A DNA stretch of 64,000 nt from Astropecten irregularis. Its lineage: Eukaryota; Echinodermata; Asteroidea; Paxillosida; Astropectinidae. Each line of letters begins with the position of its first letter. The stretch's first letter is position 1. The position numbers and the translations under genes are program-made. Location of the stretch: NCBI GenBank assembly GCA_963971285.1, contig OZ020246.1:19265217-19329216 (forward strand), written 5' to 3'. Shown piece after piece: positions 1 to 64,000 of this stretch. The notes under the pieces were generated by a model. That model searched no databases. It had not been told where the DNA came from and worked only from the letters and a program-made list of their open reading frames with translations.

Positions 1-113
1 CACTGAATTGTGTTATGCTAAAAGTAAGTAATGTAGAACAAAATTTTAGAGTGCAGATGCTTTTCTTTACATTTCGCACTGAATTGTGTTCCGCTAAAAG
101 TAAGTAATGTAGT
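1..113. repeat. Tandem repeat, two copies of a 76-bp unit
   Basis: The first 36 bases recur almost unchanged starting at position 77, with two differences inside the shared CACTGAATTGTGTT...AAGTAATGTAG block, giving a 76-bp period. The array may continue left of the window. It lies downstream of the minus-strand glycosyltransferase gene. No function is suggested. Confidence 0.7.
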
Positions 114-236
114 TTTTTTTCACGGTAAGGCATACAAAGTTTATAACGATATTATTTTCTGCTGTAGTCAATGCCCACAACCGTGACACTGATTGATAAA
201 ACGGATACCACGAATACCACGTCAAATGACAGGTAT

Positions 237-1099
237 TCATTCTTCGAACCAAATGTTACACTTTTGGAATGATTCTTTTTTCAATGTGTGTCCCGATATC
301 CAAGCTGCGTGGAACACAACTGTAGTACTGGTATCCTCCCTACACAGTGTCATGTTTGGAAAGAATATGAAGAAGAAGCCACCGTTGGGGAAGTTTTCAT
401 TGTTGAGAACTTTTATGACAAGATCCGGGATAGAGGCGCTTGGAATGATAGTGTTCATAACATCCTGATCAGGGGTGTTTGTTCTCTGCGTCCGAAGGAT
501 CTTCACCCATCGCCTTACGAAGCTTATCGAGGACTTAGTGGGTCTATAGAAACCTAGACCTGCATTGTACATGTCAAACCTATCCTTAGCCATTGCAACA
601 TCGAAATCCCCCACAAAGTACGGAAAGGGGTCCCGGTACCAATAAAGGTCCGCATCATTGAAAAACACCTCATAACCTTGCTCCAGATAATGCAGTAGGT
701 AGCTGGGCCTCTTGTTAACAAATTTGTTGTAGTCGTCTGTCCCAAACTTGAGATACCGTGTTACATTTTTGTGATTAGAGGGTTTGGCGACCGTTAAATT
801 CAGGCTGGGATAGCGACAACTTGAATTGGACAGCTGCTTGAAAGATATCTCGTCTTCGGCGACCACCGTGACGTGGTGTGAACCACTTCGTGCGATGCTC
901 CTCAATAAGTTGCTGGTGAAATCCAGGAAGGCCAGATTGGTTGTGGTCAGGACGATTCTGTTCCTGAATGGAGCAATAGACGATGATGAATGACTACTAC
1001 AATTTGGAGATTCTATTCCACGGCTTACATCCATCCGTTCCTCCATCGCAATGGGATTTTGAAGAGGTTCTGGATGACGTTCCCTCCACAAAAACATTT
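237..1099 (-). CDS. Transferase A exon 2 (stem and catalytic domain)
   Basis: Long terminal exon, open from the acceptor to TGA. The acceptor AG is at 1100-1101 and contributes two bases that complete a Glu codon with exon 1. It carries the whole catalytic domain, including DADLYW and the C-terminal 'CNIW' block shared with the paralogue ('CNMW'). Confidence 0.85.
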
Positions 1100-2240
1100 C
1101 TGTTTTAAAGGGAGCAAACTTTTTTTAATTAATTTTTGGAGGCGAAATGAATTTTCAGAGCCTACAGATCTCCTAGAAGCATAATACTAGTCACCACAAC
1201 ATAATATTATTATCACACACAATTAAGTACGGGCGGATTCCAAATAATGCGCCGCCAAGAGTTTGCAATAAGTTGACCAATGACAATACACGGAATTTGT
1301 CGACATGCGCGTCTGCCGAAAGGGTCGACCAATAATATTCCACGCATTTTGATTGGCCAACGCGTTGCAAACTCTTGGTGGTGCACTATCTTGGAATTTT
1401 TTGTCTTTATATAAAGTGCAATAGTAAACTTTTGATATTTTGTTTTAATGTTCTTTTAATGCAATTTTAATGTATTCACATGCAATTCAGCATGTTGCTG
1501 CCAGATGTGAATGTTTTTATCTAATAAACCATTATTGAATTGAATTGAATTGAATCGCTCTGGGTTATTTATGTCTATGGGTGCACCCCAGTAAACAGGT
1601 CCAAATCAGTCCGCGGGCCTCATTAATATTGTTTATACCCTCAAAATCTTTTTTATAAAATCGTTTGCCTGGGCCCTACAAATAGGAAGTCTTGTAGAGA
1701 AAATGGATAGAACTCGGTCACCAGAGTTTGTACTGCCCACTTTGAGCTATTTGGATCATGAAATCAGGCCCTAAACTCGCTCTATTTTGGCCTGTAGGGG
1801 AGGGGTACTTTTTTTTTAGTCTGGCACCAGTCAACATGGCCGTTTTCAGGGTATTTTCCTTTGGATGGACTTTTCTCAAAAAGTCAATGGTCACCCTATA
1901 TAAGTTTTCAGCTTCATTTTGGTATATAGCTTGATTGCCTGTGAGACTTTTGAGTATTTTTAATATTTTTTTTGAAAATGGCCATTTAGCATGGGAGCAT
2001 ATGGGAAATTATTTACTTGGGTGCACCCTGTATGATACGAGTCTCTGAAACGGGGCCGAGGAATCAGTCAATCAGACACTTCGTCTACCCAATGAACACC
2101 AAGGTAAATCACTGAGCCGAAGCTGGATTGAATTTGATTCGCGATACACGTGGAAAAATGAGGGACTTACCAGAACCGGCAAGGACGATAAAGGTCACAG
2201 TCACTAAGGCAAGGAATATTTTGAATTTGGAACAACGCAT
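237..2240 (-). CDS. Type II membrane nucleotide-diphospho-sugar transferase (paralogue A), 2 exons
   Basis: Predicted Golgi-type glycosyltransferase of the nucleotid_trans/GT77-like fold. Exon 1 is 2171-2240 and exon 2 is 237-1099; the join (phase 1, donor GTAAGT, acceptor AAAACAG) gives 310 residues. Residues 1-24 form a short basic N-terminus and a hydrophobic signal anchor, starting MRCSKFKIFLALVTV. A Ser/Asn-rich stem follows, then the catalytic domain from about residue 70. The family DxDxxW motif is present as DADLYW (DAD at 172-174) followed by RDPFPYF. Further family-like blocks are FNAG-type 'MYNAGLGFYRP', 'DQDVMN' and 'FPNGGFFF'. The DAD motif should bind the metal/sugar-nucleotide. 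Donor and acceptor sugars cannot be told from sequence. Exon 1 lies 1,071 bp from exon 2 and was found by matching the paralogue's gene structure. Stop codon is TGA at 237-239. A type II Golgi enzyme is an inference from topology. Confidence 0.85.
1237..1396. mobile_element. MITE with about 20-bp terminal inverted repeats
   Basis: TGCGCCGCCAAGAGTTTGCAA near 1248 is repeated in inverse as TTGCAAACTCTTGGTGGTGCA near 1365. The interior has no coding capacity. A partial relative, sharing CACGGAATTTGTC and the following GCGCATCTG-type segment, lies at about 4265-4350. Confidence 0.65.
1400..1556 (+). mobile_element. Probable 3' tail of a LINE or SINE with (GAATT)n microsatellite
   Basis: AT-rich non-coding sequence ends in AATAAACCATTATTGAATT and then three to four GAATT units. 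A polyadenylation-like hexamer followed by a short-unit microsatellite is typical of non-LTR retrotransposon 3' ends. The family is not identified and the 5' limit is unclear. Confidence 0.45.
1578..2030. mobile_element. TA-flanked MITE (Tc1/mariner-like)
   Basis: Inverted ends TGGGTGCACCCCAGTAAA (left) and TTTACTTGGGTGCACCCTG (right) are flanked on both sides by TA, the target duplication of Tc1/mariner elements. The element is 453 bp with no transposase ORF, so it would depend on a relative for movement. Superfamily is inferred from ends and TA only. Confidence 0.6.
2171..2240 (-). CDS. Transferase A exon 1 (signal anchor)
   Basis: This exon encodes Met, three polar/basic residues and about 18 hydrophobic residues, then ends in one base before a perfect GTAAGT donor. 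Its length (70 nt, 23 codons plus 1) and phase match the exon 2 acceptor. The paralogue at 8645-8693 has the same design. The alternative start inside exon 2 (Met at 1097) would leave the protein without a membrane anchor. Confidence 0.75.
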
Positions 2241-2339
2241 CTCAGCATTCACAGGCAAAACTTTCAGAGAGAAAATGAAAAGAACAAGAAAACCTTATTT
2301 TTTGTTGGTTGTCTGGAAATGTGACTCCCCAAAGTGAAG

Positions 2340-2668
2340 GAAATGGCAGCACGGTTATGAATGATGTTGGGACTAGGAAAGACAGCAAAAACCGACTCAA
2401 CAATGGCAGAAATGCATTCAGCATGCTTTATAGTAAATGTATGGCGGTCCCAACGGCAATACGAAGTTAAGACCAAGCTCAAGATGTATCAGAGCTGCGT
2501 CTTCTCAATTCTTCTCTATGGCTCTGAATGTTGGAGGATGACAAGGAAAGATCTTCAGAAGCTGTCAGGATTTCATACCAAAAGCTTAAGCTTATCTCGC
2601 ATATTCTGGTTCGATACAACTTTTTTGTCCCACCAAGGGAAATTCATTTGGCCTTTAAAAAAAAAAAC
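2340..2668 (+). pseudogene. LINE reverse-transcriptase C-terminal fragment
   Basis: The frame from 2361 reads a typical end of the reverse-transcriptase region of non-LTR retrotransposons: 'KTKLKMYQSCVFSILLYGSE', then CWRMT, an L-Q-K-L block and FHTKSL. Only about 100 residues remain, without the catalytic YADD region or an endonuclease. It is a dead fragment, and it ends in an A-rich tail near 2660. Confidence 0.75.
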
Positions 2669-2765
2669 ATAAAAAATACACACATTATTTAAGATAAAAC
2701 ATAAAAATACACACATTATTTAAAATAAAACATAAAAAATACACACATTATTAAAATGCAATTAA
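2660..2765. repeat. A-rich tandem repeat, about 32-bp unit
   Basis: Three to four imperfect copies of ACACATTATTTAAAATAAAA plus an A-rich linker directly follow the LINE fragment. This probably arose by expansion of its poly-A tail. Confidence 0.65.
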
Positions 2766-3876
2766 AAACCTATAATATTATTATATATTCTAATGGCCGA
2801 GGGAACGAAAGATGTACTGTAACGTTGAGTACGAATTCTTTGTTGCATGAGGCGGGTTCCTCTCCTATTCACATTAATTCATATTTAATTCATATAATAA
2901 TTTATTAACTAAATACTATTTTTGTCACTACATTTTGTACAACTGTTTGTGAAACGAAAGGGACATAAAACAATGTTATGGCAATGCTCGCGCACAGATA
3001 TAAAAAAAGGGGACCAGCTGTGCGTTGGTAACGCTCAGGTATAAATATGCACGTGCACACTTGGATTCTTTGTTTTACCATTATTTTTGTTGAAGGGGAT
3101 GCAGCTATGGGAATGTCATTTTGTATGTGATAAAACGTGTGGGGCTTAGTGTTAGTAATTACACACAGGGACTGCAAAAACACCACAAAACATCACAAAC
3201 ACTAAAAGGATGAAGAGGGGGGGGGGGGGAACATGTAACTTACCTTGTTGACTCTTGGAGTTTACAAAATCACATCAACACGAGATTTGACCTCACAAGC
3301 CTATACATCAAACCGCGGACCCATACTGACTGTCGATCGGTCTATGTACCAAGTGCGAAGCAGTACAGGTGCAGACAAAATGGACGAATTATAATAATAT
3401 GAGGGAAATGACCTTTGAAATTGCACGGGTTCGTGAACTACAACAACACATCTCACATCTGACTGAACCCCACAGATGCATAGGCTGCTTTGCTTGTATG
3501 TACTTGCTCTATAGGCTTTCATTATTGAAATCGTGCAAACTGAACCAAAAAAGCAGGCCTTATTCCGCGCCATTTGCTACGGAGGCTCTTAAGGGACTTC
3601 CGATGAAAACGAACTCGCTAAAAAAAATCTGATTTCCATTCGTTGTTTCATGTATACGCGCAGCAGAATCACAATATTGATATGTAGCATTAATCATGAT
3701 ATAAATAACTGGAGCAGAACTGTACAAGTGGGTTTACCAAATAAAAAAATGAATTACTATATCAAGTGCACTATATCAATCATTAAACGTGCCAAGCAAA
3801 CTGCCTGTTTTCTTGACGACGATGAAACTAACTATGATGACTATTGTGGAAAAAACTTCCTAAGAGTCGTCATACA
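2766..3876. other. Intergenic, no gene seen
   Basis: AT-rich sequence with a run of 13 G at about 3218-3230. The open frames here are short, lack domain features and overlap each other on both strands. I see no splice-compatible coding signal. Confidence 0.5.
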
Positions 3877-4097
3877 CAGTGGCGTCACCAGACTTTTGAG
3901 TCTGGGGGGGGGGGGGGGGGGCACAAGGGGGCACTAGCAATTGTTGGGGGGGCACTACGATATATATCACATTTTTTCCACCAACCCAAATCTCAAATGG
4001 GGGGCACGCGGGGGGGGGGGGGGGCACGAGGTTTTCCAGGGGGCACGTAACCCCCTGCACCCCCACCCCCCCCCCCCACCCCTTGGCGACGCCACTG
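3877..4097. mobile_element. hAT-like MITE with 8-bp target duplication and long G/C runs
   Basis: The ends are CAGTGGCGTCACCAG and TTGGCGACGCCACTG. The 8 bases GTCATACA occur on both sides (3869-3876 and 4098-4105). An 8-bp duplication and CAGTGGCG-type ends are typical of hAT elements. The inside is almost only G and C homopolymers between GGCAC motifs, so no transposase is encoded. Confidence 0.75.
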
Positions 4098-4404
4098 GTC
4101 ATACATAACTCTGGGTTAAAATATTCCTCTTCGTTTTTTAAGCATAATTTTGCAAGTTGCATTTAATTTGTAACTTTCCTTTAAAAATAATTCCTTTTTC
4201 ATTCTTTCCCCATTTTGAAAATTCTATGTTGTTTCCAGCCAAAGTCGCAGGTCAGAGGTCAAAGTTTTAAAAAGTGCGCCTCCATGAGTTTGGCGTTTGG
4301 CCAATCACAGTTATGCACGGAATTTGTCCACCCAATGCGCATCTGGAAAGGGTCTCAAACGAATAATTATTCGAATCGCCGAATTTACACATCCAGTGCA
4401 ACGA

Positions 4405-4550
4405 AATTATGGGCCTTTCTCAATCTCGGCTACGGCTCAGGCTACGGCTTCGATAGTCTATGTCATCCATTATGCTAAAAATAATGTGTCATGATGTTGT
4501 GGTCATTTTTCATTGAAGCTGAAGCTTTAATTGTTTCTTTTTCAGACCAG
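4405..4550. mobile_element. Partial MITE of the 'GGCTCCGGCTCAGGCT' family
   Basis: CTCGGCTACGGCTCAGGCTA, then a CATTGAAGCTGAAGCT block, match the left end and interior of the complete element at 5786-6024. The right end is missing or decayed. Other relatives lie near 44088-44215 and 62117-62325. Confidence 0.6.
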
Positions 4551-4654
4551 ATAATCTACCTCCGAACCTCAGTGTAGGCCTATTGGTTTATTTGGTTGTT
4601 GTGTGATATAACTATGTGTTGCAGGAAACAACTTAGACTTTGCATTGTACACGT

Positions 4655-4990
4655 AACACAGTCATGACTGATGAATGTCACGGAACAGCACTCAAACTTT
4701 GTCTGATCAAACCTGTGCAAATTTGACCTCAATCGCGGATATCTGAGTCACCAGAAAAAGCGAAAAACCGACTCAATTTTCTTATAAAATATAAAGAATG
4801 GAATTTGATCTTTAAAACTGTTTTCGGTCGTTATAATATTACTAATTTTTGGCTATCCGAAATACATCATTTCAAGCGGGAATATTTTAAAGGTATGGTT
4901 CTACCAATACCATCGTCATATCCTGGAAGTTATACGTAAATCTGTGAACATTTCTGTCTGGGTATGTTGCCAATCCTGTACAGTACTGTA
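4655..4990. mobile_element. Decayed TTAA-family B MITE
   Basis: It shares the segments AACAGCACTCAAACTTTGTC and CTGAGTCACCAGAAAAAGCG, and the end TACTGTATACCTTT, with the intact family B copy at 48695-49044. Borders are approximate and the left TTAA is lost. Confidence 0.55.
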
Positions 4991-5204
4991 TACCTTTATT
5001 CAAGTTGAAGGTGGACGGCGAGGATATAGACCTTTTATAACGTCACAACCCGAGTTTTTGCCAACCAAGATGGCGGAAACTATGGAGAGCCATGCATCAA
5101 AGCCGGGCATAAAAAGTAATGTTTGTACACAATTTGAACACAGTCATTTCAAAAACAATGATGGAAACAGCACAAGCAATGATGGTATGTATTTTGTACA
5201 GCCC

Positions 5205-5610
5205 CAAACCAAAGTCTGTTGTACTTTTAGGTATAGAGTGTGTAGCTGTGCGTAACCCATTGTCGACCCAAAAAATATCGTCCTATGCAATTTGGCCCAT
5301 GGTAAGTTCAACCTGACCTAAAAGTGTTTGTCAAAAGGTACAAAACCAAAGTTTCACTTTTAGGTATAGAGTGTGTAGCTGTGCGTAAACCCATTGTCGA
5401 CCCAAACAATATCGCCCTATATAATGTATAGCCCATGCATGGTAAGTACAACCTGACCTAAAAGTGTTTGTCAAAAGGTACAAAACCAAAAGCTGCTCTT
5501 TAAGGGTATACAGGTTGAACTTACCATGGGCTACATTGCATTATGGCGATATAAAAGTGCAATTTTTGGTTTTGTACCTTTTGACAAACACTTTTAGGTC
5601 AGGTTATAAA
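5205..5610. repeat. Direct and inverted repeat cluster
   Basis: A block reading TTTTAGGTATAGAGTGTGTA followed by GCTGTGCGTAA occurs at about 5226 and 5360, a spacing near 137 bp. Each copy ends in CCTGACCTAAAAGTGTTTGT. The same tail is present in inverse at about 5565-5605. This looks like a MITE whose left half was tandemly duplicated. Confidence 0.6.
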
Positions 5611-5764
5611 TTGCCAATCACCAATCAATATTTGTAAACAAAAGAAAGGTCTACAAGAACACTTCGCCATGCGTTGACGTTCATTCGCTCAGCACCATCT
5701 TTAATTAGACTGGTTCCCATGTATTTAAACTGTAGGGTTTGGGGCGCCGGAACTTAAAAACGGG

Positions 5765-6082
5765 TGTTACAAAACTGTAGTACTGGGCCCTTTCCAAACC
5801 TCGGCTCCGGCTCAGGCTCCGGCTTCGGCGCTGTCATCCATATGCTGGAAATGTAGGTTGTGGCTTTTCACTGAAGCTGAATCCCTGTTTTCTTGTTCAA
5901 AATAGAGTATCTACTTTCAAACCGTAGCCAAAAGCCTCTATTTTGATACCGGTTATTCAAAAATTGAGTCACGAAATGGAGCCGAAGCCGGAGCCTGAGT
6001 CGGAGCCGAGGTTTGGAAAAGGCCTCTGGTATCCTCCCTTCGCTGTGATATGTTAGGAAAGAATATGCAGAAGAAGCCACCG
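5765..6082 (-). pseudogene. Remnant of a third glycosyltransferase paralogue, split by a MITE
   Basis: Bases 6025-6082 match the 3' part of transferase A exon 2 (about 330-385) at roughly 87% by eye. In the minus frame they read NGGFFCIFFPN, as in transferase A (NGGFFFIFFPN). The match resumes at 5770-5785 with the next codons (STTV) and then reaches a stop. The 239-bp MITE at 5786-6024 sits between the two pieces. Only about 25 codons remain, so it is a dead fragment. Its position between the two intact genes suggests a formerly larger tandem cluster. Confidence 0.7.
5786..6024. mobile_element. Complete 'GGCCCTTTCC' MITE with about 40-bp inverted ends
   Basis: The left end is GGCCCTTTCCAAACCTCGGC and the right end is its inverse, ending CCGAGGTTTGGAAAAGGCC. 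The inverted ends continue through the CGGCTCAGGCTCCGGCTTCG stretch. A short CTG flank occurs on both sides and could be the target duplication. It interrupts the transferase remnant, so its insertion came after that duplication. Confidence 0.7.
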
Positions 6083-6477
6083 TTTAAAAGTCACTTCCAA
6101 TATAGAGACGTTTTATTTACGTCCTGATTGCGTTCATTTTGTTTTACAATACGATGGCTATAATTCAATCCATTACGTGCTCTGCTAAACCAGAGCGTTT
6201 GATGAGCCATGATATCGTTCGTTTTTATATCGTTTTACAAACGCATTAGGCCGTTGGTGAACAGTATAAAGTCAATCATCCCATTTGGAACCAAACAACC
6301 AATCAGGTACACGAATTAGCACAAACTTACCCGCTTCGTCAAATAGTATTCATTCAAGAGCTGAATATTTTACTTTCATCTCAAACCGGTAAATTTCAAT
6401 ACAGAAATATAGTGGAATATGGTCCGGTGACTATAAACAAGTCGAGTTTTTACGAAGTCAATATATTGAAATCTATA

Positions 6478-6883
6478 TTAAAGGTAGTATCATACTTTGG
6501 TAAGAGACCAAAACAGAAATGTTCACAGATTTACGTATAACTTACAGGGTATGAAGATATGGTGGTAGTAGAAACATACCGTTAAAATTTATCCAGAAAT
6601 TAGTAAAACAACGACCAAAAATCTTCAAAAATAAAATAGAAAAGACTTTAAAAAAAATTTACTGTGGCCGTTTTTCACTGTTTTCGCAGTATTTTTTTTA
6701 AGTCTTTTCACCGTTCTTTAAAAGATCAAAATTGTTTGTGGTCTTTGGTTTTACTCTTTTCGGGATAAATACAGCATTTCAGGCAGAACAATATTAACTG
6801 TATGTTTCTACCATCTCCATCTGTATACCATTTAAGTTATAGGTTTCTGTTTCGGTATGCTACCAAAGTATGATACTACCAAT
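6478..6883. mobile_element. TTAA-family A MITE, fold-back variant
   Basis: It begins TTAAAGGTAGTATCATACTT and ends with the inverse, CCAAAGTATGATACTACC. Unlike other copies, both halves are the 'left' half: the ACAGAAATGTTCACAG and CCTGAAATG blocks are mirrored. It therefore forms a near-complete fold-back. Confidence 0.7.
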
Positions 6884-7012
6884 AAAGGTACTACTGTATC
6901 AAAAGATGGGCACCGTATGGGACTGACATTTTCAGATGACTATCTGTCTTGAAATTTTTGCCCATGAATCTGTATTTCTTTGATAAAAACGAAAGTATGA
7001 TATTAGCTTTAA
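6884..7012. mobile_element. TTAA-family A MITE, 3' fragment
   Basis: This is the right third of the family (GGGCACCGTATGGGACTGA ... TTTGCCCATGAATCTG ... AAAGTATGATATTA) and abuts the previous copy. Confidence 0.65.
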
Positions 7013-7759
7013 AAATGTAAATGAAAATTAATGTAAAATCAGCAAACTTAATAAACAACATTTAAAATCAAATACGAACAAAAAAGAGACACAAGAAATT
7101 GATTAATATTATTATTAAGTTTTCTTTAAGTAGCCTCTCAATACAAGGTGAAATTAGATAATCATTAAAAGCTTACATTTCTACTTAAAACTCAAACATC
7201 AAAAGTGAAATAAAATTATTTTAACCTTTACCGACGTAAATTAGTACTGTAAATGCAGTGCGTTTTAAGCCTGTATTACATTAAAAAAAAATAATGCGCT
7301 GGCGCAGGTGGGATTCGAACCCTTGCTTATCGGTGCAGATTTAATACCACTATAGACCACCGGGCTACCTGGGGTCAGCAGGGCAAGTCGAATCCAACAT
7401 CGTGGCTAATATTAGGGCTACCCTTCACCGACGTAGAATTATTGCAAAAATTATATTTCCCCAGCAAAAAAACCATTAAATTTAAAGATGAAAATATAAA
7501 ATTCAGCTAATTGAAGATTAGGTACAATTAAAAAAGATGAAAAAATAAGTGCATGACTGTACAGGTTCACACTTCAAAGTTTGTGTGCATGCATTCATAT
7601 CACTCTGTATCTTCTTTCTAAATTGGTTTGCCTCTATAAAGTCTCTTTTGCGGTTGATATTTTGGGTTTCAATTGCAGCATAATCTAAATGATATTTTTG
7701 TGAATAAAATCTCCCCAAGGGAGTAATTTGTGAACACGGATTTGTCGCAGCGCAGTGTT
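7013..7759. other. Intergenic, AT-rich
   Basis: Apart from the tRNA-like SINE head at 7300-7376, I see no coding or structured element here. It is the 3' flank of transferase B. Confidence 0.5.
7300..7376 (-). mobile_element. tRNA-derived SINE head
   Basis: The minus strand carries a good B box (GGGTTCGAATCCCAC) and an A-box-like TGGTCTATAGTGG, spaced as in a tRNA. The arms do not form a full cloverleaf, so I call it SINE-derived rather than a tRNA gene. Confidence 0.5.
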
Positions 7760-8466
7760 CTACATGCCCAACCACATATTACATCTTCTAAAGGCTTCCT
7801 TGCTTTTATCCAGATCAATGTAAGCAGCGAAGAATACGACAGTCGTGCTAGTGTCATTCCGACATTTGGACAAGTTTGGATAAAACGGAAAGAAGTATCC
7901 ACCATTCGGGAAATTCTCACTGTTGAGAAGCTTGAACTTGAGGTCCTGAATGAACCTTTTCGTGAGCAAGCGATTCATGACGTCTTGGGCCGGTTTCTTC
8001 TCCTGTGTTAAGCGACCCACCCACTCTGTTACAAAGGCTAGGGTTCGATTCGTCGGCTTAAAGTAGGCCAGTCCTAAGTTGAAGATCCGTGGCCTGTCCT
8101 TGGTCAGCGCGAAGTCAAAATCCCCGTCAAAATACGGAAATGGATCCTGGAACCAATAGGCGTCGCAGCGGACCAGGAAAACCTCCAGACCCTGCTTCAG
8201 GTATTGGAGTATGGACCCCGGCATCGTCCCTGCGCCCAGCTTAAGGACTCGCAAGCCCAGGTTTTGGCCTGACAAGGCTTTGTAAGAGGCTTCATCTTCG
8301 GCGAAGATTGTTACGTTGGGGCGGGCTCCAGTTTTCTCAATACTCGCCAAAAGGTTAGGAGCAAAGGCTACGCGTTGCGCGTCGGTTGATGTCAGGACGA
8401 CCACCTGCCGTTCGATAGGTCCCCGTCCGTTTGGAAGTTGGCTCTTGTGCCCAGATGAAGTGTCAC
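7760..8466 (-). CDS. Transferase B exon 2 (catalytic domain)
   Basis: The frame is open upstream of position 8404 as far as the acceptor and encodes a 20-residue stem, so the internal GTG is not a start. It contains the altered RCDAYW site and ends at 7760. Confidence 0.85.
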
Positions 8467-8693
8467 CTGTGGAGATGATTTAAAATATTTATATTATGAA
8501 TATGAATATCAAATATCCAGAGCAGGGCAGGGCAGGGCAGGGCAGGGCAGGGCATAGGGATATAGAAGACCAGACCACAACAGATCTTATCGGAATGAAA
8601 TGTTTAATATTATTATCTGTGTTTAATATTATTATATACTGTACCTGTCCTGAGAAACACAAGCAGAGATAGGGCCACGAAGATGAATGCCAT
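7760..8693 (-). CDS. Type II membrane nucleotide-diphospho-sugar transferase (paralogue B), 2 exons
   Basis: Paralogue of the gene at 237-2240, with the same architecture. Exon 1 is 8645-8693 and exon 2 is 7760-8466; the phase-1 join gives 251 residues. Residues 1-16 (MAFIFVALSLLVFLRT) are a signal anchor, followed by a short polar stem and the catalytic domain from about residue 37. Shared blocks include 'LQYLKQGLEVF', 'DPFPYFDGDFDFAL', 'QDVMNRL', 'NSENFPNGGYFF' and 'CNMW'. The metal-binding DxD has changed: DADLYW of paralogue A aligns with RCDAYW here (R116, C117, D118), so the first Asp is lost. The enzyme may be inactive, metal-independent or of altered specificity. The domain is otherwise intact and open, so it is not an obvious pseudogene. 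Confidence 0.85.
8522..8555. repeat. (GGGCA)n microsatellite
   Basis: About six copies of GGGCA lie in the 178-bp intron of transferase B. Confidence 0.9.
8645..8693 (-). CDS. Transferase B exon 1 (signal anchor)
   Basis: ATG at 8691-8693 opens 16 hydrophobic-rich codons plus one base before a GTAC donor. Joining to the acceptor at 8467 (CTCCACAG) restores a Gly codon. The start is fixed by the absence of any other anchor-encoding ATG next to the donor. Confidence 0.8.
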
Positions 8694-9295
8694 GATTTAG
8701 TTTATATCTGGACAGAATGAAAATGGCGGAAAGAAAAGACATCTAAATTTAGAACAGCATTTCTGGCAGAACTTCGGTATGTTTCTACCAGCACCAACCA
8801 CGATCTTCATACCCTGAAAGTTATAGGTAAATATGTGAACATTTCTGTTTTAGTGTGTTACCAATCCTGTATTGGATACCTTTAAGGATTTTGTATCATC
8901 TGAATTCTAAAATGCATATCTGGTTACATTTCTTTCTCGCTTTCTTTAGTTTATTTTGACAATGTTCGAAACGAAGAAAACTAATCGACATATTTGAGAC
9001 ACTGTCAACTTGCAGGGCTGAATAACTCAGTTGGCTGGCAGCAATAGGCGCCTATGAACACCAGCAACTCGATGCCGAGTTGTAGCCTCAATTCAGCACC
9101 CCATGCAGATACAAGTTATTATAATAATTAGCCTCCCAAATTATTATTCTAAAAACATTACATATAAGGTTAAATGTAAAACATAAAGAAGTCAATACAG
9201 AAAAACATAATTTTTATAAGGATTACTTCTTGTGCCATACTGAGTGCTTGTGACTTCAAACATTCATTCAACTGGCAACTGAGACTTAAAGGTAG

Positions 9296-9640
9296 TATCA
9301 TACTTTGGTAAGAAACCAAAACAGAAATGTTCACAGATTTACGTATAACTGACAGGGTATGAACCGTATGAAGATGGTAGTGGAAGAAACATACCGTTAA
9401 ATACCGAAAAACATACCGAAATTAGTAAACAACGACCGGAAATCTTTTTGATCTTTTAAAAGATCAAAAATAAAAGAGAAAACACTTAAATACTGTGGCC
9501 GTTTTTCACTGTTTTCTCAAAAAGTGGGCACCGTATGGGACTGAAAATTTCACAGATGACTGTTACTGTATCTCCCTTGATATTTATGCCCATGAATCTG
9601 TATTTATTTGACAAAAACCAAAGTATGATATTACCTTTAA
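9296..9640. mobile_element. TTAA-family A MITE (near-complete)
   Basis: Starts TTAAAGGTAGTATCATACTT and ends CCAAAGTATGATATTACC followed by TTAA. It contains the internal GATCTTTTAAAAGATC palindrome. It shares its terminal TTAA with the next copy. Confidence 0.8.
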
Positions 9641-9984
9641 AGGTAGTACATGTATCATAATTTGGTAGGACATTCACAGATTTACCTATAACGGGTACAT
9701 TGTATAAAGATGGTGCTGGTAAAAACATTAAAATGTCTAAATAAGTAAAAGCAACAATCGGGAAAAAAAAAATAATTTTGATCTTTAAAAGATAAAAAAT
9801 AACGGTGAAAAGATTAGAGAAATACCGCGGGTATTTTTCATTTTTCACTGTTTTCACAAAAAGACGGCACCGTGACCGGGAATTTCACAGATGACTTTAA
9901 CTGTATCTTTCTTTGTAATTTGTTCCCAAGAATCTGCATTTCTTAAAAAAAGAAAAGAAAGTATGATCATATTACCCCTGTTAA
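9637..9984. mobile_element. TTAA-family A MITE (diverged), adjacent copy
   Basis: Begins at the shared TTAA (TTAAAGGTAGTACATGTATC) and ends ATATTACCCCTGTTAA. Arranged tail to head with the previous copy. Confidence 0.7.
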
Positions 9985-10692
9985 GATTATGTACGTTTTT
10001 TCTCTCTTATTGCGTCTTCTGGTATGGCACTGTAGAAGCTCCGTAGGCAGACATTGTCTGCGACGGATGCAGATCGGATTTCTATTTTGATGGGTGAAAT
10101 CACATACGGTAGGCCTACTACTTAGGCTATACTCACAAATGTTGTTCATGCTTACTATGATCGAGGGCCTAATGCATGTTGTGGTCATAAATTATCATAA
10201 GCCGATCGTAATCCAATTTCAAAGACCATATCTTAATTCGTGAAGACAAGTCGGGGTAAAATAAAGGTAGGAATTCCGAGGCATGTTGGGGCGAACTATA
10301 GGGTGGAGCTACCTCCATGACCATAATATCGGACTAGAAATAGATCTATTTTTACCTCCGTCCATGATCAGACCGAGTGCTTGAAAGTTAAAACGAATCC
10401 TCAAAATCTGAGTTCGAGACCTATATTAATTATACTGTGGTATGGTCTTCAAAACGTGAGTGACACTTGAGTGTGCTTGACGAGAAGTCAGTAAAACCAT
10501 AGAGTAAGGAAGAAAAACCATGGAGAAATAAGACACATAAAATTATGACGTGTCTTATTCACAATCCCCCCAGGTTGTCTATTTTTATAAATATAAAAAA
10601 TGAATTTGTGCATGAACGTATTATATGCCTGTGGAATACGACCCAGCTACAGGATCATACCCCCCAGGTCTGAGGACGTGTCTACACTAGAT

Positions 10693-10718
10693 CTAGAGTC
10701 CCTTTATAGGGACTCTAG
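10693..10718. repeat. Perfect short palindrome
   Basis: CTAGAGTCCC and its inverse GGGACTCTAG flank a 6-base TTTATA spacer, and TCTACACTA repeats flank it on both sides. It could be a small hairpin or a fold-back remnant. Confidence 0.6.
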
Positions 10719-11769
10719 TCTACACTATACTGCTGCATATGGTAAATTAGGGCCTATTCATGGTAAAACCCATGATTATAACACGGCATCAAAAGATGTA
10801 CGAGGGTCGCATATAAAAAATCACTCTGAACATAGGGGGAAGAAAGAGTAGAGATATCCCAACACCCTTTACAAACAAGCAAACAAACAAAACTCACCTC
10901 GTTGATTCTTGGCTTGACTATAAAGTATACCGATATGTTGTAGTTTGTTTATGGTTGTACTGTCAGGGTCTACATTAATTATGCGCTACCCAACCAAGCG
11001 CGGACAATATTATGTCTGTAGTACATGTAGTACGTGCAGCTGCAGACAATATCATTCAAGGCAATTCACGATTGTATTTTTTTTCTCAACCCGGTGCATA
11101 ATTCACACACCATGGTTGCTGGCAATAAAAATGAGTTTGTATTAATTGTTTGATGCACGTGCAATGGGTACGTTATTATTGAATCGTTCGTTGTTGGGGA
11201 TCAGGAGGTGCAAACGGCACCATTGCGCAGCTCGCGCAAGCTCGTAGAGATTTTCATATTGCATTGTATCATGGAGGTAGGAAAAATATTGTGTTCATTA
11301 TTAAATAGCACGGCATACCATTTTGTAGTAGGGGAGTTCACTGCGTGGATGTCCGTGTTTTAATGTCCTTACTTTTCCGTGATTATATAAATTGTTTGTG
11401 CTACATTATACATGCTATGAAATAATTTATTGCAAACATTACCCTGGGTATAAGGTTCTAAGATATCCGTCAATATTGATTTTATTTTTACACGTACTAT
11501 AATCATATGAATAAAAAACCTATGGACATCCGCTATACACACAAAACCTGTGCAACACAACCCGAGATTTCGGTGACCTATCAATACCTGTAATATAATG
11601 GAATTATCCGAAGCCAACCCAGTGCTAGTAGTGCTTGATTGTGCTGCATGCGCTACCCGGTCCAAATTGCAGGGCGTGTCTCTTTGTAACCTCCACACAC
11701 AACCCACGCATGCCCGACTCATGATAAAGTTGTGTCAGCGCGGTATTACCATAAAAAACCATTGCTATT

Positions 11770-11900
11770 ATGGGTGCATTCGTTTAGCTCCCCCGGGTCA
11801 GCCCTTTTTGGGAATGGTCGTGTTTTACTGCACAAAACAAGGGAGAGAATGAGAACGAGGTTGACTGGTGTCGACCCGGGGGAGCTAAACGAATGCACCC
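11770..11900. mobile_element. 131-bp MITE with about 28-bp inverted ends
   Basis: TGGGTGCATTCGTTTAGCTC at the left is matched in inverse by GAGCTAAACGAATGCACCCA at the right, and the pairing continues through CCCCCGGGT. There is no coding capacity. It abuts the mariner-like element that starts at 11905. Confidence 0.75.
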
Positions 11901-11904
11901 AATA

Positions 11905-12365
11905 CAGGGTGTCCACCCCCCCCCCCCCAAAAAAAAAAAAAAAAAAAAGCAACACTTGTGTCGAGAACTATTATATGAAAATTTAACTGTTTATCACTTC
12001 AAGATTCAGATGTGACACAGCTATGTCTTGGCTATCACCATGTAGAATTTGAGCAAAATTGGACTAAAATTGAGTGAAAAAACTAAGACTGAATCGCCTA
12101 ATCTCACAACCCGATTTTCATCTTTCTTTCAAGTTCCATACGTATTCATGACCACTATGCGCGTTATCCTTGCAAATTTGTTTTAGAAAGTACTCTTTCA
12201 ATTGGTCATATTTCCAAAATATGCTCAAATAATGCTCAAAATATGCTCAACATGGTGATAGCCAATACATGGTTGTATCACATATCTGAATCTAAGTGAT
12301 AAACAGTTAAATTGTAACAAAATATGGGTCTCGACACAGTGTTGCGTTTTTTCTGGGACACCCTG
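11905..12365. mobile_element. TA-flanked long inverted-repeat MITE (Tc1/mariner-like)
   Basis: The ends CAGGGTGTCC and GGGACACCCTG are each bordered by TA. The inverted arms are very long: the blocks TGTGTCGAGA, TTTAACTGTTTATCACTT, AGATTCAGAT and GGCTATCACCATG recur in inverse up to the centre near 12135. The transcript would form a hairpin of about 200 bp. Confidence 0.75.
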
Positions 12366-12721
12366 TAGTGAAGGCTTATGCAACAAATTGTGATAAGATA
12401 AGATACAATACAGTGCATATATAATTATCAATAAAAAAAAACAGGCTTCGATGATTACGAAGATAATGTACGGCGCAGGACGTCAAACATTAAACACATT
12501 TTTACAAATGCGGGATTAGTGTTCAGACTCAAATAATTTGCAGTTTTGATGTTACTGAAAAAAATATATTGCAAACCCACACTATGCGGTTTCCCATGGC
12601 CTTGGCAGACAACGTTTGTTTAGCCATGGAGGAAGGAAACCGTGAGCACTGAAACCTGGCGATTCAGTCGTTTGGGGGAGTCGAGTCCAAATTAAGTTAA
12701 AGATATAATACATTGGTAATT

Positions 12722-13148
12722 AAAGGTCACAGAGCAGCACCCACACTTTGTCTGATCCAGCATGTATACTTGAAATGATAAACCTGTGAACATTTGAGTC
12801 CAATCGGACACGTGAGTCACGAGAAAATAGCGCGAAACCCGACTCATTTGTTTTCTTATAATAAAATTAATATAAAACGTAAAGAATGTTTTTTATCTTA
12901 GGCGAAAAACTTGATTAAACATGATGATTACATTAATTTCCCTTACAGCCATAAATTAGCTATACCCCGAAAACTGTTTTAGTTTCCTTGTTTTACCAAT
13001 TTCTTGATAAATGCACCATCATCGGGCGGAAATATCATTTAACTGGTATGTTTCTACCAGCACAATATGTATAGTTATACCCGGATCCGTATGTGAAGAA
13101 CCTCTGTAGTAATTGGGAACTTACCAATACGGTACTTAACTTTACCTT
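12722..13148. mobile_element. TTAA-family B MITE (decayed)
   Basis: Starts TTAAAGGTCACAGAGCAGCA and carries the family B blocks CACACTTTGTCTGATC and GTGAGTCACGAGAAAATAGC. Its right end runs to the TTAA shared with the next element. Confidence 0.6.
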
Positions 13149-13530
13149 TAAAGGTAAATGTCATACTTGGGTTTTTATCAAAGAAATACGTACAGATTCA
13201 AGGGCAAAAAAACAAAACGAGACAGATAGGCCTACAGTAACAGTAATTATCTGTGAAAATTTCAGTCCCATTATACGGTGCCCACTTTTTGAGGAAACAG
13301 CGATAAACAGCCACAGTATTTTTAAAGTCTTTTCTCTTTTATTTTTGATCTTTTAAAAGATCAAAAAGATTTCCGGTCATTGTTTTACTAAATTCTGGAT
13401 AAATCAGCATTTCAGGCGGAAACATTTGAACGGCATGTTTCAACCACCACCATCATCAGTCATACCCCGTAAGTTATACGTAGATCTAACATTTCTGTTT
13501 TAGTGTCTTATGATACTACTGTACCTTTAA
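13148..13530. mobile_element. TTAA-family A MITE, reversed
   Basis: Reads from the right end of the family (GTTTTTATCAAAGAAATACG ... ATTCAAGGGCAAAA) through GATCTTTTAAAAGATC to the left end, ending ACCTTTAA. TTAA lies on both sides. Confidence 0.75.
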
Positions 13531-14412
13531 TGCAAGGTGATTTTGCACAATCCATCGAACCCAGCAATTGCGAAAACCTTTGCCTAGGCTATACCATGGA
13601 GAAATAAGATTCATATGTTTCTCCATGCTACTAATATAACCAGAATAAATCCAGTACTAACCTCACTCGAGACGTGAAATTCCAAAATACGTGTGCTAGT
13701 TCTAGCCAGGGACTATTTCCAATGTTGCTCCCCACGTGGCCGTGACGGGTCCCCCCGTCTGTCTCCTATATCCTAGCCTCACCTGACACGTGCATCTACG
13801 TCTCGAGCCCAAGCAGTATGCATCTAACTACACATATGTACATGTACATGTCCATAACCGCACGTGTTATGTATAACTGGCAAACGTGTGCGAACCTGCG
13901 AACATAAAGGTAGTCTGCATAATGATTTTCGTCTCACAGTCGTGACGCCGATCGTGCGGTAATGTAATACCATAATGGAGATCAATGTGTAATACATGTA
14001 CCATGGAAAATACTTATTTCTCCATGATAATACACAATGTGAGCCTGAATGGAATACTTTCACTCGTGCTATATTCTTAAAACTATGACACCCTCAGCTC
14101 AGTGATCCCATGAGCATTCTACTTTACCATTCTATTGCGGCTTACGCTCGGAAATTGAAATGAAGCAAGACAACAGACTTGAAATACGTCTACGGACGGC
14201 TCACATGACTGTCATGTGATCAATTCTTGGGGAGTACAAAGTGCCAACGTACAACGTATTGTATTACTGCATGCACTGTGTACGCTGTAGGCCTACTTTG
14301 TAGTCGAACGTGGAATTGCTAAGTAATTGTTGGTACCGGTAAGAATCACGAAGTTCCCTGCGGTAGAGCTGGTTCTGTTTTTAAGTCTGTGAACAGCAAA
14401 CTGTTGTTAATC

Positions 14413-14420
14413 ATGCCTGC
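14413..14420 (+). CDS. PEPD: PEPD exon 1 coding part (8 nt)
   Basis: TC-ATGCCTGC followed by GTAAGT encodes Met-Pro and two bases of Ala. It fits the phase of exon 2, whose single leading G completes the codon, and gives an N-terminus [16 protein letters not shown] that aligns with other prolidases. No better start-plus-donor in this phase was seen upstream of exon 2. Transcript data would settle it. Confidence 0.65.
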
Positions 14421-17400
14421 GTAAGTATTTTCGTTTCCTTTTTTTTTTTGGGGGGGGGGGGGGGGGGTGGGGATCGACAAACCGATCCAAATACCATGGA
14501 GGATGTCTATTTCTTCCTCCACCACCATCACCATGCAAATACCAACTAACCCAGGCCATTTAAAATTTAAAGGTAGTATATAGGCCTATCATACTTGTTT
14601 TTGTCAAAGAAATACAGATTCATGGGCAAAAATATTAAAGAAGATACAGTACAAGTCTGTGAAAATTTCAGTCCCATATGGTGCCAACTTTTTGAGAAAA
14701 CAGTGAAATACGGCCACAGTATTTCTTAAGACTTAAGTCTTTTCTCTTTTATTTTTGATCTTTTAAAAACTCAAAAAGATTTTCGGTCGTTGTTTTATTA
14801 ATTTCTGGATAAATACACCATTTCAGGCGGAAATATTTTAACGGTAGGTTTAGACATCATCGTCTTGAAAATCACTCCATCTCTTCTCAGAATGTCAGGG
14901 ATGAAATGTAACTGTACTGTAGTGTTACTGTCAGATTATTGTCAATGTGTTTGTACTCACGATCTTTCCACACTAGGATAGGAAGTACTATTATGCGACG
15001 ACTGTTGCCTGAAAAGAGGCAAACTGGTAATTGCATTGCTAAAGTCGTCGCATAATAGTTTCCCAGCGGCATTGCACACGCGTGTGTACAGAGTAGACCA
15101 GTTGGTCCTGTTCGCTCCGTTTTATGTAAATCGAATGTAGACTGGACAGGTGAGGTAATTCTTATGTATTTCTTTATTTTTTTGCAAAGCCCCATGGGAA
15201 AAGTCACAGAATCCGTGACTTTTTTGTATGCATGGGAATTTTGGCTGAAAATTGTTTTTGTTGACATCCGAAATGATGATTAAATTTTATATCTTCTGAA
15301 TGCTTCTTCACGACATCATCAGGAACAACAGGATGAGTCATTATGCCACAGAACAGCCATTTTAGGGGTGGGGAATTATTTTTCCAAGTTAAACGTCCTG
15401 TGGCCCTATATACGACAACAACGTCAGGAGTAATATAGGGCTAAAGTTACTGCAGCTTCTTTCAGGGTATGAAGATGGTGCTGGTAGAAACGTATCGTTA
15501 AAATATTTCCACCTGAATGGTTTATTTATCCAGAAAGAGTAAAACCAAACACCAATACATTTTTGATCTTGGCAACGATCAAAAACCCTTCTTTTTGTTT
15601 TAAGAAAAATTGAGACCTTTGGGTTTTTCGTATTTTCTTGTGACTCAGATGTCCAATTGAGCTCCAATTTTCACAGGTTTATTATTCCATGTACATGTTT
15701 GACTGAACAAAGTGTGAGTGCTGTTCTGTCACCTTTAGCCAACATTGTACATGTACACACCCTTTAACGATTTCGATATAAACTCAGAACTGGGGTAATA
15801 ATGTTTTTTTCCCTAATACATGCTATTATTGATGAATCTCTTCTCTCATCATCTGCAGGCCAGTGTACTCACAGGGCAAGAAAACCCTCTCCATTCCTGC
15901 CAAGCTCCACGCCGACAATAGAGGTCGCCTTCTAGAGCGTCTGAGGGTCAATAAGAATGTACCGGCCGGAGCAGTGGTCTTACTGGAAGGGGGCGAGGAG
16001 ACCAATGTCTACTGCACGGATATACAGCCAGTCTTTCGCCAGGTAAATGTTGTTAAACCTTAGACCCAGTAACTGGGGCGCTGAACTCCCTTTTTTATTT
16101 TTTTTTATTTTTTTACTCACGATCATTCTGTTTGATAAAAATTAATTTTTCCGATGGAAATCCAGACGATCGTTTCAGACATTTTGGATTGTCCGCCATC
16201 TTGTGTGGTTCTCCGCCACACACACATGACTTCATGCTTGTTTCTAATTGGCAGAGAGTCAATCCAAGATGGTGGACGATCTTAAACGATGTCACAATTG
16301 GTCAAAATGTCCAGAATGATCGTGATTACAAATAAATAAGCTGCATTTCATCCCTGAAAATCGGAGAAGAGATGGAGCGATTTTCAAGCTGATTTGCGAT
16401 GTCTTTGTTGTCATTTGGGGACATTTTTGGCGCAAGTACCGTGATGTACAAAAATTGCAATTTTTTTGTGTACAACACATTTAACCTTATGGGATTCACT
16501 GGGGCGCTAGACCAACCGTCAACCCCAAAAATAAAAAAGGGAGTTCAGCGCCCCAGTTACTGGGTCTAGTTAAACCTGTTCTTTACTGCATTGATTTGCC
16601 CAGCATTGAATTTGTGGAAAGAATTCCACTGATGACCATAATTTGTGCACAACTCTATGGAACCAACTGAGGGTGCCGGTTTTGAGCAAAATGGCTGCCG
16701 CTGTATTGGAAGTGTACAATTTGTAGGTAAAAAACCCTGTAAAACTCACTTTTCAGATATGCTACCCAAGTTTTCCACACCTGAGATTGAAGTTTGAACA
16801 TAATTGTATCCAATGGAGGATATAATCCTTTTTCCGTAATGGTAATCAGTGGAATTATTTCCAAATGTGTTTGCTTGTCATAACAACTGTTTGACATATC
16901 TTGATTATCAGGATAATTTGAGAAATTGAGATTTTGGGGGCTACTATTTTTTTCTTTTTGAAGGAATCATTCTTCATGTGGACATTCGGCGTGGAGTTGG
17001 CTGGTTTCTTCGGTGCGTTGGACGTGGACTCCGGGAAGTGTGTGCTATTCGCTCCTAAAGTGCCGGAGGCCCACAAAGTTTATGTTGGAGAGTGAGTCAA
17101 AATTAGGCCATGAGGCTTGAACATCACTGGCCTTTTGGCCTTGATAGCCCAAGGCTCAATTTCACAAAAGGCTGAGACAGATCGTAAAATGCCTTTTAAT
17201 CTTAATTGCTAAGCAAAGTGTGATGTCACAATACTAGCTGCTATGGAAACATGAACAACTCATCTAAAAGATGAATCGCAAATCTTTGTGAAATCGACCA
17301 CTGGCTATTGACCTTTTTGTTGGGCAGTGAGGCCCCCCCACCCCCATTTCCGACTCACTCCAAGGGTTCAATAAGCCTTTCATGTGTTAAAATTGAACAA

Positions 17401-20400
17401 TATCTGGTACATTGAAAACATCAAAACCTGAATTCTCCAGACTAAAGACACTGTTACTATATCGCATATGATTCAGAGTACATAACCGACCGTCTTGCAC
17501 CATACCGATGCACTGTTCTTAATGAATAAGGATGGCACAAAGGAACCAGTCCATTCAAGAGATGGGTATTGCTGTGCAAAAGCTTGCCCCGAATCATGTG
17601 ATATAGCAACAGAGTCTTTAGTCCTGGAAATTCAAACTGGGGTGTTAATGTGCAATAATATACAAATAATGAATGTTTATGAGTGGAATGGTAAAAATAA
17701 TTTCATGAGGTGACAGATGGACTGTTCCATTTCACGAGGCGAAGCCGAGTGGAATGGAACAGTCCATCTGTCACCGAATGAAATTATTTTTTCCATTCTA
17801 CGAATGTGAAACATTCATTATTTGTTTTATATAACATCTAAGTAGATCTTTGTCATTTGATTTTGATTGGAGGATAACATTTTAAGAGTTAGCGAGACAA
17901 AAAAAGCTTAAAATCTTGGCAAACTATATTGCTCTTATAACAGTAACGCGCGTTGCACACCAACGCGTACGCGCGCACGCAGTGACAAATAAATGGAACG
18001 CCGCTCGACCAATCACGTATTAGAGTCCCTGGCGTGCAATGGTACAAATCGGATGGCACCAAAAATGCACGGTGGATGGTACAAATTTCAACGGTTGTGA
18101 CGTAAGCCATGAATTGGTCTATTTATCAAATATCACGTGACATACAATCCTCCAATCAAATGACAAAGATCTACTAAGGTGTTATATAAAGTTTTTATTT
18201 AACTCTATGGATGGCACCAAAAATGCACGGTGGATGGAACAAATTTCAACGGTTGTGACGTAAGCCATGAATTGGTCTTTTTATCAAATATCACGTGACA
18301 TACAATCCTCCAATCAAATGACAAGGATCTACTAAGGTGTTATATAAAAGAAGCCTGTGAACCAGATGCTATTCAGATTTAACTCCCAAATGGCTTATGA
18401 TAATGAAAATATGTGTGTTTTCTCTCACTGGCTCATGGAGCTGTCTTTAAGTTCATAAAGTGCCTTGCATCAATTCAAGTGACATTTGTCCTTGTATTCA
18501 CAACCAATGGCCAAAACATTTTCCATAATGTCTGATTTTTTGTATTTCACAAAACATTGCATACTGTGGGTCACAAATTATTTGGAAAGATATCCTTTAG
18601 CTCTAGCCGTACACTTGAGACAATAGCACTCCGCACTTGCGCTAAAAATAGCACATCGGATCTCAGGCAAATTACATTGCAACCATGCAAACGTGTGGTA
18701 TGCCCGTGTGCATGCATGGTGTACACTACGTGCATGAGTCAATGTTTGTCTGACATCCGGGGACTCGTGTGACGTCATTAGTGCGGAGCGCTATTCCAAG
18801 CATTGTTTTCAGTGTAAAGAGATTATGCGTAATTATGTTCATTTGAAAATTTTGTGCAACAATGACGATAATTATTTTCTACTTTTAAAATACATGTATG
18901 GCTGGGTTTTTTTTTAATCAGGAAAAATAAAACAAAACTTAAACCAGGCCAGGCCAACTTTTGATTGATTTATTTCAAAATCTGAAAAATTTGCATATTG
19001 ATTCAATTTGTATCCATGGACATTTCTGGAATTTCTCATTTTTCGGCTTTTTCGCTTTCTCAGATTGATGACGAATGACGATTTAAAAGAGCGTTATGCC
19101 GTGGAGGAAGTCCACTACGTCGAGAATGTAAGTGTCTCTTGTATGATATGTACATCTCTTCAGAATTTGATTCATTTTTGGTGGTTCTTAGCCTTCATGC
19201 ATAAATTAATCATCTTAGGTTGAATATATGGCCCCAGATGGGTAGTCCATGATAAACGCACTCGTCGTAAAGTGAACGAGTGTCTATCACATGCGTGCAT
19301 ATTTCCTGATTCATTATGCAAGCCAATCCAGCACTGACCTCTAGGTTTTGACCAATCAACATCCTCGGCCTTCGTCATGATCCAGACGGAAAAGTTCTCA
19401 AAACAGATCTGATTGGCTGATATGCCGCGTTGCATAAAATTTGCATGCACGCATGTATCAGACGTTAGTATGTAGTGTGGCACCGAGTAGAATGGGTTAT
19501 ACTCAGAGTACAAATGAGAGTAGCCAGTGAAAAAAATGGGCAATCTATATTCTCCGTCATCTTTATTGGGTTGCTACACTACATCCATCCAGTGTTGCAC
19601 ACAAAGCCCTTAAGGTTGAAGGCCATTTTAATATGTATAGTACCAGTCATCAACAATAACTAAGGAAGATTCTGTACTAGGCTCCCAAAGGATAGATTTA
19701 TCTGGGAACAGGTTTAAATTTCTTTGGACATTGATTTTTTTTGCACCTACAAATTTAGAAAAAAGTACCATTTACTTTTTTCCTCAATTTGACAATTTAA
19801 TGGTTAAATATGTGTTGATTAGAGAGTTGTATTCAGTGATTTTTGTTTTGTTTTTATTTGTTTGGTTTTGTTTTTTGTTTTGTTTTGGGTTTTTGTTGTT
19901 GTTTTTTTGTTTTTTTCCTTTTGGTTTATTTATTTTTTTTGTTTTTTTTATAGTTTGGACGGTTTGTTTCTTTGTTTGTTGTGGGAAGTGGGTGTTCAGT
20001 TCTCAGATTATTGGTATTACAAATAGTGTATACCCAGAAAAGCTTTGAGTTTGCATGGACCAAGGTGGCAATATGTCATTCTGGGAATGTTTTTCAATGT
20101 CCGCAGATCTCTGACGTCTTGCAAGCCATGAAACCAAGCACCATTCTCACATTGGTAAGTAAAACAAATGCATGTTATCTGAGCTAGGACCGCCCGCACA
20201 TTTGGACTCGCACGTTTAAAGATAATATCTTACTTTGGTACCATACCAAATCAGAAATCCTCACAGATTTACCTATAACTTACAGGGTATAAAGATGGTG
20301 ATGGTAGAAAAATACCCATGAAATATTTCGGACTGAAATGCTGTATTTATCCAAAAAAAGAGCAAGACCAAAACAAATTTTTATCTCAGATCAAAACTCC

Positions 20401-23400
20401 TGTGAATAGATTTTAAAATACTGTGAGCGATTTTCACTTTTTTTCTCAAAACCTGGACACAGTATTTGACTGGGAATATCACAGATGACTGTTACTGTAT
20501 CTGCCTTGATATATGTGCCCATGGATGAATCTGCACTTCTTTGGTATGACCAAAGCAATGACCTTTAACAAGATAATTGAGATGCATTTCCTAAGGTCAT
20601 GTGGACATGACACAAATCATGTCCCAACCAGGTGGAGTGTCTCACCTCTCAAAAATAAATATTTGAACTACTGGGTAAAAAAAATGGCCAACAATAACAA
20701 CAAAATATCCCACTTTCCCCCAAAAAATTATAATTTTGTGAAATAAACAATAAGACAAACTGACCAAATTAATGTATGTCATTGAAAGGTGACCAAAGAT
20801 TGACTGGAGTAGGATTCTAACCTGCAACCTCCAGCGTACTGGCATACCAGATGTGACAGGTTCAAATCCCATTGCATTCAATTTTCTCTGTTCAACTTTC
20901 AATGAAAAAAACTACAATGCTTTGAGTTTATAGGAGGGCCTGGCGTTTTGATCCAAGCAAGATCTTTGTCAAAGGTTAAATGATAAAAGGACAAGAACAT
21001 GCAAGTTATTACTTGTGTTGAAAAAAGCTAGCAAAAAATTAGCATCAGATCAAGTTGGGGTCAGGGGTCATCTCATTCATTCGTGTACAAGTACCAGCAG
21101 CCATTTTTGAAAAACTTCAAATGTTGCGCATGTAACATTTTGTTGCATAACTTTATACGCAATGTTTTCCTGCTTTTGGTTGCACAAGTTATGCCCGTTT
21201 CACGAAACTTATGCAACATTTTCTACTTGGCGTAAGTTACGCAACATTTCGTAAATATTACATTTATTCGCAACATTATGCCCGTTTCATGAAACTTACG
21301 CAACATTTGTACGTGGCGTAAGTTACGCAACATTTCGAGAAATCAACTGCAGTGCCTTCTATGTGTTCCTTTGCTTCTCCATTTTAATTTTTGCAAAGGA
21401 AAGCAAAATCCAGCTTCGATCTGTTTCCATTGTGACACAGCTTCATGATCCCTGATTTTCAGGACTCATAAATCAAAATTCAGTCTGCGAGTTGTTCCAT
21501 CTCTGTGGTACATATAACAAATCTCACACTCTAGCATTCGAAACAAACCCCCTCAAAAAACTCTGAACTGATTGGGTTTTTACGATCTTGTTTCCCCCGC
21601 TGCAGAAAGGCGTTAATACTGACAGTGGGCTGACATCGCACGAGGCAACATTCGATGGTATTGACAAGTAAGTCTGATATGAGTTTGAGCGTACAAATAA
21701 GCACAAAGTTCAAGTAGGAACATTTGGTAATTGTTCGATAACCATACACTAAACCATAACATGAGCACAGTTCGCTGTTACTTTATTAGCCCTGTGCAAA
21801 TAATCCACATGTGGCAACACGATCAATGTTCAAATGTGTCCGCCCTGATAGCTTTGTGCATTGCATGTGAGATAAGTGTGCAAACTTTGCCTGGGTTTGT
21901 TTGTTTTTCGTTTGCATGTAATCGATCAATAGTAGACTATGTGATAGTAGATCTATGTGTGGCTATCTTGTTTTTCTTCCACTTGAAGTTGTTCTATTTG
22001 ACTCGTGCGTGGCCAGGGAATTTCCCCTCAACGACTCTGGAAATCATTCACATGGTGATCCAGGTGCAGTTGTAGGGGGTTGGGGGGGGGGGGTTGTTCT
22101 AGGTTTTATCAGTATTTTTGTACCAGTGCTCAATTTCACCAAACTCATCGTAACTTACTATCAATCGTAAGACTGATGATCAATGCATTGCAGCCCTACG
22201 TAGGATAGTCCACCTACGATGGATTATCCTTCGTAACTCGAGTAACGATCGATCGTAGGGCTTCGTGAAATCGACCCCAGGTCTATCTTTATACCCTGTA
22301 AGTTATTTGTCAATCTGTGAACAAGTCTCTAAATTTTGGTTTCCTACCAAATAGCAGTCTTAATTTACGCATGGGTTTCCCTAACAGTTGCCTAATACCG
22401 TTCCGTACTAATGACGTCATACCATGCATACACGCGCAAACATACCTCCACTCACCACACGTTTGCATGGCCACGTGCAATGTTTGTCTGAGGTTCCGTG
22501 CTATTTTTAGCGCAAGTGCGCAGTGCTATTGCTCAAAATGTCAATCATCTGCATTATAAATGCAGTTTATATATTAAAAATTCTTATGATTGAGACCGAT
22601 CATTAGTTAGGAAAAGAAAAAGGTTTTGTACTTACTGTATAAGAGGCTGCTTTCAGAATACAAGGCTCCTTTATACTGATAACTGTGGTGCAAAGTACTG
22701 TGCAGGACTCAAGTGCAATTACACATGTGCTCACAATGACGGCCGGAAGTGGAATGGTCTGGTCTATTTGCTTATCATCGCAGCTGTTCTTTATCATGTT
22801 AGAATGTTTCCGGATGTGCCCAAACACATTGAAGTCAGGGTTTGTCTTTTGTCTATATTCTTGTTTGGTCTATACTATGTGGCGGTCACGTCACTGAAAA
22901 TCAATATCTTGATGACCTTTTCTTCTTTTCCTGTTTTCTTTGTTTTTGAACAGGTTTAACGTGAACAACACCATTCTCCACCCAGAAATCTCCGAATGGT
23001 AAGCTCATTTTAAAATTACAATTAAGCACTGCAATCCCTTCAAGAATAGACTTGGGCGATTCCAGCATTTTCGGAATCAATTCCGATTCCAAGCTGGAAT
23101 CATGATTCCACTCAGAATCAATTCCAATTTTCTCCGGCAAAAATACAATTGAATATCAATAAGGAAGAACTGACAAAGCTTTTACACTACAGTCTTTGAC
23201 AAACAGAAAATTAATGTTTGTTTTAAGCACTCTCATAGTTTCATTTCAATCAATTCCTTGTTATGAAAATCAACAGGATGTACACGTACATAACCCACTG
23301 TGATATCACAGTATACCATATGCACAGTTTACACACAAACATGTACATACTGTACATGTTTTGCTGCGTTTCCAAAACCAATAAAAAATTATTGCTACAT

Positions 23401-26400
23401 GTATTAAAGTCAGGCCAAACAACCGCACACAAATCATAGTTATGCCGCTGGCTTGAAATAGCATTGCTCACTGCTATGGTATGCCTTTTTCCCCAGGCAT
23501 TTGGAATGGTACAATGAATATTTTCCTAAATGTTGAAGTTGGTTTTTTGTTTTACCATGCTTACTAAGAAAACGCTTTTGTTGACTTTGTAATACATGTA
23601 TTTATCCAGAAATTAGTAAAACAAAGACGGAAAACAGTTTTGATCTCGGGATAAGATCAAGACCATTCTTTATGATTTATAAGAAAAACTATTTTCTCAT
23701 GACTCAGTTGTCCGATTGAGCTCAAATTTTCACAGGTGTGTTATTTATGTACATGTTGGATCAGACAAAGTGCGAGCGTTGTTCTGCAGCCTTTACCAAT
23801 TCATGTATTATACCTTTAAACACACCTTTTTAATTCATAAATTCTATTCCACAAAGACTCATTTGAGAGTCGTTCAAAGGAGTTTGTTTGATCTCATTTG
23901 CATTGTCATACATGATGATTTATTGAAAAGTGAACAGTAATTCATGTATTGGTTTCAGTTCTGAGTCATTTGTAGACAGACAGTATGCATCCATGCAGAA
24001 TTTTCAATTTAAAACACTCTTTTGTGTTCACTTTTTGTTGCCTGCCAACAGTCGCGTCTTCAAGAGCGAGGGCGAGCTGGAGATCCTGAGGTATGTCTGT
24101 GCTGTGAGCTGCGAGGCGCACAAAGACGTCATGAGAAAGGTCCGCCCAAAGATGATGGAGTATCAGCTCGAGAGGTGAGAGGAGATAAGGCCATGAAAAT
24201 CTATCGATTTCTATCGAAAATCTATCGATTTTGCACATCAGTGTTTTCTTTTCCAACTTTGTTCCTCCAAATTTTCTAAATTAGAACTTGATCTTCTTTT
24301 CAATTCAAACTATGCATGTACACAGAATGTTTAATTTGTAAGCAATAGTTTAATACTTGCTCTCATGTTCATCTGACCACTTTTGCAAGAGGAAATTAAT
24401 GGGTGGTTTCGAAATGGAACTAAATCATGTTCACGTAATTTGAAAGCTTGTGTTTTATAATTTTTAAAAGGCTTCTGGTCTGAACTTGCATTTAACATGT
24501 TTAAAGGTAGTATCATACTTTGGTAAGAGACCAAAACAGAAATGTTCACAGATTTACGTATAACATTCAGGGTATGAAACATTCAGCTAGTAGAAACCTA
24601 CTGTTAAAATGTTTCCGCCTGAAATGGTGTATTTATTCAGAAATTAGTCAAACAACGACCGGTAATCTTTTTGATTTTTTAAAAGATCAAAAATAAAAGA
24701 GAAAAGACTTAAGAAATACTGTTGCTGTTTTTCACTGTTTTCTCAAAAAGTAAGCACCGTATGGGACTGAAATTTTCACAGATGACTGTTACTGTATCTG
24801 TCTTGATATTTTTGCCCATGAATCTGTATTTCTTTGACAAAAACCAAAGTATGATATTACCTAAAACAACCACATTGCTTTTTATAGTCTGAAAAATACA
24901 ACATGACTGCATGATGCCAAAATAAATATGAAAAGCAATGTCTAATAATGATTACTTGGAGCATTGCCAGTCTTTTTACCCCCCCCCCCCACTCTCCCCA
25001 CAAAAAAACAACAACCATGCATTGTTGCATCAATTCTCGAACTTTGGTCTGACCAGAGATCTGGGTACCGGTATGTTTTTGTTGTTTTTTGTGCCTAAAC
25101 CAGGCAACCGGGGAAAGGGCAATGAATTCATTATGCATTGAGCTCTATCTTGGTGTAAATTATATCCTGATTGTTTAATAATTGAAGGGAACACATAATT
25201 TGTTCATACAAAATTCATGTCATTCCGGGGCAATTTTTATCAGTAAATGTTTGTCAAACCTGTAGTGGGTTTGACATGGTGAACCTTGACCACACAAAAG
25301 AATGCTTGGGTTGGGTTTATACTCAGTCAACAAATGCAATCAACAAATGGTTGATAAAATGTCCTCTATCAAACTTTGCCCCGGTTTCACAATACACATT
25401 ATGACCATGCTGCCAGCTTAAGAGGTAGCTATTTTATACGGTCATAAATACCAAGTTTAATTTCAAGGATCTGTGTGTACTCGAATACCGGTACCCAAAT
25501 TTGTATCATTGTCGAGACATGACTTTGTTCTCATGTACTTTAAATGATTACTCTCTGATCAAGAGCAGAATTGAAATCGCTCCCATTTGAACCAGGATCC
25601 TAGGTTGAAATCGTCGAGTAACCTTCCTTTATATGAAATATTTTCCTTTGCGACAGAGTCATCAAATAACCAGAAGTTAAACTGACTGAATTGAAAGTCA
25701 TTGCAAAGTGAACAAAGAAAACTTGACTGGACCGCGATTCGAACCGACGACCTCCTGAATACCATACAGGCGCTCTACCAAATGAGCTCTCCAGCCCTAC
25801 GTTGGTGGTGTCCCTAATAGTCAATTATTTTTGTTCGTTTGGCAGTCAGAAGCCATGAAACCACTCACATACCGCTATATCCCAAGGATCATTTCAATGA
25901 TACACACACAATGCTGCAACCTGGGAAATAGTACATGGGGGATAACTCAAAGAGGATACAGCTTTTTAATCAATATAATCATCAAATAACCACAAGGGAA
26001 ACTGACTGAGCTTTTAAAGTCATTGAAAATTTAACAAAGAAAAATTGACTTTTAGAGTTCAAGGAGTTTATTTCAAATATCACATTTCATGAAAACATTG
26101 TGAAGACCTATACACCTTCATAGATTCATAGAATTTTCAACAAATTGTGCTTGGTCTCCACAAGGGACCCTGTGCAGATACCGTTTATGCATTCTCCGAC
26201 TAGGCAACAACTTTTGTGCGTTTAGAGTGTTTATGCAGTTCATGCAGTAGCTCTGTAAACTTATCACCTCGCACCAAACACACAAGTTCAAGTTGTTCAG
26301 ATCTTCTGACCTGAGTATGTGCAAGTGGAGCCAATACTCGGGACAATAACGCCCGTGAGATCAAAAATAGTTTACGGTGGCGCCTCGCGCACCTGTGTAC

Positions 26401-29400
26401 ATATAATTCTTTTTTGTGAGTTTGTGCGTTTCTAAAAAGAAGTGAGGGACTCGTCATTGTTGAAACAGGATATGGACTGCCTGTCTCATGGAGAAATTGA
26501 GAAATTTCAATTATACTTTTAGTCAGTATGTTCCTTGTCGACTGAAGTTCACCCACAAACCCCATCCCCCCCCCCCCATTCCGACAACTTTATTTGGTAA
26601 TCAGACGATCATTTTGTATAAAGGATATGAATAATAAATGATAATTTATTTTTATATAACGTTTTACATTACAAATATTGCAAATTTACAAGCTCCTACT
26701 ATTACTTTTTGTTGAATATCAAAAAGAGCACAAAATCGAAGCTTGATGCGGGAGACTTTGGAGAACCGGTCTTCAAATCAATAGCGCACGTGTATGCACA
26801 ACAGCGCAGGCACAAAACAACGCACGCATGCTTACAATTGCATGTGCATGCGCTGTTGACTTGAAGACCGATTCTCCAAAGTCTCCCATTGTTCTGATTT
26901 GTCATACATTTTCATATAAAAAGAGTAGACCATGTATGTTATATTTGTAGATTTGTTAATGTTTATTTGTTTGTTTGCTTTTTTGCCCAATCTGCCCATG
27001 CAGTACTTTCAAGCATCATGTGTACTACAATGGTGGATGTCGCAGAGTGGCGTATACATGTATCTGTGCCAGGTACGTCTGTGCCACCAACACCCCTCCC
27101 CCCATCCTTATACTAAAAAGCACATTGCTCAAGGACACAAGCCAGATGGAATTCTGAGGTTTTTTTTTTTTAATTCACTTCTCAGAACGAGAGAATTTGG
27201 AGCTGGGTCTTCAAATTGATAGCGCATGCGCACAACAACACACGCATGATCACAATTGCGTGCGCATGCTCGGAGCTAGCAAAAATGAGACTTCAGTCTG
27301 CTGCCCCCAATGTCTCAAAAGTCTCGATCCATTGTAGATACTTGCCTCCATCATCTCAGAGTCTCCAGTTTTGCCACTGATTGGTCATTTTGTACTGGCC
27401 CCATGAACCTTATCGAAGATAGCCAGTCTTGGGCACTATGTACTATGCACAGTGGGTAATCTTGTGGCGAATGTACATCAGCCAACACCAGCCCTAGCAA
27501 CAATTATACCCAGAATGCTCTGCGCATACAGTAGAACACCCTTATAACAAATATGGCGGGATGCACAGATATTGTCCATTATATAGTTGTTGCTCGTTAT
27601 AGTGGTTTCTTATAAAGAACCCTATTCGGTATGTATTGCACACAAGAATTGGGAGCCAAGGATGATGTTCGGTATAGCTATGTGTTTGGTATTGCAGTGA
27701 TGTTTGTTATAGTGGCGTTCCACTGTACCCCATTTGTGCCCGTTTTGGGCTATCTTCGACAAGGTCCATTATTGATGCACCAAAGTGATTAAACCAAATC
27801 TGGATTTCAATGTTTCTGTTGCAGTGGATGTAACGTCTCCATGTTGCACTATGGACATGCAGGAGCCCCTAACAATCGTCAAATCCTGGATGGAGACATA
27901 TGGTATGTGCTGTGTCTACTCTCACAACTCCTATCTGAAACAATGCAATGTAATTGATTAATTACCAGTATGTTATTATTTCTGGTTTAACCCTAACCCA
28001 CTCCCAACCCATAGTCTACCACACATTTATTTTCTGTAGCATGTAGCATTTTTTCTGTGATATCCTGATTATTACAATATACCACATTGTGGTTTGTATG
28101 GTCTGTGGAGACTGTAGTAGTGTGTGATTAATAAGGCCATAAAAAAAATTGTTGTATTGGCGTAACCCGCCCGACCCAAAAATATGCCCCGAAACCAGAC
28201 TGGTTAAAGTTTTTTATTTGTCTTTATTTAACTCGTCAAATACTGTGATATACAGGAAAAAAAGCATTTAATACAGGAAAAATTAAATTAGAAAAAAAAA
28301 TCTGCCTGTCCTACCCTATTTTCCAACCCTCCGTTACTCCAATACAAAAATTTTTTGGTATGGCCTAAGCAGCTAGCCCTTGTCTTGTGTGGTAGATGCC
28401 AAAGGGTGAGGGTTTATAATTCATTGTTTAATTAAAGTAGTCAGTAGATGGTTTAAGAAACAGCTTTCAGAAGAAAACATTTACGATACAAAAATTAAAT
28501 GTTATGAGCATTTCAGAACAGAAGTACAAGGTTGCAAATTATCTAGCAGTATTGGACTGGAAATTTCACAGATGACTGTTCCTGTATCTTTCTTGAGTTT
28601 TTGCCCATGAATCTGCATTATCTTTGACAAAACCCAAAGTATGGAATGACCTTTATAGCTGTTTCCTAAACTTGTTTCTTAATGGATCGGGGCCAAGTTT
28701 CATGGCAACGCTTTTCAGGTTAGCGCAGAATTGGTGCTGATAGAAAAGCAGAAATTTCCTTGAGATATAATATGAAGGGCATGAAAGGCTTAATAATCAG
28801 ACATCACCTTCTAGTTGAATAATTCAATGTTTTTGGGAGTTTATTAAATTGTACATTTCTTTGGTTTTTGGGCTGTGTTTAGCTCTTTTGACATGGGCGC
28901 TGAGTACTACTGCTACGCATCTGATATCACCTGTGCCTTCCCGGCCAATGGCAAATTCACTCCTGACCAGCGCCTCATCTACGAGGCAGTCCTGAAGGCC
29001 AATAGGGCCATCTTCGACGCCGCGAAACCTGGTAAGGGTAGCCGAGCATTCTTATAACCTTCCAAAAAGAAATACGAAGGCGCCCTCGCTTGACTCCAGG
29101 GCCAATTACATAGAGCTGCTAATTAGCACAATAAATTTCTTAGCACAAGTATAGCTTGCCTGATAAAACAAACCACCATTGAAAATTCCATTTGATATTC
29201 ATTGTCAGCGAACAACAGCCAAAGAACAATTGCAAGTGATACAAGTACAACACACGGAAATTTGGTTGTTTAAATTCAGTCAGTTTCCCTTGTGGTTATT
29301 TGATGATTCTGTTTTTACTAAGACAGAAATGTCATGCTTAGCAAATTTTTATGCTCATAAGCAGCTCTATGAAATTGGCCCCAGGGCTGTATTAAGTATC

Positions 29401-32400
29401 GATGTCAGCTTGGTACAAGGTTTGATGAGACAGACTTGCACTCAAGTCCGAGTCATTAGGTCCGAGTGCAAGTCCAAGTCATGGAAAAAAGACTTGAGTC
29501 AGACTTGTGTCCTAGTCCGAGTCTTGAGTCATACAAGTCTGGTTTGACAACAGTTCTACAGTGTACACAAAGCACTAGGCTGTACATTTACAACTTTTTC
29601 AGCATTGGCGAAAAAATCATACCTAAGGCAGTCGAAACCCACATGGGCCGATAGAAATGGATAAATGTGGAAAAGAAATTGACTGTGACCGGGCTAAAAA
29701 TCCATGCATTTTGAAGTCCAAGTCCTTACCAAAGCCATTTGTACATAAAATCTGCAAGTACCTGGTACATATACTTCTTTCATTCAGTTTGAATTTCCCA
29801 AACTAAAGACTCTGTTGCTATATCACATGATTCGGGGCAAGCTATTGCATAGCAATACTCATCTCTTGAATGGACTGGTTCCTTTGCGCCATTCTTATCC
29901 ATTATGATTATGAACAGTGCATTGGGGCAAGACATCTGTTATGTAACCAGGCAAAACACCGCATCATGTGATATAACAACAGTCTTTAGTTTGGGAAATT
30001 TCAAACTGGGGTGTTAATGTGCATTTTAAGAAGATTGTGTGCGAAATACTATTCAGATTTAATGTGCAAAATGCTTATTGAAATGTACAAATCCCAAAAT
30101 GATTGTACCATTGAAAAAAACACAAGTTTGGTTATTGCAGTCAATATTCAATTGTCACTAAAAGCCTGTTTGTTTAATAACGCACAGGATCCCAAATTTG
30201 GGGATCCACGTCCTATACAGGGTACGTTTAAATGGGATCCGGATAAGTAGAATCCGTGTCCTTTGCATTAAACAAACAGGCAGAACCAAAGTTGTTTTTT
30301 AGAGAGAATATTTTTTTGCATATTTGCAAATCTGATATCAATCCGCTATCTGCACACACAGGTGTGCTGTGGCCAGACATGCACCGCCTTGCCGAGCGCA
30401 CACTCCTGGAGGAACTCAAGCGACATGGACTGGTGAAGGGCGACGTAGATGAGATGATGAAGGTGTACTTGGGGGCGGTCTTCATGCCCCACGGCCTGGG
30501 CCACTTGATAGGCTGTGATACCCACGATGTCGGAGGCTACCCGGCGGTAAGTCCAATCCAAAATTGGTGTTAGCAGCGCAACTAGCAGAAGCCAACCCAA
30601 ATAATGACGGCCTCTTTGCCTCCTACCGCAGGCCTGAATTTTGACAAAACTGGTTTCTCTGTTCAGCCGAATGATGTACTAATGTACATCATTGAGAAGC
30701 ACAGTGATCGAGTTGCTGAAAATTACAAACTGTCAATGATTGAGATGAATTGTTGTGATGAAGGACCAGGGGCCAATTTCATGGAGCTGTTAAGCACAGA
30801 AAAAATTGCTTAGCACAAAATGTCTTTCTCAATAAAACAAATCACCATTAAAAATTCCATTTGATATTCATGGTCAGGGAACAACAGCCAAAGAACAATC
30901 ACAAGTGATACACAACAAGATCAAAAATCCTTCTTTATGTTTTATAAGAAAAATTGAGTCGGTTTTCACTATTTTCTCGGGTCTGGTTGAGCTCAAATTT
31001 TCATTGGCTTATTATTTCATGCACACGCTGAATCAGATAAAGTGTGAGTGCTGTTTTGCGACCTTTACCAACATTGCGCATGCCCTTTAAATAAAGCATC
31101 ATGAAAACGGGGCTATATTTTAGATTCATTTTAAAAATTTTGTTTCAGGGCGTTGAAAGGATCCAGAGACCAGGAATCCGTAATCTTCGCACAGCTCGTG
31201 TCCTAGAGGCTGGTATGGTCATTACTATTGAACCAGGATGCTACTTCATTCCTGCAGTAAGTACATCAGCATATTTTGCTGTCTGTCATTACTCTTCCTA
31301 CTAGTGTTGGAGTATTCATACTCGTATGTACTCAAGTACAGACAAATACTCGGCCCGTACTAGATTAAAAGTATTCGGAAATAAAATGTACTTGGCCCGT
31401 ACTCGATAAAAAGTACTCGAAAATAAATGTACCGGTACTTGGCCCGTACTCGATTCCATGTACTCGAATTTTGGGAGTACTTGACCATTTACTGCAAATT
31501 TCATTTTCGTTACAATTTCACGGTTTATAATGGTGCCGATTTCCGATAAATTATACAATGGGAGTATGAAGATCAGCGGGAGCTTAGAATTAAATGGAGT
31601 ATTAAAGCAGCACAGTGCCATTTGCAAGGTTTGAAAAACATTATTTTCTGAGAAGAGTGGCACAACATGATCAGCATCAAATTATAAACATCTTTGTTAA
31701 ACAAAATGCAATTTTTTGCACTGTGCATTGGTAATGTACTCGGACGCGGACTAGGACTTTGGTACTCTGACTCTGCCCTGTACTCAACCTTGAATGTACT
31801 CCGACTCGATACTTAGGACTTGGACTCGACATCAATGTACTCGGACTCGGCCCAGTACTCAAACCTTGAAGTACTCGGAGTACTCTGTACTCGGATCTGA
31901 GGACTTTAGTCCAACACTGCTTCCTACCTGATACTCTGATACTCAAACTGCTGTTCGTAATTCATTATTTCATGGTAGCCACGTCATCAACTTGAAGACA
32001 CTCGACTGGGGCGGATCCAGGGGGCGTGGGGGCGCATCCTCCCCCCCCCCTTTTCTACCATGAACTAAATAAAGGAGGGAGAAAGGCTCCAAAAGAGAAG
32101 AAAAAAGTGAGAGGAGACAAAATTAGCTAGCTTTGATCGCTCCGAAATGCATCCTTCACTATTGAATTGACACATTTTATTTCCAAGCCCCCCACCCCTT
32201 TTGGAAAATCCTGGATCTTCTCTTGCTCAAAGCAGGAAACCATGCATGTTGAGTCCTAACACCCCACAGGGGTCTGTGTGGAGCTTGAAGTTCCCACTAA
32301 GGGTCGTAGATGAGCCCCAATATCACATGATGAGGCTTTAGCTGAGATCTTAGATCAGTCCAGGGGTTTAAGAGCTTCCAAATTCCGGAAGGGGTCTGAG

Positions 32401-34433
32401 ATGAGCTGTATGATCCCACCAGGGATACTAGATGAGCCCCAAGATCCCATAAGTGGTCCTGGATGAACCTGAAGATCCCATAAGTGGTCCTGGATGAACC
32501 TGAAGATCCCAGAAGGGGGCCTGGATGAACCCGAAGATCCCAAAAGGGGTCCTGGATGAACCTGAAGATCCCAGAAGGTGTCCTGGATGAACCTTAAGAT
32601 CCCAGAAGGGGTCCTTGATGAACCTGAAGATCCCAGAAGGTGTCCTGGATGAACCTGAAGATCCCAAAAGGGGTCCTGGATGAACCTGAAGATCCCAGAA
32701 GGTGTCCTGGATGAACCTGAAGATCCCAGAAGGGGGACTGGCTGAACCTGAAGATCCCAGTAGGGGTCCTGGATGAACCTGAATATCCCAGAAGGGATCC
32801 TGGATGAACATGAAGATCCCAGAAGGTATCCTGGATGAACCTGAAGATCCCAGAAGGGGTCCTGGATGAACCTGAAGATCCCAGAAGGGGTCCTGGATGG
32901 ACCTGAAGATCCCAGAAGCTGTCCTAGATGAGTCCCTCAATATGCTAGAAGCCTCAGAGGGGGTCGTAGATTAGCTCCAAGATCCACAATAGGGGGTCCT
33001 AAATGAGCGTCAGTATCACAGAAGCCTCAGAATGCTGCCTGGATTAGACCATGATCCCAGGGAGTGGAGTTATCTATCAACTAGCCTCTGATCTCCTTAA
33101 TACCTTTGACTTCTTCAAATTGTATTTGTTTGTGTAGACCTTGGAACCAGCACTGAAGGATCCCAATATGAAGCAGTTCCTCTGCCCTGACGTCTTGGAA
33201 AGATTCAAGAACTTTGGTGGGGTGAGTGCCTTGCATACATACGATGTTTGGATGGTTGCATGGGTGTCGATATGGGGGGGGGGATATATCCCCCCTAATA
33301 TTTTAGGTGGGGGGGATGGCGTGTATTATCATCCCCCCAATATTTCAAGGTTGAATGTCATTCAAGTTTATTGTATAGAAATATTACATGATCATTGTTG
33401 TTTTTGTGTCTTCGCAGTGAATTTATACTATGTTTAATTCTTATGAATATCGATTTTTGGACTGTTTTTATTAAAAAGTCCCTTATTTGGGAAGGGGATA
33501 TCCCACCTCCCACAGCCTCCCTCGCATAGGACACCAAATCACCAATCATCCCCCCCCCCCCAATCATGAAAAGAAATTGACACCAGTGGATGGTTGATAT
33601 ACAACCTTTCAGAACTTTTGTACACATTGGGCCTCCATATCCCACATTCTCTCAGTGTAAATCCACATAGCCACACATACAGGGATTTGTATCCTTGTGG
33701 AGACCTGGGCTCGATTTCATGAAGCCCTACGATCGATCTTCACTCAAGTTACGAAGGAAAACCCACCGTATCATATGTAGGGCTACAATGCATCATAAGT
33801 CCTACGATTGAATAAGCATAACAGTGACTTTGGTGAAATCGACTTTGGTGAAATGGCTTTTTTTCTTGTGTACTCTCTACGAAGAGCAGAATTTAAATCG
33901 CTCCCATTTAAACCAGAATCACTTCCCTGGGTTTAAATTTGTATCGAACGTCCCTTATATAAAATAATTCTCTTTGCAAGACATAGTATACTTTGGAAAT
34001 TCCTCATTCATTGTTCAATTAATTCCAAATATCAGTAACGTGAAAACCTTTTTGAGACCTATACACCTTTAGAATTTCCCGGTGGAGACATATTCAACCT
34101 ATTGTACGTGCTCCGTCTTCACAAGGCACCAGATATGCGATAATTTTCAGTAATATTATGAACACAGTTTGCGTCCATATCCCACATACTATGAGTACAT
34201 ATCCACATAGCCCCACCGGGAACACATTAATACTATACAAATCACAATAAAAACTGGTGGCAAGATTTGGAAATATGAACTAAAGCCATGATGTTTTTGT
34301 CATGCACTCTCCTTAGGTCCGTATCGAGGATGATGTCTTGATCACCACGGACGGAACCGAGAATCTCTCCAAGTTCGTGCCGAGAGAGGTGGACGAGATT
34401 GAAGCCCTGATGGCCGAAGGACGCAGTGGCTAG
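14413..34433 (+). CDS. PEPD: Xaa-Pro dipeptidase (prolidase), 15 exons, complete
   Basis: Cytosolic M24B metallopeptidase that splits dipeptides with C-terminal proline, the last step in recycling collagen and other proline-rich peptides. Coding exons: 14413-14420, 15859-16042, 16964-17091, 19064-19127, 20107-20154, 21606-21667, 22954-22998, 24052-24174, 27004-27072, 27825-27902, 28883-29031, 30362-30546, 31149-31256, 33138-33221, 34317-34433. Joined length is 1,452 nt, 483 residues (human 493); every junction is GT-AG and in phase. All five metal ligands are present: D273 (FDMG), D284 (SDIT), H367 (PHGLGH), E409 (TIEPG) and E449 (RIEED), each offset by three from the human numbering. The pita-bread block [11 protein letters not shown] is also intact. 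No signal peptide is seen, in keeping with a cytosolic homodimer. The gene is divergent from transferase B and convergent with the aquaporin. Confidence 0.95.
14430..14470. repeat. T run followed by G run in PEPD intron 1
   Basis: About 10 T and then about 17 G, 10-20 bases after the exon 1 donor. A G tract this close to a 5' splice site can influence splicing. It is also a place where assembly length is unreliable. Confidence 0.6.
14567..14868. mobile_element. TTAA-family A MITE, reversed and truncated
   Basis: Starts TTAAAGGTAGTATATAGG and runs through GTTTTTGTCAAAGAAATAC, TGGGCAAAAAT and the central palindrome. It stops near AACGGTAGGTTTA without the left end. It lies in PEPD intron 1. 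Confidence 0.65.
15465..15776. mobile_element. TTAA-family B MITE, partial
   Basis: Carries GGGTATGAAGATGGTGCTGG, TTGTGACTCAGATGTCCAAT and AAAGTGTGAGTGCTGTTCTG, in the same order as the intact copy at 48695-49044. Lies in PEPD intron 1. Confidence 0.6.
15859..16042 (+). CDS. PEPD: PEPD exon 2
   Basis: Encodes the start of the N-terminal (creatinase-like) domain, with blocks [20 protein letters not shown] and [11 protein letters not shown]. Acceptor CTGCAG, donor GTAAAT. Confidence 0.95.
16061..16568. mobile_element. 508-bp inverted-repeat element with 9-bp target duplication
   Basis: The ends TAGACCCAGTAACTGGGGCG and its inverse (CGCCCCAGTTACTGGGTCTA) extend about 40 bp inward through CTGAACTCCCTTTTTTATTTTT. 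GTTAAACCT occurs immediately on both sides (16052-16060 and 16569-16577). A 9-bp duplication points to the Mutator-like group rather than mariner or hAT. There is no transposase. A decayed relative lies in TAF4 intron 1 (about 55375-55620). It sits 19 bp after the exon 2 donor. Confidence 0.75.
16964..17091 (+). CDS. PEPD: PEPD exon 3
   Basis: Encodes [20 protein letters not shown] and the following [10 protein letters not shown] block of the N-terminal domain. Ends in phase 2. Confidence 0.95.
17426..17650. mobile_element. MITE of the 'GACTAAAGAC' family
   Basis: CTCCAGACTAAAGACACTGT at the left mirrors ACAGAGTCTTTAGTCCTGGA at the right, with ATATAGCAACA and AATCATGTGATAT inside. Copies also occur at 29785-30025 and 35548-36002. 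Confidence 0.65.
17662..17825. repeat. Long hairpin with 74-77-bp arms
   Basis: The arms 17662-17735 and 17749-17825 are nearly complementary, and the stretch GGTGACAGATGGACTGTTCC pairs perfectly with GGAACAGTCCATCTGTCACC. The loop is only about 13 bases. It lies in PEPD intron 3, between two MITEs. A fold-back transposon is the simplest reading. Confidence 0.8.
17826..18190. mobile_element. Inverted-repeat element with TTATATAACA ends
   Basis: TTTATATAACATCTAAGTAG and the following ATCTTTGTCATTTG are found in inverse at 18146-18190 (CAAATGACAAAGATCTACTA ... TTATATAAA). It is a MITE of about 365 bp inside PEPD intron 3. Confidence 0.65.
18052..18349. repeat. Tandem duplication, 157-bp spacing
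   Basis: A block starting GGATGGCACCAAAAATGCAC and ending AAGGTGTTATATAAA is present at 18052-18190 and again, almost identical, at 18209-18349. It duplicates the right half of the preceding MITE. Confidence 0.85.
18590..18800. repeat. Interspersed repeat pair (with 22398-22552)
   Basis: The sequence between GCACTCCGCACTTGCGCT and GACGTCATTAGTGCGGAGCG has inverted ends. It is related to 22398-22552, which reads in the opposite direction (ACTAATGACGTCATACCATG ... TTTTTAGCGCAAGTGCGCAG). Confidence 0.55.
19064..19127 (+). CDS. PEPD: PEPD exon 4
   Basis: Encodes [20 protein letters not shown] and ends at AAT|GTAAGT in phase 0. Human PEPD has HFKEKYAVDDVQYVDE at the same place. Confidence 0.93.
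19226..19520. repeat. Interspersed repeat, about 300 bp (copy 1)
   Basis: Nearly the same sequence occurs at 60392-60715 in TAF4 intron 5. Shared blocks include GCGAGTGTCTATCACATGCG (with CGAACGAGTG variation), CAGCACTGACCTCTAGGTTT and CAAAACAGATCTGATTGGCT. No ORF or tRNA head is seen, so the class is unknown. Confidence 0.65.
19840..19985. repeat. T/G-rich low-complexity tract
   Basis: About 145 bp of TTTTG, TTTTTG and TTG units in PEPD intron 4. The open frame across it is a by-product of composition. Confidence 0.8.
20107..20154 (+). CDS. PEPD: PEPD exon 5 (48 nt)
   Basis: Encodes [16 protein letters not shown], matching human IASVLTSQKPSVLLTL. Both splice sites are strong (CCGCAG, GTAAGT). 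Confidence 0.93.
20217..20568. mobile_element. TTAA-family A MITE
   Basis: Starts TTAAAGATAATATCTTAC and ends AAAGCAATGACCTTTAA, with TTAA on both sides. Carries ACAGATTTACCTATAACTTA and TGACTGTTACTGTATCTG. Lies 60 bp after PEPD exon 5. Confidence 0.7.
20795..20900. mobile_element. tRNA-derived SINE fragment
   Basis: ATTGACTGGAGTAGGATTCTAACCTG resembles the reversed B box region of the SINE family, and GTGACAGGTTCAAATCCCATTG gives a forward B box. Two rearranged heads seem to meet here. Borders are vague. Confidence 0.45.
21180..21335. repeat. Tandem inverted units with TTACGCAACATTT
   Basis: CCCGTTTCACGAAACTTATG, ending CGTAAGTTACGCAACATTTC, is repeated about 95 bp later. Each unit is itself partly palindromic. 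Confidence 0.6.
21606..21667 (+). CDS. PEPD: PEPD exon 6
   Basis: Encodes [20 protein letters not shown], closely matching human [20 protein letters not shown]. Ends in phase 2. Confidence 0.95.
22118..22278. mobile_element. MITE of the 'GGGTCGATTTCACGAAGCCC' family
   Basis: The left end CTCAATTTCACCAAACTCAT and right end TAGGGCTTCGTGAAATCGAC are the two ends of a family also seen at 33710-33842, 56397-56543 and 61560-61712. The interior has GCATTGCAGCCCTACGTAGG. Confidence 0.7.
22954..22998 (+). CDS. PEPD: PEPD exon 7 (45 nt)
   Basis: Encodes [14 protein letters not shown], the conserved linker into the catalytic domain. The flanking AACAG and GTAAGC sites are clear. Confidence 0.95.
23600..23822. 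mobile_element. TTAA-family B MITE, right two thirds
   Basis: Carries CAGAAATTAGTAAAACAAAG, TCATGACTCAGTTGTCCGAT and AAAGTGCGAGCGTTGTTCTG, ending TATACCTTTAA. The left end is lost. Confidence 0.6.
24052..24174 (+). CDS. PEPD: PEPD exon 8
   Basis: Encodes [20 protein letters not shown] and the following [10 protein letters not shown] block. An internal GTATGT at 24091 looks like a donor, but the reading frame and homology continue to the GTGAGA donor at 24175. Confidence 0.95.
24501..24865. mobile_element. TTAA-family A MITE (well preserved)
   Basis: Shows the family in order: TTAAAGGTAGTATCATACTT, ACAGAAATGTTCACAGATTT, GATTTTTTAAAAGATC, GTATGGGACTGAAATTTTCA, TTTGCCCATGAATCTGTATT, CCAAAGTATGATATTACC. 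Lies in PEPD intron 8. Confidence 0.85.
25590..25820 (-). mobile_element. tRNA-derived SINE
   Basis: The minus strand reads GGGCTGGAGAGCTCATTTGG (A box region), then the B box GGTTCGAATCGCGG, then a non-tRNA body with TCTTTGTTCACTTTGCAATG and CAGTCAGTTTAACTTCTGGT. The same body occurs at 58185-58335 and 41590-41650. Confidence 0.75.
25978..26055 (-). mobile_element. SINE body fragment
   Basis: Reversed copy of the SINE tail (AAATAACCACAAGGGAAACTGACTGA ... AACAAAGAAAAATTGAC, quoted in two parts) without its tRNA head. Confidence 0.6.
26749..26888. mobile_element. 140-bp MITE with 27-bp inverted ends
   Basis: GGGAGACTTTGGAGAACCGG and its inverse, CCGATTCTCCAAAGTCTCCC, bound a GC-alternating centre with GCGCACGTG and GCATGCGC. 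A more decayed relative follows at about 27170-27325. Confidence 0.7.
27004..27072 (+). CDS. PEPD: PEPD exon 9
   Basis: Encodes [20 protein letters not shown] and CA, matching the human [20 protein letters not shown] segment at the start of the catalytic domain. Confidence 0.95.
27529..27725. mobile_element. TA-flanked MITE (Tc1/mariner-like)
   Basis: The ends CAGTAGAACACCCTTATAAC and GTTATAGTGGCGTTCCACTG are bordered by TA. A 5'-truncated relative lies at about 59895-60045 in TAF4 intron 4. It is nested in a larger element whose ends (CTTATCGAAGATAGCC and GGCTATCTTCGACAAG) lie near 27410 and 27760. Confidence 0.75.
27825..27902 (+). CDS. PEPD: PEPD exon 10
   Basis: Encodes [20 protein letters not shown] and LDGDI. 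The substrate-pocket block [10 protein letters not shown] is fully conserved. Confidence 0.96.
28552..28660. mobile_element. TTAA-family A MITE, right-end fragment
   Basis: TATTGGACTGGAAATTTCAC through TTTTGCCCATGAATCTGC to AAAGTATGGAATGACC. The left part is absent. Confidence 0.65.
28883..29031 (+). CDS. PEPD: PEPD exon 11 (first two metal ligands)
   Basis: Encodes [20 protein letters not shown], holding the metal-binding aspartates D273 and D284, then [19 protein letters not shown]. Ends in phase 1. Confidence 0.97.
29095..29395. mobile_element. Inverted-repeat element 'GGGCCAATTTCATAGAGCTG'
   Basis: The left end CAGGGCCAATTACATAGAGC mirrors the right end GCAGCTCTATGAAATTGGCC. Inside lies a SINE tail fragment (CAGTCAGTTTCCCTTGTGGT) at about 29277-29320. 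Relatives are at 30767-30917 (truncated) and 45381-45945. Confidence 0.65.
29400..29560. repeat. Degenerate 'GACTTGAGTC' repeat
   Basis: Repeated GACTTGCACTCAAGTCCGAG, GTCCGAGTGCAAGTCC and AGACTTGTGTCCTAGTC motifs in both orientations. The pattern resembles the sub-terminal repeats of the hAT-like element at 31302-31919. Confidence 0.55.
29785..30025. mobile_element. MITE of the 'GACTAAAGAC' family
   Basis: AATTTCCCAAACTAAAGACT at the left mirrors TTTAGTTTGGGAAATTTCAA at the right, followed by ACTGGGGTGTTAATGTGC as in the 17426 copy. Confidence 0.65.
30362..30546 (+). CDS. PEPD: PEPD exon 12 (metal ligand His)
   Basis: Encodes [20 protein letters not shown] through [20 protein letters not shown] and GYPA. 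H367 in PHGLGH is the metal-binding histidine, and the DTHDVGGYP block is invariant in prolidases. Confidence 0.97.
30918..31092. mobile_element. TTAA-family B MITE, right half
   Basis: AGATCAAAAATCCTTCTTTA, AGCTCAAATTTTCATTGGCT and AAAGTGTGAGTGCTGTTTTG match family B. It interrupts an element related to 29095-29395. Confidence 0.55.
31149..31256 (+). CDS. PEPD: PEPD exon 13 (metal ligand Glu)
   Basis: Encodes [20 protein letters not shown] and [17 protein letters not shown]409 lies in TIEPG. Confidence 0.96.
31302..31919. mobile_element. hAT-like element with 8-bp target duplication
   Basis: The left end TAGTGTTGGAGTA and the right end TAGTCCAACACTG are inverted, and CTTCCTAC occurs on both sides (31294-31301 and 31920-31927). 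The sub-terminal regions are arrays of degenerate GTACTCGG and ACTCGGAC motifs. Such clustered short motifs bind hAT transposases in known systems; that role is inferred here. No transposase ORF. It starts 45 bp after PEPD exon 13. Confidence 0.75.
32008..32218. mobile_element. Short element with GGATCCAGG ends
   Basis: GGGGCGGATCCAGGGGGCG at the left and AAATCCTGGATC at the right are inverted. The segment AATTAGCTAGCTTTGATCGC recurs in inverse at about 39870-39890, inside the 39245-40157 element. Confidence 0.5.
32430..32938. repeat. 31-bp minisatellite, about 16 copies, in PEPD intron 13
   Basis: The unit begins GGATGAACCTGAAGATCCCA and continues GAAGGGGTCCT. Copies differ by a few bases. 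Because 31 is not a multiple of three and the unit has no stop in this sense, the minus strand is open for 170 codons with a 31-residue repeat. That frame has no support as a gene. Confidence 0.92.
33138..33221 (+). CDS. PEPD: PEPD exon 14
   Basis: Encodes [20 protein letters not shown] and ERFKNFGG, between the third and fourth metal-binding blocks. Confidence 0.95.
33246..33595. mobile_element. Probable G/C-run MITE
   Basis: GGTGTCGATATGGGGGGG at the left and CCCCCAATCATGAAAAGAAA with TTGACACC at the right are roughly inverted. Long G and C runs resemble those of the hAT-like elements. No clear target duplication was found. Confidence 0.4.
33710..33842. mobile_element. MITE of the 'GGGTCGATTTCACGAAGCCC' family
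   Basis: CTCGATTTCATGAAGCCCTA at the left, TTTGGTGAAATCGAC at the right, with GGGCTACAATGCATCATAAG inside. Confidence 0.7.
34317..34433 (+). CDS. PEPD: PEPD exon 15 and stop
   Basis: Encodes [20 protein letters not shown] and [18 protein letters not shown], then TAG at 34431. E449 in RIEED is the last metal ligand. The short C-terminus lacks the last few residues of the human enzyme. Confidence 0.97.
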
Positions 34434-35547
34434 GCCGTCACGGTCAACCAGGTCCGGCCGGGACACACAGACGGGCAGACAGCCCACGCTGCAACTGAAA
34501 GACCTCGGTATTGAAAAAAAAAATTTGAATTTGAATCGGCATATAATAACCAAACCATTTCTTGACAAGGATCCGTATAATATCTGTTTCACATGATGCA
34601 GTGCAAGGTACTGTCTTAAACATGTACGTAGCATTTCAAGAATTGGTCTGGTGCCACTAGGCTAGTCTCAGTATTATTGTTAAACCTTTGATAATTGTGC
34701 TCAGGAACCAGACAAGAATGTGTCACATAGCAGAATATTGCATTCTGTTTGGTAGAATGATAAACAGATACATATGTCTAGCCCAAGCCCGAAAACTTGG
34801 GAGAAATTCTACAAATGATACAAGTGCTTTTATAGGTAGCTTTAACTGAGGCTTATTGATTGCGGTAATGCGGTAAGCGGCTATTGCTATGGCTAATTAG
34901 TAATCAGTAACTGCTCTGCTTTATTTTGCTTGGCTTAATAATGTATTCCACAGCTTTTACAGGCAATTTTCGTTTAATCCTTCTACGATTTTTAATCATA
35001 ATTTCACCATTACATTCACTATTATCCCATAATATTTCTAGCTGCTCACCAAATACTTCATTTAAATATATATATATATCTTTTCTTTGCAGTAATGAGT
35101 CCAGTCTTTGTTCCCATTCTTCACCTCTTCATTGTGATCTGTCCAACTTCCACGCCCACCATTGTATATCTTTCCCTTTGTCAAATTTCAGTCACTTCCT
35201 CCACATCACAAAGTTTTAGATGTTGTTATAATTATTATTATTATTATTATTATTTATTTCTGGTAATGACACCAAGGATTCCTCAAAAGTGCCCTAGGCA
35301 CTGTAGCTCGCAAGCCTGATGAAACCTGTTATGGAAAGATGATGAGAAGAAGATACAGTTTTAGAGGTGGGAGGAAAACCCCAGAGTAATATTCTGGGTA
35401 AAACCCACAGAATCAGGCAGGGACTGAAAACCCAATCCACTTGTGAACCGAGCCGAACTTGAACCCAGTCCACAACAATCAGCCATTTGCGAGTTAAATC
35501 CAAATAGTATCTGGCACACAGCCATCTTTCATTGCACATAAACATCC

Positions 35548-36002
35548 CAGTTTGAATTTCCCAGACTAAAGACTCCTGACTAATAACACCATGTAATCTC
35601 TTCTGTGCGAGTGTGTGGTTCTGAGAAGAACCGGTGGTATTATCTCGACGTTCCGAACAGTGTGCTCTGTTTGTCCTCAGGAGAGTGACTGAGGATAAAC
35701 AGAGCACACTGTTCGGAAGGTCAAGATAATGCCACATGTTCTTCTCAGAACCACACACTCTTACAGAAAAGATAACATGGTGTCACAGCAAACCTACATT
35801 ATTTTACTGCTTCCACCATGCTTTCGGGCAAGGGCAAGGTTTTGCAAAGCGATACCTACAGTATATCTGGAATGGACTAGTTCCTTTGTGCCATTCTTAT
35901 CCATTATGTACATTGGTGCAAGATGTATGTTATGTTACCAAGCAAAAGCTTGCATCTCATGTGATATAGCAACAGTGTCTTTAGTCTGGAGAATTCAGGT
36001 TT
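35548..36002. mobile_element. 'GACTAAAGAC' MITE carrying a nested fold-back
   Basis: The left end CCCAGACTAAAGACTCCTGA and right end TCTTTAGTCTGGAGAATTC belong to the family seen at 17426 and 29785. The middle is interrupted by the fold-back at about 35586-35788. Confidence 0.6.
35586..35788. mobile_element. Fold-back element, about 75-bp arms
   Basis: GTGTGTGGTTCTGAGAAGAA and AACAGTGTGCTCTGTTTGTC are mirrored by GACTGAGGATAAACAGAGCA, ACTGTTCGGAAGGTC and TTCTTCTCAGAACCACACAC. Parts resemble 46315-46420. Confidence 0.75.
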
Positions 36003-36599
36003 TGATGTTTTAGTTGTTTACATACAGTGAAATAATTCAGTGTACGAGCTACTGTTCAATTTTAACTTGCGAAAGGCTTATTCCACAACTCCCAGCTTCC
36101 CCATTTCCACAATGAAAGTTGATCTCTACCTAAGCTATAACTTTATAATATAATTCTGCTAATTACATATTGCGTTTGAGGTCCATAATGTTCCATGAAA
36201 TATTCCTGAAGATTTTTTTTCTCAGCCACGGACAAATATTAATCTTTGAGACCATTATTTAAGTTAAATTCAGTATCAAAAAAAATTCTAATTTCAAAAT
36301 AATTTTTTTTTTGATACTGCGCAATGCATTCATCAACAATTAGTTAGCGTCTCGATCGATTACATCCTGAAATAGTCGTTGTATATGTAGTAATAGTTGA
36401 CATTTGCAGTTTAAAAATGCACGAATTAAATATGCTGAAATATTTAAATACTAATTAAAACTAACAGTGGAAGCTTTTTTCATTTAACCTTGCAGCTAAT
36501 CTTATTTTAAAAAATATATAAATTAATTACCCAGCCATATACGTTTGCAAGTTATTTAGCTTTTTATCATGTACGAAAAAAGAAACCAGTAGATGCAGT

Positions 36600-36966
36600 T
36601 TAAAGGGATGGTACAGAACTGGTTTTTGCGACAAAACCGTTGCTGACAGTGAAAGCACATTATGTAATCCATCATATACCTTAACTGACAAACCTGTAGA
36701 AGTTTGAGGTCAATCAGCCATCTGGGTCTCGAGAAAATAGTAAAAATCCGATTACACATTTCAACGGATGAATAAAACGCTTCGGAGCGATTTATTCCAA
36801 TCGGAAAATAGTTTCATTTATTTCTCAACGAATAATTATTGTATTTTAGACAAAAACATTTCATGGGATGTTTTCTCCCATCATCACCATTATACTGTGT
36901 AAGTTTTATGTGGATCTGTGATCTTGAAGTGTATTTTGTCTTAAGAATTATGTACCATCCCTTTAA
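36600..36966. mobile_element. TTAA-family B MITE
   Basis: Bounded by TTAA at 36600 and 36963, with AAAGGGATGGTACAGAACTG and GTACCATCCCTTTAA ends. Interior has GAGGTCAATCAGCCATCTGG and TCTCGAGAAAATAG. Confidence 0.6.
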
Positions 36967-37774
36967 AGAAACAGTAAATACCTGTATACTGAAGCAAATT
37001 ATAATTACATTTATTTGGAAGGTTAACATTTCACGATGGGTATTTTTTTTTGTATTTTGACCAATACTGATTTTGCTAAGTGATTCTCAAGATATAATAC
37101 ATATCTCCATTTCTATCTATGTATACTGCTTTTCAAAACTGGCAGACATTTGGTTGGAAGCAAAATAAATACATGTAATATTCAATTTTGAAGTTAATAA
37201 AATATAAATCAATTAAAATAAATAATCTCTTCGGGCTAATAACTCTGATGACGTGTGAAATAAATATCCGTCACTTACTGTTATAAAATTGCTGATTTAT
37301 ATAAATATTAATAATCCACCTATTAAAAGATATCTATAGGCCTATGCTTCGAGAATAAATACATGTAATTTTACAAATTACAGAAAGTGGAAATCTACAT
37401 TGTTTAGGGAGGTACATTCACCAAGCTTTGATTTCATCGACTTTATGGTTATGGTTATATGAAAGAATCTTTAGGGTAACACATTCGACCTGGAAGAGTA
37501 TTTCCAAAAAAAGTGCATCTGTTGCAGCACAGAAGTGATAAGAGCGCCCGCTATGGACAATGCACACTGGGAATGCGCAGTGCTGTTGTTGCGCTGGATA
37601 TGGACTGCTTCGTATGATCAGACCGTTGTGGAGACGTTTCTACGTTGGCAAGATGGTTTGACGTGAGCAGGGGAACGTCCGTCCATGTTCTGCCCAGTCG
37701 GATTTTTCTCTGCTTGCACTAAGTCTGCAAAAAAAAAAAATGACCAACATTTCCATGAAAGATAAAAAAAAAAT

Positions 37775-38078
37775 TAAAACAAAAACAACGAAAACAAAAT
37801 CCCAACGAGGACACCAACAACGACAGAAACCCAAGAACAACAAAAACCCACGAAAACAACAAAACCCGACAGAAAAAACGAGTACAACAAAACCCAACGA
37901 AAACAACAAAACCCAACATAAACAACAACCGAAACAACAAACACTAACGAAAACAACAACAAAGCCCAACGAAAACAACAAAGCCCAACGAAAACAACAA
38001 AACCCAACAACAAAGCCCAACGAAAACAACAAAACCCAACAATTAGAACAACAACATGAACCCAACCCCAAAAAACAA
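37775..38078. repeat. 18-bp minisatellite in the aquaporin 3' UTR
   Basis: The plus strand shows imperfect AACAACAAAACCCAACGAAA units. It begins a few bases after the aquaporin stop codon, so on the transcript it is a G/T-rich array (TTTCGTTGGGTTTTGTTGTT). The array opens long frames by composition only. Confidence 0.85.
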
Positions 38079-38081
38079 CAA

Positions 38082-38286
38082 CTAATAACATAATTCTGAC
38101 CAGTTTTCAAAAAACGGCTTACGGGTAATTTCAGCCGGAATCTCCGGTTGAATGTTGACGTAGTCTTCGGCTGTTTCCCCAGGATGGTGCACTTCAACCA
38201 GTAAGACATAGAAGGCAGCGCCACAGATTGCCCCTACCAACGGGACGAAAGTGGCCACCACCCACCACCATTGCACCCCACGCGGC
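38082..38286 (-). CDS. Aquaglyceroporin exon 6 (last helix and tail)
   Basis: Encodes PRGVQWWWVVATFVPLVGAI through the HHPGETAEDYVNI tail to a stop at 38082. Acceptor CCTGCAG; the first G completes a Thr codon. Confidence 0.93.
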
Positions 38287-41200
38287 CTGCAGGGGAACAA
38301 ACAAAATTGGACTTCTAGCTGAAATAATTATGCACTGCCTCATTTTCGGCCGACTTTTTCTTTCGACCAAGATTTATCATAATATAATTATAGTTCCTGA
38401 CATCGGAAATCTCTGTTGTTTTTCAAATGTTTCTTCGACAAATTGTAACCCTAATTCTACATTCCTTCGGTCAAGAAAATAGACCGCCAGATGTTGGCAT
38501 CGCGTCTTTAAAGAAAAAGTCTGGTTCCCCGTCCTGAAGATTCCTTTGACCGTGTCCAAATTGTGCACGAGGCAGTCATAGCGGCTGCAGCCTTACCACG
38601 CGCGTGTAATTTCAGAACTTGACCAGGTTAGACCATTCCGTACACGACCCCAAACCGCGCCCGCATTTGCATAATTTTCATGTAATTGTTTGCTAATATG
38701 ATTGATTATTTTACCATGTAGAGCCCAAACTGAGTCCGTCAAGATTGTGTTATGGTTTCAACATAGGAACAGAAGCTCCGTACGGTAATAATTATGCCTC
38801 ATCATGCTCCGCCACAGTACCCAAAGCATGGCCGTACGATTATGACACGCGCAATTATTAACATTTTTGTTAGGAAAAACTTACACTTACACGGCACCGG
38901 TAATTCGTATCGAACTCTTTCCTTTTTTCTGTCAATTTGTCGCAATGCGGTGGTATACAAATTTACTTTGACGTGGCTTTTGGATTTTTCCAGGGTTTAA
39001 CTTTTGGCCTGTATAGTCCGAGTAACTTGGACCCTAAAAATCGCCTTTTTTAAAAATGGGCACAGAGACCAGTGTACAATTTGAAAAACCAAGATGGCTG
39101 ACCCAACTGACACTGGGCTCATGAATAGGAGGTCTCTGTGCCCATTTTTAGGGGGGAAAATGATCTTTTCTTCAAAAAATGTGAGTAAACCTTGTCCTTA
39201 TTGGAATCTTCAATTCTCCCTTGGTCTATAGCTGGCCGCATGAGCAGCGGCGTAGCTACGGGGGGGGGGGGGGGCCTGGGGGGGGCACGTGCCCCCCCCC
39301 CCCACAAATTCGGCGTGCCCCCCAGGTGCCCCCCCACAAAATATCGTTGGTATAGAAAAAAATAAGCGTTATCTGTAGGGCAAGATTTCTATAAAGGAAA
39401 TAAAAACAACTTAACAGCTTTTACTGTTCCAAAATGATATTTTTTACTATCAGCAAATGTTCCTGAGCCCTTAAAACCCTACAGTGAAGAAATCTGTGCA
39501 ACATTTCGGTGTAAAAATGCAATTTTCTTACGCGCTTACGGGGCGGTTGCGAACTTTTCAAAACAGCCCATCTGCCATTTTGTCTGGTTTGGCTAGTTAG
39601 TCTGGTCCCCAGATTGAATTTCTCCCGCTCAAGAGTTTTGGATTAAAAAGAAATAATGAAGTAATAATATAAATAAATGGATACATTTATCGGAACAATT
39701 GCTTCCAAAATAAGGCTCAGATTGCACCAAAGAATATCTAAAACCCCTGAGCTTCCAGGGCCCTTAAGCGGGCCCTGGACCCCGGCCGCAAGGCTTTCGC
39801 GCTTATCCGTGATTTTCCAAGGAGCGTGGAAATAAAATACGTCAATTCAATAGCGACGGGTGCGTTTCGGGGCGATCAAAGCTAGCTAATGTTGTCTTCC
39901 CCCTCTTTTTCAGCTCATTTGGAGTATTTCTGTATCCCTTTTACTTAATTTTTTTCTGTTTTTTTTTCTTTTCTTTTTTTCTTTTTTTTTTTGCTTGAAG
40001 AAAAGGTTGCCCTACGCCCGTTGGATCCGCCCCCCCCCCCCCCGCATTCCTCATATTTTGCAAATCTCCAGTTTTGAAAAAATTCCCGGTGCCCCCCCAC
40101 AAAATTCCAAGGCCCCCCCAGTGCCCCCCTGCTGAAAAAATCCTAGCTACGCCGCTGCGCATGAGACATTTTAGGATCGTTTTGGAGGTGAAATCATAGG
40201 AATTTGACTCAGGGTAGAGGCAAAAAGGAGCTCTAGCTTGCCACTCAAATGCAAACAAGGTACTTGGACCCTACTATCGCCAGATCATGTCCAAATGTTT
40301 AAAAAGGCGATTTTTAGGGTCCAAGTTACTCGGACTAAGGCCTATAGGGCCTTTTACGAAATGAGGCTATAGGCTTTGGGATTTATTGTGCTACCGCCAT
40401 TTTGTGTCCTAAATGAAATGGCTTGAGCCTTTATTCGGCTTCGTCATTGTACCGGCCAATCTCTTCATTTCGTTTTGGGGGCCTCAAACGGCGGGAGCGT
40501 CGAAAAAAGTACCGAAATTCGGTTCGATCACAGTCGAAGAATTGCCGACTCTTTTTAGACATTGTCCGAAACGGGTTTCCAGAGCGACGGCTTAGCCCTG
40601 TCCGCACTGGTCTTTTTTTTCGGGGATTTAACCGAGCCGATGGGTAAATGAAAAATGGGCAAATATTACCGGTGTCCGCACTTGGAATTTTGATTCATCT
40701 CAGGTAACTTATAAACCGTGAACATACGGAAGAATTACCGAGCTGACAATAAGCTCATGCAGGTACCCGACTCGCACTTTCCGCACTGGACTTTTCGTCT
40801 CGGGTAAAGTGTCTCGGGCATTCTAACCGAGCAGAAGTTGGCCGGTAGAAATACCCGCGCGGCTCGGGCAAAGTAACTGAGGTGTAGACTTCCTGACACG
40901 TCCGCACTGGACTTAAAATGGGTAAAGTACCCAGCGTCTCGGTTACTTTGCCCCCAAAAAGTCCACTGCAGACAGGGCTCTAGGTCTATTGGCCACGGTC
41001 TCCATGTATTTCCAATGAAGCGAATACCTAGACCTAGACAACAATCTTAAGTTCACGGCCCACTCATTAATGGGTCCAATACATTTTGAACCCCATTATA
41101 ACTGAAATTATGACATCTGCGGGAATGGGCTTACGTCCACACTTCGTCACCGTATCCGACCAGCCAGGCCAAGAACCTGCCCGTCACGTCCCTGGCTGGG

Positions 41201-44200
41201 TTCATGGGGGCTCCGGCGTTGTGGCCCCACGACAGGATGATGATGGACACGCTCAGGCCAATGAAAAACGGCTCCATTCCTTTGGGCGGTTTGGAGTTCC
41301 TTTCATCGACGAAGACCAAGGTACAGTGCAGTAAAAGACCCGTGTTGAGTATCTGTACGAACAAACAGTGCATATAGTATGCACTAAAAACTGGTTTGTA
41401 CCATAAGGAACCGTGATAACTACATGTATTAACCACAAGGGAAACAAAAGAGATGAATGGAGAAAAATTTACTTGAGCGGGATTCCAACCAGCGACCTCC
41501 GAAATACAGTACCGGTGCTCTAACCATTGGGACACCACCAACATTATAATAGGGCTGGGTAGCTCAGTTGGTAAGAGCGCCGGTATATTCTAGAGGTCAC
41601 TGGTTCGAATCCCGCTCCAGTCAATTTTTCTTTGTTCACTCTTCGTGATCAGCCCAAAATTGTTTTGGCGATTAAAAAGTTCCACATTGGGGATGTTTCT
41701 ATAAATGATGTGGATTTTCCAGCGAGCAAGCAAGCAATTTTTCAACCGGTTAACCTGAATCACTGAAATTAAGTGGATTCATACGATTCAACGATTCATA
41801 CCTGTTCTGCGACGCCGACCCAAATACCGAAGTATGGTTGAGGGTAGGTACAGTAAATTCCACCCGTGCCCGTAGGACCAAACACGGTCCGATTGCCCCC
41901 GTCAAAATCGTCAATTGCAGCTGGGAAACGAAAAGATGAGAGAGTTGAATTTGAACTACCGATCAACAAACTTCTGTTCCCCTTGAAATCGCATTCCTTC
42001 CTGAAAAACACAAGGAAGTTCCAACCATCCCGACAAATATTTCGACCGGGACTTCTCATCGAAGGAGAGGCAGTGCAGTTTAAAGGTAGATACTTTGGTA
42101 AGAAACCAAATCAGAAATGTTCACAGATTTACGTATAACTTGCAGGATATGAGGATTGTGGTGGTAGAAACATACCATTAACATTTTTCCGCCTAAAATG
42201 GTGTATTTATCCAGAACTTAGAAAAACAACGACCGAAAATCTTTCTGATCTTTTAAAAGATCAAAAATATAAAAAAAAAGACTTAAGAAATACCGTGGCT
42301 GTTTTTTACTGTTTTCTCAAAATAAAAAATGGGCACCGTATGGGACTGAAATTTTCACAGATGACTGTTACTGTATCTGTCTTGATATTTTTGCCCATGA
42401 ATCTGTATTTCTTTGATAAAAAACCAAAATATGATACTACCTTAAAGGTAGTATCATACTTTGGTAAAGGTGACAGAAAAGCTGTGGTCTGTTCATCATT
42501 TGATTTGTCAAAATTTGAAATAAAAACAAACCTGTGAAATTGTCAGTGCAATTGGTCATTGCAACCAGTAGAAAACAACGAAAAACCGTTGCAATTGTTA
42601 CGCCAAATATTTTGAGGTAACTGTAATTGTCAGGTTTTAATCTCGAAGATCAAATCTGTTTTGGTATTTTGTTGTACTCATTTCTGAACAATACAGCATT
42701 TCAGGTAGTACAAGTATAACGGTATATGTTTGTATTGCAGAGCTATCTTTACCCTTTAAAAAAATAGGTCAATTTGTGAACATGTCTGTTTTGGTTTCCT
42801 ATACCAAAGTGTGGTAATCAAGGTACCGTTATGGGCAATTCTCGCATAAATATGCAAATAGAAAGTGAAATTAAATTAAGAAACAAAAATTATTGTATAA
42901 TTTTTATACAAAGTTTGTGACAAGCCACCATGGACAAAATCTAGGAGAGGAGACAGCAGTGCCATACTATCAAGATATTCTCTAGTTTTGGCCTTCGGGT
43001 CAAGTTTTTCATCGTAAAATCCTACGTATATTAAATTTCACTTAATTCTGACTCGAATACAATGCTTTCTTTTCAAGCCTCCAAAATACTCCAACCTTTC
43101 GATCGCCAGCATTCGAGTGGAACAAAATCACAAGCGCTTCCACTGTGATGGGATTCGAACCCAGCTCTTCGAGCTCAACACGGTCAGGCTATGGGGTACC
43201 AAGTTATTAGAATTACTATACTTATACTTATACTTATACTTATACTATACAAATTATGATCACTGACATCAGCATGGCTTCTATAATAATGACTTACGAT
43301 AATAGATTCCGTAGACCGTGGCCGCCCCTGCGAACGCCCCTAGAAGCTGGGCGGCAACCCACAGCGGAATGCGCCGCCAGGGAAACTTCCCCACCGACGC
43401 CAGGCCCAGTGTGATGGAAGGATTGATGTGGCCACCTGTAATGTGTGATTAAAGGTAATGTCATACTTTGGTTTTTATCAAAGAAATACAGATTCATGGG
43501 CAAAAATATCAAGACAGAAACAGTAACGGTCATCTGTGAAAATTGCAGTCCCATACGGTGCCCACTTTTTGAGAAAACAGTGAAAAACAGCCACAGTATT
43601 TATTAAGTCTTTTCTCTTTTATTTTTAATCTTTTAAACGATTTTTGGTCGTACCCTATAAGTTATACGTAAGTCTTTGAACATTTCTGTTTTGGTTTCTT
43701 ACCAAAGAATGATACCACCTTTAAGACACAGGGTCATAATGATTATTAAAGGTATAATTTGGAATTTAACTCCGGACCGCGAGCATTTTGCGTCTCTCCA
43801 TTTCTTCAACTAAAAATTTGTTGGTGCATGCTGCAATTAGTACTTACTCCGCAAGTCCCGCCTCAGCTTTCTTTCATCTCGATATATCAAAGATCAAAAT
43901 AATCATTTTGGCTGGTGTTGCTGCCTGTATAGTTTCTTGTAATAATTATTCTGCTTTGAATAGGGGGATCGGGAATGAGCTTTGATTTAAACGAACAAAC
44001 CACAACCTGCATTTTTAGATGACGGGGCGAAGTTTGAGCCGGAAACTGTATACCAGTAAATAAAAAGGCTCAGTGGGCCTCTATGGGCCTTTTTGAAACA
44101 GAGGCTCGAGCTCGATCTCAGACTCAGGCTCAGGCTCAGGCACCGGCTGAAAATATAGGTCGTGGTTTTTCATTGAAGCTGAAGCTCTGTTTTCTTTATC

Positions 44201-47200
44201 AAACTAGAGAGGAATAGCGAGATTTTGCGAGAATACACTCGAAATTACGACTTAATGGAACTTGAAACCAAGTCGAAACGTGGGCCATAACTTCTGCAGT
44301 GATAGGCCTAGGCCTACCCTCGGATACAAAAGTCCGTCAGAGTTAGCCACGGCACCGTACGGCGGTCTGTATCGTTTGAAGCCACGGCTGATCCGTTGTA
44401 AGTTCACGTCGACGACCACAGTTTCCAAACTTTGAACCTTCAGAGTTCATGATCTTCATGAACTTGGACTTTCAAATAAGGCCTAAACAAACAATTTCCT
44501 TCAAAAGGCCGCGACTATTAGGGTCAAGTTTTTTATCTTGATCAGATATAATTCATTATTTTTATTTCGTGATGATGGAATTAAGGTAGTACATGCATCA
44601 TTGTACCTGAAACCCCCAAGCCAGTGTAGATCCCAAAGGCCACGCCCATCCCTGACGTCAGAGCAGTGGAGATGCGTGTCCCGGATGTCCATCCGCTGAC
44701 GATACCTTGGGCGAGTCCGCCATCGACAAACAACTGTATACATCGCAAGAAAATACAAACACAAAACTGCATTGAGTCAAGGTTGACGCAAGCAGGGAGA
44801 TTCTCAGTCACTGAGATAATTTCAAAACAATAAATTCATGATAGGTAGTATTATACTTTGGTTTTTGTCAAAGAAATACAGATTCATGAGCAAAAAATAT
44901 CAAGACAGATACAATAACAGTCATCTGTGAACATTTCAGTCCCATATTACGGTGCCCACTTTTTGAGAAAACAGTGGGAAAATAACGCCCACGGTATTTT
45001 TCTAAATCTTGTCACCGTTATTATTGATCTTCCGAAGATCAAAATTGGTCATTGGTTTTACTCTTTTCTGGATAAATACACCATTTCAGGCGGAACACTT
45101 TTAACGGTATGTTTCTACCACCACCATCTTCATACCCTGAAAGTCATACGTAAATCTGTGAACATTTCTGTTTTGGTTTCTTACCAAAGTATGATACTAG
45201 TAAAGTCCACAACAAAATAATTGTTTTTTTTTTTAGCATTTTGTTTATAACCTGGTCTCTTGGAGAGGCAGTCTCCTTTTCATTTCTATATCCTCTCTAG
45301 TCTTCTCATTACCTCCATCCTGCATCATGGGTTATACTCCCCCATCTTCTTGAAACCTTCTTCCAAACCCCTTTTCATCCCTGGGGCCAATTTCATAGAG
45401 CTGCTTAAGCACCAACATTTGCTTAAGCACCAATAATCTTGGTAAATAAAATCAGTATGCCCGCCAAAACTCCTTGTGAATGTTATGCTCAGCAAACAAT
45501 GACCACAAGTTGGCACAAGCAGTAAACGTCACATGAAAATTTGGTTGATAATCATGTTTGATCAAGGGGGATTTTTCATGCTTAAAGGTAGTACCATACT
45601 TTGATAACAAACCAAAACAGAAATGTTAACAGATTTACGTATAACTTTCAGGGTATGAAGAAAAATTGAAGATGGTGGTGGTAGAAACATACCGTTAAAA
45701 TTCTTCCGCCTGAAATGGTGCAAACAATTACGGCCGAAAATCTTTTTGATCTTTTAAAAGATCAAAAATAAAAGAGAAAAGACGTTTTTCACGAGTTTCT
45801 CAAAAAGTGGGCACTGTATTGGACTGAAATTTTCACAGATCACTTCATATTTTTGCCCATGAACCCGTACTTCTTTGACAAAAACCAAAGTATGATACTA
45901 CCTTTAAGCAAATAATTTTGCTTAAGAAGCTCATATGAAATTGACTTATGTCCCCCTCAGCCTATACGCATCTCATCCCTTACTACGATTTTTTTTCAGA
46001 ATGGTCCTGCTAGGATCGAAACGTCAGGCCCACCAATCTCCGGCCATAGCATTTTAGTTATGTAGTCTTACAAGGGCTACCAAAATTTTCTCTATACTAT
46101 ACTTTGTTATCGTCCTCCTTAAATTTAATCTCGCCTATACCCCAAACATTTTGTTCCCTTCACCTGATGACCACACTTGTCTACCTCCATCTTCTCTTTA
46201 TGTAGTAAAATTTCCCTCATCCTATTCCATGCGTATTGCATGCTTTCCCTGTTTCCCTGGTCACTCTGTCACCTTTTGTTCCGATCCTCTCATCTATGTG
46301 TATGTGTACCATTCAGTCTTCTGTGAGGACGGCCATACACTGGCCGGAACGTCCAGACTATTCTCACCGGTTCTTTTCAGAACCACACATCTATAAAAGA
46401 GATTTTACATGGTGTCTCCGCAAGCTCACTTTGTTACGTTCTTCCACCATGCAAAGCTTCAGATACTACTTATGTATCTTAACTTGCATGTTATTGTCCA
46501 CTTGTCAGCCTTTGAGAAAGATCCTACTACTAGGATCGAAACGTCAGGCCCTTCCAACTCCAAGCACAATTCATTCCAGATGTCCTCCGTATTTTATAAT
46601 TCAGACAGTATTCTGAGTCCTGACAAGCCTTCTGACAAACCTTCATACGCATGCAATCCTGTTCAAAACATTGTATCTCTGTAGGCCTATCTGTGTTTGG
46701 TATAACAAAAAATTAAGTAATGATTCTTGAATTGATGATTGATTGATTGATTCAATGGCTTGATTGGAGATACAACCGAGGACCTGACGTTTCGATCCTA
46801 GCAGTATCTTTCTCAAATGAATTGAATTGACATGATTGATCTGTCCTAGTCAACACTTTAAAAAGTTGCATCCGTGATTTTGATTGGCTGGGTTTACACC
46901 ATGTGACTGTGCATTGATTATGACGTACTGAGCTTCCCCGGCTAATGACATGTCTGTATTAAAGGTTGTATCATACTTTGGTAAGAGACCGAAACAGAAA
47001 TGTTCACAGATTTACGTATAACTTACAGGGTATGAAGATGATGCTAGTAGAAACCTACCGTATAAAGTTTTCCGCATGAAATTGTGTATTTATCCAGAAA
47101 TTAGTAAAACAACAACCGAAATTCTTTTTGATTTTTTAAAACATCGAAAAATAATAAAAGAGAAAAGGCTTAAGAAATACTGTGGCTGTTTTTCACTGTT

Positions 47201-49921
47201 TTCTCAAAAAGTGGGCACCGTATGGGACTGCAATTTTCACAGATGACTGTTACTGTATCTGTCTTGATATTTGTGCCCATGAATCTGTATCTGTATTTCT
47301 TTGATAAAAACCAAAGAATTATATTACTTTTAAGGGCTATGGCTTTCTGCTTGACTTGCTACAACCCTGGGAAGGGCTCCTATATTAAGGGCCCAGGCTA
47401 AGGAGAAACGGCAAGGGATTAGTGGCTTAAGTCATAACATTCATGCTTGGTTCAGCAGCCAAAAACGTTGAGCTTGAAACCATTTTTATAGACATGGGAC
47501 CGGGGGAATTATCGTAGAGGGGATGTAAATAAATCATTGGCGCGCTGAGGAAATAAATGTTCAGCAAATCATGATTTAGCGCACATTCAAGTTCCTGAAA
47601 GCTCTGGAAGTCGGTCATTAATGCCGGATTGCAAACGCAGCAGACATTCATGTTTATACATTATTGTATAATACGCGCCAAATGTCACAACATTTGTGCA
47701 GAATTAAACATCTCCATTAGCACTCAATTCAATGACATCCACGTAAAGGCAATGCGAAAACAAAATAAGGACAGATTTTACTTTAAATGTTTGCAGTTGT
47801 CTATTCGGCTTGATTGTCTGTGGTTATGTTGATAGGCCTATTTTGTTGCTTTTTTTCTTTAGCAGTGAGGCTCACTGCACAGTGAACACGACATTATATT
47901 TCGGCCTTTTTATCAAAAATGTTCAGCTTCTTAGATGAAACGGAAACAAATTAGGCATGTCATTTAGTATTTTTTTATTAAGTACACATTGTTATTTTTA
48001 CTCTTTGTTTTACAATGCCGGTTAGTAAAATCTTGCAATTTTCATAGATGATTGTTACTGTATCTGTCCTGATATTTTTGCCCATGAATCTGTATTTCTT
48101 TGACAAAAACCAAAGAATTATATTACCTTTAATGAATTTATTGTTTTGAATTACCTAAGTGAATGAGAATCTCCCTGCTTGCGACAACCTAGACTCAATG
48201 CAGTTTTGTGTTTGTATTTTGTTGCGATGTATGCAGTTGTTTGTCGATGGTGGACTCGCCCAAGGCATCGTCAGCGGATGGACATCCGGGACACGCATCT
48301 CCACTGCTCTGACGTCAGGGATGGGCGTGGCCTTTGGGATCTACACTGGCTTGGGTGTTTCAGGTACAATGATGTACTACCTTAAGTCCATCATCACGAA
48401 ATGAAATTATTTTGTATCTGATCAAGATAAAAAAAATATGACCTTAATAGTCGCGGCCCTTTGAAGGAAATTGTTTGTTTAGGCCTTATATTTGAAAGTC
48501 CAAGTTCATGAAGATCATGAACTTTGATTGTTATTTTTACTCTTTGTTTTACAATGCCGGTTAGTAAAATCTTGCAATAATGGACAATAATTTTTGTATT
48601 ATTATGATATATCGGGACACTTTCCCGTACCGCAAAAGCTTCAGCCTTCTGTTGAGATTTAATTGAAAAAGGGATATGAATCATTTGTAGTCACTTAAAG
48701 GTATACAGTACAGGATTGGTACCCCAACAGAAATGTTCACAGATTTAAGTATAACTTTCAGGGTATGACCATGGTGCTGCTAGAAACATATCCATTAAAT
48801 ATTTCCGCCTGAAATGCTGTATTGATCTAGAAATGAGTAAAAACCCTCAAAGACCGAAAACCGTTTTGATCTCGTGATTATGATTTACTAGAATAATTGA
48901 GTCTGAATTTTCGCTATTTTCTCGTGACTCAGATGTCCGATCGAGCTCAACTTTTCACAGGTTTATTATTTCATGTATATGCTGGATCGGACGAAGTGTG
49001 AGTGCTGTTCTGTGACTTTAACCAATGATGTGTTATACCTTTAATGTAGCCCTTATTCTAAAATATCATTTTCTAGCTATACACTAAGGATGCATTATAT
49101 TTATAGGCTTATCGCAGCAAGAAGATGGTGTTGATAATCTTAATTGGGGTCTGTTGGTTCCATTTGTGGTTGTTTTCACTCGGCCATGAAAAAATGCAAA
49201 AGCACAGCAATTAAAGGTAGTATCCGTACTTTGGTAAGAAACCAAAACCGAAATGGTCACAGATTTAGGTGTAACTTTCAGGAGTGAAGATGGTGCTGAT
49301 AGAAACCTACCTGAAATGGTGTATTTATCCAGAAATTAGTAAAACAACGACCGAAAATCTCTTTGATCTTTTTAAAGATCAAAAATAAAAGAAGAAAGAC
49401 TTAAGAAATACTGTGGCCGTTTTTCACGATTTTCTCAAAAAAGAGGGCACCGTATGGGACTGAAAACGTTCACATTATTACTGTTACTGTATCTTCCTTG
49501 ATATTTTGACAATGAATGTGTACTTCTTTGACAAAAACAAAAGTATGATAATATTACCTTTAAGGCGCTAGGCCTAGACCTACTTGATGATGTGATCGAA
49601 CTTCTTACGAAACATCACTGAGCAGAATGCGTGCATCAGTACGGACGTCTTCTGAGCGCCACTCACGGTGTGTAAACCTCAGTCTCTACTACTGACAAAT
49701 AAATCACAGCCATCGTACTCAATACCCCCCCCCCCCCTCCCCTCTTACCCCTTTCCCCTTCCCGGCATAATAATCTTCGAAACAAACATAATGTATAAGT
49801 ATGATACTTGACTTACAACCATTATGAAAGTGCCGGCCAGTTCGGCAAGCATGCCGCGGGCCAGGTCGCTCCGTACGGTGAAGAACCGACCGAGTGAGCT
49901 AGTGCAAGCACGGCCCGGCAT
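38082..49921 (-). CDS. Aquaglyceroporin, 6 exons, complete
   Basis: Membrane channel of the MIP family for water and small solutes such as glycerol. Exons in transcript order: 49817-49921, 44607-44733, 43298-43435, 41802-41920, 41135-41352, 38082-38286; joined 912 nt, 303 residues. Exon number and phases match vertebrate AQP3-type genes. Glycerol-facilitator hallmarks are the longer loop between half-helices, GPTGTGGIYCTYP (about residues 138-150), and Asp after the second NPA-Arg (MNPARD, 213-218). The first NPA is NPS (N82-P83-S84, GGHINPSIT). The last helix WWWVVATFVPLVGAICGAAF is followed by a short acidic tail. AQP3/7/9/10-type is clear from the loop and Asp; the precise orthologue is not. 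Intron 1 is 5.1 kb and holds an inverted copy of exon 2. Confidence 0.93.
39013..40338. mobile_element. Outer element with inverted TAGTCCGAGTAACTTGGACC ends
   Basis: TAGTCCGAGTAACTTGGACC and the following CTAAAAATCGCC are found in inverse at 40300-40338 (GGCGATTTTTAGGGTCCAAG ... CGGACTA). GGCCTGT and GGCCTAT flank it, suggesting a 7-8 bp duplication. It contains the complete hAT-like element 39245-40157. Lies in aquaporin intron 5. Confidence 0.7.
39245..40157. mobile_element. hAT-like element with 8-bp target duplication, nested
   Basis: The ends CAGCGGCGTAGCTACG and CTAGCTACGCCGCTG are inverted, and CGCATGAG occurs on both sides (39237-39244 and 40158-40165). Sub-terminal regions are long G or C runs around GTGCCCCCC. 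It is 913 bp with no transposase ORF. The target lies inside the 39013-40338 element, so this is the younger insertion. Confidence 0.8.
40593..40982. mobile_element. 390-bp MITE with AGCCCTGTCCGCACTGG ends
   Basis: The left end AGCCCTGTCCGCACTGG mirrors the right end CCACTGCAGACAGGGCT. Interior repeats of TCGGGTAAAGT and CCGCACTGGACTT occur several times. Target duplication is unclear. Confidence 0.65.
41135..41352 (-). CDS. Aquaglyceroporin exon 5 (second NPA)
   Basis: Encodes ILNTGLLLHCTLVFVDERNS through GHNAGAPMNPARDVTGRF to DEVW. The second NPA motif is at 41194-41202. Its Arg is the usual selectivity-filter residue and the next Asp marks glycerol facilitators. Confidence 0.95.
41440..41545 (-). 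mobile_element. tRNA-derived SINE, head-to-head with the next
   Basis: Minus-strand B box GGTTGGAATCCCGC and A-box remnant near GGTTAGAGC, with the SINE body reading CATTTCTTTTGTTTCC-like sequence beyond. It meets a second SINE head at about 41550. Confidence 0.6.
41550..41655 (+). mobile_element. tRNA-derived SINE
   Basis: GGGCTGGGTAGCTCAGTTGG gives a near-perfect A box and D arm, and CTGGTTCGAATCCCGCTCC the B box, followed by TTTCTTTGTTCACTC. Acceptor ends pair (GGCTGGG with TCCAGTC), but the anticodon stem does not, so I reject a working tRNA. Confidence 0.75.
41802..41920 (-). CDS. Aquaglyceroporin exon 4
   Basis: Encodes AIDDFDGGNRTVFGPTGTGG and IYCTYPQPYFGIWVGVAEQ, the extended loop typical of aquaglyceroporins. 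Confidence 0.93.
42080..42445. mobile_element. TTAA-family A MITE
   Basis: Bounded by TTAA at 42080 and 42442, complete in order. Directly followed by another copy that shares the TTAA. Confidence 0.8.
42442..42838. mobile_element. TTAA-family A/B hybrid MITE
   Basis: Starts TTAAAGGTAGTATCATACTT like family A, but its interior (GGTGACAGAAAAGCTGTGGT, CAATTGGTCATTGCAACCAG) is diverged and B-like. Ends near CAAAGTGTGGTAATCAAGGT. Confidence 0.5.
43135..43205 (-). mobile_element. tRNA-like SINE head
   Basis: The minus strand has B box GGGTTCGAATCCCATC and an A-like block with GGTACCCCATAGCC. Without a proper D arm it is not a convincing tRNA. Confidence 0.45.
43214..43248. repeat. (ACTTAT)n microsatellite
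   Basis: Five copies of ACTTAT, 50 bp from aquaporin exon 3. Confidence 0.9.
43298..43435 (-). CDS. Aquaglyceroporin exon 3 (first NPA, here NPS)
   Basis: Encodes GHINPSITLGLASVGKFPWR and RIPLWVAAQLLGAFAGAATV. The codon that should be Ala (GCN) is TCC, at 43416-43418. All other residues around the motif look normal. Confidence 0.94.
43449..43724. mobile_element. TTAA-family A MITE, reversed, internally deleted
   Basis: 276 bp between TTAA sites, 14 bp from exon 3. The central AAAGATC palindrome side and the ATCCAGAAATTAG block are deleted. Confidence 0.75.
44088..44215. mobile_element. Partial MITE of the 'GGCTCAGGCT' family
   Basis: CAGGCTCAGGCTCAGGCACC then CATTGAAGCTGAAGCTCTG, as in 5786-6024 and 62117-62325. 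The right end is absent. Confidence 0.55.
44448..44935 (-). repeat. Source arm of the inverted duplication
   Basis: This segment (exon 2, its flanks and one end of the family A MITE at 44842) is the counterpart of 48040-48526 in opposite orientation. Similarity stops abruptly near 44448, after the GAAGATCATGAACT block. Confidence 0.85.
44607..44733 (-). CDS. Aquaglyceroporin exon 2
   Basis: Encodes LFVDGGLAQGIVSGWTSGTR and ISTALTSGMGVAFGIYTGLG plus VS, forming helices 1-2. It begins in phase 0 and ends with one base. This is the copy in the right orientation to join exons 1 and 3. Confidence 0.94.
44842..45200. mobile_element. TTAA-family A MITE, reversed
   Basis: Runs from GGTAGTATTATACTTTGG to CCAAAGTATGATACTAGT. 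Terminal TTAA sites are degraded on both sides. Confidence 0.7.
45381..45945. mobile_element. 'GGGCCAATTTCATAGAGCTG' element with nested TTAA MITE
   Basis: The left end GGGGCCAATTTCATAGAGCT mirrors the right end AAGCTCATATGAAATTG. The family A MITE at 45582-45907 is inserted in a CTTAAGC site inside it, so the order of insertion is clear. Confidence 0.7.
45582..45907. mobile_element. TTAA-family A MITE with clean TTAA duplication
   Basis: GC-TTAA-AGGTAG on the left and CTACCT-TTAA-GC on the right. This copy best shows that TTAA is the duplicated target. Confidence 0.85.
45995..46040. repeat. 'TAGGATCGAAACGTCAGGCC' module
   Basis: GCTAGGATCGAAACGTCAGG, usually preceded by TTTGAGAAAGATCCTGC. 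Also at 46505-46556, 46780-46815 (reversed), 59755-59805 and, more diverged, 20937-20985 (reversed). Confidence 0.65.
46959..47333. mobile_element. TTAA-family A MITE (well preserved)
   Basis: Bounded by TTAA at both ends, complete order of family blocks, with one CTGTAT duplication near the right end. Confidence 0.8.
47988..48578. repeat. Exact 52-bp direct repeat around the exon 2 copy
   Basis: Positions 47988-48039 and 48527-48578 are identical over 52 bases (ATTGTTATTTTTACTCTTTG ... TAAAATCTTGCAAT). They border the inverted copy exactly, as a target duplication would. Confidence 0.9.
48040..48526 (+). pseudogene. Inverted copy of aquaglyceroporin exon 2 and flanks
   Basis: Copy of 44448-44935 in opposite orientation, inside intron 1 of the same gene. 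The exon copy (48236-48362) differs from the original at three positions, all synonymous Gly third bases, so it encodes the same 42 residues. It keeps an AG acceptor (ATGCAG) and the GTACAA donor. No plus-strand partner exons were found around it, so it cannot make an aquaporin alone. Near-identity also extends into the intron flanks, so recent origin or gene conversion explains the match better than selection. Confidence 0.85.
48695..49044. mobile_element. TTAA-family B MITE (best copy)
   Basis: TTAAAGGTATACAGTACAGG at the left, TGTTATACCTTTAA at the right, TTAA on both sides. It shares CAGAAATGTTCACAGATTTA with family A and has its own right half (GTGACTCAGATGTCCGATCG, AAGTGTGAGTGCTGTTCTGT). 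Confidence 0.8.
49211..49563. mobile_element. TTAA-family A MITE
   Basis: Bounded by TTAA; complete though diverged (GTATCCGTACTTTGGTAAGA ... AAAGTATGATAATATTACC). Confidence 0.75.
49817..49921 (-). CDS. Aquaglyceroporin exon 1
   Basis: Encodes MPGRACTSSLGRFFTVRSDL and ARGMLAELAGTFIMV, the N-tail and start of helix 1, ending phase 0 at GTAAGT. The ATG at 49919-49921 is the first in frame. LAELAGTFIMV matches the helix 1 signature of the family. Confidence 0.9.
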
Positions 49922-52900
49922 GATTATATACCGGACCCTAGCTCAGATGCTGCTGCTACTGAAGATGAAAATGAAGATGATCCAGGGGTCCTGATTATTA
50001 TATTCACGGATCGTACGTCCCGCAGCTGGCAGGTATGTTCATTCAGTACACCGGATCGATCAGTGTAGCCCACCCAAGAGCCAGGGCAAAGTCACAAGAG
50101 CTCCGGACAGTGGCTTTCCATGTCCCGATGAACCCATACACTCAACACTGGATCAGGATTGTTCCGGCTGGATATGCGCGCGTGTGTATAATGATAATGA
50201 TCCACTAGAGGTGGGCGGGCCGCCACATTGCCGACAGATCTCTCGCAGTAACTGCAAAGAACATTCACTAAACGGTTATAAATAATATAAATGCTGAATA
50301 AACACTTGCAGGTAATAGATGTGTAGACTGATGGTGTGCTTGACACATCCATAACACATACTGTACTCGCCCTCTCTATCACCGTGACACGCGTACTAGA
50401 CGTTAGCCGCGACTCTAGCTCTCTCCTAGTTCCTCCATGGGCTGACACAAACAGGCAAAGCTGTAATCGTTACAGGTGAACAAACTTCAAGGCCAACAAG
50501 ATTAACCATGAACTACAAGCCCCGGTTAGCCTGACGGAATACTCCTATACGAGCCTCCGGTGCTCTGTTAATTCAATAAATTGCCTCGCGACTGAAATCC
50601 CATGTAGAACGATCACAGAATGATGATCAGGAACGGGGCCCAGGTGAAAGTACGTCTTCCCCCGTGTGATGTTTACAGCAGTGCAGCCATTTGAGGTGTA
50701 GTCTCCAAATTAAGGCTGACGTATGAATGGCAAGAAAATCATCTTCTTCTTTTCCCCTGCCGTTACTACAGTGACAGCCCGTGCATATTACATAATCGAA
50801 ACCCAAGCATGTGACGGTCACATGAGGTCATGGTCAGGTCACGAGAAAGAAGATGCGCATAGATAGTTACTCGGTCACGATTATGGATTCAAGCACATCC
50901 TCAGCATCGGGTGTATGTAGGACTTGAATCAAGACTACAACATCCACGGGAATACAGTACAGCAATGATTTATGCCCGTGTGCTAGTAATAATCCACCGT
51001 ATGACCATAGACCGTGACAAGGTTAGGCCGTTTCTGCTGCTTATCTTTGGCAAAGTGGGAATAATTATTCAAGTTCAACGACAGCTATTCTCTTTCGCAA
51101 ACTGAAAAAAACAAATCCCTCACACACGCATCGCACAGGCCGCACTGCCGATTCTAACCTTTGTACATGCATAATACAGATGATGGATATCACTCGCAAT
51201 GAATAATATCATAATATTTACAGGCAAGCCGGTTTATAGTTATCTCCATGACCTTGGAGGTTATCACGTACAGTAGGGCAAACGTCTTGATAAGTTATTA
51301 ACACATTGAACATCCTTCGCCCCCTCATCGTCTGCCACAGGTCATGTAATAGATCATGGTCAATATTTGTTGTCAATAATATGGCACAAGTAATGAAAAG
51401 ACTTCTTTATAGCCTTCGTTATTTGCCTATAGGTATTATTCTCATATCCATCGATATGCATTGTGTCGGGCCTACTCGGTGTATTTGTGTACTTGCATTA
51501 TTTGTATGTCAATAATGAAGTCAACATGTCACACGGATTTAAAGGTAGTATCATACTTTGGTTTTTATCAAAGAAATACAGATTCATGGGCAAAAATATC
51601 AAGACAGATACAGAAACAGTCATCTGTGACGATTTCAGTCCCATGCGTTGACCACTTTTTGAGAAAACAGTGAAAAACAGCCATAGTATTTCTTAAGTCT
51701 TTTCTCTTTTAGTTTTGATCTTTTAAAAGATCAAAAAGATTTTCGGTCGTTGCTTTACTAATATCTGGATAAATACACCATTTCGGGCGGAAAATTTCTT
51801 TCTTGATATTTTTGCCAATGAATCTGCATTTCTTTGGCAAAAAAAAAACAAAATATGAAATTACCCTTAAGCTGAAATTTCAGTAACCCCCCCCCCCCCC
51901 CCCCCCTCCAATTAAGAAATTAACAACAAAAAAGAAACTGCCAAATAAAACACAAAATACTCCTCAGAATAGAGCGACTTTCATGCTTCATAGCATCAAA
52001 AGATCGACAGAGTTCAAAAGCACAAACTCTTCCGGGAATAACAATAGTTCCATACTGTTTTTTAACAAAGACCTTGCTACCGCGTAAGGGATCCAGAATT
52101 ATTATTTTGTAACATTCGGCAGACATACAAATAATATATTCATGCATGAGCTCTAAGATGGAATTTTGTTTTTGCCTTTTGAGTTGACTGCCATACACCC
52201 GTGTAGGCCTATTATACAATGGTTCATTATGGGCTTATTTCTATACATTCACATTGGTTTGCAAAGTACTCTCTGAAAGAATTATTATAATTACGTGTAT
52301 ACACGGGGAGTGATAACATTGGTGCTTAATTTTGGGCCACCAGAAATGATCTGCCGATTCTGTAACCGATAGTTTCATCTATAGTCGACTCCGAGGTCGA
52401 AAACACAGGATATCGAGATTCGAGAAGGACACCCGCAAAATTATGGTATGGATTATTCGAGACCGGACTAGTCTCGATATTTCAAGGCAGATAGTGATGT
52501 AATCTTACATTAAATTGGCGCATCACGATCTATTGTTTTACCATATAATTATACCATGGATGAGCTTTTTGGTTTATTTCCGTGCAGCGAACCCTGGGAA
52601 CTGAAAACGTTTTTCAAAAATGGTTAGCGCATGCGCAAGTGACATACTCGTGTGATTGTGCCTACGTACCACATACAGATTTTGTTTACTGTACAGTATG
52701 AATAAATACAGATGTACGAAATTAATTTTAATTCAAGCATCTGAAAACAAAGTTTAGTTCTCAATTTTACAATGCAATACACGTACATCGTTTGAGGTAA
52801 AACTTGGGAAAAAAGCCTGAAATTGTTTTCAGTGCTGGAGAACAATTATGCAACTTATTCGTACCGGATGGGTCAATTTTCGATTGCACTAAATTGCATT

Positions 52901-53692
52901 TTCATGCCATAATAATGTCTCACACTACAACATGTTTATCAGTCTAATCATTAGCTTCGCTCTGTTGAGCTGCCAAAATCATTTCAATTTACACAAGGCA
53001 AAAGCAAGGGAATTATCCTATGGTTACCTAAAAAGTACAATACACACTGGCATAAGAACAGCTTAAAACGTCGTCACATTCATTAGCCAATCAGATTAGG
53101 GAAAGTTAAAATATATTATACCAAACACTATAATGGCCAATCACCTTTTTTTTTTCCAATTTCCAGGCTCTTCCAACGCCAGCAGGGTTGTAATGTTTGT
53201 AAAAACTTTCTGTTATGTTTCCTCCTTAATGTCCCTTTACACATGAGAACGTTTAATATCTCACACTATACAACGTGCACTATGTTCATCAATGTAATCA
53301 TAAGCTTCGCTCTGTTGAGCTGCATTAATAAAAGACTGAATAGGAATCATCCAGATTCAAAGTTTTCAATTAAATTGAATAGAAAAAAACGTGTGGAATG
53401 AAATGTACCGAACCGTCTATATAATAATCCTAATCATTGCTATTTTGATTTATATTCATCTGTTTAATCTTTTTGTAACTTGCTTGTAAGACAGTTCTTT
53501 CTTTCTCTTTCGTTTTTGTACTTTTTTACTAGTTCAGTGTATTTATTCGGAAAAAAAAAACTTGGAAAAAAATCCCCGCCCATGATAAAAATGTATTTAG
53601 CGCCCTCTAGACAACGACTGACCAATATATCCCATAATATGATTCTCACGCATGCGCTATTTCATTATCTTTTATGCCATCGCGGGGTAAAG
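49922..53692. other. Divergent region between aquaporin and TAF4
   Basis: Expected to hold both promoters. I see no coding exon. A family A MITE lies at 51539-51870 and a C run at about 51887-51906. The frame at 50092-50448 (minus) lies where a 5' UTR of the aquaporin would be and shows no domain. Confidence 0.5.
51539..51870. mobile_element. TTAA-family A MITE, reversed
   Basis: TTAA at 51539 and 51867; order of blocks reversed; part of the left half is missing after ATTTCGGGCGGAAA. Confidence 0.75.
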
Positions 53693-53700
53693 ATGGCGGG
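53688..53700 (+). promoter_or_regulatory. YY1-like motif over the TAF4 start codon
   Basis: AAAGATGGCGGGC contains the AAGATGGCGG core seen in YY1 sites downstream of many housekeeping transcription starts. It overlaps the ATG at 53693. Function is inferred from the motif only. Confidence 0.35.
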
Positions 53701-55063
53701 CACAACGTCTATCGAAGATATTCTTTCTTCTGTGGTGGACGAAACTGCAGTTAGTGCGTTGATTGGATCGCTCGAGTCTAAATTAGCAGCTGGAAATACT
53801 TCTTCGACGGCTAGTTCGCTCGATGCGAGTCCAGTTGGCTCGAATCATGTCAGCAAACCTGTGGCAACCTCGGGGGACGTGCAGGGGAATTCGAGTGCGG
53901 CACATCCGAACTCATCGCAGCAGATCAACGCGGTACGAGATGGACCCAGTGCAGCTACCGGTGGTGGGAGCCCGGCGGTCGTGGTGGCCGCTGCTACCTC
54001 TCAGCCTGGCACTGGCAGCGCTCAGGTTGTGGACAAGTTGCCTTCTACGGCTCCTAGGCCTGCCGAAGACGTTCAGCTGGCCAGTGAGCGGAAGGTTAAT
54101 GCCGGGGGAGCTCCGGTAACGGACAAAAAGGACGGCAACGGGAGTCCTTCGATCTCGACGGTGACCCGCGTTGGTGCCAGCACTCCCCTCACTGGCAGCA
54201 ACAACAGCCCCGGTAATTCCTCAATTTCCACACCCACCACGTGTGTGCGGATTATCACATTACCAACTGGTAAGAGTGGAGCTGTCTTGGCCAGCACAGA
54301 CATTGCAGATGCCAGCGTAAGTATATCCCACAACAAGGCCGCGAAGAATGCCGTACTGCCCAATGCAAGAACAGTTGTGAAAACCGTTGCTGGTACGCAA
54401 CAACAGTTGCAGGGACAGTCTGCCGTTGCAGTCACACAGACTTGCAGTGCTTTGACTACGGTCACGAGTAGCGTCCTAAGCACTCTGTCCTCGTCACCAA
54501 GCGTTGGCGTATTAAGAGGGCAGCAGCAGGTGATTAAAACACAAGTGCCCGCTCAGGCCGGCGGTCTCAGTGCCACCGGTGGCAAGCAGATCACCACGGC
54601 CATAGTGGCATCAACCACGCTTCCAACAGCGCCATCGCACACGATCACCTCCACCACCACACAGCAGCCACAGATAGTCCTACGTGCGGCGCCCACCTTG
54701 CAGGTCCCCAGTTCCGGTGTGAGCAAGCCAAGTGCTTCCAGCAGTTCTGTTGTGACGCTGGCCGCGACCACCGCTTCCCAGGTCAAACTGTCCGGTAGTG
54801 GGACCCCGGGTCCTCACAGTGTGGGCATTGCGCCCCAGTTGCAACAGGTCCGACTAACGTCCCCGCAGGTCATTGCGCCAAGAACTCCCGGGGGCACCGT
54901 ACAATTCCGCCTCCCACAGGGAACGTCCCTGCCTCCCGGTGTTATGTTGATCAACAAAGACGGTAATATCCATGTGGTGAACAGTTCTATTGGCCCCGGG
55001 GGTCAAATTCAGCATTTACCTGGTGGAGCAGTACCTGGTGCTGTAACATACAGACAGGTGCAG
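53693..55063 (+). CDS. TAF4: TAF4 exon 1 (N-terminus and low-complexity region)
   Basis: 1,371 nt, 457 codons, rich in Ser, Thr, Ala, Val and Gln. It ends with ...GAVTYRQVQ before GTACGT, phase 0. The region between residues 35 and 450 is the poorly conserved coactivator part; [18 protein letters not shown] resembles the conserved 'LPPGMVLVRSENGQLL' block of vertebrate TAF4. Confidence 0.93.
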
Positions 55064-58000
55064 GTACGTATGGTGGGATGGTCCATAATCTTCAAATTTT
55101 GAAGGAACTGGCAGTGTATATTTTGCCGGCACCGACATTCTTCTGATTGGCCTATTCTCATCATGTTGTGCCGGCTTTCCTTCTCTAAATGTTATTTAGA
55201 GGTACATTCTAATACTGGAAATTAACCACTCAGAGTAAGGGAACATCAAAACAGTGTGCTGTGTCTGTAGAAAGAATGCTGGTGCAGGCAAAATATGCAC
55301 TGTCTGTTTAAAACATTAAAATAGAGAACTTGGGATAGTTTTTTGTTTTACGGCTGCCTGACAATATTAATCCCAGTTACTAACTCTGAACTGAGGCGCT
55401 GTACTCCTCAATATTACCCAAACAACTTATGCAGACGTTGCATACTCTGCCGACGTTGCATGCAATGAAATTTCAAGCAGATATGTGAAGTCTTTGTTGT
55501 CATTTGGGGATATTTTTGGTCAGTTGTTTTGCAGGAAGTCTAAAATTAGCATCAATTCTCTATAATGTAGAATTATCTGGGACGCTAGTACAACCGGGGA
55601 AGCCCATAATCAAAAAGTGTAGTCTTTATGATTTAAATGGTTGTTCACTGTACAGTACATGGGGGCATGGGCCTATTTTATTGGTATTGGTTGGTTTTGA
55701 AAATATTTTGAAACTTGGAATGACCCATTATGTGTTCCTATGGGATCAGGCATCATTTCTGAGGTAATGTGCCATTGTGCATGATGCATCGTGATGTTTT
55801 AAAGTCGTTGGGCTTAAGACCTTACCAGGCAAATGAAGTGGACACATCTTATTCTTAACATGTAATAAGCCCAACAACTTTAAAACATCACAATGTTCAA
55901 ACCAAACTTCCACACAATACATGTAGCTCTGAGAGAAAAAACAAAGCAACTTGTAAATACACAAGCAAATGACGTCACAGTGTAGGTATAACCTTAAAAA
56001 AATGATCAATAAGCCAAGCCCCACGCCATTTGTTTCTGACCAATCGCAGTCGTGATTCATGTCCATTGAACGTACAATGAAGTTCGATGGGCATGAGGGC
56101 GTGTACAAAGCGTGCGACTGGAATGTGTACTTGTGGCATTGGAGAGGAACACGCGTTCATTGCCCACATGAGCAGTGGGAGGGGCTAGCTGGATCAGTCT
56201 ATTCACTGTCTCGTACATGGCATCAATGTGATACAGCACCGCTTGAAAACAACCGAATATCCCAGTCACTGTCCCGTCTGTGATTGGAACACTCATGCAT
56301 ACATTATTGTTACTGCTCAATTTATCCACCTTCATTTTTGTCCGAAGCTCCGCCCCCTTCCCCCAACAGCACGTGCTACTCATATTATTACATCCGGGGT
56401 CGATTTCACGAAGCCCAACAATCGATCGTAACTCGAGATACGAAGGATAACCCATCGTATTCTACGTAGGGCTGCAATACAATGCATCATAAGTCCTACG
56501 ATTGATAGTAAGTTATGATGAGTTTGGTGAAATCGACCCCAGGATTACTAGGGACTAAGGGTAAGGGGGCTTAGGCCTATTTGTGAGCAGTATCATTTGG
56601 TTTTGTCTATCCCCTACCTACGTGTGTTAATTTAGGTAGGCCTACCATGGCAATTTGTGTTGATCAACCCTGAAATTCCAATGATAGGAATACTATTGAA
56701 GTATTAAAATTGAATTCCTCTTATTGAAACCGGTTTGAGAGGGGAGGTTTCATAAACCGATATACACTAATCATTTCATTTTCAACTTTCTATCACTAAA
56801 ATCATTTCGTAGCCACTGAAATGTTTATATTTTGGGAGACAGATGTGAAGCAAGAAATAATTGTTGAAATTTTTTCGCAATTTGCATTAGTGGAGATTTG
56901 TTTGATCAATGGCGAGTGTGTTGGATCTGTTGACGTTGAGAATGGCAATCAGCCGGTTGAAACAGATGTGTCGGTTATGCAGAGTATCCGACCCATATTG
57001 TAATACAGATCAGAGTATAAGCCAATGATTCCTCATTGTACATGTTGTATGGAACAGGACATCTATGGGAGCCCATAGTTGACATTAATTGTCATAATAT
57101 TTCTTCTTTGCCTTCCTTGACAGCCCGGATCATCGGTGGTGCAACGGTCTGGTACCCAAGTCACGTCCGTCGTCCAGCCAACAATACGGCAGAACGTGGG
57201 CCAGCTGCTGAACACCACCAATGCAACCATCAGCCAGCTGAAGGGCGGGGCCCAAGTCATGGTGGGCGGGTCCCCAGTCACTTTCCTGTCCAAGTCAGGC
57301 GCGCCAGGCTCGCCCTCGATGACCATCAGCAACCAAGGGGTGCACTCCAGCGCGGCCAAGATGGTGGCCGTTTCGGCCGGCAGCACGGTGTCCGGGACGC
57401 AGCGTGTGGTCAGCGCCACACCGACGGCGGGCCAGCCGGTCATCATCAGTGGACAACCCCAGCCGATACCCATGTCCCAGTCGGCCATGGAGAACGTCAA
57501 GAAGTGTCGGAACTTTCTGACGACGCTCATCAAACTGGCCTCCAACGGCAACCAGCCGGCTGAAACGGTCAAGAACGTTAAAGAGCTGGTCCAGAATCTC
57601 ATTGTGAGTTGAATGATTTGGTATACCATGTGGTTTGACCCATGCTGCTTGCTCAATACTCGGGCATCCAAGCAAAGACTTGGTTTGTTTGTTTGTGTGG
57701 TTTTTTTCTATGCAGATGCACTTGAAATGAGCATTACATGAAAATGCTCAATGCAAAGATAAAGTGTAAAACTTGTGTAGTTGTACAAAATTTCATTAAA
57801 AAAAAATTGGAAAAAAAAATGAAACATTTCAGTCTTGAAGATTGGTGTAAACATTTATGGGGAAATTTGATTATGGCATACAATTTTGGGCACCTTATGG
57901 CGGCTTGTGTTATAAGTGAAGAATCAATTATCACAAAAAAACACATCCCTGCCCTGATGTTGTAACCATCCTTCCAGGCCTTGAATTTGGTTGGTTCTGA

Positions 58001-61000
58001 AAGGGGCAAGGCCACTTTCCATCACAAGGGGCACTTCCATTGGAAAATAATATGTCTATTGGAAACATTTGAAGGGAGCACCAAGGCCAAGAACCAGAGC
58101 AACGAAGGCCATGGCCTCCTTGACATCCGTCAAATTCAAGGCTTGTCCTTCTACTGATAAAATATGTTTTGGGAACAATCTCAGTTGGTAGCTCAGTTGG
58201 TAAGAGTGCCAGTATGGTATTCCGGGGGGCACTAGTTCGAATCCCACTCCAATCAGTTTTTAGTCGTTCACTTTTCAATTACTTAAAATTAATCCAGTCA
58301 GTTTCCCTTGTGGTTATTTGATAATTCTTCTTGAAAACAACGGAAGAAATTTGCAGTATGCTTGGTGCCAATACTGTCACCATTAGTAAGGATATGGATG
58401 TTACTTTGTTGATTTCATCCAGCTGCCTGGTACAGTGTTTATCAATAACTAGTCTTAATTCTGCTGACGTGAAAGTAATTTTGAATCATTTGATGTGTTT
58501 ACAGGATGGCAAGACAGAGCCAGAGGAGTTCACAGGGAAACTGCAGAAGGAGCTCAAGTCCTCTCCACAGCCTTACCTGATTCCCTTCCTCAAGGTAGGT
58601 ACTGGTAGGCTATGAAGCCAAGCCAGGGATGCAGTCCTGCCTTGATGCTGGCCTGGGCCTTAATCCTTAATCCCAATCCTCCAAAATCCTCCAATTTTTG
58701 CGCGTGACTTTTTCAGTCACCCGTACCCTCAATCCTCCAAAACCCTCCACAGCATGAAGGTGACTTTGGAGGATTGAGGGTCTCAGACTGAAGGGATGAA
58801 ACATAAGCAGTGGTATTGGTCTCAAGTGTTAAGCCTCGATTTTATCCTCATAAGGTTTGAGGAGAAAAAATGGCCTTTGGCCTATTAAACCATAAGGCAG
58901 AAGCCTTGACCTTGAGGTTTTACGACTTGGCAATTAGGCATGAGGGCAGAGGCCTTGGCCTTAAGGCTTGAGGGTCAACAACTTGGGCTGTAGGGTTTCA
59001 GCCTCAGTGTTAAAGGTTTGAGGGTCAAAAACTTGATCTTGGCGGTTAAGCCTCGTCTGTGATCTTGAGGATCAAAGGCTTTACTCCAAAGGTACTGCTC
59101 TGAATGAATTGATCTCGGCACCTGGAAATCTCTCCTCCTGGGCATTTGATTCTACTCATATTTGAATTTTGTTCTCTTTCCCTCTGCTTGTCCCACAGAA
59201 AAGTCTGCCACTCCTCCGTCAGACGTTGCAGAAGGGCGGCTCCTTGCAGATCCAAGGCCTGAGCTCCCCCACGATCACAGCCGCCCAGTCCATGGACACC
59301 ACGTCCAAGGCGACGGCCTCGGGCACACTGTCGGCCATAGCTGCCTCCCAGCCCACCTTGGTCTCCACCCTGGCCACAGGACCCGGCGGCAAGACCACCA
59401 CGCTCAACCTGACAGCGCAGCAGATGCAGCAGTTGTCGCAACAGCATGCGGCGGCCAAGAACAAGCAGAACCTGAAGCTGACGTCGCTGCAGACCTTCAC
59501 GCAGAAGTCTAAGTCTCAGGTAGGGCCCGAAACCTGCCAGTTTTTATCACCCTTGATGTCTTGCATAATTTCTCTCTCCTCACAGAACTTGTTTCTCTGC
59601 ACCTCACAAAATTTTGGAATTTCTTTTTAGTTTTTAATCATGGAATCTTTTTATTCCAGTGATATACCTTTTAAAAATTTGCTTGATGAAATAAATTTAT
59701 GCACTAGCGGAGTAAGCAATTAATTATTACCCGGTAGTTATTAAGCTGAAGCCTTAGCTTTTGAGAAAGATTCTGCTTGGATAAGAACGTCAGGCCCTTC
59801 TTACTCTAAGCATTTTATATTTTAGGTCATCATTTTGGTTGATGAGCCATTTACATACGACTAGCTTATACAGCTTTATAACTAGCTTTAACGATCACTA
59901 AACATGTGGCTATACCGAACATCATCCTTGGCTCCCAGTTTGTTTGTTCAATACAATTTAATATGGTTTTTTAAATTACTATAACGAACGACCACTATAA
60001 CGGACAATCCCGCCATGTTTATTATAGCGGCGTTGCAAGGTTTATGACTTGTATTAAAGCCTCTTCCATTTTGTCATCATCAGCCTGTCGTCTCAACCGC
60101 ATCCAGCAAGTCCTCGTCCTCCTCCTCAAGTCACTCCAGTTCCTCCCGATCCAGTCAGTCCAAGAGTCACTCCAGCAAGCCTTCATCTAGCAAGAGCAGT
60201 AGTTCTTCCTCTAGCTCCAGCAAGAAGGACAAGGTCAAGGACCACTCCTCCTCTGGCTTCAAGTAAGTCAGTCTGAATGTCCTGACTGAAAACCTTCCCC
60301 TTACAAAAGAGGTCGTTGACGTGATTGTATTCCGTCTTTAAATGGAATTCATGAACCCTTAATTCCCCTTGTGAAGGCATTTTGGCAGTCTATGTGATAG
60401 ATGTACTCGCCATACAGCAAGCGAGTGTCTATCACATGCGTACAGATTCCCTGAATAATTATGCAAGCCAACCCAGCACTGACCTCTAGGTTTTGACCAA
60501 TCAGGGGGCATCTACTATGGCGAGTGCTTCTATCACGTAGATAGCTGCTGCGGACGTGCGAAATTTACCAATAAACATCCTCCGTCACGATCCAGACAGA
60601 AATGTTCTCAAAACAGATCTGATTGGCTGATGTGCCGCATTGCATAAAATGTGCATGCACGCATGTATCAGACGTAGTGTGGCACAGAGTAGAATGTGTG
60701 ATACTCAAGACTAGCATTTTGGTTGGGAATTTTCCTGAACCAGCCAACATCCAGCAACTCTGCAGCATCTCTATGGCACGTGTAGTAGACTTGGACCAAA
60801 TTTGGACCAGCAAGCCAGCAATTTAGAGTTGATCTTGTCCATGTTCAGTATCTGGACTCTACGGTCCTAGGACCTTCAAAATCCAGGCACTGGTTTCATA
60901 GGGAATAGATTCTGTTGGATATGGGATAGCATCTGTAATATGAAGCATGCTTCCCCAACTGGAGTGGTTGGCTGCAACGTCCTCCCAGGAATTTGTATTG

Positions 61001-64000
61001 ATGTTGATGAGTGCCTTCATGTTTCTCTTGCACACAACCTTGTACCTCAGCTGTGGGCGGCCAGTGCTTCTCAGTCCAACATAAAGACTGTTCAAATTCA
61101 CTTTAATTTGGCCCTCATTGTGATCTCTTCCCCTTAGTTTTTGTCGGGTTCTTTTCTTGCCCTCAGCTCCTCAGAATGGATTTTTCTAGATAAACGCTGT
61201 TTTAAAAATGCATATTCTTATTTTCTTTCCAATGATTCTTCACCCAATTTCATTTTTGTGGTTTTGTTTTTGAACTTTGACATTAGGGACGATGATGACA
61301 TAAACGATGTCACCTCAATGGCGGGCGTCAATCTTTCGGAGGAGAGTGCTCGCATCCTAGCAACCAATGCCGACTTCATCGGCACCCAGCTCCGCTCCAT
61401 CAAGGAAGAGAAGTTCCTCGTCTCAGGGCCGCTCCAGACAAAAGTCAATGAAATATGTAAGTGTCTCAATCACTCTGCTTGAATGTTTAGTGTCCCTACG
61501 GGCGGATTGTTGCAAAATTCTCCATTTGTCCGTGACAGTGTCGTTTAAGGGCACCTGTGTTCAATTTCACCAAACTCATCGTAACTTTAATACTAACAAT
61601 CGTAGGACTTGTGATGCATTGCAACCCTATGTAGGGTTACCAGTACTAGGATATGATGAGTTATCCTTCGTAACTCGTCTTATATGATCGATCGTAGGAC
61701 TTTGTGAAAACAACCCCTGGGCCTCTGTTAACTCTAAACCTCTACACTGACCACGCAAGACAAGAACTGTGTACCACACATTTCCACAGTCAGGGAAAAT
61801 AGATCATAAACCACACACGAAAACCACAAAAAGGTAGGATCTGTTACTGGTTGTTTAGTCGTGAATATCGTTTATGTTTCTGTGGCAGGTTTGAAGCACG
61901 GTATCCAAGAGGCATCCTCAGAGATGATGGATCTCGTCTCCCACGCAGCTCAGGAGAGACTCAAGGGCTTAGTGGAGAAGCTTGGAGTCATCGCCATGCA
62001 CAGGATGGAGGTGTATCGGGTAGGTGGTCGGGTTGATAACACTCCTTCCTTCGTTGTGAGATGATTATTCTCACATCCGTGCATAGTCATGTCAGCAATT
62101 ATCCATAGGGGGTTTAAGGAGGCTCCGGCTCCGGCTCTGGCTCTGTCATGCATATGCTGAAAATATTGCAGGTTATGAGTTTCCATTGAAGCTGAAGCTC
62201 TGTTTTCCTTTTCAAAGCATTGAATCTACTTCTGAACCGCAGCCAAAAGCCTTTATTTAGATACCTATTATTTCAAAATGGATTCACGAAATGGAGCTGG
62301 AGCCTGAGCCTCCGTTTCATAAACCCCATAGATACTTTGAGCCTGTGACTCTGTAGCACTTTAAGAAAGATTTGAGGCTTTGCATGGTGACAATTGGTAT
62401 GTCAGTGTATGTGGATCGGTTTGAGAAAACACCATGTAAGAATTGTTTGTATTCTATTTCGCACTTCTATTTCGTTCGTACCTTCACACTTCCATTTCGT
62501 TTGCACTTCTCGTAAGGGTTCAACGTTTTGACTAGCCTGCTCTAGTCATCATCACGATGACTAGAGCACTTTGCTGGCCATCAGCTTAGTTAGATTTGCT
62601 GATTGGCATCTCTCAATCCCTTCACTTGAATGCGAAGACAATTATAAAAACCAAGACATCTCCATCAATCAATCATCATCCTTCTCTCTTTCCCCTTATT
62701 TTCTAATCTCAGACTGACTCCAGGTACGAAGTGACCAGCGACGTACGGTCCCAACTGAAATTCTTCGAGCAGCTGGATTCTCTTGAGAGGAAACGGCGAG
62801 ACGAGCAGGAGCGAGAACTGCTGTTACGAGCGGCAAAGGTAGCAATCAGGAGAAGGCATTGTAACATTTGCCACTGGTACTGCCCAGCCACTGAAAAGCC
62901 TGGCCAGGCCCGGCTTCTTTAAAGCCTGGCCAGGCCCAAGCCTTCGGGCCTGTAATCCTCCTCTTGTCTGTCCTGAGCATCACTATGATAAAGTTGCTTA
63001 ACATCAATACAAACCATGCTTCTTGATACTGTCCATGATCAATGTGGACTCAATCTGTCAATCAGGTTGATACTTTATGCCAGCTATGATCCAGGATATG
63101 GCAGGGGCTTGGAGTGGATAATTTGTATGTCAGACAAGTTCAGGACAACTCAATTCGAGACAACTCGACCCCCAAAGACAACTCGACTTTGAGACAGCTG
63201 GAACGCAAAGGCAGCTCAGTATCATATCAGGCACAACTGACTCAAGGGTTTTGCAGAATGGCGCTAGCAGCGTCAATTTGTTTGCTTCCAATGAGAATGT
63301 TATTTTGGGTGTCATGTTTGTTTTATATTCAAATACTTTTTTTACATTGTTATGTTGCTCACATGGCGCTTCGCATCGGAATAGATGGAGTCGACTTGTC
63401 TCGGAGTGGACTTGTCTTTGTGGTGGAGCTGTCTCAGAGTCGAGTTGTATTTGGCTGTTTGGAGTCAAACTGTCTCAGAGTGGAGTTGTCTTTGCGGTTG
63501 ACTTGTCCGGTGCTCAATATTTCAAGGCTAGGGATTACAGAAGTTCAAAAGTCTAGCACGGCATTTCAGTGGTCGGACCCAACCAGTATTAATAGTTTCT
63601 CTCCCTTTTAAAGTGGAGTTCAAATCAAAGTCCTTTCTTTTCAGACTGTCCATTCTTTTCAGACTGTTATCATAGAGCGACCATTTTGTTTTGGCCTCAA
63701 ATCACTTTGACTCCGTGAGACCAAAAGTGAACAGTAACTGACGACAACTGATTTGTACTGAACCAATGAAAATGTGTGAAGGTTCTTTAATCAAGTTGTG
63801 AGTGAAACGTGTTTGGGATTTTTTTTATTTGCAGAGTCGCTCGAAACAAGAGGATCCCGAACAGGCCCGACTCAAGCAGAAGGCCAAGGAGATGCAGCAG
63901 ATGGAGCTAGAACAGATCCGGCAGAAGGAGGCCAACATGACGGCACTGGCCGCCATCGGCCCCAGGAAGAAACGGAAACTGGATTCGCCCACGCCGGGAT
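53693..64000 (+). CDS. TAF4: TFIID subunit TAF4, 9 exons, 3' end beyond the window
   Basis: Scaffold subunit of the general transcription factor TFIID in the nucleus; pairs with TAF12 through a histone fold. Exons: 53693-55063, 57124-57603, 58505-58594, 59199-59519, 60084-60262, 61287-61456, 61889-62019, 62713-62838, 63835-64000 (edge). The 1,011 residues present show an N-terminus ([27 protein letters not shown]) like vertebrate TAF4, a long Ser/Thr/Gln/Pro-rich coactivator region, the TAFH domain (about 577-660), a Ser-rich linker and the C-terminal histone-fold region from [20 protein letters not shown] (about 815 on), with KFFEQLD, KQEDPEQ and [10 protein letters not shown]. Upstream in-frame ATGs exist (53582, 53639), but 53693 has the better context and the homologous start. 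The final C-terminal segment is missing. Confidence 0.95.
55375..55620. mobile_element. Decayed relative of the 16061-16568 element
   Basis: CCCAGTTACTAACTCTGAAC with GGCGCTG, and the internal GTCTTTGTTGTCATTTGGGG and GGGACGCTAGTACAACC, match that element in order. Lies in TAF4 intron 1. Confidence 0.6.
56397..56543. mobile_element. MITE of the 'GGGTCGATTTCACGAAGCCC' family (best copy)
   Basis: Both ends are present: GGGGTCGATTTCACGAAGCC and GGTGAAATCGACCCC, with the palindromic CGTAGGGCTGCAATACAATG interior. 147 bp. Confidence 0.8.
57124..57603 (+). CDS. TAF4: TAF4 exon 2 (start of TAFH)
   Basis: 160 codons. The end encodes [20 protein letters not shown] and [14 protein letters not shown], the first helices of the TAFH/NHR1 domain, nearly as in human TAF4. 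Confidence 0.96.
58185..58335 (+). mobile_element. tRNA-derived SINE
   Basis: GTTGGTAGCTCAGTTGGTAA (A box), CTAGTTCGAATCCCACTCC (B box), then AGTCGTTCACTTTTCAA and CCAGTCAGTTTCCCTTGTGG. The best-ordered copy of head plus body in the window. Confidence 0.75.
58505..58594 (+). CDS. TAF4: TAF4 exon 3 (TAFH)
   Basis: Encodes [20 protein letters not shown] and [10 protein letters not shown], the rest of the TAFH core. Confidence 0.97.
58615..59050. repeat. Degenerate low-complexity tract (TCCTCCAA, CTTGAGG units)
   Basis: First part: repeated AATCCTCCAA in both orientations. Second part: repeated AAGGTTTGAGG and CCTTGACCTTGAGG. It fills TAF4 intron 3. No coding sense. Confidence 0.6.
59199..59519 (+). 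CDS. TAF4: TAF4 exon 4
   Basis: Starts [10 protein letters not shown], the last conserved TAFH segment, then 95 Ser/Thr/Gln-rich codons including [22 protein letters not shown]-rich. Confidence 0.94.
59895..60045. mobile_element. 5'-truncated relative of the 27529-27725 MITE
   Basis: CCGAACATCATCCTTGGCTC and ACCACTATAACGGACAATCC through GCGGCGTTGCAAGG match the inverse of that element. Confidence 0.6.
60084..60262 (+). CDS. TAF4: TAF4 exon 5 (Ser-rich linker)
   Basis: About 60 codons, more than half serine with Lys and His ([20 protein letters not shown]-like). The last two bases join exon 6 to give SGFK-DDDDIN; vertebrates have SFRDDDDIN. Confidence 0.93.
60392..60715. repeat. Interspersed repeat, about 300 bp (copy 2)
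   Basis: Match to 19226-19520, in the same orientation relative to the window, with an extra 60-bp insertion near 60505-60570. Confidence 0.65.
61287..61456 (+). CDS. TAF4: TAF4 exon 6 (histone fold start)
   Basis: Encodes [20 protein letters not shown] and [11 protein letters not shown], almost identical to human TAF4. Confidence 0.97.
61560..61712. mobile_element. MITE of the 'GGGTCGATTTCACGAAGCCC' family
   Basis: TTCAATTTCACCAAACTCAT at the left, GTAGGACTTTGTGAAAACAAC at the right (last base pairs diverged). In TAF4 intron 6. Confidence 0.65.
61889..62019 (+). CDS. TAF4: TAF4 exon 7
   Basis: Encodes [20 protein letters not shown] and [20 protein letters not shown], the second half of the histone-fold helix region. 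Confidence 0.95.
62117..62325. mobile_element. MITE of the 'GGCTCCGGCTCAGGCT' family
   Basis: GGAGGCTCCGGCTCCGGCTC at the left, GGAGCCTGAGCCTCC at the right, with TTGAAGCTGAAGCTCTGTTT inside. In TAF4 intron 7. Confidence 0.65.
62713..62838 (+). CDS. TAF4: TAF4 exon 8
   Basis: Encodes [20 protein letters not shown] and [18 protein letters not shown], ending RAAK. The KFFEQLD and RKDEQERE-like blocks are TAF4 hallmarks. Confidence 0.96.
63112..63512. repeat. Inverted 'GACAACTCGA' repeat element
   Basis: GACAAGTTCAGGACAACTCA at the left is mirrored at the right by arrays of GTCTCAGAGTGGAGTTGTC and GACTTGTC. The pattern resembles the degenerate sub-terminal arrays of the hAT-like element at 31302. 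In TAF4 intron 8. Confidence 0.5.
63835..64000 (+). CDS. TAF4: TAF4 exon 9, cut by the window edge
   Basis: Encodes [20 protein letters not shown] through [19 protein letters not shown]. The basic KKRK stretch may be a nuclear localisation signal. The exon or gene continues past 64000. Confidence 0.95.

What the first reader, a model, noticed from the sequence alone, without database searches (positions are those of the whole stretch)
48040..48526. Aquaporin exon 2 copied in reverse into its own gene, with a 52-bp flanking duplication
About 490 bp around exon 2 (44448-44935) are present again, inverted, in intron 1. The exon copy keeps splice sites and differs only by three synonymous Gly third bases. 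It is bordered by an exact 52-bp direct repeat (47988-48039, 48527-48578). No known transposon end fits. The 52-bp repeat suggests insertion of a DNA segment into a widely staggered break. The pre-mRNA could form a stem of over 350 bp between intron 1 and exon 2, which might mask exon 2 or be edited.
Basis: partly seen in the sequence, partly recalled or inferred. Interest (0 to 1): 0.85.

Follow-up and report, generated by a model that had tools for sequence, protein, structure and literature searches.

The report
Inverted exon copy from DNA repair
A 487-base piece of an aquaporin gene, including its whole second exon, was copied backwards into the gene's own first intron, most likely during repair of a broken chromosome; the event looks real but is of a kind already described in human DNA.

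Summary
Window 48040-48526 is an inverted copy of 44441-44932, the exon 2 region of an aquaglyceroporin-like gene on the minus strand (453 of 483 aligned bases identical, 7 indels). An exact 52-bp direct repeat flanks it. The three exon differences are all synonymous Gly third bases. The best reading is a repair-mediated (templated) insertion at a widely staggered break: introns kept, no transposon or LTR ends, no poly(A), donor about 3 kb away, and 6-bp microhomology to a MITE at the left junction. Pace et al. 2009 describe 824 such proximal duplications in human DNA, including an ACSBG2 exon inserted backwards into an intron of its own gene. So this is a new member of a known kind. Three details are less usual: a 52-nt flanking duplication (4-21 nt in their table); a left end inside a MITE, resembling a neighbouring MITE more than the donor's own (suggestive only); and an insert about 6% diverged from its source while the 52-bp repeats are identical, which suggests a recent insertion copied from another allele. 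A regulatory role for the hairpin is untested. No related genome was available, so an assembly error cannot be excluded.

The parts
48040..48526 (+). Inverted insert: copy of 44441-44932 with a MITE end (48040-48132), intron 1 flank (48133-48236), exon 2 (48237-48363) and intron 2 flank (48364-48526)
   Evidence: Alignments
47988..48039 (+). Left copy of the 52-bp flanking direct repeat; its last 6 bases TGCAAT are microhomologous to two MITE copies
   Evidence: Identical to the right copy; MITE copies at 47215-47342 and 43440-43561 carry TGCAAT at this place, the donor's MITE carries TGAAAT
48527..48578 (+). Right copy of the 52-bp flanking direct repeat
44441..44932 (-). Donor locus (gene sense on minus): end of intron 1, exon 2, start of intron 2
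44607..44733 (-). Aquaglyceroporin exon 2, 127 bp, 42 codons plus 1 base, so skipping it would shift the frame
   Evidence: exon pieces 1-2-3 joined match MIP (Pfam PF00230, E 3.9e-23) and align without a gap to aquaporin-10 6f7h
48237..48363 (+). Exon 2 copy, same 42 residues, three synonymous differences
43299..43436 (-). Exon 3 (GGHINPSITL...); approximate ends
49817..49879 (-). 3' part of exon 1 (TVRSDLARGMLAELAGTFIMV); the exon starts further upstream
41134..41304 (-). Coding stretch of a later exon with the second box NPARD
   Evidence: MIP match
44845..45197 (-). Near-complete MITE-like element beside donor exon 2 (positions 12-371 of the 386-bp query); the insert holds only its terminal 93 bp
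46957..47342 (+). MITE copy 0.7 kb from the insertion site; possible first template of the insert's left end
   Evidence: Shares 3 derived bases with the insert, the donor's MITE none
48502..48524 (.). Perfect 10-bp stem with 3-nt loop ending 2 bp before the right insert boundary (9-bp stem at the donor, 44444-44464)

Best explanation
This is a repair-mediated, templated insertion. A break with widely separated nicks (about 52 nt) opened intron 1 near 48.0 kb. A 3' end finishing in TGCAAT annealed to the matching bases of a MITE copy and was extended. Filling in both 52-nt overhangs left the exact direct repeats. Shown: the copy, its orientation, the repeats, the microhomology and the hairpin sequence. 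Inferred: the break, the synthesis and the fill-in. I think it likely that the template was not today's assembled exon 2 but another allele (or a paralogue), and that the insertion is recent. A weaker inference is that synthesis began on the MITE at 47.2 kb and then switched to the donor's MITE through their shared sequence. The insert probably has no selected function.
For: Copy, orientation and exact repeats. Direction is exon 2 to intron 1: the MITE is near-complete beside exon 2 (44845-45197) and truncated in the insert, and the repeats flank the insert only. The left junction shares TGCAAT with two of 14 MITE copies; a chance match of 6 or more bases had frequency 0.0004 over 200,000 random window positions, and 3 or more (all the present donor gives) 0.028. 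The right boundary lies 2-3 bp past a perfect 9-10-bp stem; 0.5% of window positions lie within 5 bp of an edge of another perfect stem of 9 bp or more. Donor within 5 kb, length under 619 bp, microhomology and no poly(A) fit the class in PMC2671141. Breaks with 3' overhangs (43 nt in one assay) give tandem duplications, most spanning almost the entire overhang at a random site (PMC8355091, passages). Another-allele donor: 0 of 52 changes in the repeats against 16 of 263 substitutions plus 6 indels in the non-MITE arms (Fisher P 0.052 substitutions only, 0.016 with indels; 0.022 and 0.008 with the MITE part included), and no nonsynonymous change where 2.7 would be expected on an unconstrained copy (P 0.066; 0.034 at the rate with the MITE part included).
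Against: A target duplication was seen in only 6 of 39 inspected proximal human cases, and over all 68 inspected breakpoints it was 4-21 nt, not 52. A template switch that returns 52 bp upstream gives the same product without a double-strand break. The 6-bp microhomology is to other MITE copies; the donor's own MITE gives 3. The age argument rests on few sites and its tests are at or near the 5% line. Gene conversion between the arms could also keep the exon alike: a MITE pair in this gene shares 73 exact inverted bases. The two-template idea is weak: P 0.003 for that neighbour taken alone but 0.10 for any of 14 copies; the copy near 14.6 kb also shares 2 bases with the insert; another MITE pair shares 4; and 3 derived bases plus a 6-bp duplication of the 47.2-kb MITE are missing from the insert.
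Confidence: 0.6

Rival explanations
1. Replication template switching (MMBIR/FoSTeS type): a stalled fork jumped by microhomology to the inverted donor, copied about 490 nt, and returned 52 bp upstream of where it left, so the 52 bp were copied twice. No staggered break is needed.
For: 6-bp microhomology at one junction and at most 1 bp at the other; inverted donor a few kb away; exit at a hairpin. The product is identical to that of the best explanation.
Against: The return junction has almost no microhomology. Nothing in one sequence separates this from break repair.
Confidence: 0.27
2. Assembly or amplification artefact: a chimeric read or mis-joined haplotype created the inverted copy and the repeat.
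For: Inverted chimeras with short matches are known from whole-genome amplification (recalled); the genome may be highly heterozygous; no reads or second assembly were available.
Against: The insert differs from the assembled exon 2 region at 30 of 483 aligned bases, so it is not a plain re-use of the same reads; an exact 52-bp flank on both sides is not a usual mis-join product (judgement).
Confidence: 0.08
3. Mobile element or retrocopy that captured exon 2 (LTR-like, Helitron, Pack-type MITE, or L1-type insertion).
For: Direct terminal repeats resemble very short LTRs; the left end is MITE sequence.
Against: The 52-bp repeats run AT...AT, not TG...CA, and are not bordered by a further target duplication (sequence). 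The insert starts inside the MITE, not at its end. It holds introns and no poly(A). No other full copy lies in the window; the rest of the genome could not be searched.
Confidence: 0.02
4. Selected regulatory hairpin: the copy is kept because pairing of intron 1 with exon 2 controls splicing or editing of the aquaporin.
For: 455 predicted pairs between the arms; skipping the 127-bp exon would shift the frame; exon copy without amino-acid change.
Against: The lack of amino-acid change is explained by a recent copy of a functional allele. MITE copies in both orientations in the same introns would compete for pairing. No RNA data.
Confidence: 0.03

Closest known systems
Repair-mediated duplications of proximal chromosomal DNA (Pace et al. 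2009, PMC2671141), in particular ACSBG2 exon 7
   [quoted passage not shown] donor within 5 kb; length within 619 bp; microhomology; target-site duplication in some (6 of 39 proximal cases); intact reading frame; chimeric acceptors known (20 instances)
   Different: Flanking duplication 52 nt here against 4-21 nt there; host not identified; donor apparently another allele
Patch-mediated break repair with tandem duplication in rice (Vaughn and Bennetzen 2014; paper not held; known here from passages citing it and from recall)
   Same: Direct duplication at the break, with inserted nearby DNA in some events
   Different: The citing passage (PMC7407515) gives donors within 200 bp of the break for the insertion class and mentions short duplications from ectopic donors; here the donor is about 3 kb away and inverted
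Microhomology-mediated break-induced replication, templated insertions (e.g. PMC8421209, start of abstract in a search listing)
   Same: Template switch at microhomology producing a templated insertion
   Different: Mechanism cannot be told apart from break repair on one sequence

Membership tests
Proximal repair-mediated duplication (Pace et al. 2009) | Insert matches one donor within 5 kb on the same chromosome | tested here: met
   Donor 44441-44932, insert 48040-48526. Uniqueness was tested in the window only, and its left 93 bp are repetitive
Proximal repair-mediated duplication (Pace et al. 2009) | Breakpoints with microhomology (2-9 nt), filler, deletion or target duplication | tested here: met
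   6-bp microhomology to MITE copies (3 bp to the present donor) on the left and flanking duplication; the duplication, 52 nt, is outside their 4-21 nt range
Proximal repair-mediated duplication (Pace et al. 2009) | No poly(A)/poly(T) tract at an end | tested here: met
   Junction sequences read
Proximal repair-mediated duplication (Pace et al. 2009) | Empty site in a related genome | not testable with these tools
   No genome held for this window; repeat patterns gave no match in viral or prokaryote collections
LTR-type element | TG...CA terminal repeats bordered by a short target duplication | tested here: not met
   Repeats run ATTG...CAAT; outer flanks GTACAC and AATGGA do not match
Retrotransposed mRNA copy | Introns removed, poly(A) tail | tested here: not met
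   Intron flanks of about 100 and 160 bp are retained besides the MITE part
Cut-and-paste MITE carrying an exon | Both insert ends are the element's terminal inverted repeats | tested here: not met
   Left end is internal to the MITE, right end is donor sequence outside the MITE

The most novel reading that the evidence does not exclude
Dispersed MITE copies acted as landing pads. A broken end copied the MITE at 47.2 kb, and that stretch then gave it homology to invade the inverted MITE beside exon 2 and copy the exon in reverse. In this way an abundant short repeat steers which neighbouring exon is duplicated and in which orientation, and builds self-pairing genes that segregate as alleles.
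Probability: 0.2. Interest if true: 0.5.

Novelty: new member of a known kind. Interest (0 to 1): 0.33.

Why it matters
It is a clean, apparently recent example of a whole exon copied in reverse into its own gene, with both junctions and the source readable. It shows a longer flanking duplication (52 nt) than the human series. If the donor was another allele, the insertion may be polymorphic, and its effect on exon 2 splicing could then be compared between alleles in one animal.

Tried and rejected
Mobile element with captured exon: rejected because the ends are not element ends and no further target duplication borders the 52-bp repeats. Copies elsewhere in the genome could not be sought.

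Retrocopy: rejected because introns are kept and there is no poly(A).

Tandem paralogue in the window as donor: tblastn of pieces of four aquaporin exons found each once at 100% plus the exon 2 copy; the other rows had E-values of 0.12 or more. A paralogue outside the window is not excluded.

Other insertions of this kind in the window: among 59 direct-repeat pairs (exact 14 bp or more, spacing 80-1500, words occurring more than 6 times dropped) the test for a fully templated interior was met by this case, by many pairs inside the minisatellite near 32.4-32.9 kb, by one pair inside a MITE (44923/45154) and by one short local repeat (5223/5356). This is the only clear one.

Finding the host or an empty site: two repeat patterns gave 0 matches in viral contigs and one gave 0 in genome contigs; a text search for three repeat sequences gave 0 papers. 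The organism is not identified; a marine deuterostome is my guess from recalled repeat style only.

Literature: searches were search listings with starts of abstracts. I read the abstract and outline, sections 6, 7 and 10 and passages of PMC2671141, and passages of PMC8355091, PMC7407515 and PMC5730883. PMC12862219 was seen as the start of its abstract in a listing.

Two-template origin of the MITE part: kept only as suggestive.
Full report
Observation. The two 52-bp stretches 47988-48039 and 48527-48578 are identical. Between them lies an inverted copy of 44441-44932. Over the insert proper, 48040-48526, 483 aligned columns hold 30 mismatches and 7 indel events: MITE part 11 of 93, intron 1 side 7 of 104, exon 3 of 127, intron 2 side 9 of 159. 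The three exon differences are synonymous Gly third bases and both splice dinucleotides remain. An exact inverted run of 89 bp is the longest in the window.

The gene. The exon pieces 1, 2 and 3 joined in frame match MIP (PF00230, E 3.9e-23) and align without a gap to solved aquaporin-10 (6f7h, E 2e-22), with aquaporin-3 next. A later exon has the NPARD box. The gene is an aquaglyceroporin-like channel on the minus strand. Exon 2 has 127 bases, so skipping it would shift the frame.

Direction. A MITE-like repeat (ends TTAAAGGTAGTATCATACTTTGG) has many copies in the window. The copy beside exon 2 runs from 45197 to 44845 and is near-complete, while the insert begins inside the element and holds only its last 93 bp. 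With the flanking repeats around the insert only, the copy went from exon 2 to intron 1.

Junctions. The left repeat ends in TGCAAT, which also stands at this place in two MITE copies (47215-47342 and 43440-43561); the donor's own MITE has TGAAAT. A match of six or more bases occurred at 0.0004 of 200,000 random positions; the present donor gives three (0.028). The right boundary shares at most one base. It lies 2 bp past a perfect stem of 10 bp with a 3-nt loop (9 bp at the donor); 0.5% of the window lies within 5 bp of an edge of another perfect stem of 9 bp or more.

Which MITE was copied? Against the consensus of 13 other window copies, the insert has 6 derived bases in this part. It shares 3 with the MITE at 47.2 kb (one of them inside TGCAAT, which is also target sequence) and none of the 7 of the donor's own MITE. 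The insert's MITE part differs from the 47.2-kb copy at 6 of 93 bases and from the donor's MITE at 11 of 93 (10 of 91 in another alignment). The 6 of 93 resembles the 16 of 263 of the non-MITE intron parts against the donor. This fits a two-template origin, as in the 20 chimeric instances in human DNA. Against it: the chance of two shared bases outside TGCAAT is 0.003 for that neighbour alone but 0.10 for any of 14 copies; the copy near 14.6 kb also shares two with the insert; of all 105 pairs of copies, 6 share two outside the first six sites, and over all sites one pair shares four, more than the three here; and the insert lacks three derived bases and a 6-bp duplication of the 47.2-kb copy. 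Later gene conversion is another option.

Age. If all divergence came after insertion, the 52-bp repeats should differ too. They show 0 of 52, against 16 of 263 substitutions and 6 indels in the non-MITE arms: Fisher P 0.052 without indels and 0.016 with; with the MITE part included, 27 of 356 and 7 indels, P 0.022 and 0.008. A copy free of constraint should have gained about 2.7 amino-acid changes (P of none 0.066; 0.034 at the higher rate). Both are explained if the template was another functional allele or paralogue that had already diverged, and the insertion is recent. The start of an abstract states 3.2-4.2% heterozygosity in sequenced amphioxus species (PMC12862219, listing), so several per cent between alleles is realistic in some animals; the host here is unknown. 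No second aquaporin gene was found in the window with pieces of four exons. Gene conversion of the exon remains possible; a MITE pair in this gene shares 73 exact inverted bases.

Mechanism. Breaks with 3' overhangs (43 nt in one assay) give tandem duplications, most of which at a random site span almost the entire overhang (PMC8355091, passages); end-joining of breaks with protruding ends is proposed as a source of tandem duplications in mammals (PMC5730883, passages). Filling in a 52-nt stagger is therefore plausible. A template switch with return 52 bp upstream would leave the same product. I prefer break repair because the human proximal duplications were assigned to it by their junctions, but the two cannot be separated on one sequence.

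Known cases. Pace et al. found 824 proximal duplications of up to 619 bp. All 39 inspected proximal cases lacked poly(A/T); 6 of the 39 had a target duplication. Over the 68 inspected breakpoints, microhomology was 2-9 nt and target duplication 4-21 nt. [quoted passage not shown] The present case is the same kind, with a longer flanking duplication.

Function. The arms as RNA give 455 intermolecular pairs and -777 kcal/mol, against -130 and -109 for the arms alone. This shows that the hairpin could form, not that it does: a loop of about 3 kb separates the arms, and MITE copies in both orientations nearby would compete. I regard the insert as most likely neutral or mildly harmful (inference).

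Limits. No genome is held for the window, so reads, empty sites, genome-wide copy number and host could not be checked.

Noticed in passing
43449-51870 and elsewhere in the window: A MITE-like family of about 380 bp (ends TTAAAGGTAGTATCATACTTTGG, possible TTAA target) with full or partial copies in both orientations; one pair in this gene shares 73 exact inverted bases (43529-43601 / 47175-47247), a possible sign of recent activity or gene conversion.
   Followed up: partly
46364-46408: Match to the histone 3' UTR stem-loop (Rfam RF00032, 35.2 bits, cut-off 34) in intron 1 between donor and insert; I did not look for a histone gene there.
   Followed up: no
46007-46041, 46527-46561, 46779-46817: Three copies of a motif like CTAGGATCGAAACGTCAGGCC, two direct and one inverted.
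   Followed up: no
32409-32931: Minisatellite of about 31-bp units, open in more than one reading frame.
   Followed up: no
18051-18366: Tandem duplication of 158 bp, 144 of 154 aligned bases identical.
   Followed up: partly
25724-25796 (-) and 41553-41623 (+): Two weak tRNA-family matches (32.8 bits each, cut-off 29) that ARAGORN did not call, perhaps tRNA-derived SINEs.
   Followed up: no
57121-57612 (+): TAFH domain match, probably part of a TAF4-like gene; the upstream Ser/Thr-rich ORF 53468-55102 had no Pfam match.
   Followed up: no
237-1124 and 7760-8479 (-): Two reading frames matching nucleotide-diphospho-sugar transferase (PF03407), perhaps tandem paralogues.
   Followed up: no
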